Shown here piece after piece: positions 1-64,000 of a DNA stretch of 64,000 bases. Position numbers and translations under genes: made by a program. The stretch covers positions 111,641,195 to 111,705,194 of the forward strand of contig CP136065.1 in NCBI GenBank assembly GCA_032622095.1, in the 5' to 3' direction. How positions within the stretch are numbered: position 1 is the stretch's first letter; each line of letters begins with the position of its first letter. The notes under the pieces were generated by a model. The model made no database searches and was not told the DNA's origin. It saw only the letters and a program-made list of their open reading frames with translations. Origin of the DNA: Siphonodentalium dalli (Eukaryota > Mollusca > Scaphopoda > Gadilida > Siphonodentaliidae).

Positions 1-665
1 GCATATTACTATTTGTAATTTTATTTCATTAACTTACATCTTTTTCCCTCGATTTCTTTCTCTCTTTCATCTTTTCTTTTCATCTTCTATGAACAAAACA
101 AATTCAATATTTCGCTTTTGGGGGAGGGGGTCAGGTCACCGACCGACACGTACCGGGTGCGCACATACCGACAATAAAAATTAAAGGCTAGATAGATACG
201 GGGTGTTTCAAATTGAAGTGACCTATTTCTGTGTAATATGGAGGTGGGTGAGAGAAAAACAAACCGACCTTGGGTAAATACATATCAGCAGCACGACGTA
301 CGTCATTTATGTGGTCAACGGGACGTCACTCTGTGCACACAGGGCGTGTTGACGTTATAACAATTTAACAGCACATTTATTTAAGACACAAAATGCTGCC
401 AACTGCCTTGTTCCAATGCTGAGTGACCGTCGCCGAAGGCACGAGCCATTAACAACTTTATGTGTAAAGTATTAATCGAAGGAAGAAATAAATACAAAGA
501 ACCCATATTTACATACCTTGCATGTTACCAACTTCAACTTTCCCGCTTTTATTTGTCACACTCCGGTGGTTCATATCGTGCACGTCAGAGAGCTGCAAAG
601 AGAAACCAGGTCAGTTATTAAAATTCAGCCAAAACAGGCGTCTTGAAATAGGCCCGCGCGCACAG
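1..665. other. 3' part of an H2A-H4 spacer upstream of a split H4 gene
   Basis: Non-coding flank identical to the region upstream of every other H4 in the window, starting just after the CTTT microsatellite. A cluster of ACGTCA-type (CRE/ATF-like) motifs is visible at 296-305 (ACGTACGTCA), 322-329 (GACGTCAC) and 350-357 (TGACGTTA), roughly 380-440 bp before the H4 start. Their use as regulatory sites is inference. No ORF or RNA gene was recognised. Confidence 0.7.
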
Positions 666-702
666 TATAAATAAAGGACGATTAATCGCCTTGTCATTTC
701 AG
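666..702 (+). promoter_or_regulatory. H4: H4 core promoter, separated from its gene by a LINE
   Basis: TATAAATAA box at 666-674 followed 30 nt downstream by TCATTTC, a match to the YYANWYY initiator with predicted +1 at A696. It is the same core promoter as in front of the other H4 copies, but the LINE begins at 745, so a transcript from here would enter the retrotransposon in its sense orientation. Confidence 0.75.
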
Positions 703-726
703 CTCGCTGATTCATACATACAATAT

Positions 727-744
727 AAAAAAAATGTCAGGGCG
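727..744 (+). repeat. Left target-site duplication of the LINE
   Basis: AAAAAAAATGTCAGGGCG, repeated at 6750-6767. The run of A residues makes the left limit ambiguous because it merges with the poly(A) tail at the other end; the unambiguous core is the 11 bases starting at the H4 ATG. Confidence 0.9.
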
Positions 745-802
745 TCAGGCCAGCAGATACTCACACCAGACTGACGCTGCGACGGCTTGGCCGTGTGTTT
801 AA
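734..802 (+). other. Short chimeric ORF from the H4 start codon into the LINE
   Basis: The severed H4 start (Met-Ser-Gly-Arg) continues in frame into the LINE 5' end for 22 codons and stops at TAA 800-802. It would act as an upstream ORF on any transcript that starts at the H4 promoter and reaches LINE ORF1 at 861. Translation is inferred, not shown. Confidence 0.4.
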
Positions 803-860
803 CCCGCTTCCAGGGTGTTTCCCGCTTCTATTTGTATTTTTTCTTCTCACATGTTTCAAG

Positions 861-2081
861 ATGGCTGAGCTGGATCCGCGGCTCAACACTTCCAAAGATT
901 CCATCATTCAAGGTATGTGCGACACACCACCTGCACCACCTGCTCCACCCGTCACCGACGCACCTTCTGCACCACCGGAACCACCACCTCCGCCTCCCGT
1001 TCAGAAGGTTTATATCTCTACAGATGGGTATGAAGTCGCGTCCACTGACCCACTGGATCCGTACAAGGGTACTTATGGCGAAAATACGTCCCTTCTTTCG
1101 GACGACGTGAAACAAAGCTTGTGGGGTAGAACTACCAACATTTTTCTTCGTGGTCCCCGCCCGGGACGCGTAAATGCCACATTGTTGGCGGAGAAGATTT
1201 CTGAAAGGATGCCCCAAGTCGGCATTACGGCGATCCATCGAGGTCAGGACAGCCGGGAATGGACAATTGTGTTTTCGACGGATGGTTTCGTTCAAGATTT
1301 TAGGCACCTCACACCTCCATTTTCTCCCATGGCAGGGATCACTACTGTCGCAGAACTTTCCCGGTACGAGCCTCGGGCGCACACCGTAAAAATTAATTGG
1401 CTCCCGTTTAGCGTCCCGCATTCGGTAGTCATCGCGCACCTCACAGAATACGGGACGGTGCTGGAGATAGAGTACGAATCCTTCCGAGCCGTCGGCCAAG
1501 AAATCGCCAACGGCCGTCGGCGGCTTCGCATGAAATTTATTAAACCCGATATAACCGACTTTCCCGACTTCGGCATGCTGGCTGGATATAAAGTTTTCTA
1601 CACGGTCGCGGGGAGATCGCCCTTATGCTTGAAATGTGGGCAGCGTGGCCACGTGCGCATGACTTGCCCAGACAACAACTTTTCCCCGTCGGGAGTGCTA
1701 TCTCGGCCGACGGATTACGCGGCGGCAGTCCGCCGCCATAGAGGCCGGCCAGAATCACCTTCAGTGCAGCCCCCGGATGATGGTCACGTGACCCTGTCAA
1801 CGTTCGAGACACCATTAGCACCAGGGCAGGACTATATGCCTCCTCCCTCTTTCCAGGAGGGGGGGCTCCACAATGATTTCCAGTTGTCCGAGTCCGGGTC
1901 AGACGATTTGGATGTGGAAAAAGTTTCGGAATCGGACAGTCCTCTGTCCCCTGCCATTTACCGTATGGAAGTGATGGACACTCGCGCGGTTGGGGGGGGC
2001 AGTAAGCGACAGCATGAGGGTGACGAGGAACGTCACCCTCCTGCCAAGTTGAATGTGCGGGAAGGCCCAGCACCTGATTAA
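861..2081 (+). CDS. LINE ORF1 protein, CCHC zinc-knuckle RNA-binding protein
   Basis: 406 residues from the ATG at 861, preferred over the in-frame ATG at 795 because it has A at -3 and G at +4 and the extra 22 residues are merely hydrophobic. Visible parts: a proline-rich N terminus (residues 23-46), a central region (about 85-250) with two stretches that look RRM-like (NIFLRGP... and VKINWLP...), a CX2CX4HX4C zinc knuckle (C256, C259, H264, C269), then a Ser/Pro/acidic low-complexity C terminus. ORF1 proteins of this group bind the element RNA and form the retrotransposition particle. It lies 249 bp before ORF2. The RRM assignment is tentative; the knuckle is certain. Confidence 0.85.
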   Translation: MAELDPRLNTSKDSIIQGMCDTPPAPPAPPVTDAPSAPPEPPPPPPVQKVYISTDGYEVASTDPLDPYKGTYGENTSLLSDDVKQSLWGRTTNIFLRGPRPGRVNATLLAEKISERMPQVGITAIHRGQDSREWTIVFSTDGFVQDFRHLTPPFSPMAGITTVAELSRYEPRAHTVKINWLPFSVPHSVVIAHLTEYGTVLEIEYESFRAVGQEIANGRRRLRMKFIKPDITDFPDFGMLAGYKVFYTVAGRSPLCLKCGQRGHVRMTCPDNNFSPSGVLSRPTDYAAAVRRHRGRPESPSVQPPDDGHVTLSTFETPLAPGQDYMPPPSFQEGGLHNDFQLSESGSDDLDVEKVSESDSPLSPAIYRMEVMDTRAVGGGSKRQHEGDEERHPPAKLNVREGPAPD

Positions 2082-2330
2082 TGTGTTTTAATATGATTGT
2101 GTATATTTATTCTCTTCGACCCTCGCTAACGTCCCTGATTTTCCCTTTTGCCTTCTGGATATATTATGTTGCCTTTTTCTTCACGACCTCTCGCTTTTCC
2201 TCTGATTTTTGCGCCTGCCCACCGACTCAACTTTACGCCAGATCCATTGGGGACTGGCTGTTCTTTGTGTCTTTCTGTATCTATTTATGTGTCCCTTGTC
2301 TCGTTTCGTATCTCACCTTTTCGACTTTCC

Positions 2331-5300
2331 ATGGATAAACTTCACATAGCCTCTTTAAATGCGTGCGGTCTTCGCAATACTAAGACTATTCTGGCCCTTA
2401 AGTATCTCTTCCTTTTTGATAGGGTCGACGTGCTTTTCCTTCAGGAAACGCACGTCGACGACTATCAACTTGGACAGGACCTACAATATAAATTAGATTG
2501 CAAAGGTTTTTGGTCCTATGGTACTAACCGCTCATGCGGCACGGTGATTTTTATTCGAAATTCCCTAAAACACACCGTGATCAAATCTTTTTCGGATATG
2601 GACGGCCGCTGCGCGGGCGTCGATGTCGACGTCTCCGGAGTGGCTTTCCGTTTCCTTTCCTTTTATGGTCCTCAAGCACCCGACCAGAATAGAGACCTTG
2701 TTTTTCAAACTTTACTCCCCCATTTAGTCACCAGCCGATCAGTCATTTTAGGTGGGGATTTTAATTTTATAGTTCATCCAAAATACGACAAAATTGGTGG
2801 CCGGACCCTTGTTCCCGCCTATGCCAAAGAATGGCACAAAAAATTTATGGATTTTGGCCTCGTTGATTTTTATAGGCATGGTAACCCTACCACTGTCCAT
2901 ACTACTCGTCATAGCGCAAATGTCCATACGCGCCTGGACAAATTTTATATCTCCCGATCTCTGCTGACAGACCCCCCCAACTATTCTTCCCAAACTTTCC
3001 CCCACTCTGATCACGATGTCATTAGTATCTTTTTCACAACGATCCCCCGATCCGCTATTGGCCCCGGATATTGGAAGGCCAACACTTCCCTTTTTCTTGA
3101 TCCTGATTTCAAGTCTGATTTCTGTACCTTTTGGTATGATCGCACCGCTTCTGTGTCTGGCATTCATGTCACACAGGAGTGGTGGGATCAGATCAAGGCG
3201 GATATTAGAGCTTTTATTCAGAATTATGCCAATATTAAGGCATCAAATACTAGAGCTTCCCTTCGAAAATTGGAACGAGAATATAAACTTTTACTTCAGG
3301 CTGAGCACTTACATCCTGGCAGATATGCAGACCAGCTCGCCCCTCTTCGTGCTAGCATCCAATCCTTTCATGCTCGGAACGCTGAGGGTGCTTATATCCG
3401 TTCGCGCTCAAATGTTTTAAATTCCCATGACGGTTCTGCCCAATTTTTCCATTCCCTAGAACGCTCACGCAGTGCCAAAAAAATCATTACTTCCGTCACC
3501 ACTGCTGGTACGACCTATACTTCGACTTCCGATATTATAACTCAATTTACGGCTTTTTGGTCTCAGCTCTTCACCAAAGAGGACACCGATTCTCAAGCTG
3601 CTGATTCTTTTCTAACTGACCTACATAGCTTGTCTGTCCCAGACGCGGACCTCTGTGAAGCCACTCTTCGTGTTGAAGAATTACACACTGCGCTTTTTGA
3701 CATGTCTTCCGGCAAATCCCCCGGCTCGGATGGCCTCCCTGCAGAATTCTACAAGACTTTTGCCCCACAAATTTTACCTCGATTATTACAGCTTTACAAC
3801 AACTGCTTTCACGATAAACTTCCCTTTTCACAGCGGACATCGCTTATTACTATGCTCCCGAAAGACCCAGCTCATCCTGAAATTGTGTCTAATTATAGGC
3901 CCATCAGCCTTCTTAATGTAGATTATAAAATTTTGTCTAAATCCCTTTGTAACCGACTTAAATTGGTCATTTCTTCTATTGTCCAAGAAGATCAAACGTG
4001 TGGAGTTCCGGGACGCACTATCATGGATAATTTACATTTACTTCGGAATATTCAAGACTATTGTAAACAGAAAAATCTCCCATGCGCTTTCGTTAGCCTC
4101 GATCAACAGAAGGCATTCGATCGAGTTGATCATGATTATTTATTCCGCACCCTTTCTTCCTTTGGCTTTGGACCCAACTTTGTCTCTTGGGTCCGTCTTT
4201 TATATACTGACATTTATTCTAGTCTTTATATCAACCAACACACTTCCGACCCCTTTCCAGTAACTCGGTCAGTCCGCCAGGGATGCAGTCTTTCCCCGCT
4301 TTTATATATCTTGTGCTTAGAACCCCTGCTACATCACTTTCGCAATAACCCCTCGATCACCGGGCTAACTGTGCCCGGTGCTCCGACCCCCTTTAAAACT
4401 ACAGCGTATGCTGATGACGTGACCTTAATACTTACTACCGATGCCTCCATCGGAGCCGCATTACAAACGATCGATCGTTATGGCTCAGCGTCCGGTGCTC
4501 GGCTCAACTTAACTAAATCGGTCGGGTTATTTATCGGTCGCTGGGGTCATCGTACGGACACTCCGTACGGTCTCCGGTGGTCCGCTTCCCACAAAATTTT
4601 AGGCCTGCTTTTTGGTTCGGCAGTAACTACCGATGACCATTTCCACAACTTATTTCAGAAATTTTCTAAAACTTTACAATTTGGTCGCACCGTCAATTTA
4701 GCTCAATTCACCAAAGCCTCGTATCTCAATGTCTATTGCTTTAGCAAACTATGGTATTACACGTCTATTGTGCCTTTGTCCGCCCATTATATCCGGCTTT
4801 TTCAGAGAGCAGCTTTTCGTTTTTTTTGGACTACTTTAATTGAGCCCCTCCCGCGGTCCTTACTTTATGCACCGAAAAGTGCAGGAGGTGCCGATATTGC
4901 CCATTTACAAAGTAAATGCAATACCCTCCTCCTTCGTCACATCCAACGGTTGCTGACCAACCCCACCGCTCGATGGTCCGTTTTTGCTATATATTGGATA
5001 GGGTTCCATCTCCGGGAATACGTCCCCGCTTTCGCTGCTCGTAGCATCGCGCACTGTGATCCGGCGTATATTCCCCCCTTTTATCTGTCTTGCTTGCGTG
5101 CTTTCGCTGCCTTTCGTGATCTTCCCGATTTTCCCCTACTGCCCACCATCGATTCCAAAATTATTTATCACCATTTACTGAAGCCCATTATTACTGCCCC
5201 GCCCCTTACCATTCGTTTTCCTAAACTACCCTTTACTTTGCTCTGGATGAACCTCCATAATGTACATGTCGATCCGGCCCTTCGTGGGCTCCTTTATCGG

Positions 5301-5825
5301 GTTATCCACGGCGTTTTATTCACAAGACTTCGCATTAAGCGCTTCACAACAACATTTCCTTATGTGAACTGTTCCTTCTGTAATAAAGCTCCGGAGGACC
5401 TACAACATCTCTTCGTCGATTGCGAAGTGGTCCAACCCTTATGGGATTTAATATTCACCTGGATCAATAATATTATACCCGGTAATAAATTCCGACCACA
5501 CTTAGGTCACATTCGATTTCTTATCGTCCGCGCTCGAAACCCTTCCCATCGCGCCCTGGCTCTCATCTTAATTACAGAGGCCATTGCCGCAATTTGGTAT
5601 ACCAGAAATCCTATACATGTTGCTCAGCGCACGCTAAAATATCATGTAACTACCCGGATAGTCCATCCGCCACATATCCCCATTTTGGCCTTTTTATCAC
5701 GGCTTCGAACCCGCGTTTTAGTCGATCATCATCGGCTGTCCAGTAATAGTTTCGCCGAATTATGGCTCCTTTCCCCTGACATATGTACTCTTGATGACGA
5801 TGATTTAGTAACCTTCTCATTTTAA
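2331..5825 (+). CDS. LINE ORF2 protein: APE endonuclease and reverse transcriptase
   Basis: 1164 residues from the ATG at 2331. An upstream in-frame ATG at 2148 would add 61 residues without family features, while the endonuclease fold starts directly after 2331. APE motifs: N10 in SLNACG, E39 in LQETH, D143/N145 in GGDFN, and S226-D227-H228 near the domain end. Reverse transcriptase: YRPISLLN, motif A with D591 in SLDQQKAFD, motif B RQGCSLSPLL, catalytic YADD at 693-696. A C-terminal CX2CX8HX4C motif (C1014, C1017, H1026, C1031) within a WxxL...HLFxxC context resembles the zf-RVT domain. The enzyme nicks the target and primes reverse transcription there. No stop or frameshift is seen, so activity is plausible. 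Confidence 0.93.
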   Translation: MDKLHIASLNACGLRNTKTILALKYLFLFDRVDVLFLQETHVDDYQLGQDLQYKLDCKGFWSYGTNRSCGTVIFIRNSLKHTVIKSFSDMDGRCAGVDVDVSGVAFRFLSFYGPQAPDQNRDLVFQTLLPHLVTSRSVILGGDFNFIVHPKYDKIGGRTLVPAYAKEWHKKFMDFGLVDFYRHGNPTTVHTTRHSANVHTRLDKFYISRSLLTDPPNYSSQTFPHSDHDVISIFFTTIPRSAIGPGYWKANTSLFLDPDFKSDFCTFWYDRTASVSGIHVTQEWWDQIKADIRAFIQNYANIKASNTRASLRKLEREYKLLLQAEHLHPGRYADQLAPLRASIQSFHARNAEGAYIRSRSNVLNSHDGSAQFFHSLERSRSAKKIITSVTTAGTTYTSTSDIITQFTAFWSQLFTKEDTDSQAADSFLTDLHSLSVPDADLCEATLRVEELHTALFDMSSGKSPGSDGLPAEFYKTFAPQILPRLLQLYNNCFHDKLPFSQRTSLITMLPKDPAHPEIVSNYRPISLLNVDYKILSKSLCNRLKLVISSIVQEDQTCGVPGRTIMDNLHLLRNIQDYCKQKNLPCAFVSLDQQKAFDRVDHDYLFRTLSSFGFGPNFVSWVRLLYTDIYSSLYINQHTSDPFPVTRSVRQGCSLSPLLYILCLEPLLHHFRNNPSITGLTVPGAPTPFKTTAYADDVTLILTTDASIGAALQTIDRYGSASGARLNLTKSVGLFIGRWGHRTDTPYGLRWSASHKILGLLFGSAVTTDDHFHNLFQKFSKTLQFGRTVNLAQFTKASYLNVYCFSKLWYYTSIVPLSAHYIRLFQRAAFRFFWTTLIEPLPRSLLYAPKSAGGADIAHLQSKCNTLLLRHIQRLLTNPTARWSVFAIYWIGFHLREYVPAFAARSIAHCDPAYIPPFYLSCLRAFAAFRDLPDFPLLPTIDSKIIYHHLLKPIITAPPLTIRFPKLPFTLLWMNLHNVHVDPALRGLLYRVIHGVLFTRLRIKRFTTTFPYVNCSFCNKAPEDLQHLFVDCEVVQPLWDLIFTWINNIIPGNKFRPHLGHIRFLIVRARNPSHRALALILITEAIAAIWYTRNPIHVAQRTLKYHVTTRIVHPPHIPILAFLSRLRTRVLVDHHRLSSNSFAELWLLSPDICTLDDDDLVTFSF

Positions 5826-6692
5826 CTCCACTCTTCTCTTTACCCCTGTTTATATGTCTGTATGCTTAATTTCTTTATTTCAGGTACTTGCTGTGTCCTG
5901 GTACACATATACCTTAATTTGTTTTCTTTATTTTCTCGTTTCAGGCAGTTTCTGTGCGCTCGGTCCACATATGTCTTTTTATATTTTATTTAGACCTTCT
6001 TCCTCTTTAACTATCTATCTTACTTGCTGCCCCCCCCCGTTTCTAACCCCCCGACCCGTCTCTGATTAATGTGCCTGCCTGTTGGTTTTCAACTCACGGC
6101 GTGCCGGGCTGGGCGGTGTGACCCGTTCACGGCACATGTCGTTCAGCCGGGTGCTTCGTGCGTGACCCGCTTCACATTCTTACATAATATTATTGCTCTC
6201 AATGCTTTCGACTACGCCCGTGCGTATGTTTACTTTTATTAGGTGACTTGTACTCTTACTTTTCATTGTCTCTTTCCATTTTCTCTTTTGTCTGTCACTT
6301 GTACTCTTATGCTTCTCATTTTCTTTCCTTCTTCCTTCTTTCCTTCCTTTCTTTTATGTTTGTTTATTCCTTTTCTTCCTTTATTGTTATGCATTATTCC
6401 ATTTTCGTATTTAATTCTTTTTTTGTCTCGTTACAGTTACGTACATCATTTTTCTATTTTTCAACTTGTTGCCTTAATATTAATTTTATTAAAGTTTCTG
6501 CCCGTGAGAAGATGACCCGTAGAAGAGGCCGAGTGCCCACGTTTTTTGTTTTATTTTCATCGAGGGTCCAGGCGACTGTGATGATCCGGTTAATTATTGC
6601 TCGTTGACCACATTATTATTTCCCGTACATTCCATCCTGGCTCGGTACTGGTTTGTGGTCCCGTGAGCTCTAAGACCAGACTGAGTCGTTTT
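5826..6692 (+). other. LINE 3' UTR
   Basis: Pyrimidine-rich non-coding stretch between the ORF2 stop and the poly(A) tail. Its last 200 bases are less biased and are presumably the part read by the reverse transcriptase. No similarity was seen by eye to the 3' ends of elements E1-E10, so this LINE is not an obvious driver of that family. Confidence 0.7.
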
Positions 6693-7068
<376 letters not shown>

Positions 7069-7104
7069 ACACCCGAAAGATCGGAAGCACAGCTTCAAAC
7101 AAAC

Positions 7105-7120
7105 GGCCCTTTTCAGGGCC
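7105..7120 (+). terminator. Histone 3' stem-loop of H4 (unit 1)
   Basis: GGCCCTTTTCAGGGCC: 6-bp stem and 4-nt loop, the SLBP-binding element that replaces a poly(A) tail. A purine-rich AAAGAGA about 16 nt downstream could be the U7 snRNA-binding downstream element. Confidence 0.95.
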
Positions 7121-7712
7121 ACCAAATTATTTTAAAGAGATACTTTAAAAATTGCTGTACAGCAAAAATAACACGCCATGTTAATACAATTTTAGTATAT
7201 ACATGAAAGGCACATAAAGGAGTGAGTGAGTGAGCGAGCGAGTGAAGGATGGAAACGTGCTCATAAAAGTTTACTAAATACAATTTTTTTTTCGAACACT
7301 GCACTATGTTAGTTTAGTTCTATATATATAGACAAACTGCATAGTAACTGAAATGTGTATGGACGTGTGACCTAACTTTTAATCACTTGTTACATCTTCA
7401 TCAGGGAATTGGGCTATATTCCACAATTAAGCATTCAATATTCAAACAAGCTCATTCCCGTTATTATTATTTTTTACACACATTTCTGACAGCTACTTTG
7501 TTGCCATGCCCCCCACATATACGGGGCATGTTCTTATATACTTGATCCCAATAAATGCTATGTGCACTTTAGTTGGGATATTTGCTTATATTTTTATTCA
7601 GTTCAGTTCCCTTCCTTTTCATGGTTATTCGTGAATTCCTCATTGTCCCTAACCCACAGTGATTCGAATAGTTTAGCAATTCTAATAGTTTATCTTTTTG
7701 GAAAATTTGGGT
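7121..7712. other. H4-H2B convergent spacer (unit 1)
   Basis: Non-coding. It holds a GTGA/GCGA short repeat around 7220-7245, a perfect 8-bp inverted repeat CATGCCCC...GGGGCATG with 10-nt loop at 7505-7530, and an AATAAA on the plus strand about 20 bp beyond it inside a second inverted repeat (ATCCCAA/TTGGGAT). The AATAAA could be a back-up poly(A) signal for H4; a function for the hairpins is unknown. Confidence 0.6.
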
Positions 7713-7728
7713 GGCCCTGAAAAGGGCC
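7713..7728 (-). terminator. Histone 3' stem-loop of H2B (unit 1)
   Basis: Same 16-nt stem-loop on the minus strand. The about 50 nt from 3 nt before the stem into the flank are identical to those of H2A. Confidence 0.95.
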
Positions 7729-7757
7729 GTTTGTGTGTAAAGCTGTAAGTGAACAGT

Positions 7758-8129
7758 TTACTTGCTGCTGGTGTACTTCGTGACGGCCTTGGTGCCCTCA
7801 GAGACGGCGTGCTTGGCCAATTCACCTGGGAGAAGAAGTCTGACGGCGGTCTGGACCTCTCTGGAGGTGATGGTGGATCGTTTGTTGTAGTGGGCCAATC
7901 GGGAGGCCTCAGCTGCGATCCTCTCGAAAATGTCGTTGACAAAGCTGTTCATGATGGACATGGCTTTGCTGCTGACACCGGTGTCTGGGTGTACCTGTTT
8001 CAAGACTTTGTAGATGTAGATTCCGTAGGATTCCTTCCTTTTTCGGTGCCTCTTCTTGGTGCCGGTCGTTGACGCCTTCTGGGTCTTGGTGGCCTTTTTG
8101 GCTCCTTTGCTTCCTGCTTTGGGTGGCAT
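7758..8129 (-). CDS. H2B: Histone H2B (unit 1), promoter displaced by three elements
   Basis: 123 residues: lysine-rich N-terminal tail, the basic [11 protein letters not shown] segment entering the fold, the histone fold ([15 protein letters not shown], then [12 protein letters not shown]), and the C-terminal helix ending AVTKYTSSK, whose K118 corresponds to the conserved mono-ubiquitination lysine. H2B dimerises with H2A. The ORF is intact, but three E elements sit at its predicted transcription start, so its TATA box is now at 11783-11791, 3.65 kb from the ATG. If transcribed from there, H2B would be the fourth ORF on the RNA. Confidence 0.95.
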
Positions 8130-8340
8130 CGTGAAACGAGATGAAAATTATTTTACTTGACGAAATGTCGAGAAAATATGGATCGCCCTGATAGGGGGTT
8201 TGGGAAACTTTCCCGGGAAGATTTGAAAGGGGCGGAACCCCTCTCCTACAACCCACTGTTGAATTTAATTTGGAACATGTAATGGTGTTACATTAACATG
8301 AGATTGGTGAGGGTGAAATGAAAATGATCTAGACATAGAA

Positions 8341-9123
8341 TTATTTCTTTTTCTTGGCTTTCTTTTTTTTTCTGTGTTGAAGGTCTGTTTGTTGTTGTTG
8401 TTGTTGAAGTTCTGTTTGTTGTTGTTCCTTTAGATCTAAGGCCGCCATCAATTTATGGGCGGATGCCTGAGCCTCCAGCGCCAACTTAACATTTTCTTCG
8501 ATAGAGCGAGTGGAGCTGGTGCTGGTGGTACTGTTGTTGTTGTTGTTGTTGGTGCTGGTGGAGCTGGAGGACACCGGGATGTTTTGGTAATCCGGTGTCC
8601 GAGGTGTAAAGTCCAGTTCCACGTCGAAGCTGGCGGCAGGAACATTTGGGGTGGTATCCACGTCCCTGTCTCCGCTAGCCTCGACGACGACAGCAGGGAC
8701 CTCCGGCAGATCCACGGAATCCCTGCTAGTTGGTGCTATGTCGTCAGTCTCCATGCAGGTCGAGTCGTCTGGGCGTCTCTCAGACAACTTCGACCCGCCG
8801 GCTTTGACTATAGACGGCTGAGCCACACGGGGAGGGGTGACCGGTCGATCAACGGTCACCCCCATCTTCTTCTTCCATTTCGCCCGTCTGGCTGCGTCCC
8901 TTCTCCTTCGAGCTGGTGTCTTTTTCTTAGGAGGCTCCTTTTTCATGGTACGGCTGGTCTTGGTCTTGCTCCAGGTGGAAGATTTCTGGTTTCCAGCATC
9001 TCCCGTCCTGAATTCAACACAGAGAGTCAAATGGCCTCTGTTAGACTGGAGATTCCAGCTAACAATATCCGCAATTTGAGATCTCTCTAGTGCTGCTAAC
9101 GCGGCGTCAGGGATTAGCTCCAT
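8341..9123 (-). CDS. E1 element protein, unknown function
   Basis: 260 residues from the ATG at 9123 (A at -3, G at +4). Function not recognised. Parts: a conserved N-terminal domain (about residues 1-40) with SWNLQS and LTLCVEF, a strongly basic segment (61-87, RRRRDAARRAKWKKK), an acidic Ser/Pro/Thr middle, an Asn run, a short helical Ala/Leu/Gln cassette (the shortest in the family), a Gln run and a terminal Lys tail (KKKKAKKKK). The basic parts suggest nucleic-acid binding and nuclear location. It may be an ORF1-like protein of a retroelement lacking ORF2; that is inference. The start of its variable cassette (SIEENVKLALE) resembles E5. Confidence 0.7.
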   Translation of the reverse strand: MELIPDAALAALERSQIADIVSWNLQSNRGHLTLCVEFRTGDAGNQKSSTWSKTKTSRTMKKEPPKKKTPARRRRDAARRAKWKKKMGVTVDRPVTPPRVAQPSIVKAGGSKLSERRPDDSTCMETDDIAPTSRDSVDLPEVPAVVVEASGDRDVDTTPNVPAASFDVELDFTPRTPDYQNIPVSSSSTSTNNNNNNSTTSTSSTRSIEENVKLALEAQASAHKLMAALDLKEQQQTELQQQQQQTDLQHRKKKKAKKKK

Positions 9124-9174
9124 TGTCCGTCGCACTAAGCCTAATCCAAAACCGTCTCACTCAGGCCGGCATCA

Positions 9175-9228
9175 GCACGAGGGCGGTTGCTTCCAATTAA
9201 GGTTACAGACCGCACAAATCACTCGTGC
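9175..9228 (-). ncRNA. Conserved hairpin in the E1 leader RNA
   Basis: Outer arms GCACGAG (9175-9181) and CTCGTGC (9222-9228), inner arms GCGGT (9183-9187) and ACCGC (9209-9213). In E4 and E6 the outer arms are GCACGGG/CCCGTGC, so one A-T pair became G-C with pairing kept; in E2, E3, E5 and E8-E10 a G-U wobble replaces one pair. This covariation supports a real RNA structure, perhaps for packaging or translation. Confidence 0.5.
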
Positions 9229-9311
9229 CGACGCTCTGACACCGCAAGGAACTAATGGAGTCAAATAAAATCTGACTTGTTCGCTCCACTTGCTGCCAGA
9301 GATGGATCGCC

Positions 9312-10506
9312 TGATAGGGGGTTTGGGAAACTTTCCCGGGAAGATTTGAAAGGGGCGGAACCCCTCTCCTACAACCCACTGTTGAATTTAATAAGGATAC
9401 ATGTAATGGTGTGACATTAACATGAGATTGGTGAGGGTGAAAATGAAAATGATCTAGACATAGAATTATTTCTTTTTCTTTGCTTTCTTTTTTTTTCTGT
9501 GTTGAAGTTCTGTTTGTTGTTGTTGTTGTTGTTCGAGTTTAATTTGCTGTAGTTGTTGTTGGAATGCTTCTCTCCGTTCTGTGTCTTGTGCTGCTGCTAC
9601 TGCCTGCCGCCGATGGGACTCTAAGTTGTCAGCTTTCATCTGCCGTTGGGCCTCTAAGGTGTCAGCCCTCATGTCTGCCATGATTTTATTGATATCAGCG
9701 ACATCAGCGGCTACGATCTCTTCCGCAGAACGGGTGGAGGCTGTGCTGGTGTTGTTGTTGGTGCTGGTGGAGCTGGGGGACACCGGGATGTTTTGGTAAT
9801 CCGGTGTCCGAGGTGTAAAGTCCAGTTCCACGTCGAAGCTGGCGGCAGGAACATCTGGGGTGGTATCCACGTCCCTGTCTCCGCAAGCCTCGACGACGAC
9901 AGCAGGGATCTCCGGCAGATCCACGGAATCCCTGCTAGTTGGTGCTATGTCGTCAGTCTCCATGCAGGTCGAGTCGTCTGGGCGTCTCTCAGACAACTTC
10001 GACCCGCCGGCTTTGACTATAGACGGCTGAGCCACACGGGGAGGGGTGACCGGTCGATCAACGGTCGCCCCCATCTTCTTCTTCCATTTCGCCCGTCTGG
10101 CTGCGTCCCTTCTCCTTCGAGCTGGTGTCTTTCTCTTAGGAGGCTCCTCTTTCATGTTACGGCTGGTCTTGGTCTTGCTCCAGGTGGAAGATTTCTGGTT
10201 TCCAGCATCTCCCGTCCTGAATTCAACGCAGAGAGTCAAATAGCCTCTGTTAGACTGGAGATTCCAGCTAACAATATCCGCAATTTGAGATCTCTCTATC
10301 GCTGCTAACGCGGCGTCAGGGATTAACTCCATTGTCCGTCGCACTAAGCCTAATCCAAAACCGTCTCACTCGCCGGCATCAGCACGAGGGCGGTTGCTTC
10401 CAATTAAGGTTACAGACCGCTCAAATCACTCGTACCGACGCTCTGACACCGCAAGGAACTAATGGAGTCAAATAAAATCTGACTTGTTCGCTCCACTTGC
10501 TGCCAG
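9312..10506 (-). mobile_element. E2: middle element of unit 1
   Basis: Lies between target copies at 9302-9311 and 10507-10516, directly abutting E1 and E3 through single shared targets. Sequence is nearly identical to E1 outside the ORF's C-terminal cassette. Confidence 0.85.
9466..10332 (-). CDS. E2 element protein, unknown function
   Basis: 288 residues from the ATG at 10332. N-terminal two thirds almost identical to the E1 and E5 proteins. The cassette after the Asn run is a long predicted coiled coil rich in Ala, Asp, Arg and Gln (with repeated MADMRADTLEAQ- and MKADNLESHRRQ-like stretches), unlike that of any other copy, then a Gln run and the Lys tail. Confidence 0.7.
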   Translation of the reverse strand: MELIPDAALAAIERSQIADIVSWNLQSNRGYLTLCVEFRTGDAGNQKSSTWSKTKTSRNMKEEPPKRKTPARRRRDAARRAKWKKKMGATVDRPVTPPRVAQPSIVKAGGSKLSERRPDDSTCMETDDIAPTSRDSVDLPEIPAVVVEACGDRDVDTTPDVPAASFDVELDFTPRTPDYQNIPVSPSSTSTNNNTSTASTRSAEEIVAADVADINKIMADMRADTLEAQRQMKADNLESHRRQAVAAAQDTERREAFQQQLQQIKLEQQQQQQTELQHRKKKKAKKKK

Positions 10507-10516
10507 ATGGATCGCC

Positions 10517-11757
10517 TGATAGGGGGTTTGGGAAACTTTCCCGGGAAGATTTGAAAGGGGCGGAACCCCTCTCCTACAACCCACTTGAAATTTAATGAGG
10601 ATACATGAAATGGTTTTACATAACATGAGATTGGTGAGGTGAAAATGAAAATGATCTATTTTTTTTTTTTTGATTTCTTTGCTTTCTTTTTTCGTCGGTT
10701 TGGTATTGCTGTAGTTGATGCTGTGGCTGTGTCCGAGTCAGAACTGGATTTTTCTTCTGTTTTTTCCAGTGGAGGAGGGTGTTTTGACAGGTAGATGTTT
10801 CCATCTTGCATTTTGTACATGCCTTTTGCAGGGTCCAGCTCGTCAGGTCCTCTGTAGATAACGTGATCCCTCATCAGGAAGAAATCGCGGTTGGTGATTG
10901 GGAGTTTCTTTCCTGCTGCGTGGTATTTGAGAATCGTCCTCTGGAGGTCATCACGCTCTTGGTCGATCTGATCTTCTGTTGGCGACGCCGGCTTCTCGTC
11001 GTACCTCGGCGTCGGAGGGGCGGAGATGGTGCTGTCCGCCCCTGGTGGAGAGTGGCTGGGTGGTGTTTCCATCTCCACGTTGAAACTGGCGGCAGGAACA
11101 TCGGGGGTGGAATCCGCGTCCCTGTATCCGCTCGTCTCTGTGCCAACAGCAGGGACGTCCGGCAGATCTACGGAGTCCCTGCTAGCTGATCTGATGTCAC
11201 CTATCTCCATGCAGGCCGGGTCGTCTGGGCGTCTCTCAGACAACTCCGGCCTACCGGCTGTGACACTGGATGGCTGAACCACACGGGGAGGGGTGACCGG
11301 TCGATCAACGGTCGCCCCCATCTTCTTCTTCCATTTCGCCCGTCTGGCTGCGTCCCTTCTCCTTCGAGCTGGTGTCTTTCTCTTAGGAGGCTCCTCTTTC
11401 ATGGTACGGCTGGTCTTGGTCTTGCTCCAGGTGGAAGATCTCTGGTATCCAGCATCTCCCGTCCTGAATTCAACGCAGAGAGTCAAATAGCCTCTGTTAG
11501 ACTGGAGATTCCAGCTAACAATATCCGCAATTTGAGATCTCTCTATCGCTGCTAACGCGGCGTCAGGGATTAACTCCATTGTCCGTCGCGCTAAGCCTAA
11601 TCCAAAACCGTCTCACTCGCCGGCATCAGCACGAGGGCGGTTGCTTCCAATTAAGGTTACAGACCGCTCAAATCACTCGTACCGACGCTCTGACACCGCA
11701 AGGAACTAATAGAGCCAAATAGAATCTGACTTGTTCGCTCCACTTGCTGCCAGAGAG
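10517..11757 (-). mobile_element. E3: promoter-proximal element of unit 1
   Basis: Longest copy (1.24 kb), bounded by targets at 10507-10516 and 11758-11767. The latter abuts the H2B TATA box, so in this stack E3 would be transcribed first. The 3' region is slightly diverged (GAGGATACATGAAATGG in place of the usual form). Confidence 0.85.
10656..11579 (-). CDS. E3 element protein with an unrelated C-terminal cassette
   Basis: 307 residues. Residues 1 to about 110 match the other copies; the acidic middle is diverged, and from about residue 175 the protein is unrelated: a Pro-rich linker, then a stretch with DQERDDLQRTILKYHAAG, NRDFFLMRDHVIYRGPDE and MQDGNIYLSKHP that looks like a folded domain rather than a coiled coil, then a Ser/Asp/Thr segment and the usual Lys tail. 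No Asn or Gln runs are present. I do not recognise the domain. Confidence 0.7.
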   Translation of the reverse strand: MELIPDAALAAIERSQIADIVSWNLQSNRGYLTLCVEFRTGDAGYQRSSTWSKTKTSRTMKEEPPKRKTPARRRRDAARRAKWKKKMGATVDRPVTPPRVVQPSSVTAGRPELSERRPDDPACMEIGDIRSASRDSVDLPDVPAVGTETSGYRDADSTPDVPAASFNVEMETPPSHSPPGADSTISAPPTPRYDEKPASPTEDQIDQERDDLQRTILKYHAAGKKLPITNRDFFLMRDHVIYRGPDELDPAKGMYKMQDGNIYLSKHPPPLEKTEEKSSSDSDTATASTTAIPNRRKKKAKKSKKKK

Positions 11758-11932
11758 ATGGATCGCCGGCAGAAACCGTTTTCTTTTATATCGCGAGTGC
11801 GCTCTAACGCGGATCAAACATAGCCCCCAGTTACTATTTTAAGCACACAAAGCTTCAGTTTTTAAACACGGACTTCGGCGAAAGCACATTATTGGCTCAT
11901 TTATGTAGGTCGATCCGCAAAGGAGTATAAAT
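11756..11932. promoter_or_regulatory. H2B/H2A divergent promoter (unit 1), cut off from H2B
   Basis: H2B TATA box ATATAAAAG on the minus strand at 11783-11791 and H2A TATAAAT at 11926-11932, with an inverted CCAAT (ATTGG) at 11891-11895 between them. The H2A side is intact. On the H2B side the start region is the E-element target, so transcription runs into E3. Confidence 0.75.
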
Positions 11933-12014
11933 TTCCTACCCACCCCTCGGAGATTTAATTGTGGAGATTTAATTTTCCATTTGTCGAATTTCGTACACTA
12001 GAAAATACACAATT

Positions 12015-12389
12015 ATGTCTGGACGTGGCAAAGGTGGCAAAGTAAAGGGAAAGGCAAAGTCCCGATCATCAAGGGCTGGACTCCAGTTCCCAGTCGGAAG
12101 AATTCACCGTCTGTTGAGAAAAGGCAACTATGCTGAGCGAGTCGGTGCCGGAGCTCCAGTCTACTTGGCTGCAGTTCTCGAATACCTCGCAGCTGAGGTT
12201 CTCGAGTTGGCAGGAAACGCCGCTCGTGACAACAAGAAGAGCAGAATCATCCCAAGACATCTGCAGCTTGCCATCAGAAACGACGAGGAATTGAACAAAC
12301 TGTTGTCTGGTGTGACCATCGCCCAGGGTGGTGTTCTGCCAAACATCCAGGCTGTCCTCCTCCCCAAGAAATCTCAGAGCAGCAAGTAA
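12015..12389 (+). CDS. H2A: Histone H2A (unit 1)
   Basis: 124 residues, canonical core H2A: N-terminal SGRGKGGK tail, the [20 protein letters not shown] signature, acidic-patch residues E56, E61, E64, D90, E91 and E92 all present, and a short Lys/Ser tail (KKSQSSK). It lacks the SQ(E/D)-hydrophobic motif of H2A.X and is not H2A.Z. It forms the H2A-H2B dimer. The TATA box is 89 bp before the ATG; the 5' UTR contains a direct repeat GGAGATTTAATT. This gene keeps its promoter despite the elements on its H2B side. Confidence 0.97.
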
Positions 12390-12420
12390 ACAGTTTGCTA
12401 CTCAAACACAACAACAAAAC

Positions 12421-12436
12421 GGCCCTTTTCAGGGCC
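12421..12436 (+). terminator. Histone 3' stem-loop of H2A (unit 1)
   Basis: GGCCCTTTTCAGGGCC. The flank CCAAATTTTCCAAAAAGATA, with a purine-rich AAAAAGATA that may bind U7, is shared with H2B. An AATAAA about 60 bp downstream may be a back-up poly(A) signal. Confidence 0.95.
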
Positions 12437-13467
12437 ACCCAAATTTTCCAAAAAGATAAACTATTACAAAATTGCTATATTAGATTAGATAACAATAAAT
12501 ATATATGTATAAGCGCAAGCAAACAATTGCAAGTCAGGAAAATAAGGGGGAGGGACTGGGTGTGTGTGGTATGTGTAGAGAGAGAGCTTGACATGTATAA
12601 CATTACGTGTGATTCAATGTGTTAGAGACATAGTATTTACTTGTTTTGGGTACGTGAAACTGATCAGTTAGTATCCAGGCGCGATGCCAACTGGAGGAAT
12701 ATAGCATTTTACTAAAATCTCAAGCAAATCGATCGTGCCACTCCATAGAAAACATCGTCTGAACTACGCTCAATTGTAAATATTTACTATTCGATTCGGG
12801 GCGCATCTGTTGGCGATAAACTAACCAAAACGATTTCCCCACCAAGAGTCACTGCATTTAATTAGTATATAAGAACGACGGTGTGTCTTGTCAATTTGGA
12901 TAAATATTTGTAAAAATTACTACTGTGAACAATATTATTTTCCATTTATTGTTGATCACCATATCGGAGTGTTTCACATCACTTTAATATTAAGAGAGTC
13001 CAAAACAGACTCTGGGTTTGCAGCCAGCCAAATTACATAATCGATTATTTATAACTTTCGTCAACATTTATCTTCAATTACATTTATTTTTAATTACATT
13101 TATTTATAGTTACATTTATTTATAATTACATTTATTTATAATTACATTTATTTATAATTACATACATTTATGATTACGTACATTTATAATTACATTTATT
13201 TATAATTACATACATTTATGATTACGTACATTTATAATTACAAACATTTATAATTACAATTGAATAAAGTGTGACTTTTTTTTCTCTCCAAAACGAAGCA
13301 TTACTTTTATTCAGTTTACAACATGTTACGTTTGTGTGCATCAGTGACACAAATTATGTTTTTGTTTTGTGTTGTTTTAACACTGCTGTATTTGATATTT
13401 CCTTCCTTCCTCTCTTTCCTTCCTTCCTTCCTTCCTTCCTTCCTTCCTTCCTATCTTTCTTTGTTTT

Positions 13468-13511
<44 letters not shown>

Positions 13512-14210
13512 TAGTTTTACTCCTTTTTGTATTGTTATTCCTTTAGCATATTACTATTTGTAATTTTATTTCATTAACTTACATCTTTTTCCCTCGATTT
13601 CTTTCTCTCTTTCATCTTTTCTTTTCATCTTCTATGAACAAAACAAATTCAATATTTCGCTTTTGGGGGAGGGGGTCAGGTCACCGACCGACACGTACCG
13701 GGTGCGCACATACCGACAATAAAAATTAAAGGCTAGATAGATACGGGGTGTTTCAAATTGAAGTGACCTATTTCTGTGTAATATGGAGGTGGGTGAGAGA
13801 AAAACAAACCGACCTTGGGTAAATACATATCAGCAGCACGACGTACGTCATTTATGTGGTCAACGGGACGTCACTCTGTGCACACAGGGCGTGTTGACGT
13901 TATAACAATTTAACAGCACATTTATTTAAGACACAAAATGCTGCCAACTGCCTTGTTCCAATGCTGAGTGACCGTCGCCGAAGGCACGAGCCATTAACAA
14001 CTTTATGTGTAAAGTATTAATCGAAGGAAGAAATAAATACAAAGAACCCATATTTACATACCTTGCATGTTACCAACTTCAACTTTCCCGCTTTTATTTG
14101 TCACACTCCGGTGGTTCATATCGTGCACGTCAGAGAGCTGCAAAGAGAAACCAGGTCAGTTATTAAAATTCAGCCAAAACAGGCGTCTTGAAATAGGCCC
14201 GCGCGCACAG
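12437..14210. repeat. H2A-H4 spacer with minisatellite and microsatellites
   Basis: Non-coding 1.8 kb. A minisatellite of about 16-bp units (ATTACATTTATTTATA and variants) covers 13077-13258. A CTTC then CTTT tetranucleotide tract covers 13399-13512. A TATATAAG box near 12868 and a small hairpin AGAGTC...GACTCT near 12995-13012 look like an orphan promoter and structure, but no gene is visible there. ACGTCA-type motifs at 13841-13850, 13867-13874 and 13895-13902 lie upstream of the next H4. Confidence 0.7.
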
Positions 14211-14590
<380 letters not shown>

Positions 14591-14626
14591 ACACCCGAAA
14601 GATCGGAAGCACAGCTTCAAACAAAC

Positions 14627-14642
14627 GGCCCTTTTCAGGGCC
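14627..14642 (+). terminator. Histone 3' stem-loop of H4 (unit 2)
   Basis: Perfect 16-nt stem-loop 36 nt after the stop codon. Confidence 0.95.
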
Positions 14643-15234
14643 ACCAAATTATTTTAAAGAGATACTTTAAAAATTGCTGTACAGCAAAAATAACACGCCA
14701 TGTTAATACAATTTTAGTATATACATGAAAGGCACATAAAGGAGTGAGTGAGTGAGCGAGCGAGTGAAGGATGGAAACGTGCTCATAAAAGTTTACTAAA
14801 TACAATTTTTTTTTCGAACACTGCACTATGTTAGTTTAGTTCTATATATATAGACAAACTGCATAGTAACTGAAATGTGTATGGACGTGTGACCTAACTT
14901 TTAATCACTTGTTACATCTTCATCAGGGAATTGGGCTATATTCCACAATTAAGCATTCAATATTCAAACAAGCTCATTCCCGTTATTATTATTTTTTACA
15001 CACATTTCTGACAGCTACTTTGTTGCCATGCCCCCCACATATACGGGGCATGTTCTTATATACTTGATCCCAATAAATGCTATGTGCACTTTAGTTGGGA
15101 TATTTGCTTATATTTTTATTCAGTTCAGTTCCCTTCCTTTTCATGGTTATTCGTGAATTCCTCATTGTCCCTAACCCACAGTGATTCGAATAGTTTAGCA
15201 ATTCTAATAGTTTATCTTTTTGGAAAATTTGGGT
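14643..15234. other. H4-H2B convergent spacer (unit 2)
   Basis: Inverted repeat CATGCCCC/GGGGCATG at 15027-15052, AATAAA at 15072-15077; no gene. Confidence 0.6.
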
Positions 15235-15250
15235 GGCCCTGAAAAGGGCC
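15235..15250 (-). terminator. Histone 3' stem-loop of H2B (unit 2)
   Basis: Perfect stem-loop on the minus strand, 29 nt after the H2B stop codon. Confidence 0.95.
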
Positions 15251-15279
15251 GTTTGTGTGTAAAGCTGTAAGTGAACAGT

Positions 15280-15651
15280 TTACTTGCTGCTGGTGTACTT
15301 CGTGACGGCCTTGGTGCCCTCAGAGACGGCGTGCTTGGCCAATTCACCTGGGAGAAGAAGTCTGACGGCGGTCTGGACCTCTCTGGAGGTGATGGTGGAT
15401 CGTTTGTTGTAGTGGGCCAATCGGGAGGCCTCAGCTGCGATCCTCTCGAAAATGTCGTTGACAAAGCTGTTCATGATGGACATGGCTTTGCTGCTGACAC
15501 CGGTGTCTGGGTGTACCTGTTTCAAGACTTTGTAGATGTAGATTCCGTAGGATTCCTTCCTTTTTCGGTGCCTCTTCTTGGTGCCGGTCGTTGACGCCTT
15601 CTGGGTCTTGGTGGCCTTTTTGGCTCCTTTGCTTCCTGCTTTGGGTGGCAT
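15280..15651 (-). CDS. H2B: Histone H2B (unit 2)
   Basis: Identical protein to unit 1. Here the promoter is whole: TATA box 74-82 bp upstream and a predicted start at 15701, giving a 5' UTR of about 50 nt. Confidence 0.97.
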
Positions 15652-15697
15652 CGTGAAACGAGATGAAAATTATTTTACTTGACGAAATGTCGAGAAA

Positions 15698-15874
15698 ATA
15701 TGGATCGCCGGCAGAAACCGTTTTCTTTTATATCGCGAGTGCGCTCTAACGCGGATCAAACATAGCCCCCAGTTACTATTTTAAGCACACAAAGCTTCAG
15801 TTTTTAAACACGGACTTCGGCGAAAGCACATTATTGGCTCATTTATGTAGGTCGATCCGCAAAGGAGTATAAAT
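15698..15874. promoter_or_regulatory. H2B/H2A divergent promoter (unit 2), intact, with empty E target
   Basis: Reference copy. The E-element target ATATGGATCGCC occupies 15698-15709. On the minus strand it reads into CCATATT, a perfect YYANWYY initiator with +1 at 15701, exactly 31 nt from the first T of the H2B TATA box (15732). The CCAAT box is inverted at 15833-15837 and the H2A TATA is at 15868-15874. Confidence 0.8.
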
Positions 15875-15956
15875 TTCCTACCCACCCCTCGGAGATTTAA
15901 TTGTGGAGATTTAATTTTCCATTTGTCGAATTTCGTACACTAGAAAATACACAATT

Positions 15957-16331
15957 ATGTCTGGACGTGGCAAAGGTGGCAAAGTAAAGGGAAAGGCAAA
16001 GTCCCGATCATCAAGGGCTGGACTCCAGTTCCCAGTCGGAAGAATTCACCGTCTGTTGAGAAAAGGCAACTATGCTGAGCGAGTCGGTGCCGGAGCTCCA
16101 GTCTACTTGGCTGCAGTTCTCGAATACCTCGCAGCTGAGGTTCTCGAGTTGGCAGGAAACGCCGCTCGTGACAACAAGAAGAGCAGAATCATCCCAAGAC
16201 ATCTGCAGCTTGCCATCAGAAACGACGAGGAATTGAACAAACTGTTGTCTGGTGTGACCATCGCCCAGGGTGGTGTTCTGCCAAACATCCAGGCTGTCCT
16301 CCTCCCCAAGAAATCTCAGAGCAGCAAGTAA
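15957..16331 (+). CDS. H2A: Histone H2A (unit 2)
   Basis: Identical protein to unit 1; 305 bp from the divergent H2B start codon. Confidence 0.97.
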
Positions 16332-16362
16332 ACAGTTTGCTACTCAAACACAACAACAAAAC

Positions 16363-16378
16363 GGCCCTTTTCAGGGCC
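16363..16378 (+). terminator. Histone 3' stem-loop of H2A (unit 2)
   Basis: Perfect stem-loop 31 nt after the stop codon; AATAAA at 16436-16441. Confidence 0.95.
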
Positions 16379-17409
16379 ACCCAAATTTTCCAAAAAGATA
16401 AACTATTACAAAATTGCTATATTAGATTAGATAACAATAAATATATATGTATAAGCGCAAGCAAACAATTGCAAGTCAGGAAAATAAGGGGGAGGGACTG
16501 GGTGTGTGTGGTATGTGTAGAGAGAGAGCTTGACATGTATAACATTACGTGTGATTCAATGTGTTAGAGACATAGTATTTACTTGTTTTGGGTACGTGAA
16601 ACTGATCAGTTAGTATCCAGGCGCGATGCCAACTGGAGGAATATAGCATTTTACTAAAATCTCAAGCAAATCGATCGTGCCACTCCATAGAAAACATCGT
16701 CTGAACTACGCTCAATTGTAAATATTTACTATTCGATTCGGGGCGCATCTGTTGGCGATAAACTAACCAAAACGATTTCCCCACCAAGAGTCACTGCATT
16801 TAATTAGTATATAAGAACGACGGTGTGTCTTGTCAATTTGGATAAATATTTGTAAAAATTACTACTGTGAACAATATTATTTTCCATTTATTGTTGATCA
16901 CCATATCGGAGTGTTTCACATCACTTTAATATTAAGAGAGTCCAAAACAGACTCTGGGTTTGCAGCCAGCCAAATTACATAATCGATTATTTATAACTTT
17001 CGTCAACATTTATCTTCAATTACATTTATTTTTAATTACATTTATTTATAGTTACATTTATTTATAATTACATTTATTTATAATTACATTTATTTATAAT
17101 TACATACATTTATGATTACGTACATTTATAATTACATTTATTTATAATTACATACATTTATGATTACGTACATTTATAATTACAAACATTTATAATTACA
17201 ATTGAATAAAGTGTGACTTTTTTTTCTCTCCAAAACGAAGCATTACTTTTATTCAGTTTACAACATGTTACGTTTGTGTGCATCAGTGACACAAATTATG
17301 TTTTTGTTTTGTGTTGTTTTAACACTGCTGTATTTGATATTTCCTTCCTTCCTCTCTTTCCTTCCTTCCTTCCTTCCTTCCTTCCTTCCTTCCTATCTTT
17401 CTTTGTTTT

Positions 17410-17449
<40 letters not shown>

Positions 17450-18148
17450 TAGTTTTACTCCTTTTTGTATTGTTATTCCTTTAGCATATTACTATTTGTA
17501 ATTTTATTTCATTAACTTACATCTTTTTCCCTCGATTTCTTTCTCTCTTTCATCTTTTCTTTTCATCTTCTATGAACAAAACAAATTCAATATTTCGCTT
17601 TTGGGGGAGGGGGTCAGGTCACCGACCGACACGTACCGGGTGCGCACATACCGACAATAAAAATTAAAGGCTAGATAGATACGGGGTGTTTCAAATTGAA
17701 GTGACCTATTTCTGTGTAATATGGAGGTGGGTGAGAGAAAAACAAACCGACCTTGGGTAAATACATATCAGCAGCACGACGTACGTCATTTATGTGGTCA
17801 ACGGGACGTCACTCTGTGCACACAGGGCGTGTTGACGTTATAACAATTTAACAGCACATTTATTTAAGACACAAAATGCTGCCAACTGCCTTGTTCCAAT
17901 GCTGAGTGACCGTCGCCGAAGGCACGAGCCATTAACAACTTTATGTGTAAAGTATTAATCGAAGGAAGAAATAAATACAAAGAACCCATATTTACATACC
18001 TTGCATGTTACCAACTTCAACTTTCCCGCTTTTATTTGTCACACTCCGGTGGTTCATATCGTGCACGTCAGAGAGCTGCAAAGAGAAACCAGGTCAGTTA
18101 TTAAAATTCAGCCAAAACAGGCGTCTTGAAATAGGCCCGCGCGCACAG
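16379..18148. repeat. H2A-H4 spacer (unit 2)
   Basis: Minisatellite 17019-17200; CTTC/CTTT tract 17341-17450, one repeat shorter than in unit 1. Confidence 0.7.
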
Positions 18149-18185
18149 TATAAATAAAGGACGATTAATCGCCTTGTCATTTCAG
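18149..18185 (+). promoter_or_regulatory. H4: H4 core promoter (unit 3)
   Basis: TATA at 18149; the A-run before the ATG has nine A residues, one more than in the other units. Confidence 0.75.
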
Positions 18186-18211
18186 CTCGCTGATTCATAC
18201 ATACAATATAA

Positions 18212-18529
<318 letters not shown>

Positions 18530-18565
18530 ACACCCGAAAGATCGGAAGCACAGCTTCAAACAAAC

Positions 18566-18581
18566 GGCCCTTTTCAGGGCC
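18566..18581 (+). terminator. Histone 3' stem-loop of H4 (unit 3)
   Basis: Perfect stem-loop. Confidence 0.95.
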
Positions 18582-19173
18582 ACCAAATTATTTTAAAGAG
18601 ATACTTTAAAAATTGCTGTACAGCAAAAATAACACGCCATGTTAATACAATTTTAGTATATACATGAAAGGCACATAAAGGAGTGAGTGAGTGAGCGAGC
18701 GAGTGAAGGATGGAAACGTGCTCATAAAAGTTTACTAAATACAATTTTTTTTTCGAACACTGCACTATGTTAGTTTAGTTCTATATATATAGACAAACTG
18801 CATAGTAACTGAAATGTGTATGGACGTGTGACCTAACTTTTAATCACTTGTTACATCTTCATCAGGGAATTGGGCTATATTCCACAATTAAGCATTCAAT
18901 ATTCAAACAAGCTCATTCCCGTTATTATTATTTTTTACACACATTTCTGACAGCTACTTTGTTGCCATGCCCCCCACATATACGGGGCATGTTCTTATAT
19001 ACTTGATCCCAATAAATGCTATGTGCACTTTAGTTGGGATATTTGCTTATATTTTTATTCAGTTCAGTTCCCTTCCTTTTCATGGTTATTCGTGAATTCC
19101 TCATTGTCCCTAACCCACAGTGATTCGAATAGTTTAGCAATTCTAATAGTTTATCTTTTTGGAAAATTTGGGT
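18582..19173. other. H4-H2B convergent spacer (unit 3)
   Basis: Same hairpin content as unit 2; no gene. Confidence 0.6.
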
Positions 19174-19189
19174 GGCCCTGAAAAGGGCC
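19174..19189 (-). terminator. Histone 3' stem-loop of H2B (unit 3)
   Basis: Perfect stem-loop, minus strand. Confidence 0.95.
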
Positions 19190-19218
19190 GTTTGTGTGTA
19201 AAGCTGTAAGTGAACAGT

Positions 19219-19590
19219 TTACTTGCTGCTGGTGTACTTCGTGACGGCCTTGGTGCCCTCAGAGACGGCGTGCTTGGCCAATTCACCTGGGAGAAGAAGT
19301 CTGACGGCGGTCTGGACCTCTCTGGAGGTGATGGTGGATCGTTTGTTGTAGTGGGCCAATCGGGAGGCCTCAGCTGCGATCCTCTCGAAAATGTCGTTGA
19401 CAAAGCTGTTCATGATGGACATGGCTTTGCTGCTGACACCGGTGTCTGGGTGTACCTGTTTCAAGACTTTGTAGATGTAGATTCCGTAGGATTCCTTCCT
19501 TTTTCGGTGCCTCTTCTTGGTGCCGGTCGTTGACGCCTTCTGGGTCTTGGTGGCCTTTTTGGCTCCTTTGCTTCCTGCTTTGGGTGGCAT
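19219..19590 (-). CDS. H2B: Histone H2B (unit 3)
   Basis: Identical protein with intact promoter. Confidence 0.97.
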
Positions 19591-19636
19591 CGTGAAACGA
19601 GATGAAAATTATTTTACTTGACGAAATGTCGAGAAA

Positions 19637-19813
19637 ATATGGATCGCCGGCAGAAACCGTTTTCTTTTATATCGCGAGTGCGCTCTAACGCGGATCAAAC
19701 ATAGCCCCCAGTTACTATTTTAAGCACACAAAGCTTCAGTTTTTAAACACGGACTTCGGCGAAAGCACATTATTGGCTCATTTATGTAGGTCGATCCGCA
19801 AAGGAGTATAAAT
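19637..19813. promoter_or_regulatory. H2B/H2A divergent promoter (unit 3), empty target
   Basis: Uninterrupted; E target at 19637-19648. Confidence 0.78.
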
Positions 19814-19895
19814 TTCCTACCCACCCCTCGGAGATTTAATTGTGGAGATTTAATTTTCCATTTGTCGAATTTCGTACACTAGAAAATACACAATT

Positions 19896-20270
19896 ATGTC
19901 TGGACGTGGCAAAGGTGGCAAAGTAAAGGGAAAGGCAAAGTCCCGATCATCAAGGGCTGGACTCCAGTTCCCAGTCGGAAGAATTCACCGTCTGTTGAGA
20001 AAAGGCAACTATGCTGAGCGAGTCGGTGCCGGAGCTCCAGTCTACTTGGCTGCAGTTCTCGAATACCTCGCAGCTGAGGTTCTCGAGTTGGCAGGAAACG
20101 CCGCTCGTGACAACAAGAAGAGCAGAATCATCCCAAGACATCTGCAGCTTGCCATCAGAAACGACGAGGAATTGAACAAACTGTTGTCTGGTGTGACCAT
20201 CGCCCAGGGTGGTGTTCTGCCAAACATCCAGGCTGTCCTCCTCCCCAAGAAATCTCAGAGCAGCAAGTAA
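19896..20270 (+). CDS. H2A: Histone H2A (unit 3)
   Basis: Identical protein. Confidence 0.97.
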
Positions 20271-20301
20271 ACAGTTTGCTACTCAAACACAACAACAAAA
20301 C

Positions 20302-20317
20302 GGCCCTTTTCAGGGCC
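20302..20317 (+). terminator. Histone 3' stem-loop of H2A (unit 3)
   Basis: Perfect stem-loop. Confidence 0.95.
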
Positions 20318-21348
20318 ACCCAAATTTTCCAAAAAGATAAACTATTACAAAATTGCTATATTAGATTAGATAACAATAAATATATATGTATAAGCGCAAG
20401 CAAACAATTGCAAGTCAGGAAAATAAGGGGGAGGGACTGGGTGTGTGTGGTATGTGTAGAGAGAGAGCTTGACATGTATAACATTACGTGTGATTCAATG
20501 TGTTAGAGACATAGTATTTACTTGTTTTGGGTACGTGAAACTGATCAGTTAGTATCCAGGCGCGATGCCAACTGGAGGAATATAGCATTTTACTAAAATC
20601 TCAAGCAAATCGATCGTGCCACTCCATAGAAAACATCGTCTGAACTACGCTCAATTGTAAATATTTACTATTCGATTCGGGGCGCATCTGTTGGCGATAA
20701 ACTAACCAAAACGATTTCCCCACCAAGAGTCACTGCATTTAATTAGTATATAAGAACGACGGTGTGTCTTGTCAATTTGGATAAATATTTGTAAAAATTA
20801 CTACTGTGAACAATATTATTTTCCATTTATTGTTGATCACCATATCGGAGTGTTTCACATCACTTTAATATTAAGAGAGTCCAAAACAGACTCTGGGTTT
20901 GCAGCCAGCCAAATTACATAATCGATTATTTATAACTTTCGTCAACATTTATCTTCAATTACATTTATTTTTAATTACATTTATTTATAGTTACATTTAT
21001 TTATAATTACATTTATTTATAATTACATTTATTTATAATTACATACATTTATGATTACGTACATTTATAATTACATTTATTTATAATTACATACATTTAT
21101 GATTACGTACATTTATAATTACAAACATTTATAATTACAATTGAATAAAGTGTGACTTTTTTTTCTCTCCAAAACGAAGCATTACTTTTATTCAGTTTAC
21201 AACATGTTACGTTTGTGTGCATCAGTGACACAAATTATGTTTTTGTTTTGTGTTGTTTTAACACTGCTGTATTTGATATTTCCTTCCTTCCTCTCTTTCC
21301 TTCCTTCCTTCCTTCCTTCCTTCCTTCCTTCCTATCTTTCTTTGTTTT

Positions 21349-21392
<44 letters not shown>

Positions 21393-22091
21393 TAGTTTTA
21401 CTCCTTTTTGTATTGTTATTCCTTTAGCATATTACTATTTGTAATTTTATTTCATTAACTTACATCTTTTTCCCTCGATTTCTTTCTCTCTTTCATCTTT
21501 TCTTTTCATCTTCTATGAACAAAACAAATTCAATATTTCGCTTTTGGGGGAGGGGGTCAGGTCACCGACCGACACGTACCGGGTGCGCACATACCGACAA
21601 TAAAAATTAAAGGCTAGATAGATACGGGGTGTTTCAAATTGAAGTGACCTATTTCTGTGTAATATGGAGGTGGGTGAGAGAAAAACAAACCGACCTTGGG
21701 TAAATACATATCAGCAGCACGACGTACGTCATTTATGTGGTCAACGGGACGTCACTCTGTGCACACAGGGCGTGTTGACGTTATAACAATTTAACAGCAC
21801 ATTTATTTAAGACACAAAATGCTGCCAACTGCCTTGTTCCAATGCTGAGTGACCGTCGCCGAAGGCACGAGCCATTAACAACTTTATGTGTAAAGTATTA
21901 ATCGAAGGAAGAAATAAATACAAAGAACCCATATTTACATACCTTGCATGTTACCAACTTCAACTTTCCCGCTTTTATTTGTCACACTCCGGTGGTTCAT
22001 ATCGTGCACGTCAGAGAGCTGCAAAGAGAAACCAGGTCAGTTATTAAAATTCAGCCAAAACAGGCGTCTTGAAATAGGCCCGCGCGCACAG
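20318..22091. repeat. H2A-H4 spacer (unit 3)
   Basis: Minisatellite 20958-21139; CTTC/CTTT tract 21280-21393. Confidence 0.7.
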
Positions 22092-23103
<1,012 letters not shown>

Positions 23104-23119
23104 GGCCCTGAAAAGGGCC
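23104..23119 (-). terminator. Histone 3' stem-loop of H2B (unit 4)
   Basis: Perfect stem-loop, minus strand. Confidence 0.95.
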
Positions 23120-23148
23120 GTTTGTGTGTAAAGCTGTAAGTGAACAGT

Positions 23149-23520
23149 TTACTTGCTGCTGGTGTACTTCGTGACGGCCTTGGTGCCCTCAGAGACGGCG
23201 TGCTTGGCCAATTCACCTGGGAGAAGAAGTCTGACGGCGGTCTGGACCTCTCTGGAGGTGATGGTGGATCGTTTGTTGTAGTGGGCCAATCGGGAGGCCT
23301 CAGCTGCGATCCTCTCGAAAATGTCGTTGACAAAGCTGTTCATGATGGACATGGCTTTGCTGCTGACACCGGTGTCTGGGTGTACCTGTTTCAAGACTTT
23401 GTAGATGTAGATTCCGTAGGATTCCTTCCTTTTTCGGTGCCTCTTCTTGGTGCCGGTCGTTGACGCCTTCTGGGTCTTGGTGGCCTTTTTGGCTCCTTTG
23501 CTTCCTGCTTTGGGTGGCAT
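23149..23520 (-). CDS. H2B: Histone H2B (unit 4)
   Basis: Identical protein, intact promoter; not affected by the decay of the neighbouring H4. Confidence 0.97.
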
Positions 23521-23566
23521 CGTGAAACGAGATGAAAATTATTTTACTTGACGAAATGTCGAGAAA

Positions 23567-23743
23567 ATATGGATCGCCGGCAGAAACCGTTTTCTTTTAT
23601 ATCGCGAGTGCGCTCTAACGCGGATCAAACATAGCCCCCAGTTACTATTTTAAGCACACAAAGCTTCAGTTTTTAAACACGGACTTCGGCGAAAGCACAT
23701 TATTGGCTCATTTATGTAGGTCGATCCGCAAAGGAGTATAAAT
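23567..23743. promoter_or_regulatory. H2B/H2A divergent promoter (unit 4), empty target
   Basis: Uninterrupted; E target at 23567-23578. Confidence 0.78.
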
Positions 23744-23825
23744 TTCCTACCCACCCCTCGGAGATTTAATTGTGGAGATTTAATTTTCCATTTGTCGAAT
23801 TTCGTACACTAGAAAATACACAATT

Positions 23826-24200
23826 ATGTCTGGACGTGGCAAAGGTGGCAAAGTAAAGGGAAAGGCAAAGTCCCGATCATCAAGGGCTGGACTCCAGTTC
23901 CCAGTCGGAAGAATTCACCGTCTGTTGAGAAAAGGCAACTATGCTGAGCGAGTCGGTGCCGGAGCTCCAGTCTACTTGGCTGCAGTTCTCGAATACCTCG
24001 CAGCTGAGGTTCTCGAGTTGGCAGGAAACGCCGCTCGTGACAACAAGAAGAGCAGAATCATCCCAAGACATCTGCAGCTTGCCATCAGAAACGACGAGGA
24101 ATTGAACAAACTGTTGTCTGGTGTGACCATCGCCCAGGGTGGTGTTCTGCCAAACATCCAGGCTGTCCTCCTCCCCAAGAAATCTCAGAGCAGCAAGTAA
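23826..24200 (+). CDS. H2A: Histone H2A (unit 4)
   Basis: Identical protein. Confidence 0.97.
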
Positions 24201-24231
24201 ACAGTTTGCTACTCAAACACAACAACAAAAC

Positions 24232-24247
24232 GGCCCTTTTCAGGGCC
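24232..24247 (+). terminator. Histone 3' stem-loop of H2A (unit 4)
   Basis: Perfect stem-loop. Confidence 0.95.
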
Positions 24248-25278
24248 ACCCAAATTTTCCAAAAAGATAAACTATTACAAAATTGCTATATTAGATTAGA
24301 TAACAATAAATATATATGTATAAGCGCAAGCAAACAATTGCAAGTCAGGAAAATAAGGGGGAGGGACTGGGTGTGTGTGGTATGTGTAGAGAGAGAGCTT
24401 GACATGTATAACATTACGTGTGATTCAATGTGTTAGAGACATAGTATTTACTTGTTTTGGGTACGTGAAACTGATCAGTTAGTATCCAGGCGCGATGCCA
24501 ACTGGAGGAATATAGCATTTTACTAAAATCTCAAGCAAATCGATCGTGCCACTCCATAGAAAACATCGTCTGAACTACGCTCAATTGTAAATATTTACTA
24601 TTCGATTCGGGGCGCATCTGTTGGCGATAAACTAACCAAAACGATTTCCCCACCAAGAGTCACTGCATTTAATTAGTATATAAGAACGACGGTGTGTCTT
24701 GTCAATTTGGATAAATATTTGTAAAAATTACTACTGTGAACAATATTATTTTCCATTTATTGTTGATCACCATATCGGAGTGTTTCACATCACTTTAATA
24801 TTAAGAGAGTCCAAAACAGACTCTGGGTTTGCAGCCAGCCAAATTACATAATCGATTATTTATAACTTTCGTCAACATTTATCTTCAATTACATTTATTT
24901 TTAATTACATTTATTTATAGTTACATTTATTTATAATTACATTTATTTATAATTACATTTATTTATAATTACATACATTTATGATTACGTACATTTATAA
25001 TTACATTTATTTATAATTACATACATTTATGATTACGTACATTTATAATTACAAACATTTATAATTACAATTGAATAAAGTGTGACTTTTTTTTCTCTCC
25101 AAAACGAAGCATTACTTTTATTCAGTTTACAACATGTTACGTTTGTGTGCATCAGTGACACAAATTATGTTTTTGTTTTGTGTTGTTTTAACACTGCTGT
25201 ATTTGATATTTCCTTCCTTCCTCTCTTTCCTTCCTTCCTTCCTTCCTTCCTTCCTTCCTTCCTATCTTTCTTTGTTTT

Positions 25279-25322
<44 letters not shown>

Positions 25323-26021
25323 TAGTTTTACTCCTTTTTGTATTGTTATTCCTTTAGCATATTACTATTTGTAATTTTATTTCATTAACTTACATCTTTT
25401 TCCCTCGATTTCTTTCTCTCTTTCATCTTTTCTTTTCATCTTCTATGAACAAAACAAATTCAATATTTCGCTTTTGGGGGAGGGGGTCAGGTCACCGACC
25501 GACACGTACCGGGTGCGCACATACCGACAATAAAAATTAAAGGCTAGATAGATACGGGGTGTTTCAAATTGAAGTGACCTATTTCTGTGTAATATGGAGG
25601 TGGGTGAGAGAAAAACAAACCGACCTTGGGTAAATACATATCAGCAGCACGACGTACGTCATTTATGTGGTCAACGGGACGTCACTCTGTGCACACAGGG
25701 CGTGTTGACGTTATAACAATTTAACAGCACATTTATTTAAGACACAAAATGCTGCCAACTGCCTTGTTCCAATGCTGAGTGACCGTCGCCGAAGGCACGA
25801 GCCATTAACAACTTTATGTGTAAAGTATTAATCGAAGGAAGAAATAAATACAAAGAACCCATATTTACATACCTTGCATGTTACCAACTTCAACTTTCCC
25901 GCTTTTATTTGTCACACTCCGGTGGTTCATATCGTGCACGTCAGAGAGCTGCAAAGAGAAACCAGGTCAGTTATTAAAATTCAGCCAAAACAGGCGTCTT
26001 GAAATAGGCCCGCGCGCACAG
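24248..26021. repeat. H2A-H4 spacer (unit 4)
   Basis: Minisatellite 24888-25069; CTTC/CTTT tract 25210-25323. Confidence 0.7.
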
Positions 26022-26401
<380 letters not shown>

Positions 26402-26437
26402 ACACCCGAAAGATCGGAAGCACAGCTTCAAACAAAC

Positions 26438-26453
26438 GGCCCTTTTCAGGGCC
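26438..26453 (+). terminator. Histone 3' stem-loop of H4 (unit 5)
   Basis: Perfect stem-loop. Confidence 0.95.
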
Positions 26454-27045
26454 ACCAAATTATTTTAAAGAGATACTTTAAAAATTGCTGTACAGCAAAA
26501 ATAACACGCCATGTTAATACAATTTTAGTATATACATGAAAGGCACATAAAGGAGTGAGTGAGTGAGCGAGCGAGTGAAGGATGGAAACGTGCTCATAAA
26601 AGTTTACTAAATACAATTTTTTTTTCGAACACTGCACTATGTTAGTTTAGTTCTATATATATAGACAAACTGCATAGTAACTGAAATGTGTATGGACGTG
26701 TGACCTAACTTTTAATCACTTGTTACATCTTCATCAGGGAATTGGGCTATATTCCACAATTAAGCATTCAATATTCAAACAAGCTCATTCCCGTTATTAT
26801 TATTTTTTACACACATTTCTGACAGCTACTTTGTTGCCATGCCCCCCACATATACGGGGCATGTTCTTATATACTTGATCCCAATAAATGCTATGTGCAC
26901 TTTAGTTGGGATATTTGCTTATATTTTTATTCAGTTCAGTTCCCTTCCTTTTCATGGTTATTCGTGAATTCCTCATTGTCCCTAACCCACAGTGATTCGA
27001 ATAGTTTAGCAATTCTAATAGTTTATCTTTTTGGAAAATTTGGGT
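26454..27045. other. H4-H2B convergent spacer (unit 5)
   Basis: Standard content, no gene. Confidence 0.6.
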
Positions 27046-27061
27046 GGCCCTGAAAAGGGCC
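27046..27061 (-). terminator. Histone 3' stem-loop of H2B (unit 5)
   Basis: Perfect stem-loop, minus strand. Confidence 0.95.
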
Positions 27062-27090
27062 GTTTGTGTGTAAAGCTGTAAGTGAACAGT

Positions 27091-27462
27091 TTACTTGCTG
27101 CTGGTGTACTTCGTGACGGCCTTGGTGCCCTCAGAGACGGCGTGCTTGGCCAATTCACCTGGGAGAAGAAGTCTGACGGCGGTCTGGACCTCTCTGGAGG
27201 TGATGGTGGATCGTTTGTTGTAGTGGGCCAATCGGGAGGCCTCAGCTGCGATCCTCTCGAAAATGTCGTTGACAAAGCTGTTCATGATGGACATGGCTTT
27301 GCTGCTGACACCGGTGTCTGGGTGTACCTGTTTCAAGACTTTGTAGATGTAGATTCCGTAGGATTCCTTCCTTTTTCGGTGCCTCTTCTTGGTGCCGGTC
27401 GTTGACGCCTTCTGGGTCTTGGTGGCCTTTTTGGCTCCTTTGCTTCCTGCTTTGGGTGGCAT
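27091..27462 (-). CDS. H2B: Histone H2B (unit 5), promoter displaced by two elements
   Basis: Identical protein. E4 and E5 move the TATA box (29885-29893) 2.4 kb upstream of the ATG; the coding sequence shows no decay. Confidence 0.95.
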
Positions 27463-27671
27463 CGTGAAACGAGATGAAAATTATTTTACTTGACGAAATG
27501 TCGAGAAAATATGGATCGCCTGATAGGGGGTTTGGGAAACTTTCCCGGGAAGATTTGAAAGGGGCGGAACCCCTCTCCTACAACCCACTGTTGAATTTAA
27601 TAAGGATACATGTAATGGTGTTACATTAACATGAGATTGGTGAGGGTGAAAATGAAAATGATCTAGACAAG

Positions 27672-28538
27672 TTATTTCTTTTTCTTCGGTTTCTTTTTTT
27701 TTCTGTGTTGAATTTCTGTTTGCTGTAGTTGTTGTTGTTGAGTTTGTTGGAGCACAGCTGCCTGTTCTTCTCCTTCCCGTTCTGTCTGTGCCTGTCGCCG
27801 ATCATATTCTTTCTCTTGTTTCTCTTTTCTCTCTTGCCGCTCAGATTTTTCAGATTCTAGCTGCCGTCGGTGATCTGCCATCATTTGGTTACATTCAGCG
27901 ACGATCTCTTCCACAGATTGGGAGGGGGCTGTGCTGGTGTTGTTGTTGGTGCTGGTGGAGCTGGGGGACACCGGGATGTTTTGATAATCCGGTGTCCGAG
28001 GTGTAAAGCTGTCCAGTTCCACGTCGAAGCTGGCGGCAGGAACATCTGGGGTAGTATCCACGTCCCTGTCTCCGCAAGCTTCGATGACGACAGCAGGGAC
28101 CTCCGGCAGATCCACGGAGTCCCTGCTAGCTGGTTCAATGTCATCAGTCTCCATGCAGGTCGAGTCGTCTGGGCGTCTCTCAGACAACTTCGACCCGCCG
28201 GCTGTGACTGTAGATGGCTGAACCACACGGGGAGGGGTGACCGGTCGATCAACGGTCGCCCCCATCTTCTTCTTCCACTTCGCCCGTCTAGCAGCGTCCC
28301 TTCGGCGCCTAGAAGGAGTCTTTTTCTTCGTAGGCCCGGTCTTCATCTTCGGCATGGTGCAGCGGGTGGCTTTGGCGTTGACGTCCAGGTCTTTAGATTT
28401 CTGGTTTCCAGCATCTTTGGTCCTGAACTCCAAGCAAAGTGTAAGGTAGCCCCCGCTAGACTGGAGAGACCAACTAGCGATGTTAACTACCGAACTACTT
28501 TGCACTGCAAGCAACGCGGCTTCGGGGATCAAGTCCAT
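27672..28538 (-). CDS. E4 element protein (subfamily B), unknown function
   Basis: 288 residues starting MDLIPEAALLAVQ. The N-terminal domain (SWSLQSSGGYLTLCLEFRT) and basic segment (KKKTPSRRRRDAARRAKWKK) align with the other copies at lower identity, with a small Lys-rich insertion; the acidic middle is nearly identical. The variable cassette is a highly charged coiled coil (SEKSERQERKEKQEKEYD-like) ending in AAVLQQTQQQQ, an ending it shares with E8, then the Lys tail. Confidence 0.7.
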   Translation of the reverse strand: MDLIPEAALLAVQSSSVVNIASWSLQSSGGYLTLCLEFRTKDAGNQKSKDLDVNAKATRCTMPKMKTGPTKKKTPSRRRRDAARRAKWKKKMGATVDRPVTPPRVVQPSTVTAGGSKLSERRPDDSTCMETDDIEPASRDSVDLPEVPAVVIEACGDRDVDTTPDVPAASFDVELDSFTPRTPDYQNIPVSPSSTSTNNNTSTAPSQSVEEIVAECNQMMADHRRQLESEKSERQERKEKQEKEYDRRQAQTEREGEEQAAVLQQTQQQQLQQTEIQHRKKKKPKKKK

Positions 28539-28581
28539 AATCCGTCCTAAGCCTAATCCAAAACCATCTCACTGGCGCTAA

Positions 28582-28630
28582 GCACGGGGGCAGCTGCAAC
28601 CTAGATCGCGACCGCACAACTCACCCGTGC
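28582..28630 (-). ncRNA. Conserved leader hairpin of E4, covarying form
   Basis: Arms GCACGGG (28582-28588) and CCCGTGC (28624-28630): the counterpart of the E1 hairpin with a compensatory A-T to G-C change. Confidence 0.5.
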
Positions 28631-28712
28631 TCAGTGTCTGACAAGAGGAACAGCAGACAGACAAAGCAATAATGAACTGTCCCGCTCGACTCCTGCCAGA
28701 ATATGGATCGCC

Positions 28713-29857
28713 TGATAGGGGGTTTGGGAAACTTTCCCGGGAAGATTTGAAAGGGGCGGAACCCCTCTCCTACAACCCACTGTTATTTAATATAAAAGTA
28801 CATGTAATGGTAATACATTAAACATGAGATTGATGAAGGTGAAGTGAAAATGATCTAGACAGTTATTTCTTTTTCTTGGCTTTCTTTTTTTTTCTTTGTT
28901 GGAGTTCTGTTTGTTGTTGTTGTTGTTGTATTTGGAGATCTATTTGTAGTTGTTCCTGTTGTCGCAGTCTTTGCCGGAACATCAGGGTGTCGGCCTTGGC
29001 CGACGCCAACAGTATGTCGGCTTCTGCCTGAGTCTCCAGCGCCAACTTAACTGTTTCTTCGATAGAGCGAGTGGAGCTGGTGCTGGTGGTACTGTTGTTG
29101 TTGTTGGTGCTGGTGGAGCTGGAGGACACCGGGATGTGATTGTAATCCGGTGTCCGAGGTGTATAGCTATCCAGTTCCACGTCGAAGCTGGCGGCAGGAA
29201 CATCTGGGGTGGTATCCACGTCCCTGTCTCCGCTAGCCTCGACGACGACCGCAGGGATCTCCGGCAGATCCACGGAATCCCTGCTAGTTGGTGCTATGTC
29301 GTCAGTCTCCATGCAGGTCGAGTCGTCTGGGCGTCTCTCAGACAACTTCGACCCGCCGGCTTTGACTATAGACGGCTGAGCCACACGGGGAGGGGTGACC
29401 GGTCGATCAACGGTCGCCCCCATCTTCTTCTTCCATTTCGCCCGTCTGGCTGCGTCCCTTCTCCTTCGAGCTGGTGTCTTTCTCTTAGGAGGCTCCTCTT
29501 TCATGTTACGGCTGGTCTTGGTCTTGCTCCAGGTGGAAGATTTCTGGTTTCCAGCATCTCCCGTCCTGAATTCAACGCAGAGAGTCAAATAGCCTCTGTT
29601 AGACTGGAGATTCCAGCTAACAATATCCGCAATTTGAGATCTCTCTATCGCTGCTAACGCGGCGTCAGGGATTAACTCCATTGTCCGTCGCACTAAGCCT
29701 AATCCAAAACCGTCTCACTCGCCGGCATCAGCACGAGGGCGGTTGCTTCCAATTAAGGTTACAGACCGCTCAAATCACTCGTACCGACGCTCTGACACCG
29801 CAAGGAACTAATAGAGTCAAATAAAATCTGACTTGTTCGCTCCACTTGCTGCCAGAG
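28713..29857 (-). mobile_element. E5: promoter-proximal element of unit 5
   Basis: Between target copies at 28701-28712 and 29858-29869. The latter abuts the H2B TATA box. Confidence 0.85.
28863..29681 (-). CDS. E5 element protein, unknown function
   Basis: 272 residues from the ATG at 29681; a GTG 12 bases upstream is in frame but less likely. N-terminal 180 residues nearly identical to E2. The cassette starts like E1 (SIEETVKLALETQ) but continues differently (ADILLASAKADTL, then a Gln/Leu-rich helix). Confidence 0.7.
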   Translation of the reverse strand: MELIPDAALAAIERSQIADIVSWNLQSNRGYLTLCVEFRTGDAGNQKSSTWSKTKTSRNMKEEPPKRKTPARRRRDAARRAKWKKKMGATVDRPVTPPRVAQPSIVKAGGSKLSERRPDDSTCMETDDIAPTSRDSVDLPEIPAVVVEASGDRDVDTTPDVPAASFDVELDSYTPRTPDYNHIPVSSSSTSTNNNNSTTSTSSTRSIEETVKLALETQAEADILLASAKADTLMFRQRLRQQEQLQIDLQIQQQQQQTELQQRKKKKAKKKK

Positions 29858-30034
29858 ATATGGATCGCCGGCAGAAACCGTTTTCTTTTATATCGCGAGT
29901 GCGCTCTAACGCGGATCAAACATAGCCCCCAGTTACTATTTTAAGCACACAAAGCTTCAGTTTTTAAACACGGACTTCGGCGAAAGCACATTATTGGCTC
30001 ATTTATGTAGGTCGATCCGCAAAGGAGTATAAAT
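29858..30034. promoter_or_regulatory. H2B/H2A divergent promoter (unit 5), cut off from H2B
   Basis: H2B TATA at 29885-29893 now faces E5; the H2A side is intact. Confidence 0.75.
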
Positions 30035-30116
30035 TTCCTACCCACCCCTCGGAGATTTAATTGTGGAGATTTAATTTTCCATTTGTCGAATTTCGTACAC
30101 TAGAAAATACACAATT

Positions 30117-30491
30117 ATGTCTGGACGTGGCAAAGGTGGCAAAGTAAAGGGAAAGGCAAAGTCCCGATCATCAAGGGCTGGACTCCAGTTCCCAGTCGGA
30201 AGAATTCACCGTCTGTTGAGAAAAGGCAACTATGCTGAGCGAGTCGGTGCCGGAGCTCCAGTCTACTTGGCTGCAGTTCTCGAATACCTCGCAGCTGAGG
30301 TTCTCGAGTTGGCAGGAAACGCCGCTCGTGACAACAAGAAGAGCAGAATCATCCCAAGACATCTGCAGCTTGCCATCAGAAACGACGAGGAATTGAACAA
30401 ACTGTTGTCTGGTGTGACCATCGCCCAGGGTGGTGTTCTGCCAAACATCCAGGCTGTCCTCCTCCCCAAGAAATCTCAGAGCAGCAAGTAA
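30117..30491 (+). CDS. H2A: Histone H2A (unit 5)
   Basis: Identical protein with its own promoter intact. Confidence 0.97.
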
Positions 30492-30522
30492 ACAGTTTGC
30501 TACTCAAACACAACAACAAAAC

Positions 30523-30538
30523 GGCCCTTTTCAGGGCC
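30523..30538 (+). terminator. Histone 3' stem-loop of H2A (unit 5)
   Basis: Perfect stem-loop. Confidence 0.95.
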
Positions 30539-31569
30539 ACCCAAATTTTCCAAAAAGATAAACTATTACAAAATTGCTATATTAGATTAGATAACAATAA
30601 ATATATATGTATAAGCGCAAGCAAACAATTGCAAGTCAGGAAAATAAGGGGGAGGGACTGGGTGTGTGTGGTATGTGTAGAGAGAGAGCTTGACATGTAT
30701 AACATTACGTGTGATTCAATGTGTTAGAGACATAGTATTTACTTGTTTTGGGTACGTGAAACTGATCAGTTAGTATCCAGGCGCGATGCCAACTGGAGGA
30801 ATATAGCATTTTACTAAAATCTCAAGCAAATCGATCGTGCCACTCCATAGAAAACATCGTCTGAACTACGCTCAATTGTAAATATTTACTATTCGATTCG
30901 GGGCGCATCTGTTGGCGATAAACTAACCAAAACGATTTCCCCACCAAGAGTCACTGCATTTAATTAGTATATAAGAACGACGGTGTGTCTTGTCAATTTG
31001 GATAAATATTTGTAAAAATTACTACTGTGAACAATATTATTTTCCATTTATTGTTGATCACCATATCGGAGTGTTTCACATCACTTTAATATTAAGAGAG
31101 TCCAAAACAGACTCTGGGTTTGCAGCCAGCCAAATTACATAATCGATTATTTATAACTTTCGTCAACATTTATCTTCAATTACATTTATTTTTAATTACA
31201 TTTACTTATAGTTACATTTATTTATAATTACATTTATTTATAATTACATTTATTTATAATTACATACATTTATGATTACGTACATTTATAATTACATTTA
31301 TTTATAATTACATACATTTATGATTACGTACATTTATAATTACAAACATTTATAATTACAATTGAATAAAGTGTGACTTTTTTTTCTCTCCAAAACGAAG
31401 CATTACTTTTATTCAGTTTACAACATGTTACGTTTGTGTGCATCAGTGACACAAATTATGTTTTTGTTTTGTGTTGTTTTAACACTGCTGTATTTGATAT
31501 TTCCTTCCTTCCTCTCTTTCCTTCCTTCCTTCCTTCCTTCCTTCCTTCCTTCCTATCTTTCTTTGTTTT

Positions 31570-31609
<40 letters not shown>

Positions 31610-32308
31610 TAGTTTTACTCCTTTTTGTATTGTTATTCCTTTAGCATATTACTATTTGTAATTTTATTTCATTAACTTACATCTTTTTCCCTCGATTTCT
31701 TTCTCTCTTTCATCTTTTCTTTTCATCTTCTATGAACAAAACAAATTCAATATTTCGCTTTTGGGGGAGGGGGTCAGGTCACCGACCGACACGTACCGGG
31801 TGCGCACATACCGACAATAAAAATTAAAGGCTAGATAGATACGGGGTGTTTCAAATTGAAGTGACCTATTTCTGTGTAATATGGAGGTGGGTGAGAGAAA
31901 AACAAACCGACCTTGGGTAAATACATATCAGCAGCACGACGTACGTCATTTATGTGGTCAACGGGACGTCACTCTGTGCACACAGGGCGTGTTGACGTTA
32001 TAACAATTTAACAGCACATTTATTTAAGACACAAAATGCTGCCAACTGCCTTGTTCCAATGCTGAGTGACCGTCGCCGAAGGCACGAGCCATTAACAACT
32101 TTATGTGTAAAGTATTAATCGAAGGAAGAAATAAATACAAAGAACCCATATTTACATACCTTGCATGTTACCAACTTCAACTTTCCCGCTTTTATTTGTC
32201 ACACTCCGGTGGTTCATATCGTGCACGTCAGAGAGCTGCAAAGAGAAACCAGGTCAGTTATTAAAATTCAGCCAAAACAGGCGTCTTGAAATAGGCCCGC
32301 GCGCACAG
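30539..32308. repeat. H2A-H4 spacer (unit 5)
   Basis: Minisatellite 31179-31360 with a private variant (TTTACTTATAG) shared only with unit 6; CTTC/CTTT tract 31501-31610. Confidence 0.7.
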
Positions 32309-32688
<380 letters not shown>

Positions 32689-32724
32689 ACACCCGAAAGA
32701 TCGGAAGCACAGCTTCAAACAAAC

Positions 32725-32740
32725 GGCCCTTTTCAGGGCC
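32725..32740 (+). terminator. Histone 3' stem-loop of H4 (unit 6)
   Basis: Perfect stem-loop. Confidence 0.95.
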
Positions 32741-33332
32741 ACCAAATTATTTTAAAGAGATACTTTAAAAATTGCTGTACAGCAAAAATAACACGCCATG
32801 TTAATACAATTTTAGTATATACATGAAAGGCACATAAAGGAGTGAGTGAGTGAGCGAGCGAGTGAAGGATGGAAACGTGCTCATAAAAGTTTACTAAATA
32901 CAATTTTTTTTTCGAACACTGCACTATGTTAGTTTAGTTCTATATATATAGACAAACTGCATAGTAACTGAAATGTGTATGGACGTGTGACCTAACTTTT
33001 AATCACTTGTTACATCTTCATCAGGGAATTGGGCTATATTCCACAATTAAGCATTCAATATTCAAACAAGCTCATTCCCGTTATTATTATTTTTTACACA
33101 CATTTCTGACAGCTACTTTGTTGCCATGCCCCCCACATATACGGGGCATGTTCTTATATACTTGATCCCAATAAATGCTATGTGCACTTTAGTTGGGATA
33201 TTTGCTTATATTTTTATTCAGTTCAGTTCCCTTCCTTTTCATGGTTATTCGTGAATTCCTCATTGTCCCTAACCCACAGTGATTCGAATAGTTTAGCAAT
33301 TCTAATAGTTTATCTTTTTGGAAAATTTGGGT
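32741..33332. other. H4-H2B convergent spacer (unit 6)
   Basis: Standard content, no gene. Confidence 0.6.
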
Positions 33333-33348
33333 GGCCCTGAAAAGGGCC
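33333..33348 (-). terminator. Histone 3' stem-loop of H2B (unit 6)
   Basis: Perfect stem-loop, minus strand. Confidence 0.95.
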
Positions 33349-33377
33349 GTTTGTGTGTAAAGCTGTAAGTGAACAGT

Positions 33378-33749
33378 TTACTTGCTGCTGGTGTACTTCG
33401 TGACGGCCTTGGTGCCCTCAGAGACGGCGTGCTTGGCCAATTCACCTGGGAGAAGAAGTCTGACGGCGGTCTGGACCTCTCTGGAGGTGATGGTGGATCG
33501 TTTGTTGTAGTGGGCCAATCGGGAGGCCTCAGCTGCGATCCTCTCGAAAATGTCGTTGACAAAGCTGTTCATGATGGACATGGCTTTGCTGCTGACACCG
33601 GTGTCTGGGTGTACCTGTTTCAAGACTTTGTAGATGTAGATTCCGTAGGATTCCTTCCTTTTTCGGTGCCTCTTCTTGGTGCCGGTCGTTGACGCCTTCT
33701 GGGTCTTGGTGGCCTTTTTGGCTCCTTTGCTTCCTGCTTTGGGTGGCAT
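33378..33749 (-). CDS. H2B: Histone H2B (unit 6), promoter displaced by two elements
   Basis: Identical protein; TATA box at 36172-36180, 2.4 kb upstream, beyond E6 and E7. Confidence 0.95.
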
Positions 33750-33807
33750 CGTGAAACGAGATGAAAATTATTTTACTTGACGAAATGTCGAGAAAATATG
33801 GATCGCC

Positions 33808-34987
33808 TGATAGGGGGTTTGGGAAACTTTCCCGGGAAGATTTGAAAGGGGCGGAACCCCTCTCCTACAACCCACTGTTGAATTTAATAAGGATACATGT
33901 AATGGTGTTACATTAACATGAGATTGGTGAGGGTGAAAATGAAAATGATCTAGACAAGTTATTTCTTTTTCTTCGGTTTCTTTTTTTTTCTGTGTTGAAT
34001 TTCTGTTTGCTGTAGTTGTTGTTGTTGAGTTTGTTGGAGCACAGCTGCCTGTTCTTCTCCTTCCCGTTCTGTCTGTGCCTGTCGCCGATCATATTCTTTC
34101 TCTTGTTTCTCTTTTCTCTCTTGCCGCTCAGATTTTTCAGATTCTAGCTGCCGTCGGTGATCTGCCATCATTTGGTTACATTCAGCGACGATCTCTTCCA
34201 CAGATTGGGAGGGGGCTGTGCTGGTGTTGTTGTTGGTGCTGGTGGAGCTGGGGGACACCGGGATGTTTTGATAATCCGGTGTCCGAGGTGTAAAGCTGTC
34301 CAGTTCCACGTCGAAGCTGGCGGCAGGAACATCTGGGGTAGTATCCACGTCCCTGTCTCCGCAAGCTTCGATGACGACAGCAGGGACCTCCGGCAGATCC
34401 ACGGAGTCCCTGCTAGCTGGTTCAATGTCATCAGTCTCCATGCAGGTCGAGTCGTCTGGGCGTCTCTCAGACAACTTCGACCCGCCGGCTGTGACTGTAG
34501 ATGGCTGAACCACACGGGGAGGGGTGACCGGTCGATCAACGGTCGCCCCCATCTTCTTCTTCCACTTCGCCCGTCTAGCAGCGTCCCTTCGGCGCCTAGA
34601 AGGAGTCTTTTTCTTCGTAGGCCCGGTCTTCATCTTCGGCATGGTGCAGCGGGTGGCTTTGGCGTTGACGTCCAGGTCTTTAGATTTCTGGTTTCCAGCA
34701 TCTTTGGTCCTGAACTCCAAGCAAAGTGTAAGGTAGCCCCCGCTAGACTGGAGAGACCAACTAGCGATGTTAACTACCGAACTACTTTGCACTGCAAGCA
34801 ACGCGGCTTCGGGGATCAAGTCCATAATCCGTCCTAAGCCTAATCCAAAACCATCTCACTGGCGCTAAGCACGGGGGCAGCTGCAACCTAGATCGCGACC
34901 GCACAACTCACCCGTGCTCAGTGTCTGACAAGAGGAACAGCAGACAGACAAAGCAATAATGAACTGTCCCGCTCGACTCCTGCCAGA
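33808..34987 (-). mobile_element. E6: duplicate of E4
   Basis: Same length and sequence as E4, carried along when the whole histone unit was duplicated rather than by a new insertion. Confidence 0.85.
33959..34825 (-). CDS. E6 element protein, identical to E4
   Basis: 288 residues, identical to the E4 protein including its variable cassette. Confidence 0.7.
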   Translation of the reverse strand: MDLIPEAALLAVQSSSVVNIASWSLQSSGGYLTLCLEFRTKDAGNQKSKDLDVNAKATRCTMPKMKTGPTKKKTPSRRRRDAARRAKWKKKMGATVDRPVTPPRVVQPSTVTAGGSKLSERRPDDSTCMETDDIEPASRDSVDLPEVPAVVIEACGDRDVDTTPDVPAASFDVELDSFTPRTPDYQNIPVSPSSTSTNNNTSTAPSQSVEEIVAECNQMMADHRRQLESEKSERQERKEKQEKEYDRRQAQTEREGEEQAAVLQQTQQQQLQQTEIQHRKKKKPKKKK

Positions 34988-34999
34988 ATATGGATCGCC

Positions 35000-36144
35000 T
35001 GATAGGGGGTTTGGGAAACTTTCCCGGGAAGATTTGAAAGGGGCGGAACCCCTCTCCTACAACCCACTGTTATTTAATATAAAAGTACATGTAATGGTAA
35101 TACATTAAACATGAGATTGATGAAGGTGAAGTGAAAATGATCTAGACAGTTATTTCTTTTTCTTGGCTTTCTTTTTTTTTCTTTGTTGGAGTTCTGTTTG
35201 TTGTTGTTGTTGTTGTATTTGGAGATCTATTTGTAGTTGTTCCTGTTGTCGCAGTCTTTGCCGGAACATCAGGGTGTCGGCCTTGGCCGACGCCAACAGT
35301 ATGTCGGCTTCTGCCTGAGTCTCCAGCGCCAACTTAACTGTTTCTTCGATAGAGCGAGTGGAGCTGGTGCTGGTGGTACTGTTGTTGTTGTTGGTGCTGG
35401 TGGAGCTGGAGGACACCGGGATGTGATTGTAATCCGGTGTCCGAGGTGTATAGCTATCCAGTTCCACGTCGAAGCTGGCGGCAGGAACATCTGGGGTGGT
35501 ATCCACGTCCCTGTCTCCGCTAGCCTCGACGACGACCGCAGGGATCTCCGGCAGATCCACGGAATCCCTGCTAGTTGGTGCTATGTCGTCAGTCTCCATG
35601 CAGGTCGAGTCGTCTGGGCGTCTCTCAGACAACTTCGACCCGCCGGCTTTGACTATAGACGGCTGAGCCACACGGGGAGGGGTGACCGGTCGATCAACGG
35701 TCGCCCCCATCTTCTTCTTCCATTTCGCCCGTCTGGCTGCGTCCCTTCTCCTTCGAGCTGGTGTCTTTCTCTTAGGAGGCTCCTCTTTCATGTTACGGCT
35801 GGTCTTGGTCTTGCTCCAGGTGGAAGATTTCTGGTTTCCAGCATCTCCCGTCCTGAATTCAACGCAGAGAGTCAAATAGCCTCTGTTAGACTGGAGATTC
35901 CAGCTAACAATATCCGCAATTTGAGATCTCTCTATCGCTGCTAACGCGGCGTCAGGGATTAACTCCATTGTCCGTCGCACTAAGCCTAATCCAAAACCGT
36001 CTCACTCGCCGGCATCAGCACGAGGGCGGTTGCTTCCAATTAAGGTTACAGACCGCTCAAATCACTCGTACCGACGCTCTGACACCGCAAGGAACTAATA
36101 GAGTCAAATAAAATCTGACTTGTTCGCTCCACTTGCTGCCAGAG
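35000..36144 (-). mobile_element. E7: duplicate of E5
   Basis: Same relation to E5 as E6 to E4; target copies flank it at 34988-34999 and 36145-36156. Confidence 0.85.
35150..35968 (-). CDS. E7 element protein, identical to E5
   Basis: 272 residues, identical to the E5 protein. Confidence 0.7.
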   Translation of the reverse strand: MELIPDAALAAIERSQIADIVSWNLQSNRGYLTLCVEFRTGDAGNQKSSTWSKTKTSRNMKEEPPKRKTPARRRRDAARRAKWKKKMGATVDRPVTPPRVAQPSIVKAGGSKLSERRPDDSTCMETDDIAPTSRDSVDLPEIPAVVVEASGDRDVDTTPDVPAASFDVELDSYTPRTPDYNHIPVSSSSTSTNNNNSTTSTSSTRSIEETVKLALETQAEADILLASAKADTLMFRQRLRQQEQLQIDLQIQQQQQQTELQQRKKKKAKKKK

Positions 36145-36321
36145 ATATGGATCGCCGGCAGAAACCGTTTTCTTTTATATCGCGAGTGCGCTCTAACGCG
36201 GATCAAACATAGCCCCCAGTTACTATTTTAAGCACACAAAGCTTCAGTTTTTAAACACGGACTTCGGCGAAAGCACATTATTGGCTCATTTATGTAGGTC
36301 GATCCGCAAAGGAGTATAAAT
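36145..36321. promoter_or_regulatory. H2B/H2A divergent promoter (unit 6), cut off from H2B
   Basis: H2B TATA at 36172-36180 faces E7; H2A side intact. Confidence 0.75.
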
Positions 36322-36403
36322 TTCCTACCCACCCCTCGGAGATTTAATTGTGGAGATTTAATTTTCCATTTGTCGAATTTCGTACACTAGAAAATACACA
36401 ATT

Positions 36404-36778
36404 ATGTCTGGACGTGGCAAAGGTGGCAAAGTAAAGGGAAAGGCAAAGTCCCGATCATCAAGGGCTGGACTCCAGTTCCCAGTCGGAAGAATTCACCGTC
36501 TGTTGAGAAAAGGCAACTATGCTGAGCGAGTCGGTGCCGGAGCTCCAGTCTACTTGGCTGCAGTTCTCGAATACCTCGCAGCTGAGGTTCTCGAGTTGGC
36601 AGGAAACGCCGCTCGTGACAACAAGAAGAGCAGAATCATCCCAAGACATCTGCAGCTTGCCATCAGAAACGACGAGGAATTGAACAAACTGTTGTCTGGT
36701 GTGACCATCGCCCAGGGTGGTGTTCTGCCAAACATCCAGGCTGTCCTCCTCCCCAAGAAATCTCAGAGCAGCAAGTAA
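36404..36778 (+). CDS. H2A: Histone H2A (unit 6)
   Basis: Identical protein. Confidence 0.97.
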
Positions 36779-36809
36779 ACAGTTTGCTACTCAAACACAA
36801 CAACAAAAC

Positions 36810-36825
36810 GGCCCTTTTCAGGGCC
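36810..36825 (+). terminator. Histone 3' stem-loop of H2A (unit 6)
   Basis: Perfect stem-loop. Confidence 0.95.
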
Positions 36826-37856
36826 ACCCAAATTTTCCAAAAAGATAAACTATTACAAAATTGCTATATTAGATTAGATAACAATAAATATATATGTATA
36901 AGCGCAAGCAAACAATTGCAAGTCAGGAAAATAAGGGGGAGGGACTGGGTGTGTGTGGTATGTGTAGAGAGAGAGCTTGACATGTATAACATTACGTGTG
37001 ATTCAATGTGTTAGAGACATAGTATTTACTTGTTTTGGGTACGTGAAACTGATCAGTTAGTATCCAGGCGCGATGCCAACTGGAGGAATATAGCATTTTA
37101 CTAAAATCTCAAGCAAATCGATCGTGCCACTCCATAGAAAACATCGTCTGAACTACGCTCAATTGTAAATATTTACTATTCGATTCGGGGCGCATCTGTT
37201 GGCGATAAACTAACCAAAACGATTTCCCCACCAAGAGTCACTGCATTTAATTAGTATATAAGAACGACGGTGTGTCTTGTCAATTTGGATAAATATTTGT
37301 AAAAATTACTACTGTGAACAATATTATTTTCCATTTATTGTTGATCACCATATCGGAGTGTTTCACATCACTTTAATATTAAGAGAGTCCAAAACAGACT
37401 CTGGGTTTGCAGCCAGCCAAATTACATAATCGATTATTTATAACTTTCGTCAACATTTATCTTCAATTACATTTATTTTTAATTACATTTACTTATAGTT
37501 ACATTTATTTATAATTACATTTATTTATAATTACATTTATTTATAATTACATACATTTATGATTACGTACATTTATAATTACATTTATTTATAATTACAT
37601 ACATTTATGATTACGTACATTTATAATTACAAACATTTATAATTACAATTGAATAAAGTGTGACTTTTTTTTCTCTCCAAAACGAAGCATTACTTTTATT
37701 CAGTTTACAACATGTTACGTTTGTGTGCATCAGTGACACAAATTATGTTTTTGTTTTGTGTTGTTTTAACACTGCTGTATTTGATATTTCCTTCCTTCCT
37801 CTCTTTCCTTCCTTCCTTCCTTCCTTCCTTCCTTCCTTCCTATCTTTCTTTGTTTT

Positions 37857-37896
<40 letters not shown>

Positions 37897-38595
37897 TAGT
37901 TTTACTCCTTTTTGTATTGTTATTCCTTTAGCATATTACTATTTGTAATTTTATTTCATTAACTTACATCTTTTTCCCTCGATTTCTTTCTCTCTTTCAT
38001 CTTTTCTTTTCATCTTCTATGAACAAAACAAATTCAATATTTCGCTTTTGGGGGAGGGGGTCAGGTCACCGACCGACACGTACCGGGTGCGCACATACCG
38101 ACAATAAAAATTAAAGGCTAGATAGATACGGGGTGTTTCAAATTGAAGTGACCTATTTCTGTGTAATATGGAGGTGGGTGAGAGAAAAACAAACCGACCT
38201 TGGGTAAATACATATCAGCAGCACGACGTACGTCATTTATGTGGTCAACGGGACGTCACTCTGTGCACACAGGGCGTGTTGACGTTATAACAATTTAACA
38301 GCACATTTATTTAAGACACAAAATGCTGCCAACTGCCTTGTTCCAATGCTGAGTGACCGTCGCCGAAGGCACGAGCCATTAACAACTTTATGTGTAAAGT
38401 ATTAATCGAAGGAAGAAATAAATACAAAGAACCCATATTTACATACCTTGCATGTTACCAACTTCAACTTTCCCGCTTTTATTTGTCACACTCCGGTGGT
38501 TCATATCGTGCACGTCAGAGAGCTGCAAAGAGAAACCAGGTCAGTTATTAAAATTCAGCCAAAACAGGCGTCTTGAAATAGGCCCGCGCGCACAG
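36826..38595. repeat. H2A-H4 spacer (unit 6)
   Basis: Minisatellite 37466-37647 with the unit 5 variant; CTTC/CTTT tract 37788-37897 of the same length as unit 5. Confidence 0.7.
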
Positions 38596-38975
<380 letters not shown>

Positions 38976-39011
38976 ACACCCGAAAGATCGGAAGCACAGC
39001 TTCAAACAAAC

Positions 39012-39027
39012 GGCCCTTTTCAGGGCC
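39012..39027 (+). terminator. Histone 3' stem-loop of H4 (unit 7)
   Basis: Perfect stem-loop. Confidence 0.95.
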
Positions 39028-39619
39028 ACCAAATTATTTTAAAGAGATACTTTAAAAATTGCTGTACAGCAAAAATAACACGCCATGTTAATACAATTTT
39101 AGTATATACATGAAAGGCACATAAAGGAGTGAGTGAGTGAGCGAGCGAGTGAAGGATGGAAACGTGCTCATAAAAGTTTACTAAATACAATTTTTTTTTC
39201 GAACACTGCACTATGTTAGTTTAGTTCTATATATATAGACAAACTGCATAGTAACTGAAATGTGTATGGACGTGTGACCTAACTTTTAATCACTTGTTAC
39301 ATCTTCATCAGGGAATTGGGCTATATTCCACAATTAAGCATTCAATATTCAAACAAGCTCATTCCCGTTATTATTATTTTTTACACACATTTCTGACAGC
39401 TACTTTGTTGCCATGCCCCCCACATATACGGGGCATGTTCTTATATACTTGATCCCAATAAATGCTATGTGCACTTTAGTTGGGATATTTGCTTATATTT
39501 TTATTCAGTTCAGTTCCCTTCCTTTTCATGGTTATTCGTGAATTCCTCATTGTCCCTAACCCACAGTGATTCGAATAGTTTAGCAATTCTAATAGTTTAT
39601 CTTTTTGGAAAATTTGGGT
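39028..39619. other. H4-H2B convergent spacer (unit 7)
   Basis: Standard content, no gene. Confidence 0.6.
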
Positions 39620-39635
39620 GGCCCTGAAAAGGGCC
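39620..39635 (-). terminator. Histone 3' stem-loop of H2B (unit 7)
   Basis: Perfect stem-loop, minus strand. Confidence 0.95.
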
Positions 39636-39664
39636 GTTTGTGTGTAAAGCTGTAAGTGAACAGT

Positions 39665-40036
39665 TTACTTGCTGCTGGTGTACTTCGTGACGGCCTTGGT
39701 GCCCTCAGAGACGGCGTGCTTGGCCAATTCACCTGGGAGAAGAAGTCTGACGGCGGTCTGGACCTCTCTGGAGGTGATGGTGGATCGTTTGTTGTAGTGG
39801 GCCAATCGGGAGGCCTCAGCTGCGATCCTCTCGAAAATGTCGTTGACAAAGCTGTTCATGATGGACATGGCTTTGCTGCTGACACCGGTGTCTGGGTGTA
39901 CCTGTTTCAAGACTTTGTAGATGTAGATTCCGTAGGATTCCTTCCTTTTTCGGTGCCTCTTCTTGGTGCCGGTCGTTGACGCCTTCTGGGTCTTGGTGGC
40001 CTTTTTGGCTCCTTTGCTTCCTGCTTTGGGTGGCAT
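39665..40036 (-). CDS. H2B: Histone H2B (unit 7), promoter displaced by two elements
   Basis: Identical protein; TATA box at 42446-42454, 2.4 kb upstream, beyond E8 and E9. Confidence 0.95.
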
Positions 40037-40094
40037 CGTGAAACGAGATGAAAATTATTTTACTTGACGAAATGTCGAGAAAATATGGATCGCC

Positions 40095-41279
40095 TGATAG
40101 GGGGTTTGGGAAACTTTCCCGGGAAGATTTGAAAGGGGCGGAACCCCTCTCCTACAACCCACTGTTGAATTTAATAAGGATACATGTTATGGTAATACAT
40201 AAGCATGAATTGGTGAAGGTGAAATGGAAATGATCTAGACATTATTTCTTTTTCTTGGCTTTCTTTTTTTTCCGCTGTTGAGTTTCTGTTTGCTGTAGTT
40301 GTTGTTGTTGAGTTTGTTGGAGCACAGCTGCCAGTTCTTCTCTCCGTTCTGTCCGCTCCTGTTCAAATACTGTCCGCTCCTGTTCATATTCTTTCATTCG
40401 CCGATCAGAATCTTTCTGTTCCTGTATTCTTTGTAATCTGTGTTCTTCTCTAAATCTTTGTGTATCAGCGATAATCTCTGCAATCTCTGCCTCAGAACGG
40501 GTGGAGGCTGTGCTGGTGTTGTTGTTGGTGCTGGTGGAGCTGGGGGACACCGGAATATGTTGGTAATCCGGTGTCCGAGGTGTAAAACTGTCCAGTTCCA
40601 CGTCGAAGCTGGCGGCAGGAACATCTGGGGTGGAATCCACGTCCCTGTCTCCGCAAGCTTCGACGACGACAGCAGGGACATCCGGCAGATCCACGGAGTC
40701 CCTGCTAGCTGGTCCAATGTCGTCAGTCTCCATGCAGGTCGAGTCGTCTGGGCGTCTCTCAGACAACTTCGACCCGCCGGCTTTGACTTTGGACGGCTGA
40801 GCCACACGGGGAGGGGTGACCGGTCGATCAACGGTCGCCCCCATCTTCTTCTTCCATTTCGCCCGTCTGGCTGCGTCCCTTCTCCTTCGAGCTGGTGTCT
40901 TTCTCTTAGGAGGCTCCTCTTTCATGTTACGGCTGGTCTTGGTCTTGCTCCAGGTGGAAGATTTCTGGTTTCCAGCATCTCCCGTCCTGAATTCAACGCA
41001 GAGAGTCAAATAGCCTCTGTTAGACTGGAGATTCCAGCTAACAATATCCGCAATTTGAGATCTCTCTATCGCTGCTAACGCGGCGTCAGGGATTAACTCC
41101 ATTGTCCGTCGCACTAAGCCTAATCCAAAACCGTCTCACTCGCCGGCATCAGCACGAGGGCGGTTGCTTCCAATTAAGGTTACAGACCGCTCAAATCACT
41201 CGTACCGACGCTCTGACACCGCAAGGAACTAATGGAGTCAAATAAAATCTGACTTGTTCGCTCCACTTGCTGCCAGAGT
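40095..41279 (-). mobile_element. E8: H2B-proximal element of unit 7
   Basis: Between target copies at 40083-40094 and 41280-41291. The element pair in this unit is different from that in units 5 and 6, so these are independent insertions. Confidence 0.85.
40242..41102 (-). CDS. E8 element protein, unknown function
   Basis: 286 residues from the ATG at 41102. Conserved N-terminal domain and basic segment. The cassette (EIIADTQRFREEHRLQRIQEQ followed by two near-repeats of YEQERTVFEQERTERRE type) is a charged coiled coil, ending AAVLQQTQQQQ as in E4, so cassette parts appear to be shuffled. Confidence 0.7.
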   Translation of the reverse strand: MELIPDAALAAIERSQIADIVSWNLQSNRGYLTLCVEFRTGDAGNQKSSTWSKTKTSRNMKEEPPKRKTPARRRRDAARRAKWKKKMGATVDRPVTPPRVAQPSKVKAGGSKLSERRPDDSTCMETDDIGPASRDSVDLPDVPAVVVEACGDRDVDSTPDVPAASFDVELDSFTPRTPDYQHIPVSPSSTSTNNNTSTASTRSEAEIAEIIADTQRFREEHRLQRIQEQKDSDRRMKEYEQERTVFEQERTERREELAAVLQQTQQQQLQQTETQQRKKKKAKKKK

Positions 41280-41291
41280 ATATGGATCGCC

Positions 41292-42418
41292 GGGGGGTTT
41301 GGGAAACTTTCCCGGGAAGATTTGAAAGGGGCGGAACCCCTCTCCTACAACCCACTGTTGAATTTAATTGTGAACATGTAATGGTGTAACATTAACATGA
41401 GATTGGTGAGGGTGAAAGTGAAAATGATCTAGACATTATTTCTTTTTCTTGGCTTTCTTTTTTTTCCGCTGTTGGAGTTCTTCTTGTTGTCGTCGTTGTT
41501 GGAGGATTTTGTTTGTCTCAGCAATCAATCTGTCGTCAGATTCGATACTTTCTTGGGATCTTCTTACTATCTCTTCTTGTTCTTCATCTCGCTGTTTTCG
41601 CCGTATCGCTAATTCTTCCATAAACTCTGCATGAGATTGGGTGGTGGCTGTGCTGGTGTTGTTGTTGTTGGTGCTGGTGCTGGGGGACACCGGAATATGT
41701 TGGTAATCCGGTGTCCGAGGTGTGAAGCTGTCCAGTTCCACGTCGAAGCTGGCGGCAGGAACATCTGGGGTGGAATCCACGTCCCTGTCTCCGCAAGCTT
41801 CGACGACGACAGCAGGGACCTCCGGCAGATCCACGGAATCCCTGCTAGTTGGTGCTATGTCGTCAGTCTCCATGCAGGTCGAGTCGTCTGGGCGTCTCTC
41901 AGACAACTTCGACCCGCCGGCTTTGACTATAGACGGCTGAGCCACACGGGGAGGGGTGACCGGTCGATCAACGGTCGCCCCCATCTTCTTCTTCCATTTC
42001 GCCCGTCTGGCTGCGTCCCTTCTCCTTCGAGCCGGTGTCTTTCTCTTAGGAGGCTCCACTTTCATGTTACGGCTGGTCTTGGTCTTGCTCCAGGTGGAAG
42101 ATTTCTGGTTTCCAGCATCTCCCGTCCTGAATTCAACGCAGAGAGTCAAATAGCCTCTGTTAGACTGGAGATTCCAGCTAACAATATCCGCAATTTGAGA
42201 TCTCTCTATCGCTGCTAACGCGGCGTCAGGGATTAACTCCATTGTCCGTCGCACTAAGCCTAATCCAAAACCGTCTCACTCGCCGGCATCAGCACGAGGG
42301 CGGTTGCTTCCAATTAAGGTTACAGACCGCTCAAATCACTCGTACCGACGCTCTGACACCGCAAGGAACTAATAGAGTCAAATAAAATCTGACTTGTTCG
42401 CTCCACTTGCTGCCAGAG
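41292..42418 (-). mobile_element. E9: promoter-proximal element of unit 7, altered 3' junction
   Basis: Between targets at 41280-41291 and 42419-42430. Unlike all other copies, its 3' terminus lacks the TGATA (plus strand) next to the target and has an extra G. Otherwise almost identical to E10. Confidence 0.85.
41436..42242 (-). CDS. E9 element protein, unknown function
   Basis: 268 residues from the ATG at 42242. The cassette (HAEFMEELAIRRKQRDEEQ onward) is a charged coiled coil. Compared with E10 it has three residue differences (R/H, D/S, E/A), all inside the cassette, with none in the other roughly 220 residues. Confidence 0.7.
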   Translation of the reverse strand: MELIPDAALAAIERSQIADIVSWNLQSNRGYLTLCVEFRTGDAGNQKSSTWSKTKTSRNMKVEPPKRKTPARRRRDAARRAKWKKKMGATVDRPVTPPRVAQPSIVKAGGSKLSERRPDDSTCMETDDIAPTSRDSVDLPEVPAVVVEACGDRDVDSTPDVPAASFDVELDSFTPRTPDYQHIPVSPSTSTNNNNTSTATTQSHAEFMEELAIRRKQRDEEQEEIVRRSQESIESDDRLIAETNKILQQRRQQEELQQRKKKKAKKKK

Positions 42419-42596
42419 ATATGGATCGCCGGCAGAAACCGTTTTCTTTTATATCGCGAGTGCGCTCTAACGCGGATCAAACATAGCCCCCAGTTACTAT
42501 TTTAAGCACACAAAGCTTCAGTTTTTAAAACACGGACTTCGGCGAAAGCACATTATTGGCTCATTTATGTAGGTCGATCCGCAAAGGAGTATAAAT
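42419..42596. promoter_or_regulatory. H2B/H2A divergent promoter (unit 7), cut off from H2B
   Basis: H2B TATA at 42446-42454 faces E9. One extra A in an A-run makes this copy 1 bp longer than the others. Confidence 0.75.
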
Positions 42597-42678
42597 TTCC
42601 TACCCACCCCTCGGAGATTTAATTGTGGAGATTTAATTTTCCATTTGTCGAATTTCGTACACTAGAAAATACACAATT

Positions 42679-43053
42679 ATGTCTGGACGTGGCAAAGGTG
42701 GCAAAGTAAAGGGAAAGGCAAAGTCCCGATCATCAAGGGCTGGACTCCAGTTCCCAGTCGGAAGAATTCACCGTCTGTTGAGAAAAGGCAACTATGCTGA
42801 GCGAGTCGGTGCCGGAGCTCCAGTCTACTTGGCTGCAGTTCTCGAATACCTCGCAGCTGAGGTTCTCGAGTTGGCAGGAAACGCCGCTCGTGACAACAAG
42901 AAGAGCAGAATCATCCCAAGACATCTGCAGCTTGCCATCAGAAACGACGAGGAATTGAACAAACTGTTGTCTGGTGTGACCATCGCCCAGGGTGGTGTTC
43001 TGCCAAACATCCAGGCTGTCCTCCTCCCCAAGAAATCTCAGAGCAGCAAGTAA
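42679..43053 (+). CDS. H2A: Histone H2A (unit 7)
   Basis: Identical protein. Confidence 0.97.
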
Positions 43054-43084
43054 ACAGTTTGCTACTCAAACACAACAACAAAAC

Positions 43085-43100
43085 GGCCCTTTTCAGGGCC
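43085..43100 (+). terminator. Histone 3' stem-loop of H2A (unit 7)
   Basis: Perfect stem-loop. Confidence 0.95.
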
Positions 43101-44135
43101 ACCCAAATTTTCCAAAAAGATAAACTATTACAAAATTGCTATATTAGATTAGATAACAATAAATATATATGTATAAGCGCAAGCAAACAATTGCAAGTCA
43201 GGAAAATAAGGGGGAGGGACTGGGTGTGTGTGGTATGTGTAGAGAGAGAGCTTGACATGTATAACATTACGTGTGATTCAATGTGTTAGAGACATAGTAT
43301 TTACTTGTTTTGGGTACGTGAAACTGATCAGTTAGTATCCAGGCGCGATGCCAACTGGAGGAATATAGCATTTTACTAAAATCTCAAGCAAATCGATCGT
43401 GCCACTCCATAGAAAACATCGTCTGAACTACGCTCAATTGTAAATATTTACTATTCGATTCGGGGCGCATCTGTTGGCGATAAACTAACCAAAACGATTT
43501 CCCCACCAAGAGTCACTGCATTTAATTAGTATATAAGAACGACGGTGTGTCTTGTCAATTTGGATAAATATTTGTAAAAATTACTACTGTGAACAATATT
43601 ATTTTCCATTTATTGTTGATCACCATATCGGAGTGTTTCACATCACTTTAATATTAAGAGAGTCCAAAACAGACTCTGGGTTTGCAGCCAGCCAAATTAC
43701 ATAATCGATTATTTATAACTTTCGTCAACATTTATCTTCAATTACATTTATTTTTAATTACATTTATTTATAGTTACATTTATTTATAATTACATTTATT
43801 TATAATTACATTTATTTATAATTACATACATTTATGATTACGTACATTTATAATTACATTTATTTATAATTACATACATTTATGATTACGTACATTTATA
43901 ATTACAAACATTTATAATTACAATTGAATAAAGTGTGACTTTTTTTTCTCTCCAAAACGAAGCATTACTTTTATTCAGTTTACAACATGTTACGTTTGTG
44001 TGCATCAGTGACACAAATTATGTTTTTGTTTTGTGTTGTTTTAACACTGCTGTATTTGATATTTCCTTCCTTCCTCTCTTTCCTTCCTTCCTTCCTTCCT
44101 TCCTTCCTTCCTTCCTTCCTATCTTTCTTTGTTTT

Positions 44136-44179
<44 letters not shown>

Positions 44180-44878
44180 TAGTTTTACTCCTTTTTGTAT
44201 TGTTATTCCTTTAGCATATTACTATTTGTAATTTTATTTCATTAACTTACATCTTTTTCCCTCGATTTCTTTCTCTCTTTCATCTTTTCTTTTCATCTTC
44301 TATGAACAAAACAAATTCAATATTTCGCTTTTGGGGGAGGGGGTCAGGTCACCGACCGACACGTACCGGGTGCGCACATACCGACAATAAAAATTAAAGG
44401 CTAGATAGATACGGGGTGTTTCAAATTGAAGTGACCTATTTCTGTGTAATATGGAGGTGGGTGAGAGAAAAACAAACCGACCTTGGGTAAATACATATCA
44501 GCAGCACGACGTACGTCATTTATGTGGTCAACGGGACGTCACTCTGTGCACACAGGGCGTGTTGACGTTATAACAATTTAACAGCACATTTATTTAAGAC
44601 ACAAAATGCTGCCAACTGCCTTGTTCCAATGCTGAGTGACCGTCGCCGAAGGCACGAGCCATTAACAACTTTATGTGTAAAGTATTAATCGAAGGAAGAA
44701 ATAAATACAAAGAACCCATATTTACATACCTTGCATGTTACCAACTTCAACTTTCCCGCTTTTATTTGTCACACTCCGGTGGTTCATATCGTGCACGTCA
44801 GAGAGCTGCAAAGAGAAACCAGGTCAGTTATTAAAATTCAGCCAAAACAGGCGTCTTGAAATAGGCCCGCGCGCACAG
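43101..44878. repeat. H2A-H4 spacer (unit 7)
   Basis: Minisatellite 43741-43922; CTTC/CTTT tract 44063-44180, the long form that also marks units 8-11. Confidence 0.7.
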
Positions 44879-45258
<380 letters not shown>

Positions 45259-45294
45259 ACACCCGAAAGATCGGAAGCACAGCTTCAAACAAAC

Positions 45295-45310
45295 GGCCCT
45301 TTTCAGGGCC
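45295..45310 (+). terminator. Histone 3' stem-loop of H4 (unit 8)
   Basis: Perfect stem-loop. Confidence 0.95.
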
Positions 45311-45902
45311 ACCAAATTATTTTAAAGAGATACTTTAAAAATTGCTGTACAGCAAAAATAACACGCCATGTTAATACAATTTTAGTATATACATGAAAGG
45401 CACATAAAGGAGTGAGTGAGTGAGCGAGCGAGTGAAGGATGGAAACGTGCTCATAAAAGTTTACTAAATACAATTTTTTTTTCGAACACTGCACTATGTT
45501 AGTTTAGTTCTATATATATAGACAAACTGCATAGTAACTGAAATGTGTATGGACGTGTGACCTAACTTTTAATCACTTGTTACATCTTCATCAGGGAATT
45601 GGGCTATATTCCACAATTAAGCATTCAATATTCAAACAAGCTCATTCCCGTTATTATTATTTTTTACACACATTTCTGACAGCTACTTTGTTGCCATGCC
45701 CCCCACATATACGGGGCATGTTCTTATATACTTGATCCCAATAAATGCTATGTGCACTTTAGTTGGGATATTTGCTTATATTTTTATTCAGTTCAGTTCC
45801 CTTCCTTTTCATGGTTATTCGTGAATTCCTCATTGTCCCTAACCCACAGTGATTCGAATAGTTTAGCAATTCTAATAGTTTATCTTTTTGGAAAATTTGG
45901 GT
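45311..45902. other. H4-H2B convergent spacer (unit 8)
   Basis: Standard content, no gene. Confidence 0.6.
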
Positions 45903-45918
45903 GGCCCTGAAAAGGGCC
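45903..45918 (-). terminator. Histone 3' stem-loop of H2B (unit 8)
   Basis: Perfect stem-loop, minus strand. Confidence 0.95.
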
Positions 45919-45947
45919 GTTTGTGTGTAAAGCTGTAAGTGAACAGT

Positions 45948-46319
45948 TTACTTGCTGCTGGTGTACTTCGTGACGGCCTTGGTGCCCTCAGAGACGGCGT
46001 GCTTGGCCAATTCACCTGGGAGAAGAAGTCTGACGGCGGTCTGGACCTCTCTGGAGGTGATGGTGGATCGTTTGTTGTAGTGGGCCAATCGGGAGGCCTC
46101 AGCTGCGATCCTCTCGAAAATGTCGTTGACAAAGCTGTTCATGATGGACATGGCTTTGCTGCTGACACCGGTGTCTGGGTGTACCTGTTTCAAGACTTTG
46201 TAGATGTAGATTCCGTAGGATTCCTTCCTTTTTCGGTGCCTCTTCTTGGTGCCGGTCGTTGACGCCTTCTGGGTCTTGGTGGCCTTTTTGGCTCCTTTGC
46301 TTCCTGCTTTGGGTGGCAT
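45948..46319 (-). CDS. H2B: Histone H2B (unit 8)
   Basis: Identical protein, intact promoter. Confidence 0.97.
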
Positions 46320-46365
46320 CGTGAAACGAGATGAAAATTATTTTACTTGACGAAATGTCGAGAAA

Positions 46366-46542
46366 ATATGGATCGCCGGCAGAAACCGTTTTCTTTTATA
46401 TCGCGAGTGCGCTCTAACGCGGATCAAACATAGCCCCCAGTTACTATTTTAAGCACACAAAGCTTCAGTTTTTAAACACGGACTTCGGCGAAAGCACATT
46501 ATTGGCTCATTTATGTAGGTCGATCCGCAAAGGAGTATAAAT
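46366..46542. promoter_or_regulatory. H2B/H2A divergent promoter (unit 8), empty target
   Basis: Uninterrupted; E target at 46366-46377. Confidence 0.78.
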
Positions 46543-46624
46543 TTCCTACCCACCCCTCGGAGATTTAATTGTGGAGATTTAATTTTCCATTTGTCGAATT
46601 TCGTACACTAGAAAATACACAATT

Positions 46625-46999
46625 ATGTCTGGACGTGGCAAAGGTGGCAAAGTAAAGGGAAAGGCAAAGTCCCGATCATCAAGGGCTGGACTCCAGTTCC
46701 CAGTCGGAAGAATTCACCGTCTGTTGAGAAAAGGCAACTATGCTGAGCGAGTCGGTGCCGGAGCTCCAGTCTACTTGGCTGCAGTTCTCGAATACCTCGC
46801 AGCTGAGGTTCTCGAGTTGGCAGGAAACGCCGCTCGTGACAACAAGAAGAGCAGAATCATCCCAAGACATCTGCAGCTTGCCATCAGAAACGACGAGGAA
46901 TTGAACAAACTGTTGTCTGGTGTGACCATCGCCCAGGGTGGTGTTCTGCCAAACATCCAGGCTGTCCTCCTCCCCAAGAAATCTCAGAGCAGCAAGTAA
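46625..46999 (+). CDS. H2A: Histone H2A (unit 8)
   Basis: Identical protein. Confidence 0.97.
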
Positions 47000-47030
47000 A
47001 CAGTTTGCTACTCAAACACAACAACAAAAC

Positions 47031-47046
47031 GGCCCTTTTCAGGGCC
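47031..47046 (+). terminator. Histone 3' stem-loop of H2A (unit 8)
   Basis: Perfect stem-loop. Confidence 0.95.
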
Positions 47047-48081
47047 ACCCAAATTTTCCAAAAAGATAAACTATTACAAAATTGCTATATTAGATTAGAT
47101 AACAATAAATATATATGTATAAGCGCAAGCAAACAATTGCAAGTCAGGAAAATAAGGGGGAGGGACTGGGTGTGTGTGGTATGTGTAGAGAGAGAGCTTG
47201 ACATGTATAACATTACGTGTGATTCAATGTGTTAGAGACATAGTATTTACTTGTTTTGGGTACGTGAAACTGATCAGTTAGTATCCAGGCGCGATGCCAA
47301 CTGGAGGAATATAGCATTTTACTAAAATCTCAAGCAAATCGATCGTGCCACTCCATAGAAAACATCGTCTGAACTACGCTCAATTGTAAATATTTACTAT
47401 TCGATTCGGGGCGCATCTGTTGGCGATAAACTAACCAAAACGATTTCCCCACCAAGAGTCACTGCATTTAATTAGTATATAAGAACGACGGTGTGTCTTG
47501 TCAATTTGGATAAATATTTGTAAAAATTACTACTGTGAACAATATTATTTTCCATTTATTGTTGATCACCATATCGGAGTGTTTCACATCACTTTAATAT
47601 TAAGAGAGTCCAAAACAGACTCTGGGTTTGCAGCCAGCCAAATTACATAATCGATTATTTATAACTTTCGTCAACATTTATCTTCAATTACATTTATTTT
47701 TAATTACATTTATTTATAGTTACATTTATTTATAATTACATTTATTTATAATTACATTTATTTATAATTACATACATTTATGATTACGTACATTTATAAT
47801 TACATTTATTTATAATTACATACATTTATGATTACGTACATTTATAATTACAAACATTTATAATTACAATTGAATAAAGTGTGACTTTTTTTTCTCTCCA
47901 AAACGAAGCATTACTTTTATTCAGTTTACAACATGTTACGTTTGTGTGCATCAGTGACACAAATTATGTTTTTGTTTTGTGTTGTTTTAACACTGCTGTA
48001 TTTGATATTTCCTTCCTTCCTCTCTTTCCTTCCTTCCTTCCTTCCTTCCTTCCTTCCTTCCTTCCTATCTTTCTTTGTTTT

Positions 48082-48125
<44 letters not shown>

Positions 48126-48824
48126 TAGTTTTACTCCTTTTTGTATTGTTATTCCTTTAGCATATTACTATTTGTAATTTTATTTCATTAACTTACATCT
48201 TTTTCCCTCGATTTCTTTCTCTCTTTCATCTTTTCTTTTCATCTTCTATGAACAAAACAAATTCAATATTTCGCTTTTGGGGGAGGGGGTCAGGTCACCG
48301 ACCGACACGTACCGGGTGCGCACATACCGACAATAAAAATTAAAGGCTAGATAGATACGGGGTGTTTCAAATTGAAGTGACCTATTTCTGTGTAATATGG
48401 AGGTGGGTGAGAGAAAAACAAACCGACCTTGGGTAAATACATATCAGCAGCACGACGTACGTCATTTATGTGGTCAACGGGACGTCACTCTGTGCACACA
48501 GGGCGTGTTGACGTTATAACAATTTAACAGCACATTTATTTAAGACACAAAATGCTGCCAACTGCCTTGTTCCAATGCTGAGTGACCGTCGCCGAAGGCA
48601 CGAGCCATTAACAACTTTATGTGTAAAGTATTAATCGAAGGAAGAAATAAATACAAAGAACCCATATTTACATACCTTGCATGTTACCAACTTCAACTTT
48701 CCCGCTTTTATTTGTCACACTCCGGTGGTTCATATCGTGCACGTCAGAGAGCTGCAAAGAGAAACCAGGTCAGTTATTAAAATTCAGCCAAAACAGGCGT
48801 CTTGAAATAGGCCCGCGCGCACAG
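47047..48824. repeat. H2A-H4 spacer (unit 8)
   Basis: Minisatellite 47687-47868; CTTC/CTTT tract 48009-48126. Confidence 0.7.
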
Positions 48825-49204
<380 letters not shown>

Positions 49205-49240
49205 ACACCCGAAAGATCGGAAGCACAGCTTCAAACAAAC

Positions 49241-49256
49241 GGCCCTTTTCAGGGCC
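49241..49256 (+). terminator. Histone 3' stem-loop of H4 (unit 9)
   Basis: Perfect stem-loop. Confidence 0.95.
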
Positions 49257-49848
49257 ACCAAATTATTTTAAAGAGATACTTTAAAAATTGCTGTACAGCA
49301 AAAATAACACGCCATGTTAATACAATTTTAGTATATACATGAAAGGCACATAAAGGAGTGAGTGAGTGAGCGAGCGAGTGAAGGATGGAAACGTGCTCAT
49401 AAAAGTTTACTAAATACAATTTTTTTTTCGAACACTGCACTATGTTAGTTTAGTTCTATATATATAGACAAACTGCATAGTAACTGAAATGTGTATGGAC
49501 GTGTGACCTAACTTTTAATCACTTGTTACATCTTCATCAGGGAATTGGGCTATATTCCACAATTAAGCATTCAATATTCAAACAAGCTCATTCCCGTTAT
49601 TATTATTTTTTACACACATTTCTGACAGCTACTTTGTTGCCATGCCCCCCACATATACGGGGCATGTTCTTATATACTTGATCCCAATAAATGCTATGTG
49701 CACTTTAGTTGGGATATTTGCTTATATTTTTATTCAGTTCAGTTCCCTTCCTTTTCATGGTTATTCGTGAATTCCTCATTGTCCCTAACCCACAGTGATT
49801 CGAATAGTTTAGCAATTCTAATAGTTTATCTTTTTGGAAAATTTGGGT
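49257..49848. other. H4-H2B convergent spacer (unit 9)
   Basis: Standard content, no gene. Confidence 0.6.
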
Positions 49849-49864
49849 GGCCCTGAAAAGGGCC
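49849..49864 (-). terminator. Histone 3' stem-loop of H2B (unit 9)
   Basis: Perfect stem-loop, minus strand. Confidence 0.95.
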
Positions 49865-49893
49865 GTTTGTGTGTAAAGCTGTAAGTGAACAGT

Positions 49894-50265
49894 TTACTTG
49901 CTGCTGGTGTACTTCGTGACGGCCTTGGTGCCCTCAGAGACGGCGTGCTTGGCCAATTCACCTGGGAGAAGAAGTCTGACGGCGGTCTGGACCTCTCTGG
50001 AGGTGATGGTGGATCGTTTGTTGTAGTGGGCCAATCGGGAGGCCTCAGCTGCGATCCTCTCGAAAATGTCGTTGACAAAGCTGTTCATGATGGACATGGC
50101 TTTGCTGCTGACACCGGTGTCTGGGTGTACCTGTTTCAAGACTTTGTAGATGTAGATTCCGTAGGATTCCTTCCTTTTTCGGTGCCTCTTCTTGGTGCCG
50201 GTCGTTGACGCCTTCTGGGTCTTGGTGGCCTTTTTGGCTCCTTTGCTTCCTGCTTTGGGTGGCAT
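49894..50265 (-). CDS. H2B: Histone H2B (unit 9)
   Basis: Identical protein, intact promoter. Confidence 0.97.
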
Positions 50266-50311
50266 CGTGAAACGAGATGAAAATTATTTTACTTGACGAA
50301 ATGTCGAGAAA

Positions 50312-50488
50312 ATATGGATCGCCGGCAGAAACCGTTTTCTTTTATATCGCGAGTGCGCTCTAACGCGGATCAAACATAGCCCCCAGTTACTATTTTAAGC
50401 ACACAAAGCTTCAGTTTTTAAACACGGACTTCGGCGAAAGCACATTATTGGCTCATTTATGTAGGTCGATCCGCAAAGGAGTATAAAT
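50312..50488. promoter_or_regulatory. H2B/H2A divergent promoter (unit 9), empty target
   Basis: Uninterrupted; E target at 50312-50323. Confidence 0.78.
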
Positions 50489-50570
50489 TTCCTACCCACC
50501 CCTCGGAGATTTAATTGTGGAGATTTAATTTTCCATTTGTCGAATTTCGTACACTAGAAAATACACAATT

Positions 50571-50945
50571 ATGTCTGGACGTGGCAAAGGTGGCAAAGTA
50601 AAGGGAAAGGCAAAGTCCCGATCATCAAGGGCTGGACTCCAGTTCCCAGTCGGAAGAATTCACCGTCTGTTGAGAAAAGGCAACTATGCTGAGCGAGTCG
50701 GTGCCGGAGCTCCAGTCTACTTGGCTGCAGTTCTCGAATACCTCGCAGCTGAGGTTCTCGAGTTGGCAGGAAACGCCGCTCGTGACAACAAGAAGAGCAG
50801 AATCATCCCAAGACATCTGCAGCTTGCCATCAGAAACGACGAGGAATTGAACAAACTGTTGTCTGGTGTGACCATCGCCCAGGGTGGTGTTCTGCCAAAC
50901 ATCCAGGCTGTCCTCCTCCCCAAGAAATCTCAGAGCAGCAAGTAA
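50571..50945 (+). CDS. H2A: Histone H2A (unit 9)
   Basis: Identical protein. Confidence 0.97.
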
Positions 50946-50976
50946 ACAGTTTGCTACTCAAACACAACAACAAAAC

Positions 50977-50992
50977 GGCCCTTTTCAGGGCC
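50977..50992 (+). terminator. Histone 3' stem-loop of H2A (unit 9)
   Basis: Perfect stem-loop. Confidence 0.95.
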
Positions 50993-52027
50993 ACCCAAAT
51001 TTTCCAAAAAGATAAACTATTACAAAATTGCTATATTAGATTAGATAACAATAAATATATATGTATAAGCGCAAGCAAACAATTGCAAGTCAGGAAAATA
51101 AGGGGGAGGGACTGGGTGTGTGTGGTATGTGTAGAGAGAGAGCTTGACATGTATAACATTACGTGTGATTCAATGTGTTAGAGACATAGTATTTACTTGT
51201 TTTGGGTACGTGAAACTGATCAGTTAGTATCCAGGCGCGATGCCAACTGGAGGAATATAGCATTTTACTAAAATCTCAAGCAAATCGATCGTGCCACTCC
51301 ATAGAAAACATCGTCTGAACTACGCTCAATTGTAAATATTTACTATTCGATTCGGGGCGCATCTGTTGGCGATAAACTAACCAAAACGATTTCCCCACCA
51401 AGAGTCACTGCATTTAATTAGTATATAAGAACGACGGTGTGTCTTGTCAATTTGGATAAATATTTGTAAAAATTACTACTGTGAACAATATTATTTTCCA
51501 TTTATTGTTGATCACCATATCGGAGTGTTTCACATCACTTTAATATTAAGAGAGTCCAAAACAGACTCTGGGTTTGCAGCCAGCCAAATTACATAATCGA
51601 TTATTTATAACTTTCGTCAACATTTATCTTCAATTACATTTATTTTTAATTACATTTATTTATAGTTACATTTATTTATAATTACATTTATTTATAATTA
51701 CATTTATTTATAATTACATACATTTATGATTACGTACATTTATAATTACATTTATTTATAATTACATACATTTATGATTACGTACATTTATAATTACAAA
51801 CATTTATAATTACAATTGAATAAAGTGTGACTTTTTTTTCTCTCCAAAACGAAGCATTACTTTTATTCAGTTTACAACATGTTACGTTTGTGTGCATCAG
51901 TGACACAAATTATGTTTTTGTTTTGTGTTGTTTTAACACTGCTGTATTTGATATTTCCTTCCTTCCTCTCTTTCCTTCCTTCCTTCCTTCCTTCCTTCCT
52001 TCCTTCCTTCCTATCTTTCTTTGTTTT

Positions 52028-52071
<44 letters not shown>

Positions 52072-52770
52072 TAGTTTTACTCCTTTTTGTATTGTTATTC
52101 CTTTAGCATATTACTATTTGTAATTTTATTTCATTAACTTACATCTTTTTCCCTCGATTTCTTTCTCTCTTTCATCTTTTCTTTTCATCTTCTATGAACA
52201 AAACAAATTCAATATTTCGCTTTTGGGGGAGGGGGTCAGGTCACCGACCGACACGTACCGGGTGCGCACATACCGACAATAAAAATTAAAGGCTAGATAG
52301 ATACGGGGTGTTTCAAATTGAAGTGACCTATTTCTGTGTAATATGGAGGTGGGTGAGAGAAAAACAAACCGACCTTGGGTAAATACATATCAGCAGCACG
52401 ACGTACGTCATTTATGTGGTCAACGGGACGTCACTCTGTGCACACAGGGCGTGTTGACGTTATAACAATTTAACAGCACATTTATTTAAGACACAAAATG
52501 CTGCCAACTGCCTTGTTCCAATGCTGAGTGACCGTCGCCGAAGGCACGAGCCATTAACAACTTTATGTGTAAAGTATTAATCGAAGGAAGAAATAAATAC
52601 AAAGAACCCATATTTACATACCTTGCATGTTACCAACTTCAACTTTCCCGCTTTTATTTGTCACACTCCGGTGGTTCATATCGTGCACGTCAGAGAGCTG
52701 CAAAGAGAAACCAGGTCAGTTATTAAAATTCAGCCAAAACAGGCGTCTTGAAATAGGCCCGCGCGCACAG
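50993..52770. repeat. H2A-H4 spacer (unit 9)
   Basis: Minisatellite 51633-51814; CTTC/CTTT tract 51955-52072. Confidence 0.7.
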
Positions 52771-53150
<380 letters not shown>

Positions 53151-53186
53151 ACACCCGAAAGATCGGAAGCACAGCTTCAAACAAAC

Positions 53187-53202
53187 GGCCCTTTTCAGGG
53201 CC
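53187..53202 (+). terminator. Histone 3' stem-loop of H4 (unit 10)
   Basis: Perfect stem-loop. Confidence 0.95.
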
Positions 53203-53794
53203 ACCAAATTATTTTAAAGAGATACTTTAAAAATTGCTGTACAGCAAAAATAACACGCCATGTTAATACAATTTTAGTATATACATGAAAGGCACATAAA
53301 GGAGTGAGTGAGTGAGCGAGCGAGTGAAGGATGGAAACGTGCTCATAAAAGTTTACTAAATACAATTTTTTTTTCGAACACTGCACTATGTTAGTTTAGT
53401 TCTATATATATAGACAAACTGCATAGTAACTGAAATGTGTATGGACGTGTGACCTAACTTTTAATCACTTGTTACATCTTCATCAGGGAATTGGGCTATA
53501 TTCCACAATTAAGCATTCAATATTCAAACAAGCTCATTCCCGTTATTATTATTTTTTACACACATTTCTGACAGCTACTTTGTTGCCATGCCCCCCACAT
53601 ATACGGGGCATGTTCTTATATACTTGATCCCAATAAATGCTATGTGCACTTTAGTTGGGATATTTGCTTATATTTTTATTCAGTTCAGTTCCCTTCCTTT
53701 TCATGGTTATTCGTGAATTCCTCATTGTCCCTAACCCACAGTGATTCGAATAGTTTAGCAATTCTAATAGTTTATCTTTTTGGAAAATTTGGGT
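53203..53794. other. H4-H2B convergent spacer (unit 10)
   Basis: Standard content, no gene. Confidence 0.6.
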
Positions 53795-53810
53795 GGCCCT
53801 GAAAAGGGCC
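53795..53810 (-). terminator. Histone 3' stem-loop of H2B (unit 10)
   Basis: Perfect stem-loop, minus strand. Confidence 0.95.
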
Positions 53811-53839
53811 GTTTGTGTGTAAAGCTGTAAGTGAACAGT

Positions 53840-54211
53840 TTACTTGCTGCTGGTGTACTTCGTGACGGCCTTGGTGCCCTCAGAGACGGCGTGCTTGGCC
53901 AATTCACCTGGGAGAAGAAGTCTGACGGCGGTCTGGACCTCTCTGGAGGTGATGGTGGATCGTTTGTTGTAGTGGGCCAATCGGGAGGCCTCAGCTGCGA
54001 TCCTCTCGAAAATGTCGTTGACAAAGCTGTTCATGATGGACATGGCTTTGCTGCTGACACCGGTGTCTGGGTGTACCTGTTTCAAGACTTTGTAGATGTA
54101 GATTCCGTAGGATTCCTTCCTTTTTCGGTGCCTCTTCTTGGTGCCGGTCGTTGACGCCTTCTGGGTCTTGGTGGCCTTTTTGGCTCCTTTGCTTCCTGCT
54201 TTGGGTGGCAT
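53840..54211 (-). CDS. H2B: Histone H2B (unit 10), promoter displaced by one element
   Basis: Identical protein; TATA box at 55428-55436, 1.2 kb upstream, beyond E10. This is the cleanest case of a single insertion. Confidence 0.95.
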
Positions 54212-54269
54212 CGTGAAACGAGATGAAAATTATTTTACTTGACGAAATGTCGAGAAAATATGGATCGCC

Positions 54270-55400
54270 TGATAGGGGGTTTGGGAAACTTTCCCGGGAA
54301 GATTTGAAAGGGGCGGAACCCCTCTCCTACAACCCACTGTTGAATTTAATTGTGAACATGTAATGGTGTAACATTAACATGAGATTGGTGAGGGTGAAAG
54401 TGAAAATGATCTAGACATTATTTCTTTTTCTTGGCTTTCTTTTTTTTCCGCTGTTGGAGTTCTTCTTGTTGTCGTCGTTGTTGGAGGATTTTGTTTGTCG
54501 CAGCAATCAATCTGTCGGAAGATTCGATACTTTCTTGAGATCTTCTTACTATCTCTTCTTGTTCTTCATCTCGCTGTTTTCGATGTATCGCTAATTCTTC
54601 CATAAACTCTGCATGAGATTGGGTGGTGGCTGTGCTGGTGTTGTTGTTGTTGGTGCTGGTGCTGGGGGACACCGGAATATGTTGGTAATCCGGTGTCCGA
54701 GGTGTGAAGCTGTCCAGTTCCACGTCGAAGCTGGCGGCAGGAACATCTGGGGTGGAATCCACGTCCCTGTCTCCGCAAGCTTCGACGACGACAGCAGGGA
54801 CCTCCGGCAGATCCACGGAATCCCTGCTAGTTGGTGCTATGTCGTCAGTCTCCATGCAGGTCGAGTCGTCTGGGCGTCTCTCAGACAACTTCGACCCGCC
54901 GGCTTTGACTATAGACGGCTGAGCCACACGGGGAGGGGTGACCGGTCGATCAACGGTCGCCCCCATCTTCTTCTTCCATTTCGCCCGTCTGGCTGCGTCC
55001 CTTCTCCTTCGAGCCGGTGTCTTTCTCTTAGGAGGCTCCACTTTCATGTTACGGCTGGTCTTGGTCTTGCTCCAGGTGGAAGATTTCTGGTTTCCAGCAT
55101 CTCCCGTCCTGAATTCAACGCAGAGAGTCAAATAGCCTCTGTTAGACTGGAGATTCCAGCTAACAATATCCGCAATTTGAGATCTCTCTATCGCTGCTAA
55201 CGCGGCGTCAGGGATTAACTCCATTGTCCGTCGCACTAAGCCTAATCCAAAACCGTCTCACTCGCCGGCATCAGCACGAGGGCGGTTGCTTCCAATTAAG
55301 GTTACAGACCGCTCAAATCACTCGTACCGACGCTCTGACACCGCAAGGAACTAATAGAGTCAAATAAAATCTGACTTGTTCGCTCCACTTGCTGCCAGAG
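54270..55400 (-). mobile_element. E10: single element in unit 10
   Basis: 1,131 bp between perfect 12-bp target copies at 54258-54269 and 55401-55412. Compared with an empty unit (for example 15698-15709) the insertion adds exactly the element plus one target. Best copy for defining element ends: the plus-strand left end is TGATAGGGGGTTTGGG and the right end CTTGCTGCCAGAG. Confidence 0.88.
54418..55224 (-). CDS. E10 element protein, unknown function
   Basis: 268 residues from the ATG at 55224. Identical to E9 except for three residues in the coiled-coil cassette; on DNA level the six differences are at 54500, 54518, 54519, 54538, 54583 and 54584, two codons carrying adjacent double changes. 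Confidence 0.7.
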   Translation of the reverse strand: MELIPDAALAAIERSQIADIVSWNLQSNRGYLTLCVEFRTGDAGNQKSSTWSKTKTSRNMKVEPPKRKTPARRRRDAARRAKWKKKMGATVDRPVTPPRVAQPSIVKAGGSKLSERRPDDSTCMETDDIAPTSRDSVDLPEVPAVVVEACGDRDVDSTPDVPAASFDVELDSFTPRTPDYQHIPVSPSTSTNNNNTSTATTQSHAEFMEELAIHRKQRDEEQEEIVRRSQESIESSDRLIAATNKILQQRRQQEELQQRKKKKAKKKK

Positions 55401-55577
55401 ATATGGATCGCCGGCAGAAACCGTTTTCTTTTATATCGCGAGTGCGCTCTAACGCGGATCAAACATAGCCCCCAGTTACTATTTTAAGCACACAAAGCTT
55501 CAGTTTTTAAACACGGACTTCGGCGAAAGCACATTATTGGCTCATTTATGTAGGTCGATCCGCAAAGGAGTATAAAT
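55401..55577. promoter_or_regulatory. H2B/H2A divergent promoter (unit 10), cut off from H2B
   Basis: H2B TATA at 55428-55436 faces E10; H2A side intact. Confidence 0.75.
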
Positions 55578-55659
55578 TTCCTACCCACCCCTCGGAGATT
55601 TAATTGTGGAGATTTAATTTTCCATTTGTCGAATTTCGTACACTAGAAAATACACAATT

Positions 55660-56034
55660 ATGTCTGGACGTGGCAAAGGTGGCAAAGTAAAGGGAAAGGC
55701 AAAGTCCCGATCATCAAGGGCTGGACTCCAGTTCCCAGTCGGAAGAATTCACCGTCTGTTGAGAAAAGGCAACTATGCTGAGCGAGTCGGTGCCGGAGCT
55801 CCAGTCTACTTGGCTGCAGTTCTCGAATACCTCGCAGCTGAGGTTCTCGAGTTGGCAGGAAACGCCGCTCGTGACAACAAGAAGAGCAGAATCATCCCAA
55901 GACATCTGCAGCTTGCCATCAGAAACGACGAGGAATTGAACAAACTGTTGTCTGGTGTGACCATCGCCCAGGGTGGTGTTCTGCCAAACATCCAGGCTGT
56001 CCTCCTCCCCAAGAAATCTCAGAGCAGCAAGTAA
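55660..56034 (+). CDS. H2A: Histone H2A (unit 10)
   Basis: Identical protein. Confidence 0.97.
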
Positions 56035-56065
56035 ACAGTTTGCTACTCAAACACAACAACAAAAC

Positions 56066-56081
56066 GGCCCTTTTCAGGGCC
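56066..56081 (+). terminator. Histone 3' stem-loop of H2A (unit 10)
   Basis: Perfect stem-loop. Confidence 0.95.
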
Positions 56082-57116
56082 ACCCAAATTTTCCAAAAAG
56101 ATAAACTATTACAAAATTGCTATATTAGATTAGATAACAATAAATATATATGTATAAGCGCAAGCAAACAATTGCAAGTCAGGAAAATAAGGGGGAGGGA
56201 CTGGGTGTGTGTGGTATGTGTAGAGAGAGAGCTTGACATGTATAACATTACGTGTGATTCAATGTGTTAGAGACATAGTATTTACTTGTTTTGGGTACGT
56301 GAAACTGATCAGTTAGTATCCAGGCGCGATGCCAACTGGAGGAATATAGCATTTTACTAAAATCTCAAGCAAATCGATCGTGCCACTCCATAGAAAACAT
56401 CGTCTGAACTACGCTCAATTGTAAATATTTACTATTCGATTCGGGGCGCATCTGTTGGCGATAAACTAACCAAAACGATTTCCCCACCAAGAGTCACTGC
56501 ATTTAATTAGTATATAAGAACGACGGTGTGTCTTGTCAATTTGGATAAATATTTGTAAAAATTACTACTGTGAACAATATTATTTTCCATTTATTGTTGA
56601 TCACCATATCGGAGTGTTTCACATCACTTTAATATTAAGAGAGTCCAAAACAGACTCTGGGTTTGCAGCCAGCCAAATTACATAATCGATTATTTATAAC
56701 TTTCGTCAACATTTATCTTCAATTACATTTATTTTTAATTACATTTATTTATAGTTACATTTATTTATAATTACATTTATTTATAATTACATTTATTTAT
56801 AATTACATACATTTATGATTACGTACATTTATAATTACATTTATTTATAATTACATACATTTATGATTACGTACATTTATAATTACAAACATTTATAATT
56901 ACAATTGAATAAAGTGTGACTTTTTTTTCTCTCCAAAACGAAGCATTACTTTTATTCAGTTTACAACATGTTACGTTTGTGTGCATCAGTGACACAAATT
57001 ATGTTTTTGTTTTGTGTTGTTTTAACACTGCTGTATTTGATATTTCCTTCCTTCCTCTCTTTCCTTCCTTCCTTCCTTCCTTCCTTCCTTCCTTCCTTCC
57101 TATCTTTCTTTGTTTT

Positions 57117-57160
<44 letters not shown>

Positions 57161-57859
57161 TAGTTTTACTCCTTTTTGTATTGTTATTCCTTTAGCATAT
57201 TACTATTTGTAATTTTATTTCATTAACTTACATCTTTTTCCCTCGATTTCTTTCTCTCTTTCATCTTTTCTTTTCATCTTCTATGAACAAAACAAATTCA
57301 ATATTTCGCTTTTGGGGGAGGGGGTCAGGTCACCGACCGACACGTACCGGGTGCGCACATACCGACAATAAAAATTAAAGGCTAGATAGATACGGGGTGT
57401 TTCAAATTGAAGTGACCTATTTCTGTGTAATATGGAGGTGGGTGAGAGAAAAACAAACCGACCTTGGGTAAATACATATCAGCAGCACGACGTACGTCAT
57501 TTATGTGGTCAACGGGACGTCACTCTGTGCACACAGGGCGTGTTGACGTTATAACAATTTAACAGCACATTTATTTAAGACACAAAATGCTGCCAACTGC
57601 CTTGTTCCAATGCTGAGTGACCGTCGCCGAAGGCACGAGCCATTAACAACTTTATGTGTAAAGTATTAATCGAAGGAAGAAATAAATACAAAGAACCCAT
57701 ATTTACATACCTTGCATGTTACCAACTTCAACTTTCCCGCTTTTATTTGTCACACTCCGGTGGTTCATATCGTGCACGTCAGAGAGCTGCAAAGAGAAAC
57801 CAGGTCAGTTATTAAAATTCAGCCAAAACAGGCGTCTTGAAATAGGCCCGCGCGCACAG
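56082..57859. repeat. H2A-H4 spacer (unit 10)
   Basis: Minisatellite 56722-56903; CTTC/CTTT tract 57044-57161. Confidence 0.7.
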
Positions 57860-58239
<380 letters not shown>

Positions 58240-58275
58240 ACACCCGAAAGATCGGAAGCACAGCTTCAAACAAAC

Positions 58276-58291
58276 GGCCCTTTTCAGGGCC
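58276..58291 (+). terminator. Histone 3' stem-loop of H4 (unit 11)
   Basis: Perfect stem-loop. Confidence 0.95.
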
Positions 58292-58883
58292 ACCAAATTA
58301 TTTTAAAGAGATACTTTAAAAATTGCTGTACAGCAAAAATAACACGCCATGTTAATACAATTTTAGTATATACATGAAAGGCACATAAAGGAGTGAGTGA
58401 GTGAGCGAGCGAGTGAAGGATGGAAACGTGCTCATAAAAGTTTACTAAATACAATTTTTTTTTCGAACACTGCACTATGTTAGTTTAGTTCTATATATAT
58501 AGACAAACTGCATAGTAACTGAAATGTGTATGGACGTGTGACCTAACTTTTAATCACTTGTTACATCTTCATCAGGGAATTGGGCTATATTCCACAATTA
58601 AGCATTCAATATTCAAACAAGCTCATTCCCGTTATTATTATTTTTTACACACATTTCTGACAGCTACTTTGTTGCCATGCCCCCCACATATACGGGGCAT
58701 GTTCTTATATACTTGATCCCAATAAATGCTATGTGCACTTTAGTTGGGATATTTGCTTATATTTTTATTCAGTTCAGTTCCCTTCCTTTTCATGGTTATT
58801 CGTGAATTCCTCATTGTCCCTAACCCACAGTGATTCGAATAGTTTAGCAATTCTAATAGTTTATCTTTTTGGAAAATTTGGGT
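58292..58883. other. H4-H2B convergent spacer (unit 11)
   Basis: Standard content, no gene. Confidence 0.6.
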
Positions 58884-58899
58884 GGCCCTGAAAAGGGCC
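58884..58899 (-). terminator. Histone 3' stem-loop of H2B (unit 11)
   Basis: Perfect stem-loop, minus strand. Confidence 0.95.
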
Positions 58900-58928
58900 G
58901 TTTGTGTGTAAAGCTGTAAGTGAACAGT

Positions 58929-59300
58929 TTACTTGCTGCTGGTGTACTTCGTGACGGCCTTGGTGCCCTCAGAGACGGCGTGCTTGGCCAATTCACCTGG
59001 GAGAAGAAGTCTGACGGCGGTCTGGACCTCTCTGGAGGTGATGGTGGATCGTTTGTTGTAGTGGGCCAATCGGGAGGCCTCAGCTGCGATCCTCTCGAAA
59101 ATGTCGTTGACAAAGCTGTTCATGATGGACATGGCTTTGCTGCTGACACCGGTGTCTGGGTGTACCTGTTTCAAGACTTTGTAGATGTAGATTCCGTAGG
59201 ATTCCTTCCTTTTTCGGTGCCTCTTCTTGGTGCCGGTCGTTGACGCCTTCTGGGTCTTGGTGGCCTTTTTGGCTCCTTTGCTTCCTGCTTTGGGTGGCAT
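58929..59300 (-). CDS. H2B: Histone H2B (unit 11)
   Basis: Identical protein, intact promoter. Confidence 0.97.
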
Positions 59301-59346
59301 CGTGAAACGAGATGAAAATTATTTTACTTGACGAAATGTCGAGAAA

Positions 59347-59523
59347 ATATGGATCGCCGGCAGAAACCGTTTTCTTTTATATCGCGAGTGCGCTCTAACG
59401 CGGATCAAACATAGCCCCCAGTTACTATTTTAAGCACACAAAGCTTCAGTTTTTAAACACGGACTTCGGCGAAAGCACATTATTGGCTCATTTATGTAGG
59501 TCGATCCGCAAAGGAGTATAAAT
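59347..59523. promoter_or_regulatory. H2B/H2A divergent promoter (unit 11), empty target
   Basis: Uninterrupted; E target at 59347-59358. Confidence 0.78.
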
Positions 59524-59605
59524 TTCCTACCCACCCCTCGGAGATTTAATTGTGGAGATTTAATTTTCCATTTGTCGAATTTCGTACACTAGAAAATACA
59601 CAATT

Positions 59606-59980
59606 ATGTCTGGACGTGGCAAAGGTGGCAAAGTAAAGGGAAAGGCAAAGTCCCGATCATCAAGGGCTGGACTCCAGTTCCCAGTCGGAAGAATTCACCG
59701 TCTGTTGAGAAAAGGCAACTATGCTGAGCGAGTCGGTGCCGGAGCTCCAGTCTACTTGGCTGCAGTTCTCGAATACCTCGCAGCTGAGGTTCTCGAGTTG
59801 GCAGGAAACGCCGCTCGTGACAACAAGAAGAGCAGAATCATCCCAAGACATCTGCAGCTTGCCATCAGAAACGACGAGGAATTGAACAAACTGTTGTCTG
59901 GTGTGACCATCGCCCAGGGTGGTGTTCTGCCAAACATCCAGGCTGTCCTCCTCCCCAAGAAATCTCAGAGCAGCAAGTAA
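59606..59980 (+). CDS. H2A: Histone H2A (unit 11)
   Basis: Identical protein. Confidence 0.97.
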
Positions 59981-60011
59981 ACAGTTTGCTACTCAAACAC
60001 AACAACAAAAC

Positions 60012-60027
60012 GGCCCTTTTCAGGGCC
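60012..60027 (+). terminator. Histone 3' stem-loop of H2A (unit 11)
   Basis: Perfect stem-loop. Confidence 0.95.
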
Positions 60028-61062
60028 ACCCAAATTTTCCAAAAAGATAAACTATTACAAAATTGCTATATTAGATTAGATAACAATAAATATATATGTA
60101 TAAGCGCAAGCAAACAATTGCAAGTCAGGAAAATAAGGGGGAGGGACTGGGTGTGTGTGGTATGTGTAGAGAGAGAGCTTGACATGTATAACATTACGTG
60201 TGATTCAATGTGTTAGAGACATAGTATTTACTTGTTTTGGGTACGTGAAACTGATCAGTTAGTATCCAGGCGCGATGCCAACTGGAGGAATATAGCATTT
60301 TACTAAAATCTCAAGCAAATCGATCGTGCCACTCCATAGAAAACATCGTCTGAACTACGCTCAATTGTAAATATTTACTATTCGATTCGGGGCGCATCTG
60401 TTGGCGATAAACTAACCAAAACGATTTCCCCACCAAGAGTCACTGCATTTAATTAGTATATAAGAACGACGGTGTGTCTTGTCAATTTGGATAAATATTT
60501 GTAAAAATTACTACTGTGAACAATATTATTTTCCATTTATTGTTGATCACCATATCGGAGTGTTTCACATCACTTTAATATTAAGAGAGTCCAAAACAGA
60601 CTCTGGGTTTGCAGCCAGCCAAATTACATAATCGATTATTTATAACTTTCGTCAACATTTATCTTCAATTACATTTATTTTTAATTACATTTATTTATAG
60701 TTACATTTATTTATAATTACATTTATTTATAATTACATTTATTTATAATTACATACATTTATGATTACGTACATTTATAATTACATTTATTTATAATTAC
60801 ATACATTTATGATTACGTACATTTATAATTACAAACATTTATAATTACAATTGAATAAAGTGTGACTTTTTTTTCTCTCCAAAACGAAGCATTACTTTTA
60901 TTCAGTTTACAACATGTTACGTTTGTGTGCATCAGTGACACAAATTATGTTTTTGTTTTGTGTTGTTTTAACACTGCTGTATTTGATATTTCCTTCCTTC
61001 CTCTCTTTCCTTCCTTCCTTCCTTCCTTCCTTCCTTCCTTCCTTCCTATCTTTCTTTGTTTT

Positions 61063-61106
<44 letters not shown>

Positions 61107-61805
61107 TAGTTTTACTCCTTTTTGTATTGTTATTCCTTTAGCATATTACTATTTGTAATTTTATTTCATTAACTTACATCTTTTTCCCTCGATTTCTTTC
61201 TCTCTTTCATCTTTTCTTTTCATCTTCTATGAACAAAACAAATTCAATATTTCGCTTTTGGGGGAGGGGGTCAGGTCACCGACCGACACGTACCGGGTGC
61301 GCACATACCGACAATAAAAATTAAAGGCTAGATAGATACGGGGTGTTTCAAATTGAAGTGACCTATTTCTGTGTAATATGGAGGTGGGTGAGAGAAAAAC
61401 AAACCGACCTTGGGTAAATACATATCAGCAGCACGACGTACGTCATTTATGTGGTCAACGGGACGTCACTCTGTGCACACAGGGCGTGTTGACGTTATAA
61501 CAATTTAACAGCACATTTATTTAAGACACAAAATGCTGCCAACTGCCTTGTTCCAATGCTGAGTGACCGTCGCCGAAGGCACGAGCCATTAACAACTTTA
61601 TGTGTAAAGTATTAATCGAAGGAAGAAATAAATACAAAGAACCCATATTTACATACCTTGCATGTTACCAACTTCAACTTTCCCGCTTTTATTTGTCACA
61701 CTCCGGTGGTTCATATCGTGCACGTCAGAGAGCTGCAAAGAGAAACCAGGTCAGTTATTAAAATTCAGCCAAAACAGGCGTCTTGAAATAGGCCCGCGCG
61801 CACAG
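60028..61805. repeat. H2A-H4 spacer (unit 11)
   Basis: Minisatellite 60668-60849; CTTC/CTTT tract 60990-61107. Confidence 0.7.
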
Positions 61806-62185
<380 letters not shown>

Positions 62186-62221
62186 ACACCCGAAAGATCG
62201 GAAGCACAGCTTCAAACAAAC

Positions 62222-62237
62222 GGCCCTTTTCAGGGCC
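62222..62237 (+). terminator. Histone 3' stem-loop of H4 (unit 12)
   Basis: Perfect stem-loop. Confidence 0.95.
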
Positions 62238-62829
62238 ACCAAATTATTTTAAAGAGATACTTTAAAAATTGCTGTACAGCAAAAATAACACGCCATGTTA
62301 ATACAATTTTAGTATATACATGAAAGGCACATAAAGGAGTGAGTGAGTGAGCGAGCGAGTGAAGGATGGAAACGTGCTCATAAAAGTTTACTAAATACAA
62401 TTTTTTTTTCGAACACTGCACTATGTTAGTTTAGTTCTATATATATAGACAAACTGCATAGTAACTGAAATGTGTATGGACGTGTGACCTAACTTTTAAT
62501 CACTTGTTACATCTTCATCAGGGAATTGGGCTATATTCCACAATTAAGCATTCAATATTCAAACAAGCTCATTCCCGTTATTATTATTTTTTACACACAT
62601 TTCTGACAGCTACTTTGTTGCCATGCCCCCCACATATACGGGGCATGTTCTTATATACTTGATCCCAATAAATGCTATGTGCACTTTAGTTGGGATATTT
62701 GCTTATATTTTTATTCAGTTCAGTTCCCTTCCTTTTCATGGTTATTCGTGAATTCCTCATTGTCCCTAACCCACAGTGATTCGAATAGTTTAGCAATTCT
62801 AATAGTTTATCTTTTTGGAAAATTTGGGT
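62238..62829. other. H4-H2B convergent spacer (unit 12)
   Basis: Standard content, no gene. Confidence 0.6.
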
Positions 62830-62845
62830 GGCCCTGAAAAGGGCC
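62830..62845 (-). terminator. Histone 3' stem-loop of H2B (unit 12)
   Basis: Perfect stem-loop, minus strand. Confidence 0.95.
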
Positions 62846-62874
62846 GTTTGTGTGTAAAGCTGTAAGTGAACAGT

Positions 62875-63246
62875 TTACTTGCTGCTGGTGTACTTCGTGA
62901 CGGCCTTGGTGCCCTCAGAGACGGCGTGCTTGGCCAATTCACCTGGGAGAAGAAGTCTGACGGCGGTCTGGACCTCTCTGGAGGTGATGGTGGATCGTTT
63001 GTTGTAGTGGGCCAATCGGGAGGCCTCAGCTGCGATCCTCTCGAAAATGTCGTTGACAAAGCTGTTCATGATGGACATGGCTTTGCTGCTGACACCGGTG
63101 TCTGGGTGTACCTGTTTCAAGACTTTGTAGATGTAGATTCCGTAGGATTCCTTCCTTTTTCGGTGCCTCTTCTTGGTGCCGGTCGTTGACGCCTTCTGGG
63201 TCTTGGTGGCCTTTTTGGCTCCTTTGCTTCCTGCTTTGGGTGGCAT
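62875..63246 (-). CDS. H2B: Histone H2B (unit 12)
   Basis: Identical protein, intact promoter. Confidence 0.97.
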
Positions 63247-63292
63247 CGTGAAACGAGATGAAAATTATTTTACTTGACGAAATGTCGAGAAA

Positions 63293-63469
63293 ATATGGAT
63301 CGCCGGCAGAAACCGTTTTCTTTTATATCGCGAGTGCGCTCTAACGCGGATCAAACATAGCCCCCAGTTACTATTTTAAGCACACAAAGCTTCAGTTTTT
63401 AAACACGGACTTCGGCGAAAGCACATTATTGGCTCATTTATGTAGGTCGATCCGCAAAGGAGTATAAAT
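63293..63469. promoter_or_regulatory. H2B/H2A divergent promoter (unit 12), empty target
   Basis: Uninterrupted; E target at 63293-63304. Confidence 0.78.
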
Positions 63470-63551
63470 TTCCTACCCACCCCTCGGAGATTTAATTGTG
63501 GAGATTTAATTTTCCATTTGTCGAATTTCGTACACTAGAAAATACACAATT

Positions 63552-63926
63552 ATGTCTGGACGTGGCAAAGGTGGCAAAGTAAAGGGAAAGGCAAAGTCCC
63601 GATCATCAAGGGCTGGACTCCAGTTCCCAGTCGGAAGAATTCACCGTCTGTTGAGAAAAGGCAACTATGCTGAGCGAGTCGGTGCCGGAGCTCCAGTCTA
63701 CTTGGCTGCAGTTCTCGAATACCTCGCAGCTGAGGTTCTCGAGTTGGCAGGAAACGCCGCTCGTGACAACAAGAAGAGCAGAATCATCCCAAGACATCTG
63801 CAGCTTGCCATCAGAAACGACGAGGAATTGAACAAACTGTTGTCTGGTGTGACCATCGCCCAGGGTGGTGTTCTGCCAAACATCCAGGCTGTCCTCCTCC
63901 CCAAGAAATCTCAGAGCAGCAAGTAA
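63552..63926 (+). CDS. H2A: Histone H2A (unit 12)
   Basis: Identical protein; last complete gene, and the array evidently continues beyond the window. Confidence 0.97.
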
Positions 63927-63957
63927 ACAGTTTGCTACTCAAACACAACAACAAAAC

Positions 63958-63973
63958 GGCCCTTTTCAGGGCC
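63958..63973 (+). terminator. Histone 3' stem-loop of H2A (unit 12)
   Basis: Perfect stem-loop 27 bp before the window ends. Confidence 0.95.
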
Positions 63974-64000
63974 ACCCAAATTTTCCAAAAAGATAAACTA

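Follow-up and report, generated by a model that had tools for sequence, protein, structure and literature searches.

R1 and R2 are target-specific non-LTR elements that occupy one exact position within a tandem multigene family. They encode their own endonuclease and reverse transcriptase, read a DNA sequence, and use the host gene promoter for transcription. HeT-A and HAL1 encode an ORF1/Gag-like protein without a reverse transcriptase; HeT-A goes to telomeres and HAL1 to dispersed sites, and we know of no start-site insertion by either. Tf1 of fission yeast is an LTR element with an integrase that prefers RNA polymerase II promoters and inserts upstream of the start site, without precision to the nucleotide. 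To our knowledge, target-specific non-LTR elements read either a DNA sequence, as R1, R2, and others do, or the RNA polymerase III machinery, as TRE5 does. TRE5-A of Dictyostelium discoideum is reported to insert ~47 bp upstream of RNA polymerase III genes, opposite to the gene direction. Target detection is attributed to its ORF1 protein, a binding partner of TBP and of other TFIIIB proteins; TRE5-A.2 has ORF1 but none of ORF2 and is mobilised in trans (PMC5391098, PMC5911963). Ty3 of yeast is described as inserting 1–4 bp from the start site through a TBP-containing factor (PMC5911963).

The E family resembles R1 and R2 in its precise site within a tandem multigene family. This comparison, drawn in the original prediction, holds as logic, but neither enzyme was found in E copies, and E has unrelated target sequences on all nine contigs of the genome; the R1/R2 PDB comparison concerned the neighbouring LINE only. 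E is like HeT-A and HAL1 in having an ORF1/Gag-like protein and no reverse transcriptase, and unlike them in its apparent start-site insertion. It appears to share the preference of Tf1 for polymerase II promoters and differs from it in LTRs, integrase, and precision. Ty3 differs from E as an LTR element with an integrase and polymerase III targets. TRE5-A is of non-LTR type and keeps a set distance from a start region bound by TBP, as E appears to, and an ORF1-only TRE5-A.2 at tRNA genes would parallel an ORF1-only E at polymerase II promoters. Unlike TRE5-A, E lies at the putative start site of TATA promoters, in sense orientation, with a 13-nt duplication over the start. The available parts of the open-licence full-text literature describe no histone-targeted or start-site-targeted non-LTR element, which is weak evidence of absence.

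Element copies in the histone window

The window is the whole 64-kb stretch of DNA analysed and contains 12 histone units. The sequence ATATGGATCGCC occurs in it 22 times with at most one mismatch, always on the plus strand, against 0.25 occurrences expected by shuffling. These are the 12 unit sites plus one extra site per element, which bears out the original count of ten copies at one H2B position in five of the 12 units, with an uninterrupted site in the other seven. All ten are ~1.1–1.2 kb long and share one position before H2B (Table 1). The interval first reported, 8176–11767, corresponds to the three-copy stack E1–E3, for which corrected bounds are given per copy.

Table 1. Coordinates of E copies and associated features in the window.
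Feature	Position	Strand	Description
E1	8188–9299	−	Nearest H2B in three-copy stack; ORF 8341–9135 (264 aa)
E2	9312–10504	−	Middle of three-copy stack; ORF 9466–10344 (292 aa)
E3	10517–11755	−	Promoter-adjoining copy of stack; ORF 10656–11579 (307 aa)
E4	27521–28700	−	Subfamily B, 5′ end TCTGGCAGGAG; ORF 27672–28538 (288 aa); 99.2% identical to C4 copy L051
E5	28713–29857	−	Subfamily A; ORF 28863–29693 (276 aa)
E6	33808–34987	−	100% identical to E4 (unit duplication)
E7	35000–36144	−	100% identical to E5 (unit duplication)
E8	40095–41279	−	ORF 40242–41114 (290 aa); matches C8 H2B-promoter copy L012 at 100.000% over 1184 nt
E9	41292–42418	−	ORF 41436–42254 (272 aa); 99.4% identical to E10; shortened 3′ end
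E10	54270–55400	−	ORF 54418–55236 (272 aa)
Target duplication adjoining E10	55401–55412	−	GGCGATCCATAT in gene orientation
H2B TATA box (TATAAAA)	55429–55435	−	First T 35 nt upstream of E10 first base
Same H2B TATA box for E3	11784–11790	−	Corresponding box upstream of E3
E10 structured 5′ leader	55230–55400	−	First 8 nt pair with UGUCAGAG, then second stem
E10 3′ tail, type A	54270–54420	−	Ends CCCGGGAAAGTTTCCCAAACCCCCTATCA(GG)
LINE apart from E family	747–6756	+	Inserted at H4 start codon; ORF1 795–2081, ORF2 2148–5825; poly(A)

In the empty H2B site, the GGCGATCCATAT duplication sequence gives CCATATT, which is initiator-like when set against the initiator consensus, and the duplication adjoining E10 would mark the transcription start region of H2B. 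The LINE at the H4 start codon carries an endonuclease, a reverse transcriptase, and zf-RVT in its ORF2.

Element class: ends, tails, and ORF

Four 3′ tail types are found among E copies, including (TAG)n and poly(A), and a T-run also occurs. At the other end, L010, L017, L029, L031, L032, L035, and L036 begin 3 to ~30 nt into the element. The (TAG)n and poly(A) tails together with the 5′ truncations indicate retrotransposition, in line with the earlier description of a retroposon-type element with an exact site and a target duplication. The absence of poly(A) noted in that description applies to the window copies only, as other copies carry (TAG)n or poly(A) tails.

Copies with both ends read are ~1.1–1.25 kb long and contain a single ORF. 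The dN/dS of this ORF is 0.30–0.36 in ten A–B comparisons of 180–181 codons (A: E10, L030, L015, L010, and L009; B: E4 and L053). Nine sequences were computed; the L034 and L055 comparisons, which look frameshifted (pN 0.32–0.65), and the A–A and B–B pairs, which are too close (0.12 to 1.09), were excluded. Such constraint on the ORF would set E apart from SINEs. No Pfam family scores above cut-off in three E ORFs, with neither a reverse transcriptase nor a transposase family among the matches, and the reverse transcriptase and endonuclease of an autonomous non-LTR retrotransposon were not found encoded in E. The structure predicted for this protein is poor (mean pLDDT 61.6, pTM 0.22); the weak model suggests a helix and hairpin at the N terminus, then a basic helix, a disordered middle region, and a helix at the C terminus.

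Longer copies bearing a reverse transcriptase were considered, as eight loci initially appeared to exceed 1.2 kb, and were rejected: 11 of 14 copies checked have a duplication candidate ~1.1–1.25 kb past their start and carry other tails. No target-duplication candidate was found for L026, L032, and L038, and those of L025 fall in a local repeat; L025 and L036 are both located in local repeats. A tail search with a 215-nt query scored 40 places; since this query extends into the final codons of the E ORF, they are taken as E. An autonomous partner with an E tail was not found among eight sampled unassigned tails, all of which resemble E when judged by eye, L105 and L107 less clearly than the other six. 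In the fetched DNA, LINE reverse transcriptases sought by similarity to P0001 were in no case joined to an E tail; the matches were the H4 LINE and its copies (L042, L044, and L045), the L072 flank (81% over 62 aa), and a distant one at L019 (24%).

The E leader folds with its first base paired, and its stems show some compensatory changes between subfamilies. A self-cleaving HDV-like ribozyme at the 5′ end, of the kind present in R2, was considered and rejected: no Rfam match was found in the window, nor in 54200–55500 at a permissive threshold, and a pseudoknot could not be placed.

Targets across the genome

Subfamily A has 152 intact 5′ ends genome-wide. TATAA lies 33–37 nt upstream of the element start in 65 of them, compared with 4 of 152 in an equal control window 20 nt further up; ~8 of the 65 would inflate the count, as they appear to be a single E copy transported within a different repeat, to judge by ORFs of 285–288 aa at 68–69% identity. 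The spacing is also present in a large part of independent targets. This test comprised 50 targets (54 unique host flanks once near-identical ones had been merged), all from copies with an intact start word. Exact TATAWA occurs at −39 to −31 in 18 of the 50, against a shuffle mean of 0.66 (maximum 4 in 300 shuffles), and matches of at least five of six positions in 32, against 6.6 (maximum 14), with a sharp peak at −35. The TATA-like word (five of six) is absent at the expected place in 18 of the 50, some of which have weaker AT-rich variants. Fourteen copies with truncated starts from outside that test (two are stacks and two share one flank) have an exact box at −39 to −31 in one case and a loose one in five, and the TATA word is nearer, at ~20–30 nt, in three others, L035, L036, and L070. 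A fixed distance to a presumptive TBP site appears to hold in part of the targets and is weaker in the truncated copies.

Target duplications of at least 10 nt are found in 23 of 31 representative copies tested, 20 of them 12–14 nt long with a mode of 13; the same rule finds none in the other eight. The exact box lies upstream in 12 of these 23 copies, whereas TATAWA is found anywhere in the 80 bp downstream in one, at the opposite-strand mirror position in none, and on the reverse strand somewhere in the upstream 80 bp in five. No clear initiator motif is seen at the junctions of representative targets. At L013:8278, one of the 23, the second duplication copy is not preceded by an element tail.

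E copies are present on all nine contigs at flanks unrelated in sequence, the very finding that the original prediction had named as contrary to it, and specificity for histone genes or for ATATGGATCGCC is not supported. The logic of a target-specific element was correct; the target looks like a promoter layout and not a gene. Promoters of unrelated sequence and similar layout carry E at C5 H2B, C9 H2B, C8 H2B, and, twice, C8 H2A, and copies in H2A and H2B promoters are in sense orientation in several arrays. Of 165 exact tails, 24 lie in the 0.3-Mb C5 histone array, 15 of them directly before an H2B gene. Counting exact A/B-type tails only, at least 15 of 37 full-length H2B genes in this array have one 63–77 bp before the ATG (11 of the 15 at 64 bp). 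Stacks occur at used sites, including the non-histone L053, L013, and L027. Copies of different subfamilies at L023 and L061 share a repeated non-histone target on different chromosomes, 2 nt apart, and two B copies at L060 and L064 lie 4 nt apart in another repeated target. At L072 the copy is antisense within DNA that shows 81% similarity, over 62 codons, to a LINE reverse transcriptase; this target is hardly a start site. The L040:3734 copy, which has no TATA box, is located within the H2B coding region, probably as a result of rearrangement.

Alternative explanations and proposed mechanism

Histone-array copies could in principle descend from a single insertion, with unequal crossing over and gene conversion as the only means of spread. 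The duplication of E4/E5 as E6/E7 is such an event, and E9 shares 99.4% identity with E10, which leaves about seven distinct insertions and not ten. However, the histone flanks of the seven units compared show 100.00% identity over 2.2 kb, while the window elements are only 70.6–93.7% identical to one another outside the duplicated or near-identical pairs; because they differ by up to 29%, most copies are separate insertions, as had been claimed. Subfamilies A and B use the same nucleotide position at the histone site. In a comparison that covered fetched loci beyond the C5 array, E4, E5, and E8 have counterparts at other sites with identities of 99.2, 98.7, and 100.0%, that of E4 being on C4, where the genome search gave no H2B match; the identity of E8 and L012 at differing promoters would count for recent movement. 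On the identical flanks with diverged elements and the close matches elsewhere, spread by unit duplication alone is rejected, and descent from one insertion is extremely improbable. It is also highly improbable that E is histone-specific, with an enzyme that reads the H2B GGCGATCCATAT and dispersed copies that are accidental. The site is the same within one mismatch across all window copies, and part of the exact tails lies in the C5 array, in favour of that reading, but most copies lie outside the array, dispersed target duplications are unlike GGCGATCCATAT, and H2A and a different C9 H2B promoter are used at similar spacing with other sequence. Histone-only targeting is rejected on the genome-wide copies, and histone specificity is largely refuted by them and by the TATA spacing.

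Near-fixed duplication length and mostly exact ends would also suit a DNA transposon preferring promoters. The Dada superfamily, for example, comprises DNA transposons with a target preference for small RNA genes. This origin is very unlikely for E: its ends (CTCTGGCAGC... and ...CCCCCTATCAGG), read directly, have no terminal inverted repeat, as originally noted, no transposase family was found in three ORFs by Pfam, and the variable (TAG)n/poly(A) tails, small 5′ truncations, and 12–14-nt duplications fit target-primed reverse transcription. An integration enzyme that reads a TATA-like word and ~22 bp to the cut on bare DNA, without the transcription machinery, would equally be expected to give fixed spacing and a fixed strand. 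Against it, neither the stretch between box and cut nor the duplicated stretch has strongly conserved sequence, the box is absent in a third of targets, as it is in promoters, and histone promoters are strongly over-represented, though TATA-like words must be very common genome-wide. This explanation is unlikely.

The probable reading is that E is an ORF1-only, non-autonomous non-LTR family directed to TATA-containing RNA polymerase II core promoters. Insertion would be in sense orientation, with the initial T of the TATA box lying ~35 nt upstream, and the duplicated 12–14 nt would span approximately −9 to +4 of the start site. The polymerase II initiation complex melts about this same stretch. 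With the polymerase II machinery as its cue and its own protein as a putative targeting factor, E RNA may be recruited to the promoter by way of TBP/TFIID or of the open complex. Both edges of the opened region would be nicked by a reverse transcriptase and endonuclease that come from another source and act in trans, and E RNA would be copied in by target-primed reverse transcription. The new copy would then lie directly under the host TATA box and be transcribed from the host promoter, with the old gene displaced downstream. A later copy entering at the same TATA box would build a stack, presumably with the newest copy adjacent to the promoter. H2B and H2A promoters would often be used because they are TATA promoters, have many copies, and are presumably very active. 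The copies have a precise 5′ end with no extra host nucleotides, a feature that simple transcription begun 4 nt upstream leaves unexplained.

The chances appear even that E is the first retroelement family to land on the polymerase II pre-initiation or open complex with near-nucleotide precision, by means of an ORF1-only protein that finds TBP/TFIID-marked starts and two cuts at the edges of the melted region, its own promoter dispensed with via the host TATA box. If E reads the polymerase II core promoter layout, it would be a natural genome-wide probe of start sites; it would also show how a promoterless element persists and would allow the way in which retroelements of this kind locate transcription complexes to be tested with a single small protein. 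At a single promoter, a stack may preserve the order of insertions. The likely loss of promoters by H2A and H2B genes through E insertion, taken with the LINE found at the start codon of H4, suggests that specialised retroelements can reside in histone arrays much as they do in rDNA.

Copies of the E element in the window and in the genome

The window (C5:111641195-111705194) lies on one of the nine contigs of a 2.23 Gb genome and comprises twelve histone units. It contains 22 sites that match ATATGGATCGCC with no more than one mismatch (0.25 expected); these sites are the twelve units plus ten copies of the E element (E1-E10), which sit in five of the units. The H2B start codon follows the site by 47-58 bp. 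Each window element has a single ORF, 264-307 aa long and oriented like H2B. In gene orientation and with small variation, the 5' end is CTCTGGCAGC in subfamily A and TCTGGCAGGAG in subfamily B. The elements end in ...CCCGGGAAAGTTTCCCAAACCCCCTATCA(GG), directly followed by the target copy GGCGATCCATAT, and E9 is shortened. All twelve units contain H4, H2B, and H2A, with 12 histone 3' stem-loops of each; no histone stem-loops beyond these sets were found in the window. One H4 ORF has an altered frame and encodes 128 aa rather than the usual 103.

E is not histone-specific. An exact E tail is present 165 times genome-wide (84 + 81; reversed control 0), and only 24 of these lie inside the C5 histone array; positions were listed for 100 of the 165, completely for C5. 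The E ORF gives at least 142 scored matches spanning all nine contigs, the exact subfamily A 5' end is found 152 times (100 listed), and of at least 40 scored subfamily B matches, 38 lie outside the C5 array. The original prediction of an element specific for histone genes therefore does not hold: copies occur on all nine contigs.

The histone flanks are 100.00% identical over 2.2 kb in the seven units compared (the five filled and two of the seven empty), whereas the window elements share 70.6-93.7% identity. The exceptions are E4 = E6 and E5 = E7, the products of a unit duplication, and the pair E9/E10 at 99.4%. Close matches also came from loci fetched outside the C5 array: E4 matches a copy on C4, a contig without any H2B match, at 99.2% over 1175 nt (L051), E5 matches another C4 copy at 98.7% (L017), and E8 agrees at 100.000% over 1184 nt with the element of a C8 H2B promoter that has different flanks (L012). 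Identical flanks, diverged elements, and close matches elsewhere argue that the majority of copies are independent arrivals, which upholds for most of them the earlier proposal of separate insertions. At least one pair is, by its sequence, very recent. Of the 37 full-length H2B genes in the whole C5 array, at least 15 carry an exact A- or B-type tail 63-77 bp before the ATG.

Positions of individual features in the window, on contigs, and in fetched loci (L numbers)
Feature	Sequence	Position
LINE at H4	window	747-6756
TATATAAGAACG in histone spacer	window	about 12868
H4 ORF with altered frame	window	22160-22546
E copy without tail before second duplicate	L013	8278
TATA-bearing spacer target	L012	4031
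TATA-bearing spacer target	L020	1936
E copy in H2B coding sequence	L040	3734
Separate histone array	C9	143796537-144275759
LINE copy before H2B (L097, L085)	C8	37456370-37462520
Related LINE sequence, histone region	C5	111431337-111454498
Related LINE sequence between two arrays	C8	156656832-156712128
Palindrome-rich insert	L042	570-1900

A TATA box as a feature shared by many E targets

The feature common to E targets, in a large part of them, is a TATA promoter. In the fetched loci, 75 5' junctions retain the complete start word. They comprise 63 unique flanks: nine belong to stacks, in which one element follows another, and the remaining 54 consist of host DNA and merge into 50 independent targets. 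With position taken as the first T relative to the element's first base, exact TATAWA falls at -39 to -31 in 18 of 50 targets (mean 0.66 and maximum 4 in 300 shuffles), and a 5-of-6 match in 32 (6.6 and 14 in shuffles). In seven other intervals of these flanks, exact matches number 0-3 and loose ones 2-7, and the TATA position peaks sharply at -35. One-third of these targets lack a clear TATA word at the expected place, and truncated copies lack it more often; the 14 truncated-start copies, outside the 50-target test, include 1 exact and 5 loose matches. The 23 copies with a duplication of at least 10 nt have an exact box upstream in 12 cases, TATAWA within 80 bp downstream in 1, none at the mirrored position, and reverse-strand TATAWA somewhere in the upstream 80 bp in 5.

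A whole-genome pattern count, independent of the fetched sequence, agrees with the 50-target test: TATAA-N28..32-5' end accounts for 65 of 152 copies, against 4 of 152 for the control spacing TATAA-N48..52. Eleven of the 65 are in histone arrays (8 C5, 2 C8, 1 C9) and 54 elsewhere, together covering all nine contigs. About 8 of the 65 look like a single E copy carried in another repeat, judging from their ORFs of 285-288 aa and 68-69% identity.

In 20 of 23 copies the target duplication measures 12-14 nt (mode 13); in one of the 23, the second duplicate has no element tail before it. By a suffix rule, no duplication of at least 8 nt was found in 8 of 31 representative copies. Convention puts the first T of the TATA box at -31, so the duplication would span about -9 to +4, near the region that melts in the polymerase II open complex. 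The empty H2B promoter carries an initiator-like CCATATT exactly at the expected start; no common initiator was seen at junctions across targets.

Thirteen chosen loci were checked for histone promoters with H2A, H2B, and H4 queries. E lies in sense orientation in H2B promoters on C5, C9 (L034), and C8 (L012, box TTAAAAGG), and a sense copy occurs twice in a C8 H2A promoter with TTTAAATAG (L011, L032). In the C8 and C9 histone copies, the histone ATG is about 30-110 bp away. Direct observations here are the layout of the site in a substantial share of targets, the duplication, and the sense orientation at histone genes. Non-histone targets are also reused: L023 and L061, of different subfamilies, share one repeated target on different chromosomes with insertions 2 nt apart, and L060 and L064, both B, share another with insertions 4 nt apart. 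Stacks of E also form at non-histone sites (L053, L013, L027). Two copies do not fit a promoter target. The L072 target is antisense, in LINE reverse-transcriptase-like DNA. The L040 copy lies in H2B coding sequence with an H2B target copy on its opposite side, and its placement therefore probably followed a rearrangement.

The C8 histone spacer has a TATA-bearing E target without an evident ORF, perhaps an unrecognized transcript, and in the window TATATAAGAACG occupies an apparently similar place in the corresponding spacer. C9 holds a separate histone array whose H2B is only about 79-84% identical to that of the window and is perhaps a variant type.

Ends, ORF, and working model of E

One E body is joined to four 3' tails: A ends in TATCAGG, B in CATAG followed by (TAG)n, C near CACTCACT with a T-run in some copies, and D in ACCCATG plus poly(A). 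Some copies are truncated at the 5' end by 3 to about 30 nt. Such truncations and the variable 3' tails are typical of target-primed reverse transcription. The ORF has no Pfam relatives above cut-off (three ORFs tested), and its dN/dS of 0.30-0.36 (ten A-B comparisons, 180-181 codons) indicates constraint. Its N-terminal half is conserved, and its C-terminal part is very variable and ends in lysines. The weak structure model (pLDDT 61.6) suggests a helix-hairpin, a basic helix, and a C-terminal helix. Spread, stacking, retro-type ends, and coding constraint are likewise observed.

Compared with shuffled sequences, the predicted fold of the RNA leader is more stable in three subfamilies (z -2.5, -4.3, -3.4), and it pairs the very first bases. 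Two-sided changes affect 5 of 34 predicted pairs; the 11 rows form three groups, and thus few independent events lie behind these changes. Less easily fitted to this picture, E copies have no additional host nucleotides at the 5' end. This leaves three explanations: an RNA that begins with the first base of the element, trimming of the RNA, or incomplete copying of its final bases. Nor was an enzyme source found for E; 8 of 8 sampled tails looked E-like.

TBP or the open complex may guide the nick at the target, with E transcription driven by the host and the insertion enzymes supplied in trans. The known system most alike in working is TRE5-A.2 of Dictyostelium. It is an ORF1-only element moved in trans, and its ORF1 protein is proposed to locate tRNA genes through TFIIIB, which contains TBP (PMC5391098, PMC5911963). 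By this analogy of mode of action, which claims no sequence relation, E would be a polymerase II counterpart of TRE5-A.2.

A second element at H4

The window also holds a 6 kb LINE with endonuclease, reverse transcriptase, and zf-RVT domains. Its best PDB match is LINE-1 ORF2p (E-value 8e-56; R2 3e-20). The insertion point is the start codon of H4, where roughly AAAAAAAATGTCAGGGCG is duplicated. At 95% identity or more over at least 499 nt, with 40 of 123 candidates scored, 16 of 18 copies of its 3' UTR are in histone arrays (13 C5, 1 C8, 2 C9) and 2 are elsewhere, and it looks histone-array-specific in its own right. Several close copies stand head-to-tail in tandem at a spacing of about 6.0 kb, and some copies may have spread with histone units. 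The LINE tail is unlike the E tails; the LINE is therefore no evident partner of E.

The 5' junctions were read on C5 and C8. On C5 (n = 11) they read ...ATGTCAGGGCG directly before the LINE, and four are joints of tandem LINEs. The C8 copy lies directly before an H2B start codon, yet its 5' end bears the ATGTCAGGGCG of H4, a hint that the H4 promoter may have driven synthesis of its RNA. One C5 copy has its 5' end at H4 and its other end in H2B coding sequence, and the two C9 copies stop within H2B codons; therefore, not every copy is at H4.

A related LINE sequence, which matches the 3' UTR query over its initial ~142 nt alone, is repeated in the C5 histone region, in part at a spacing of about 5.55 kb, and also recurs on C8 between the two arrays there. 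The LINE copy of a C9 H2B gene is split by an insert of ~1.3 kb rich in the palindrome GGACTTAAGTCC.
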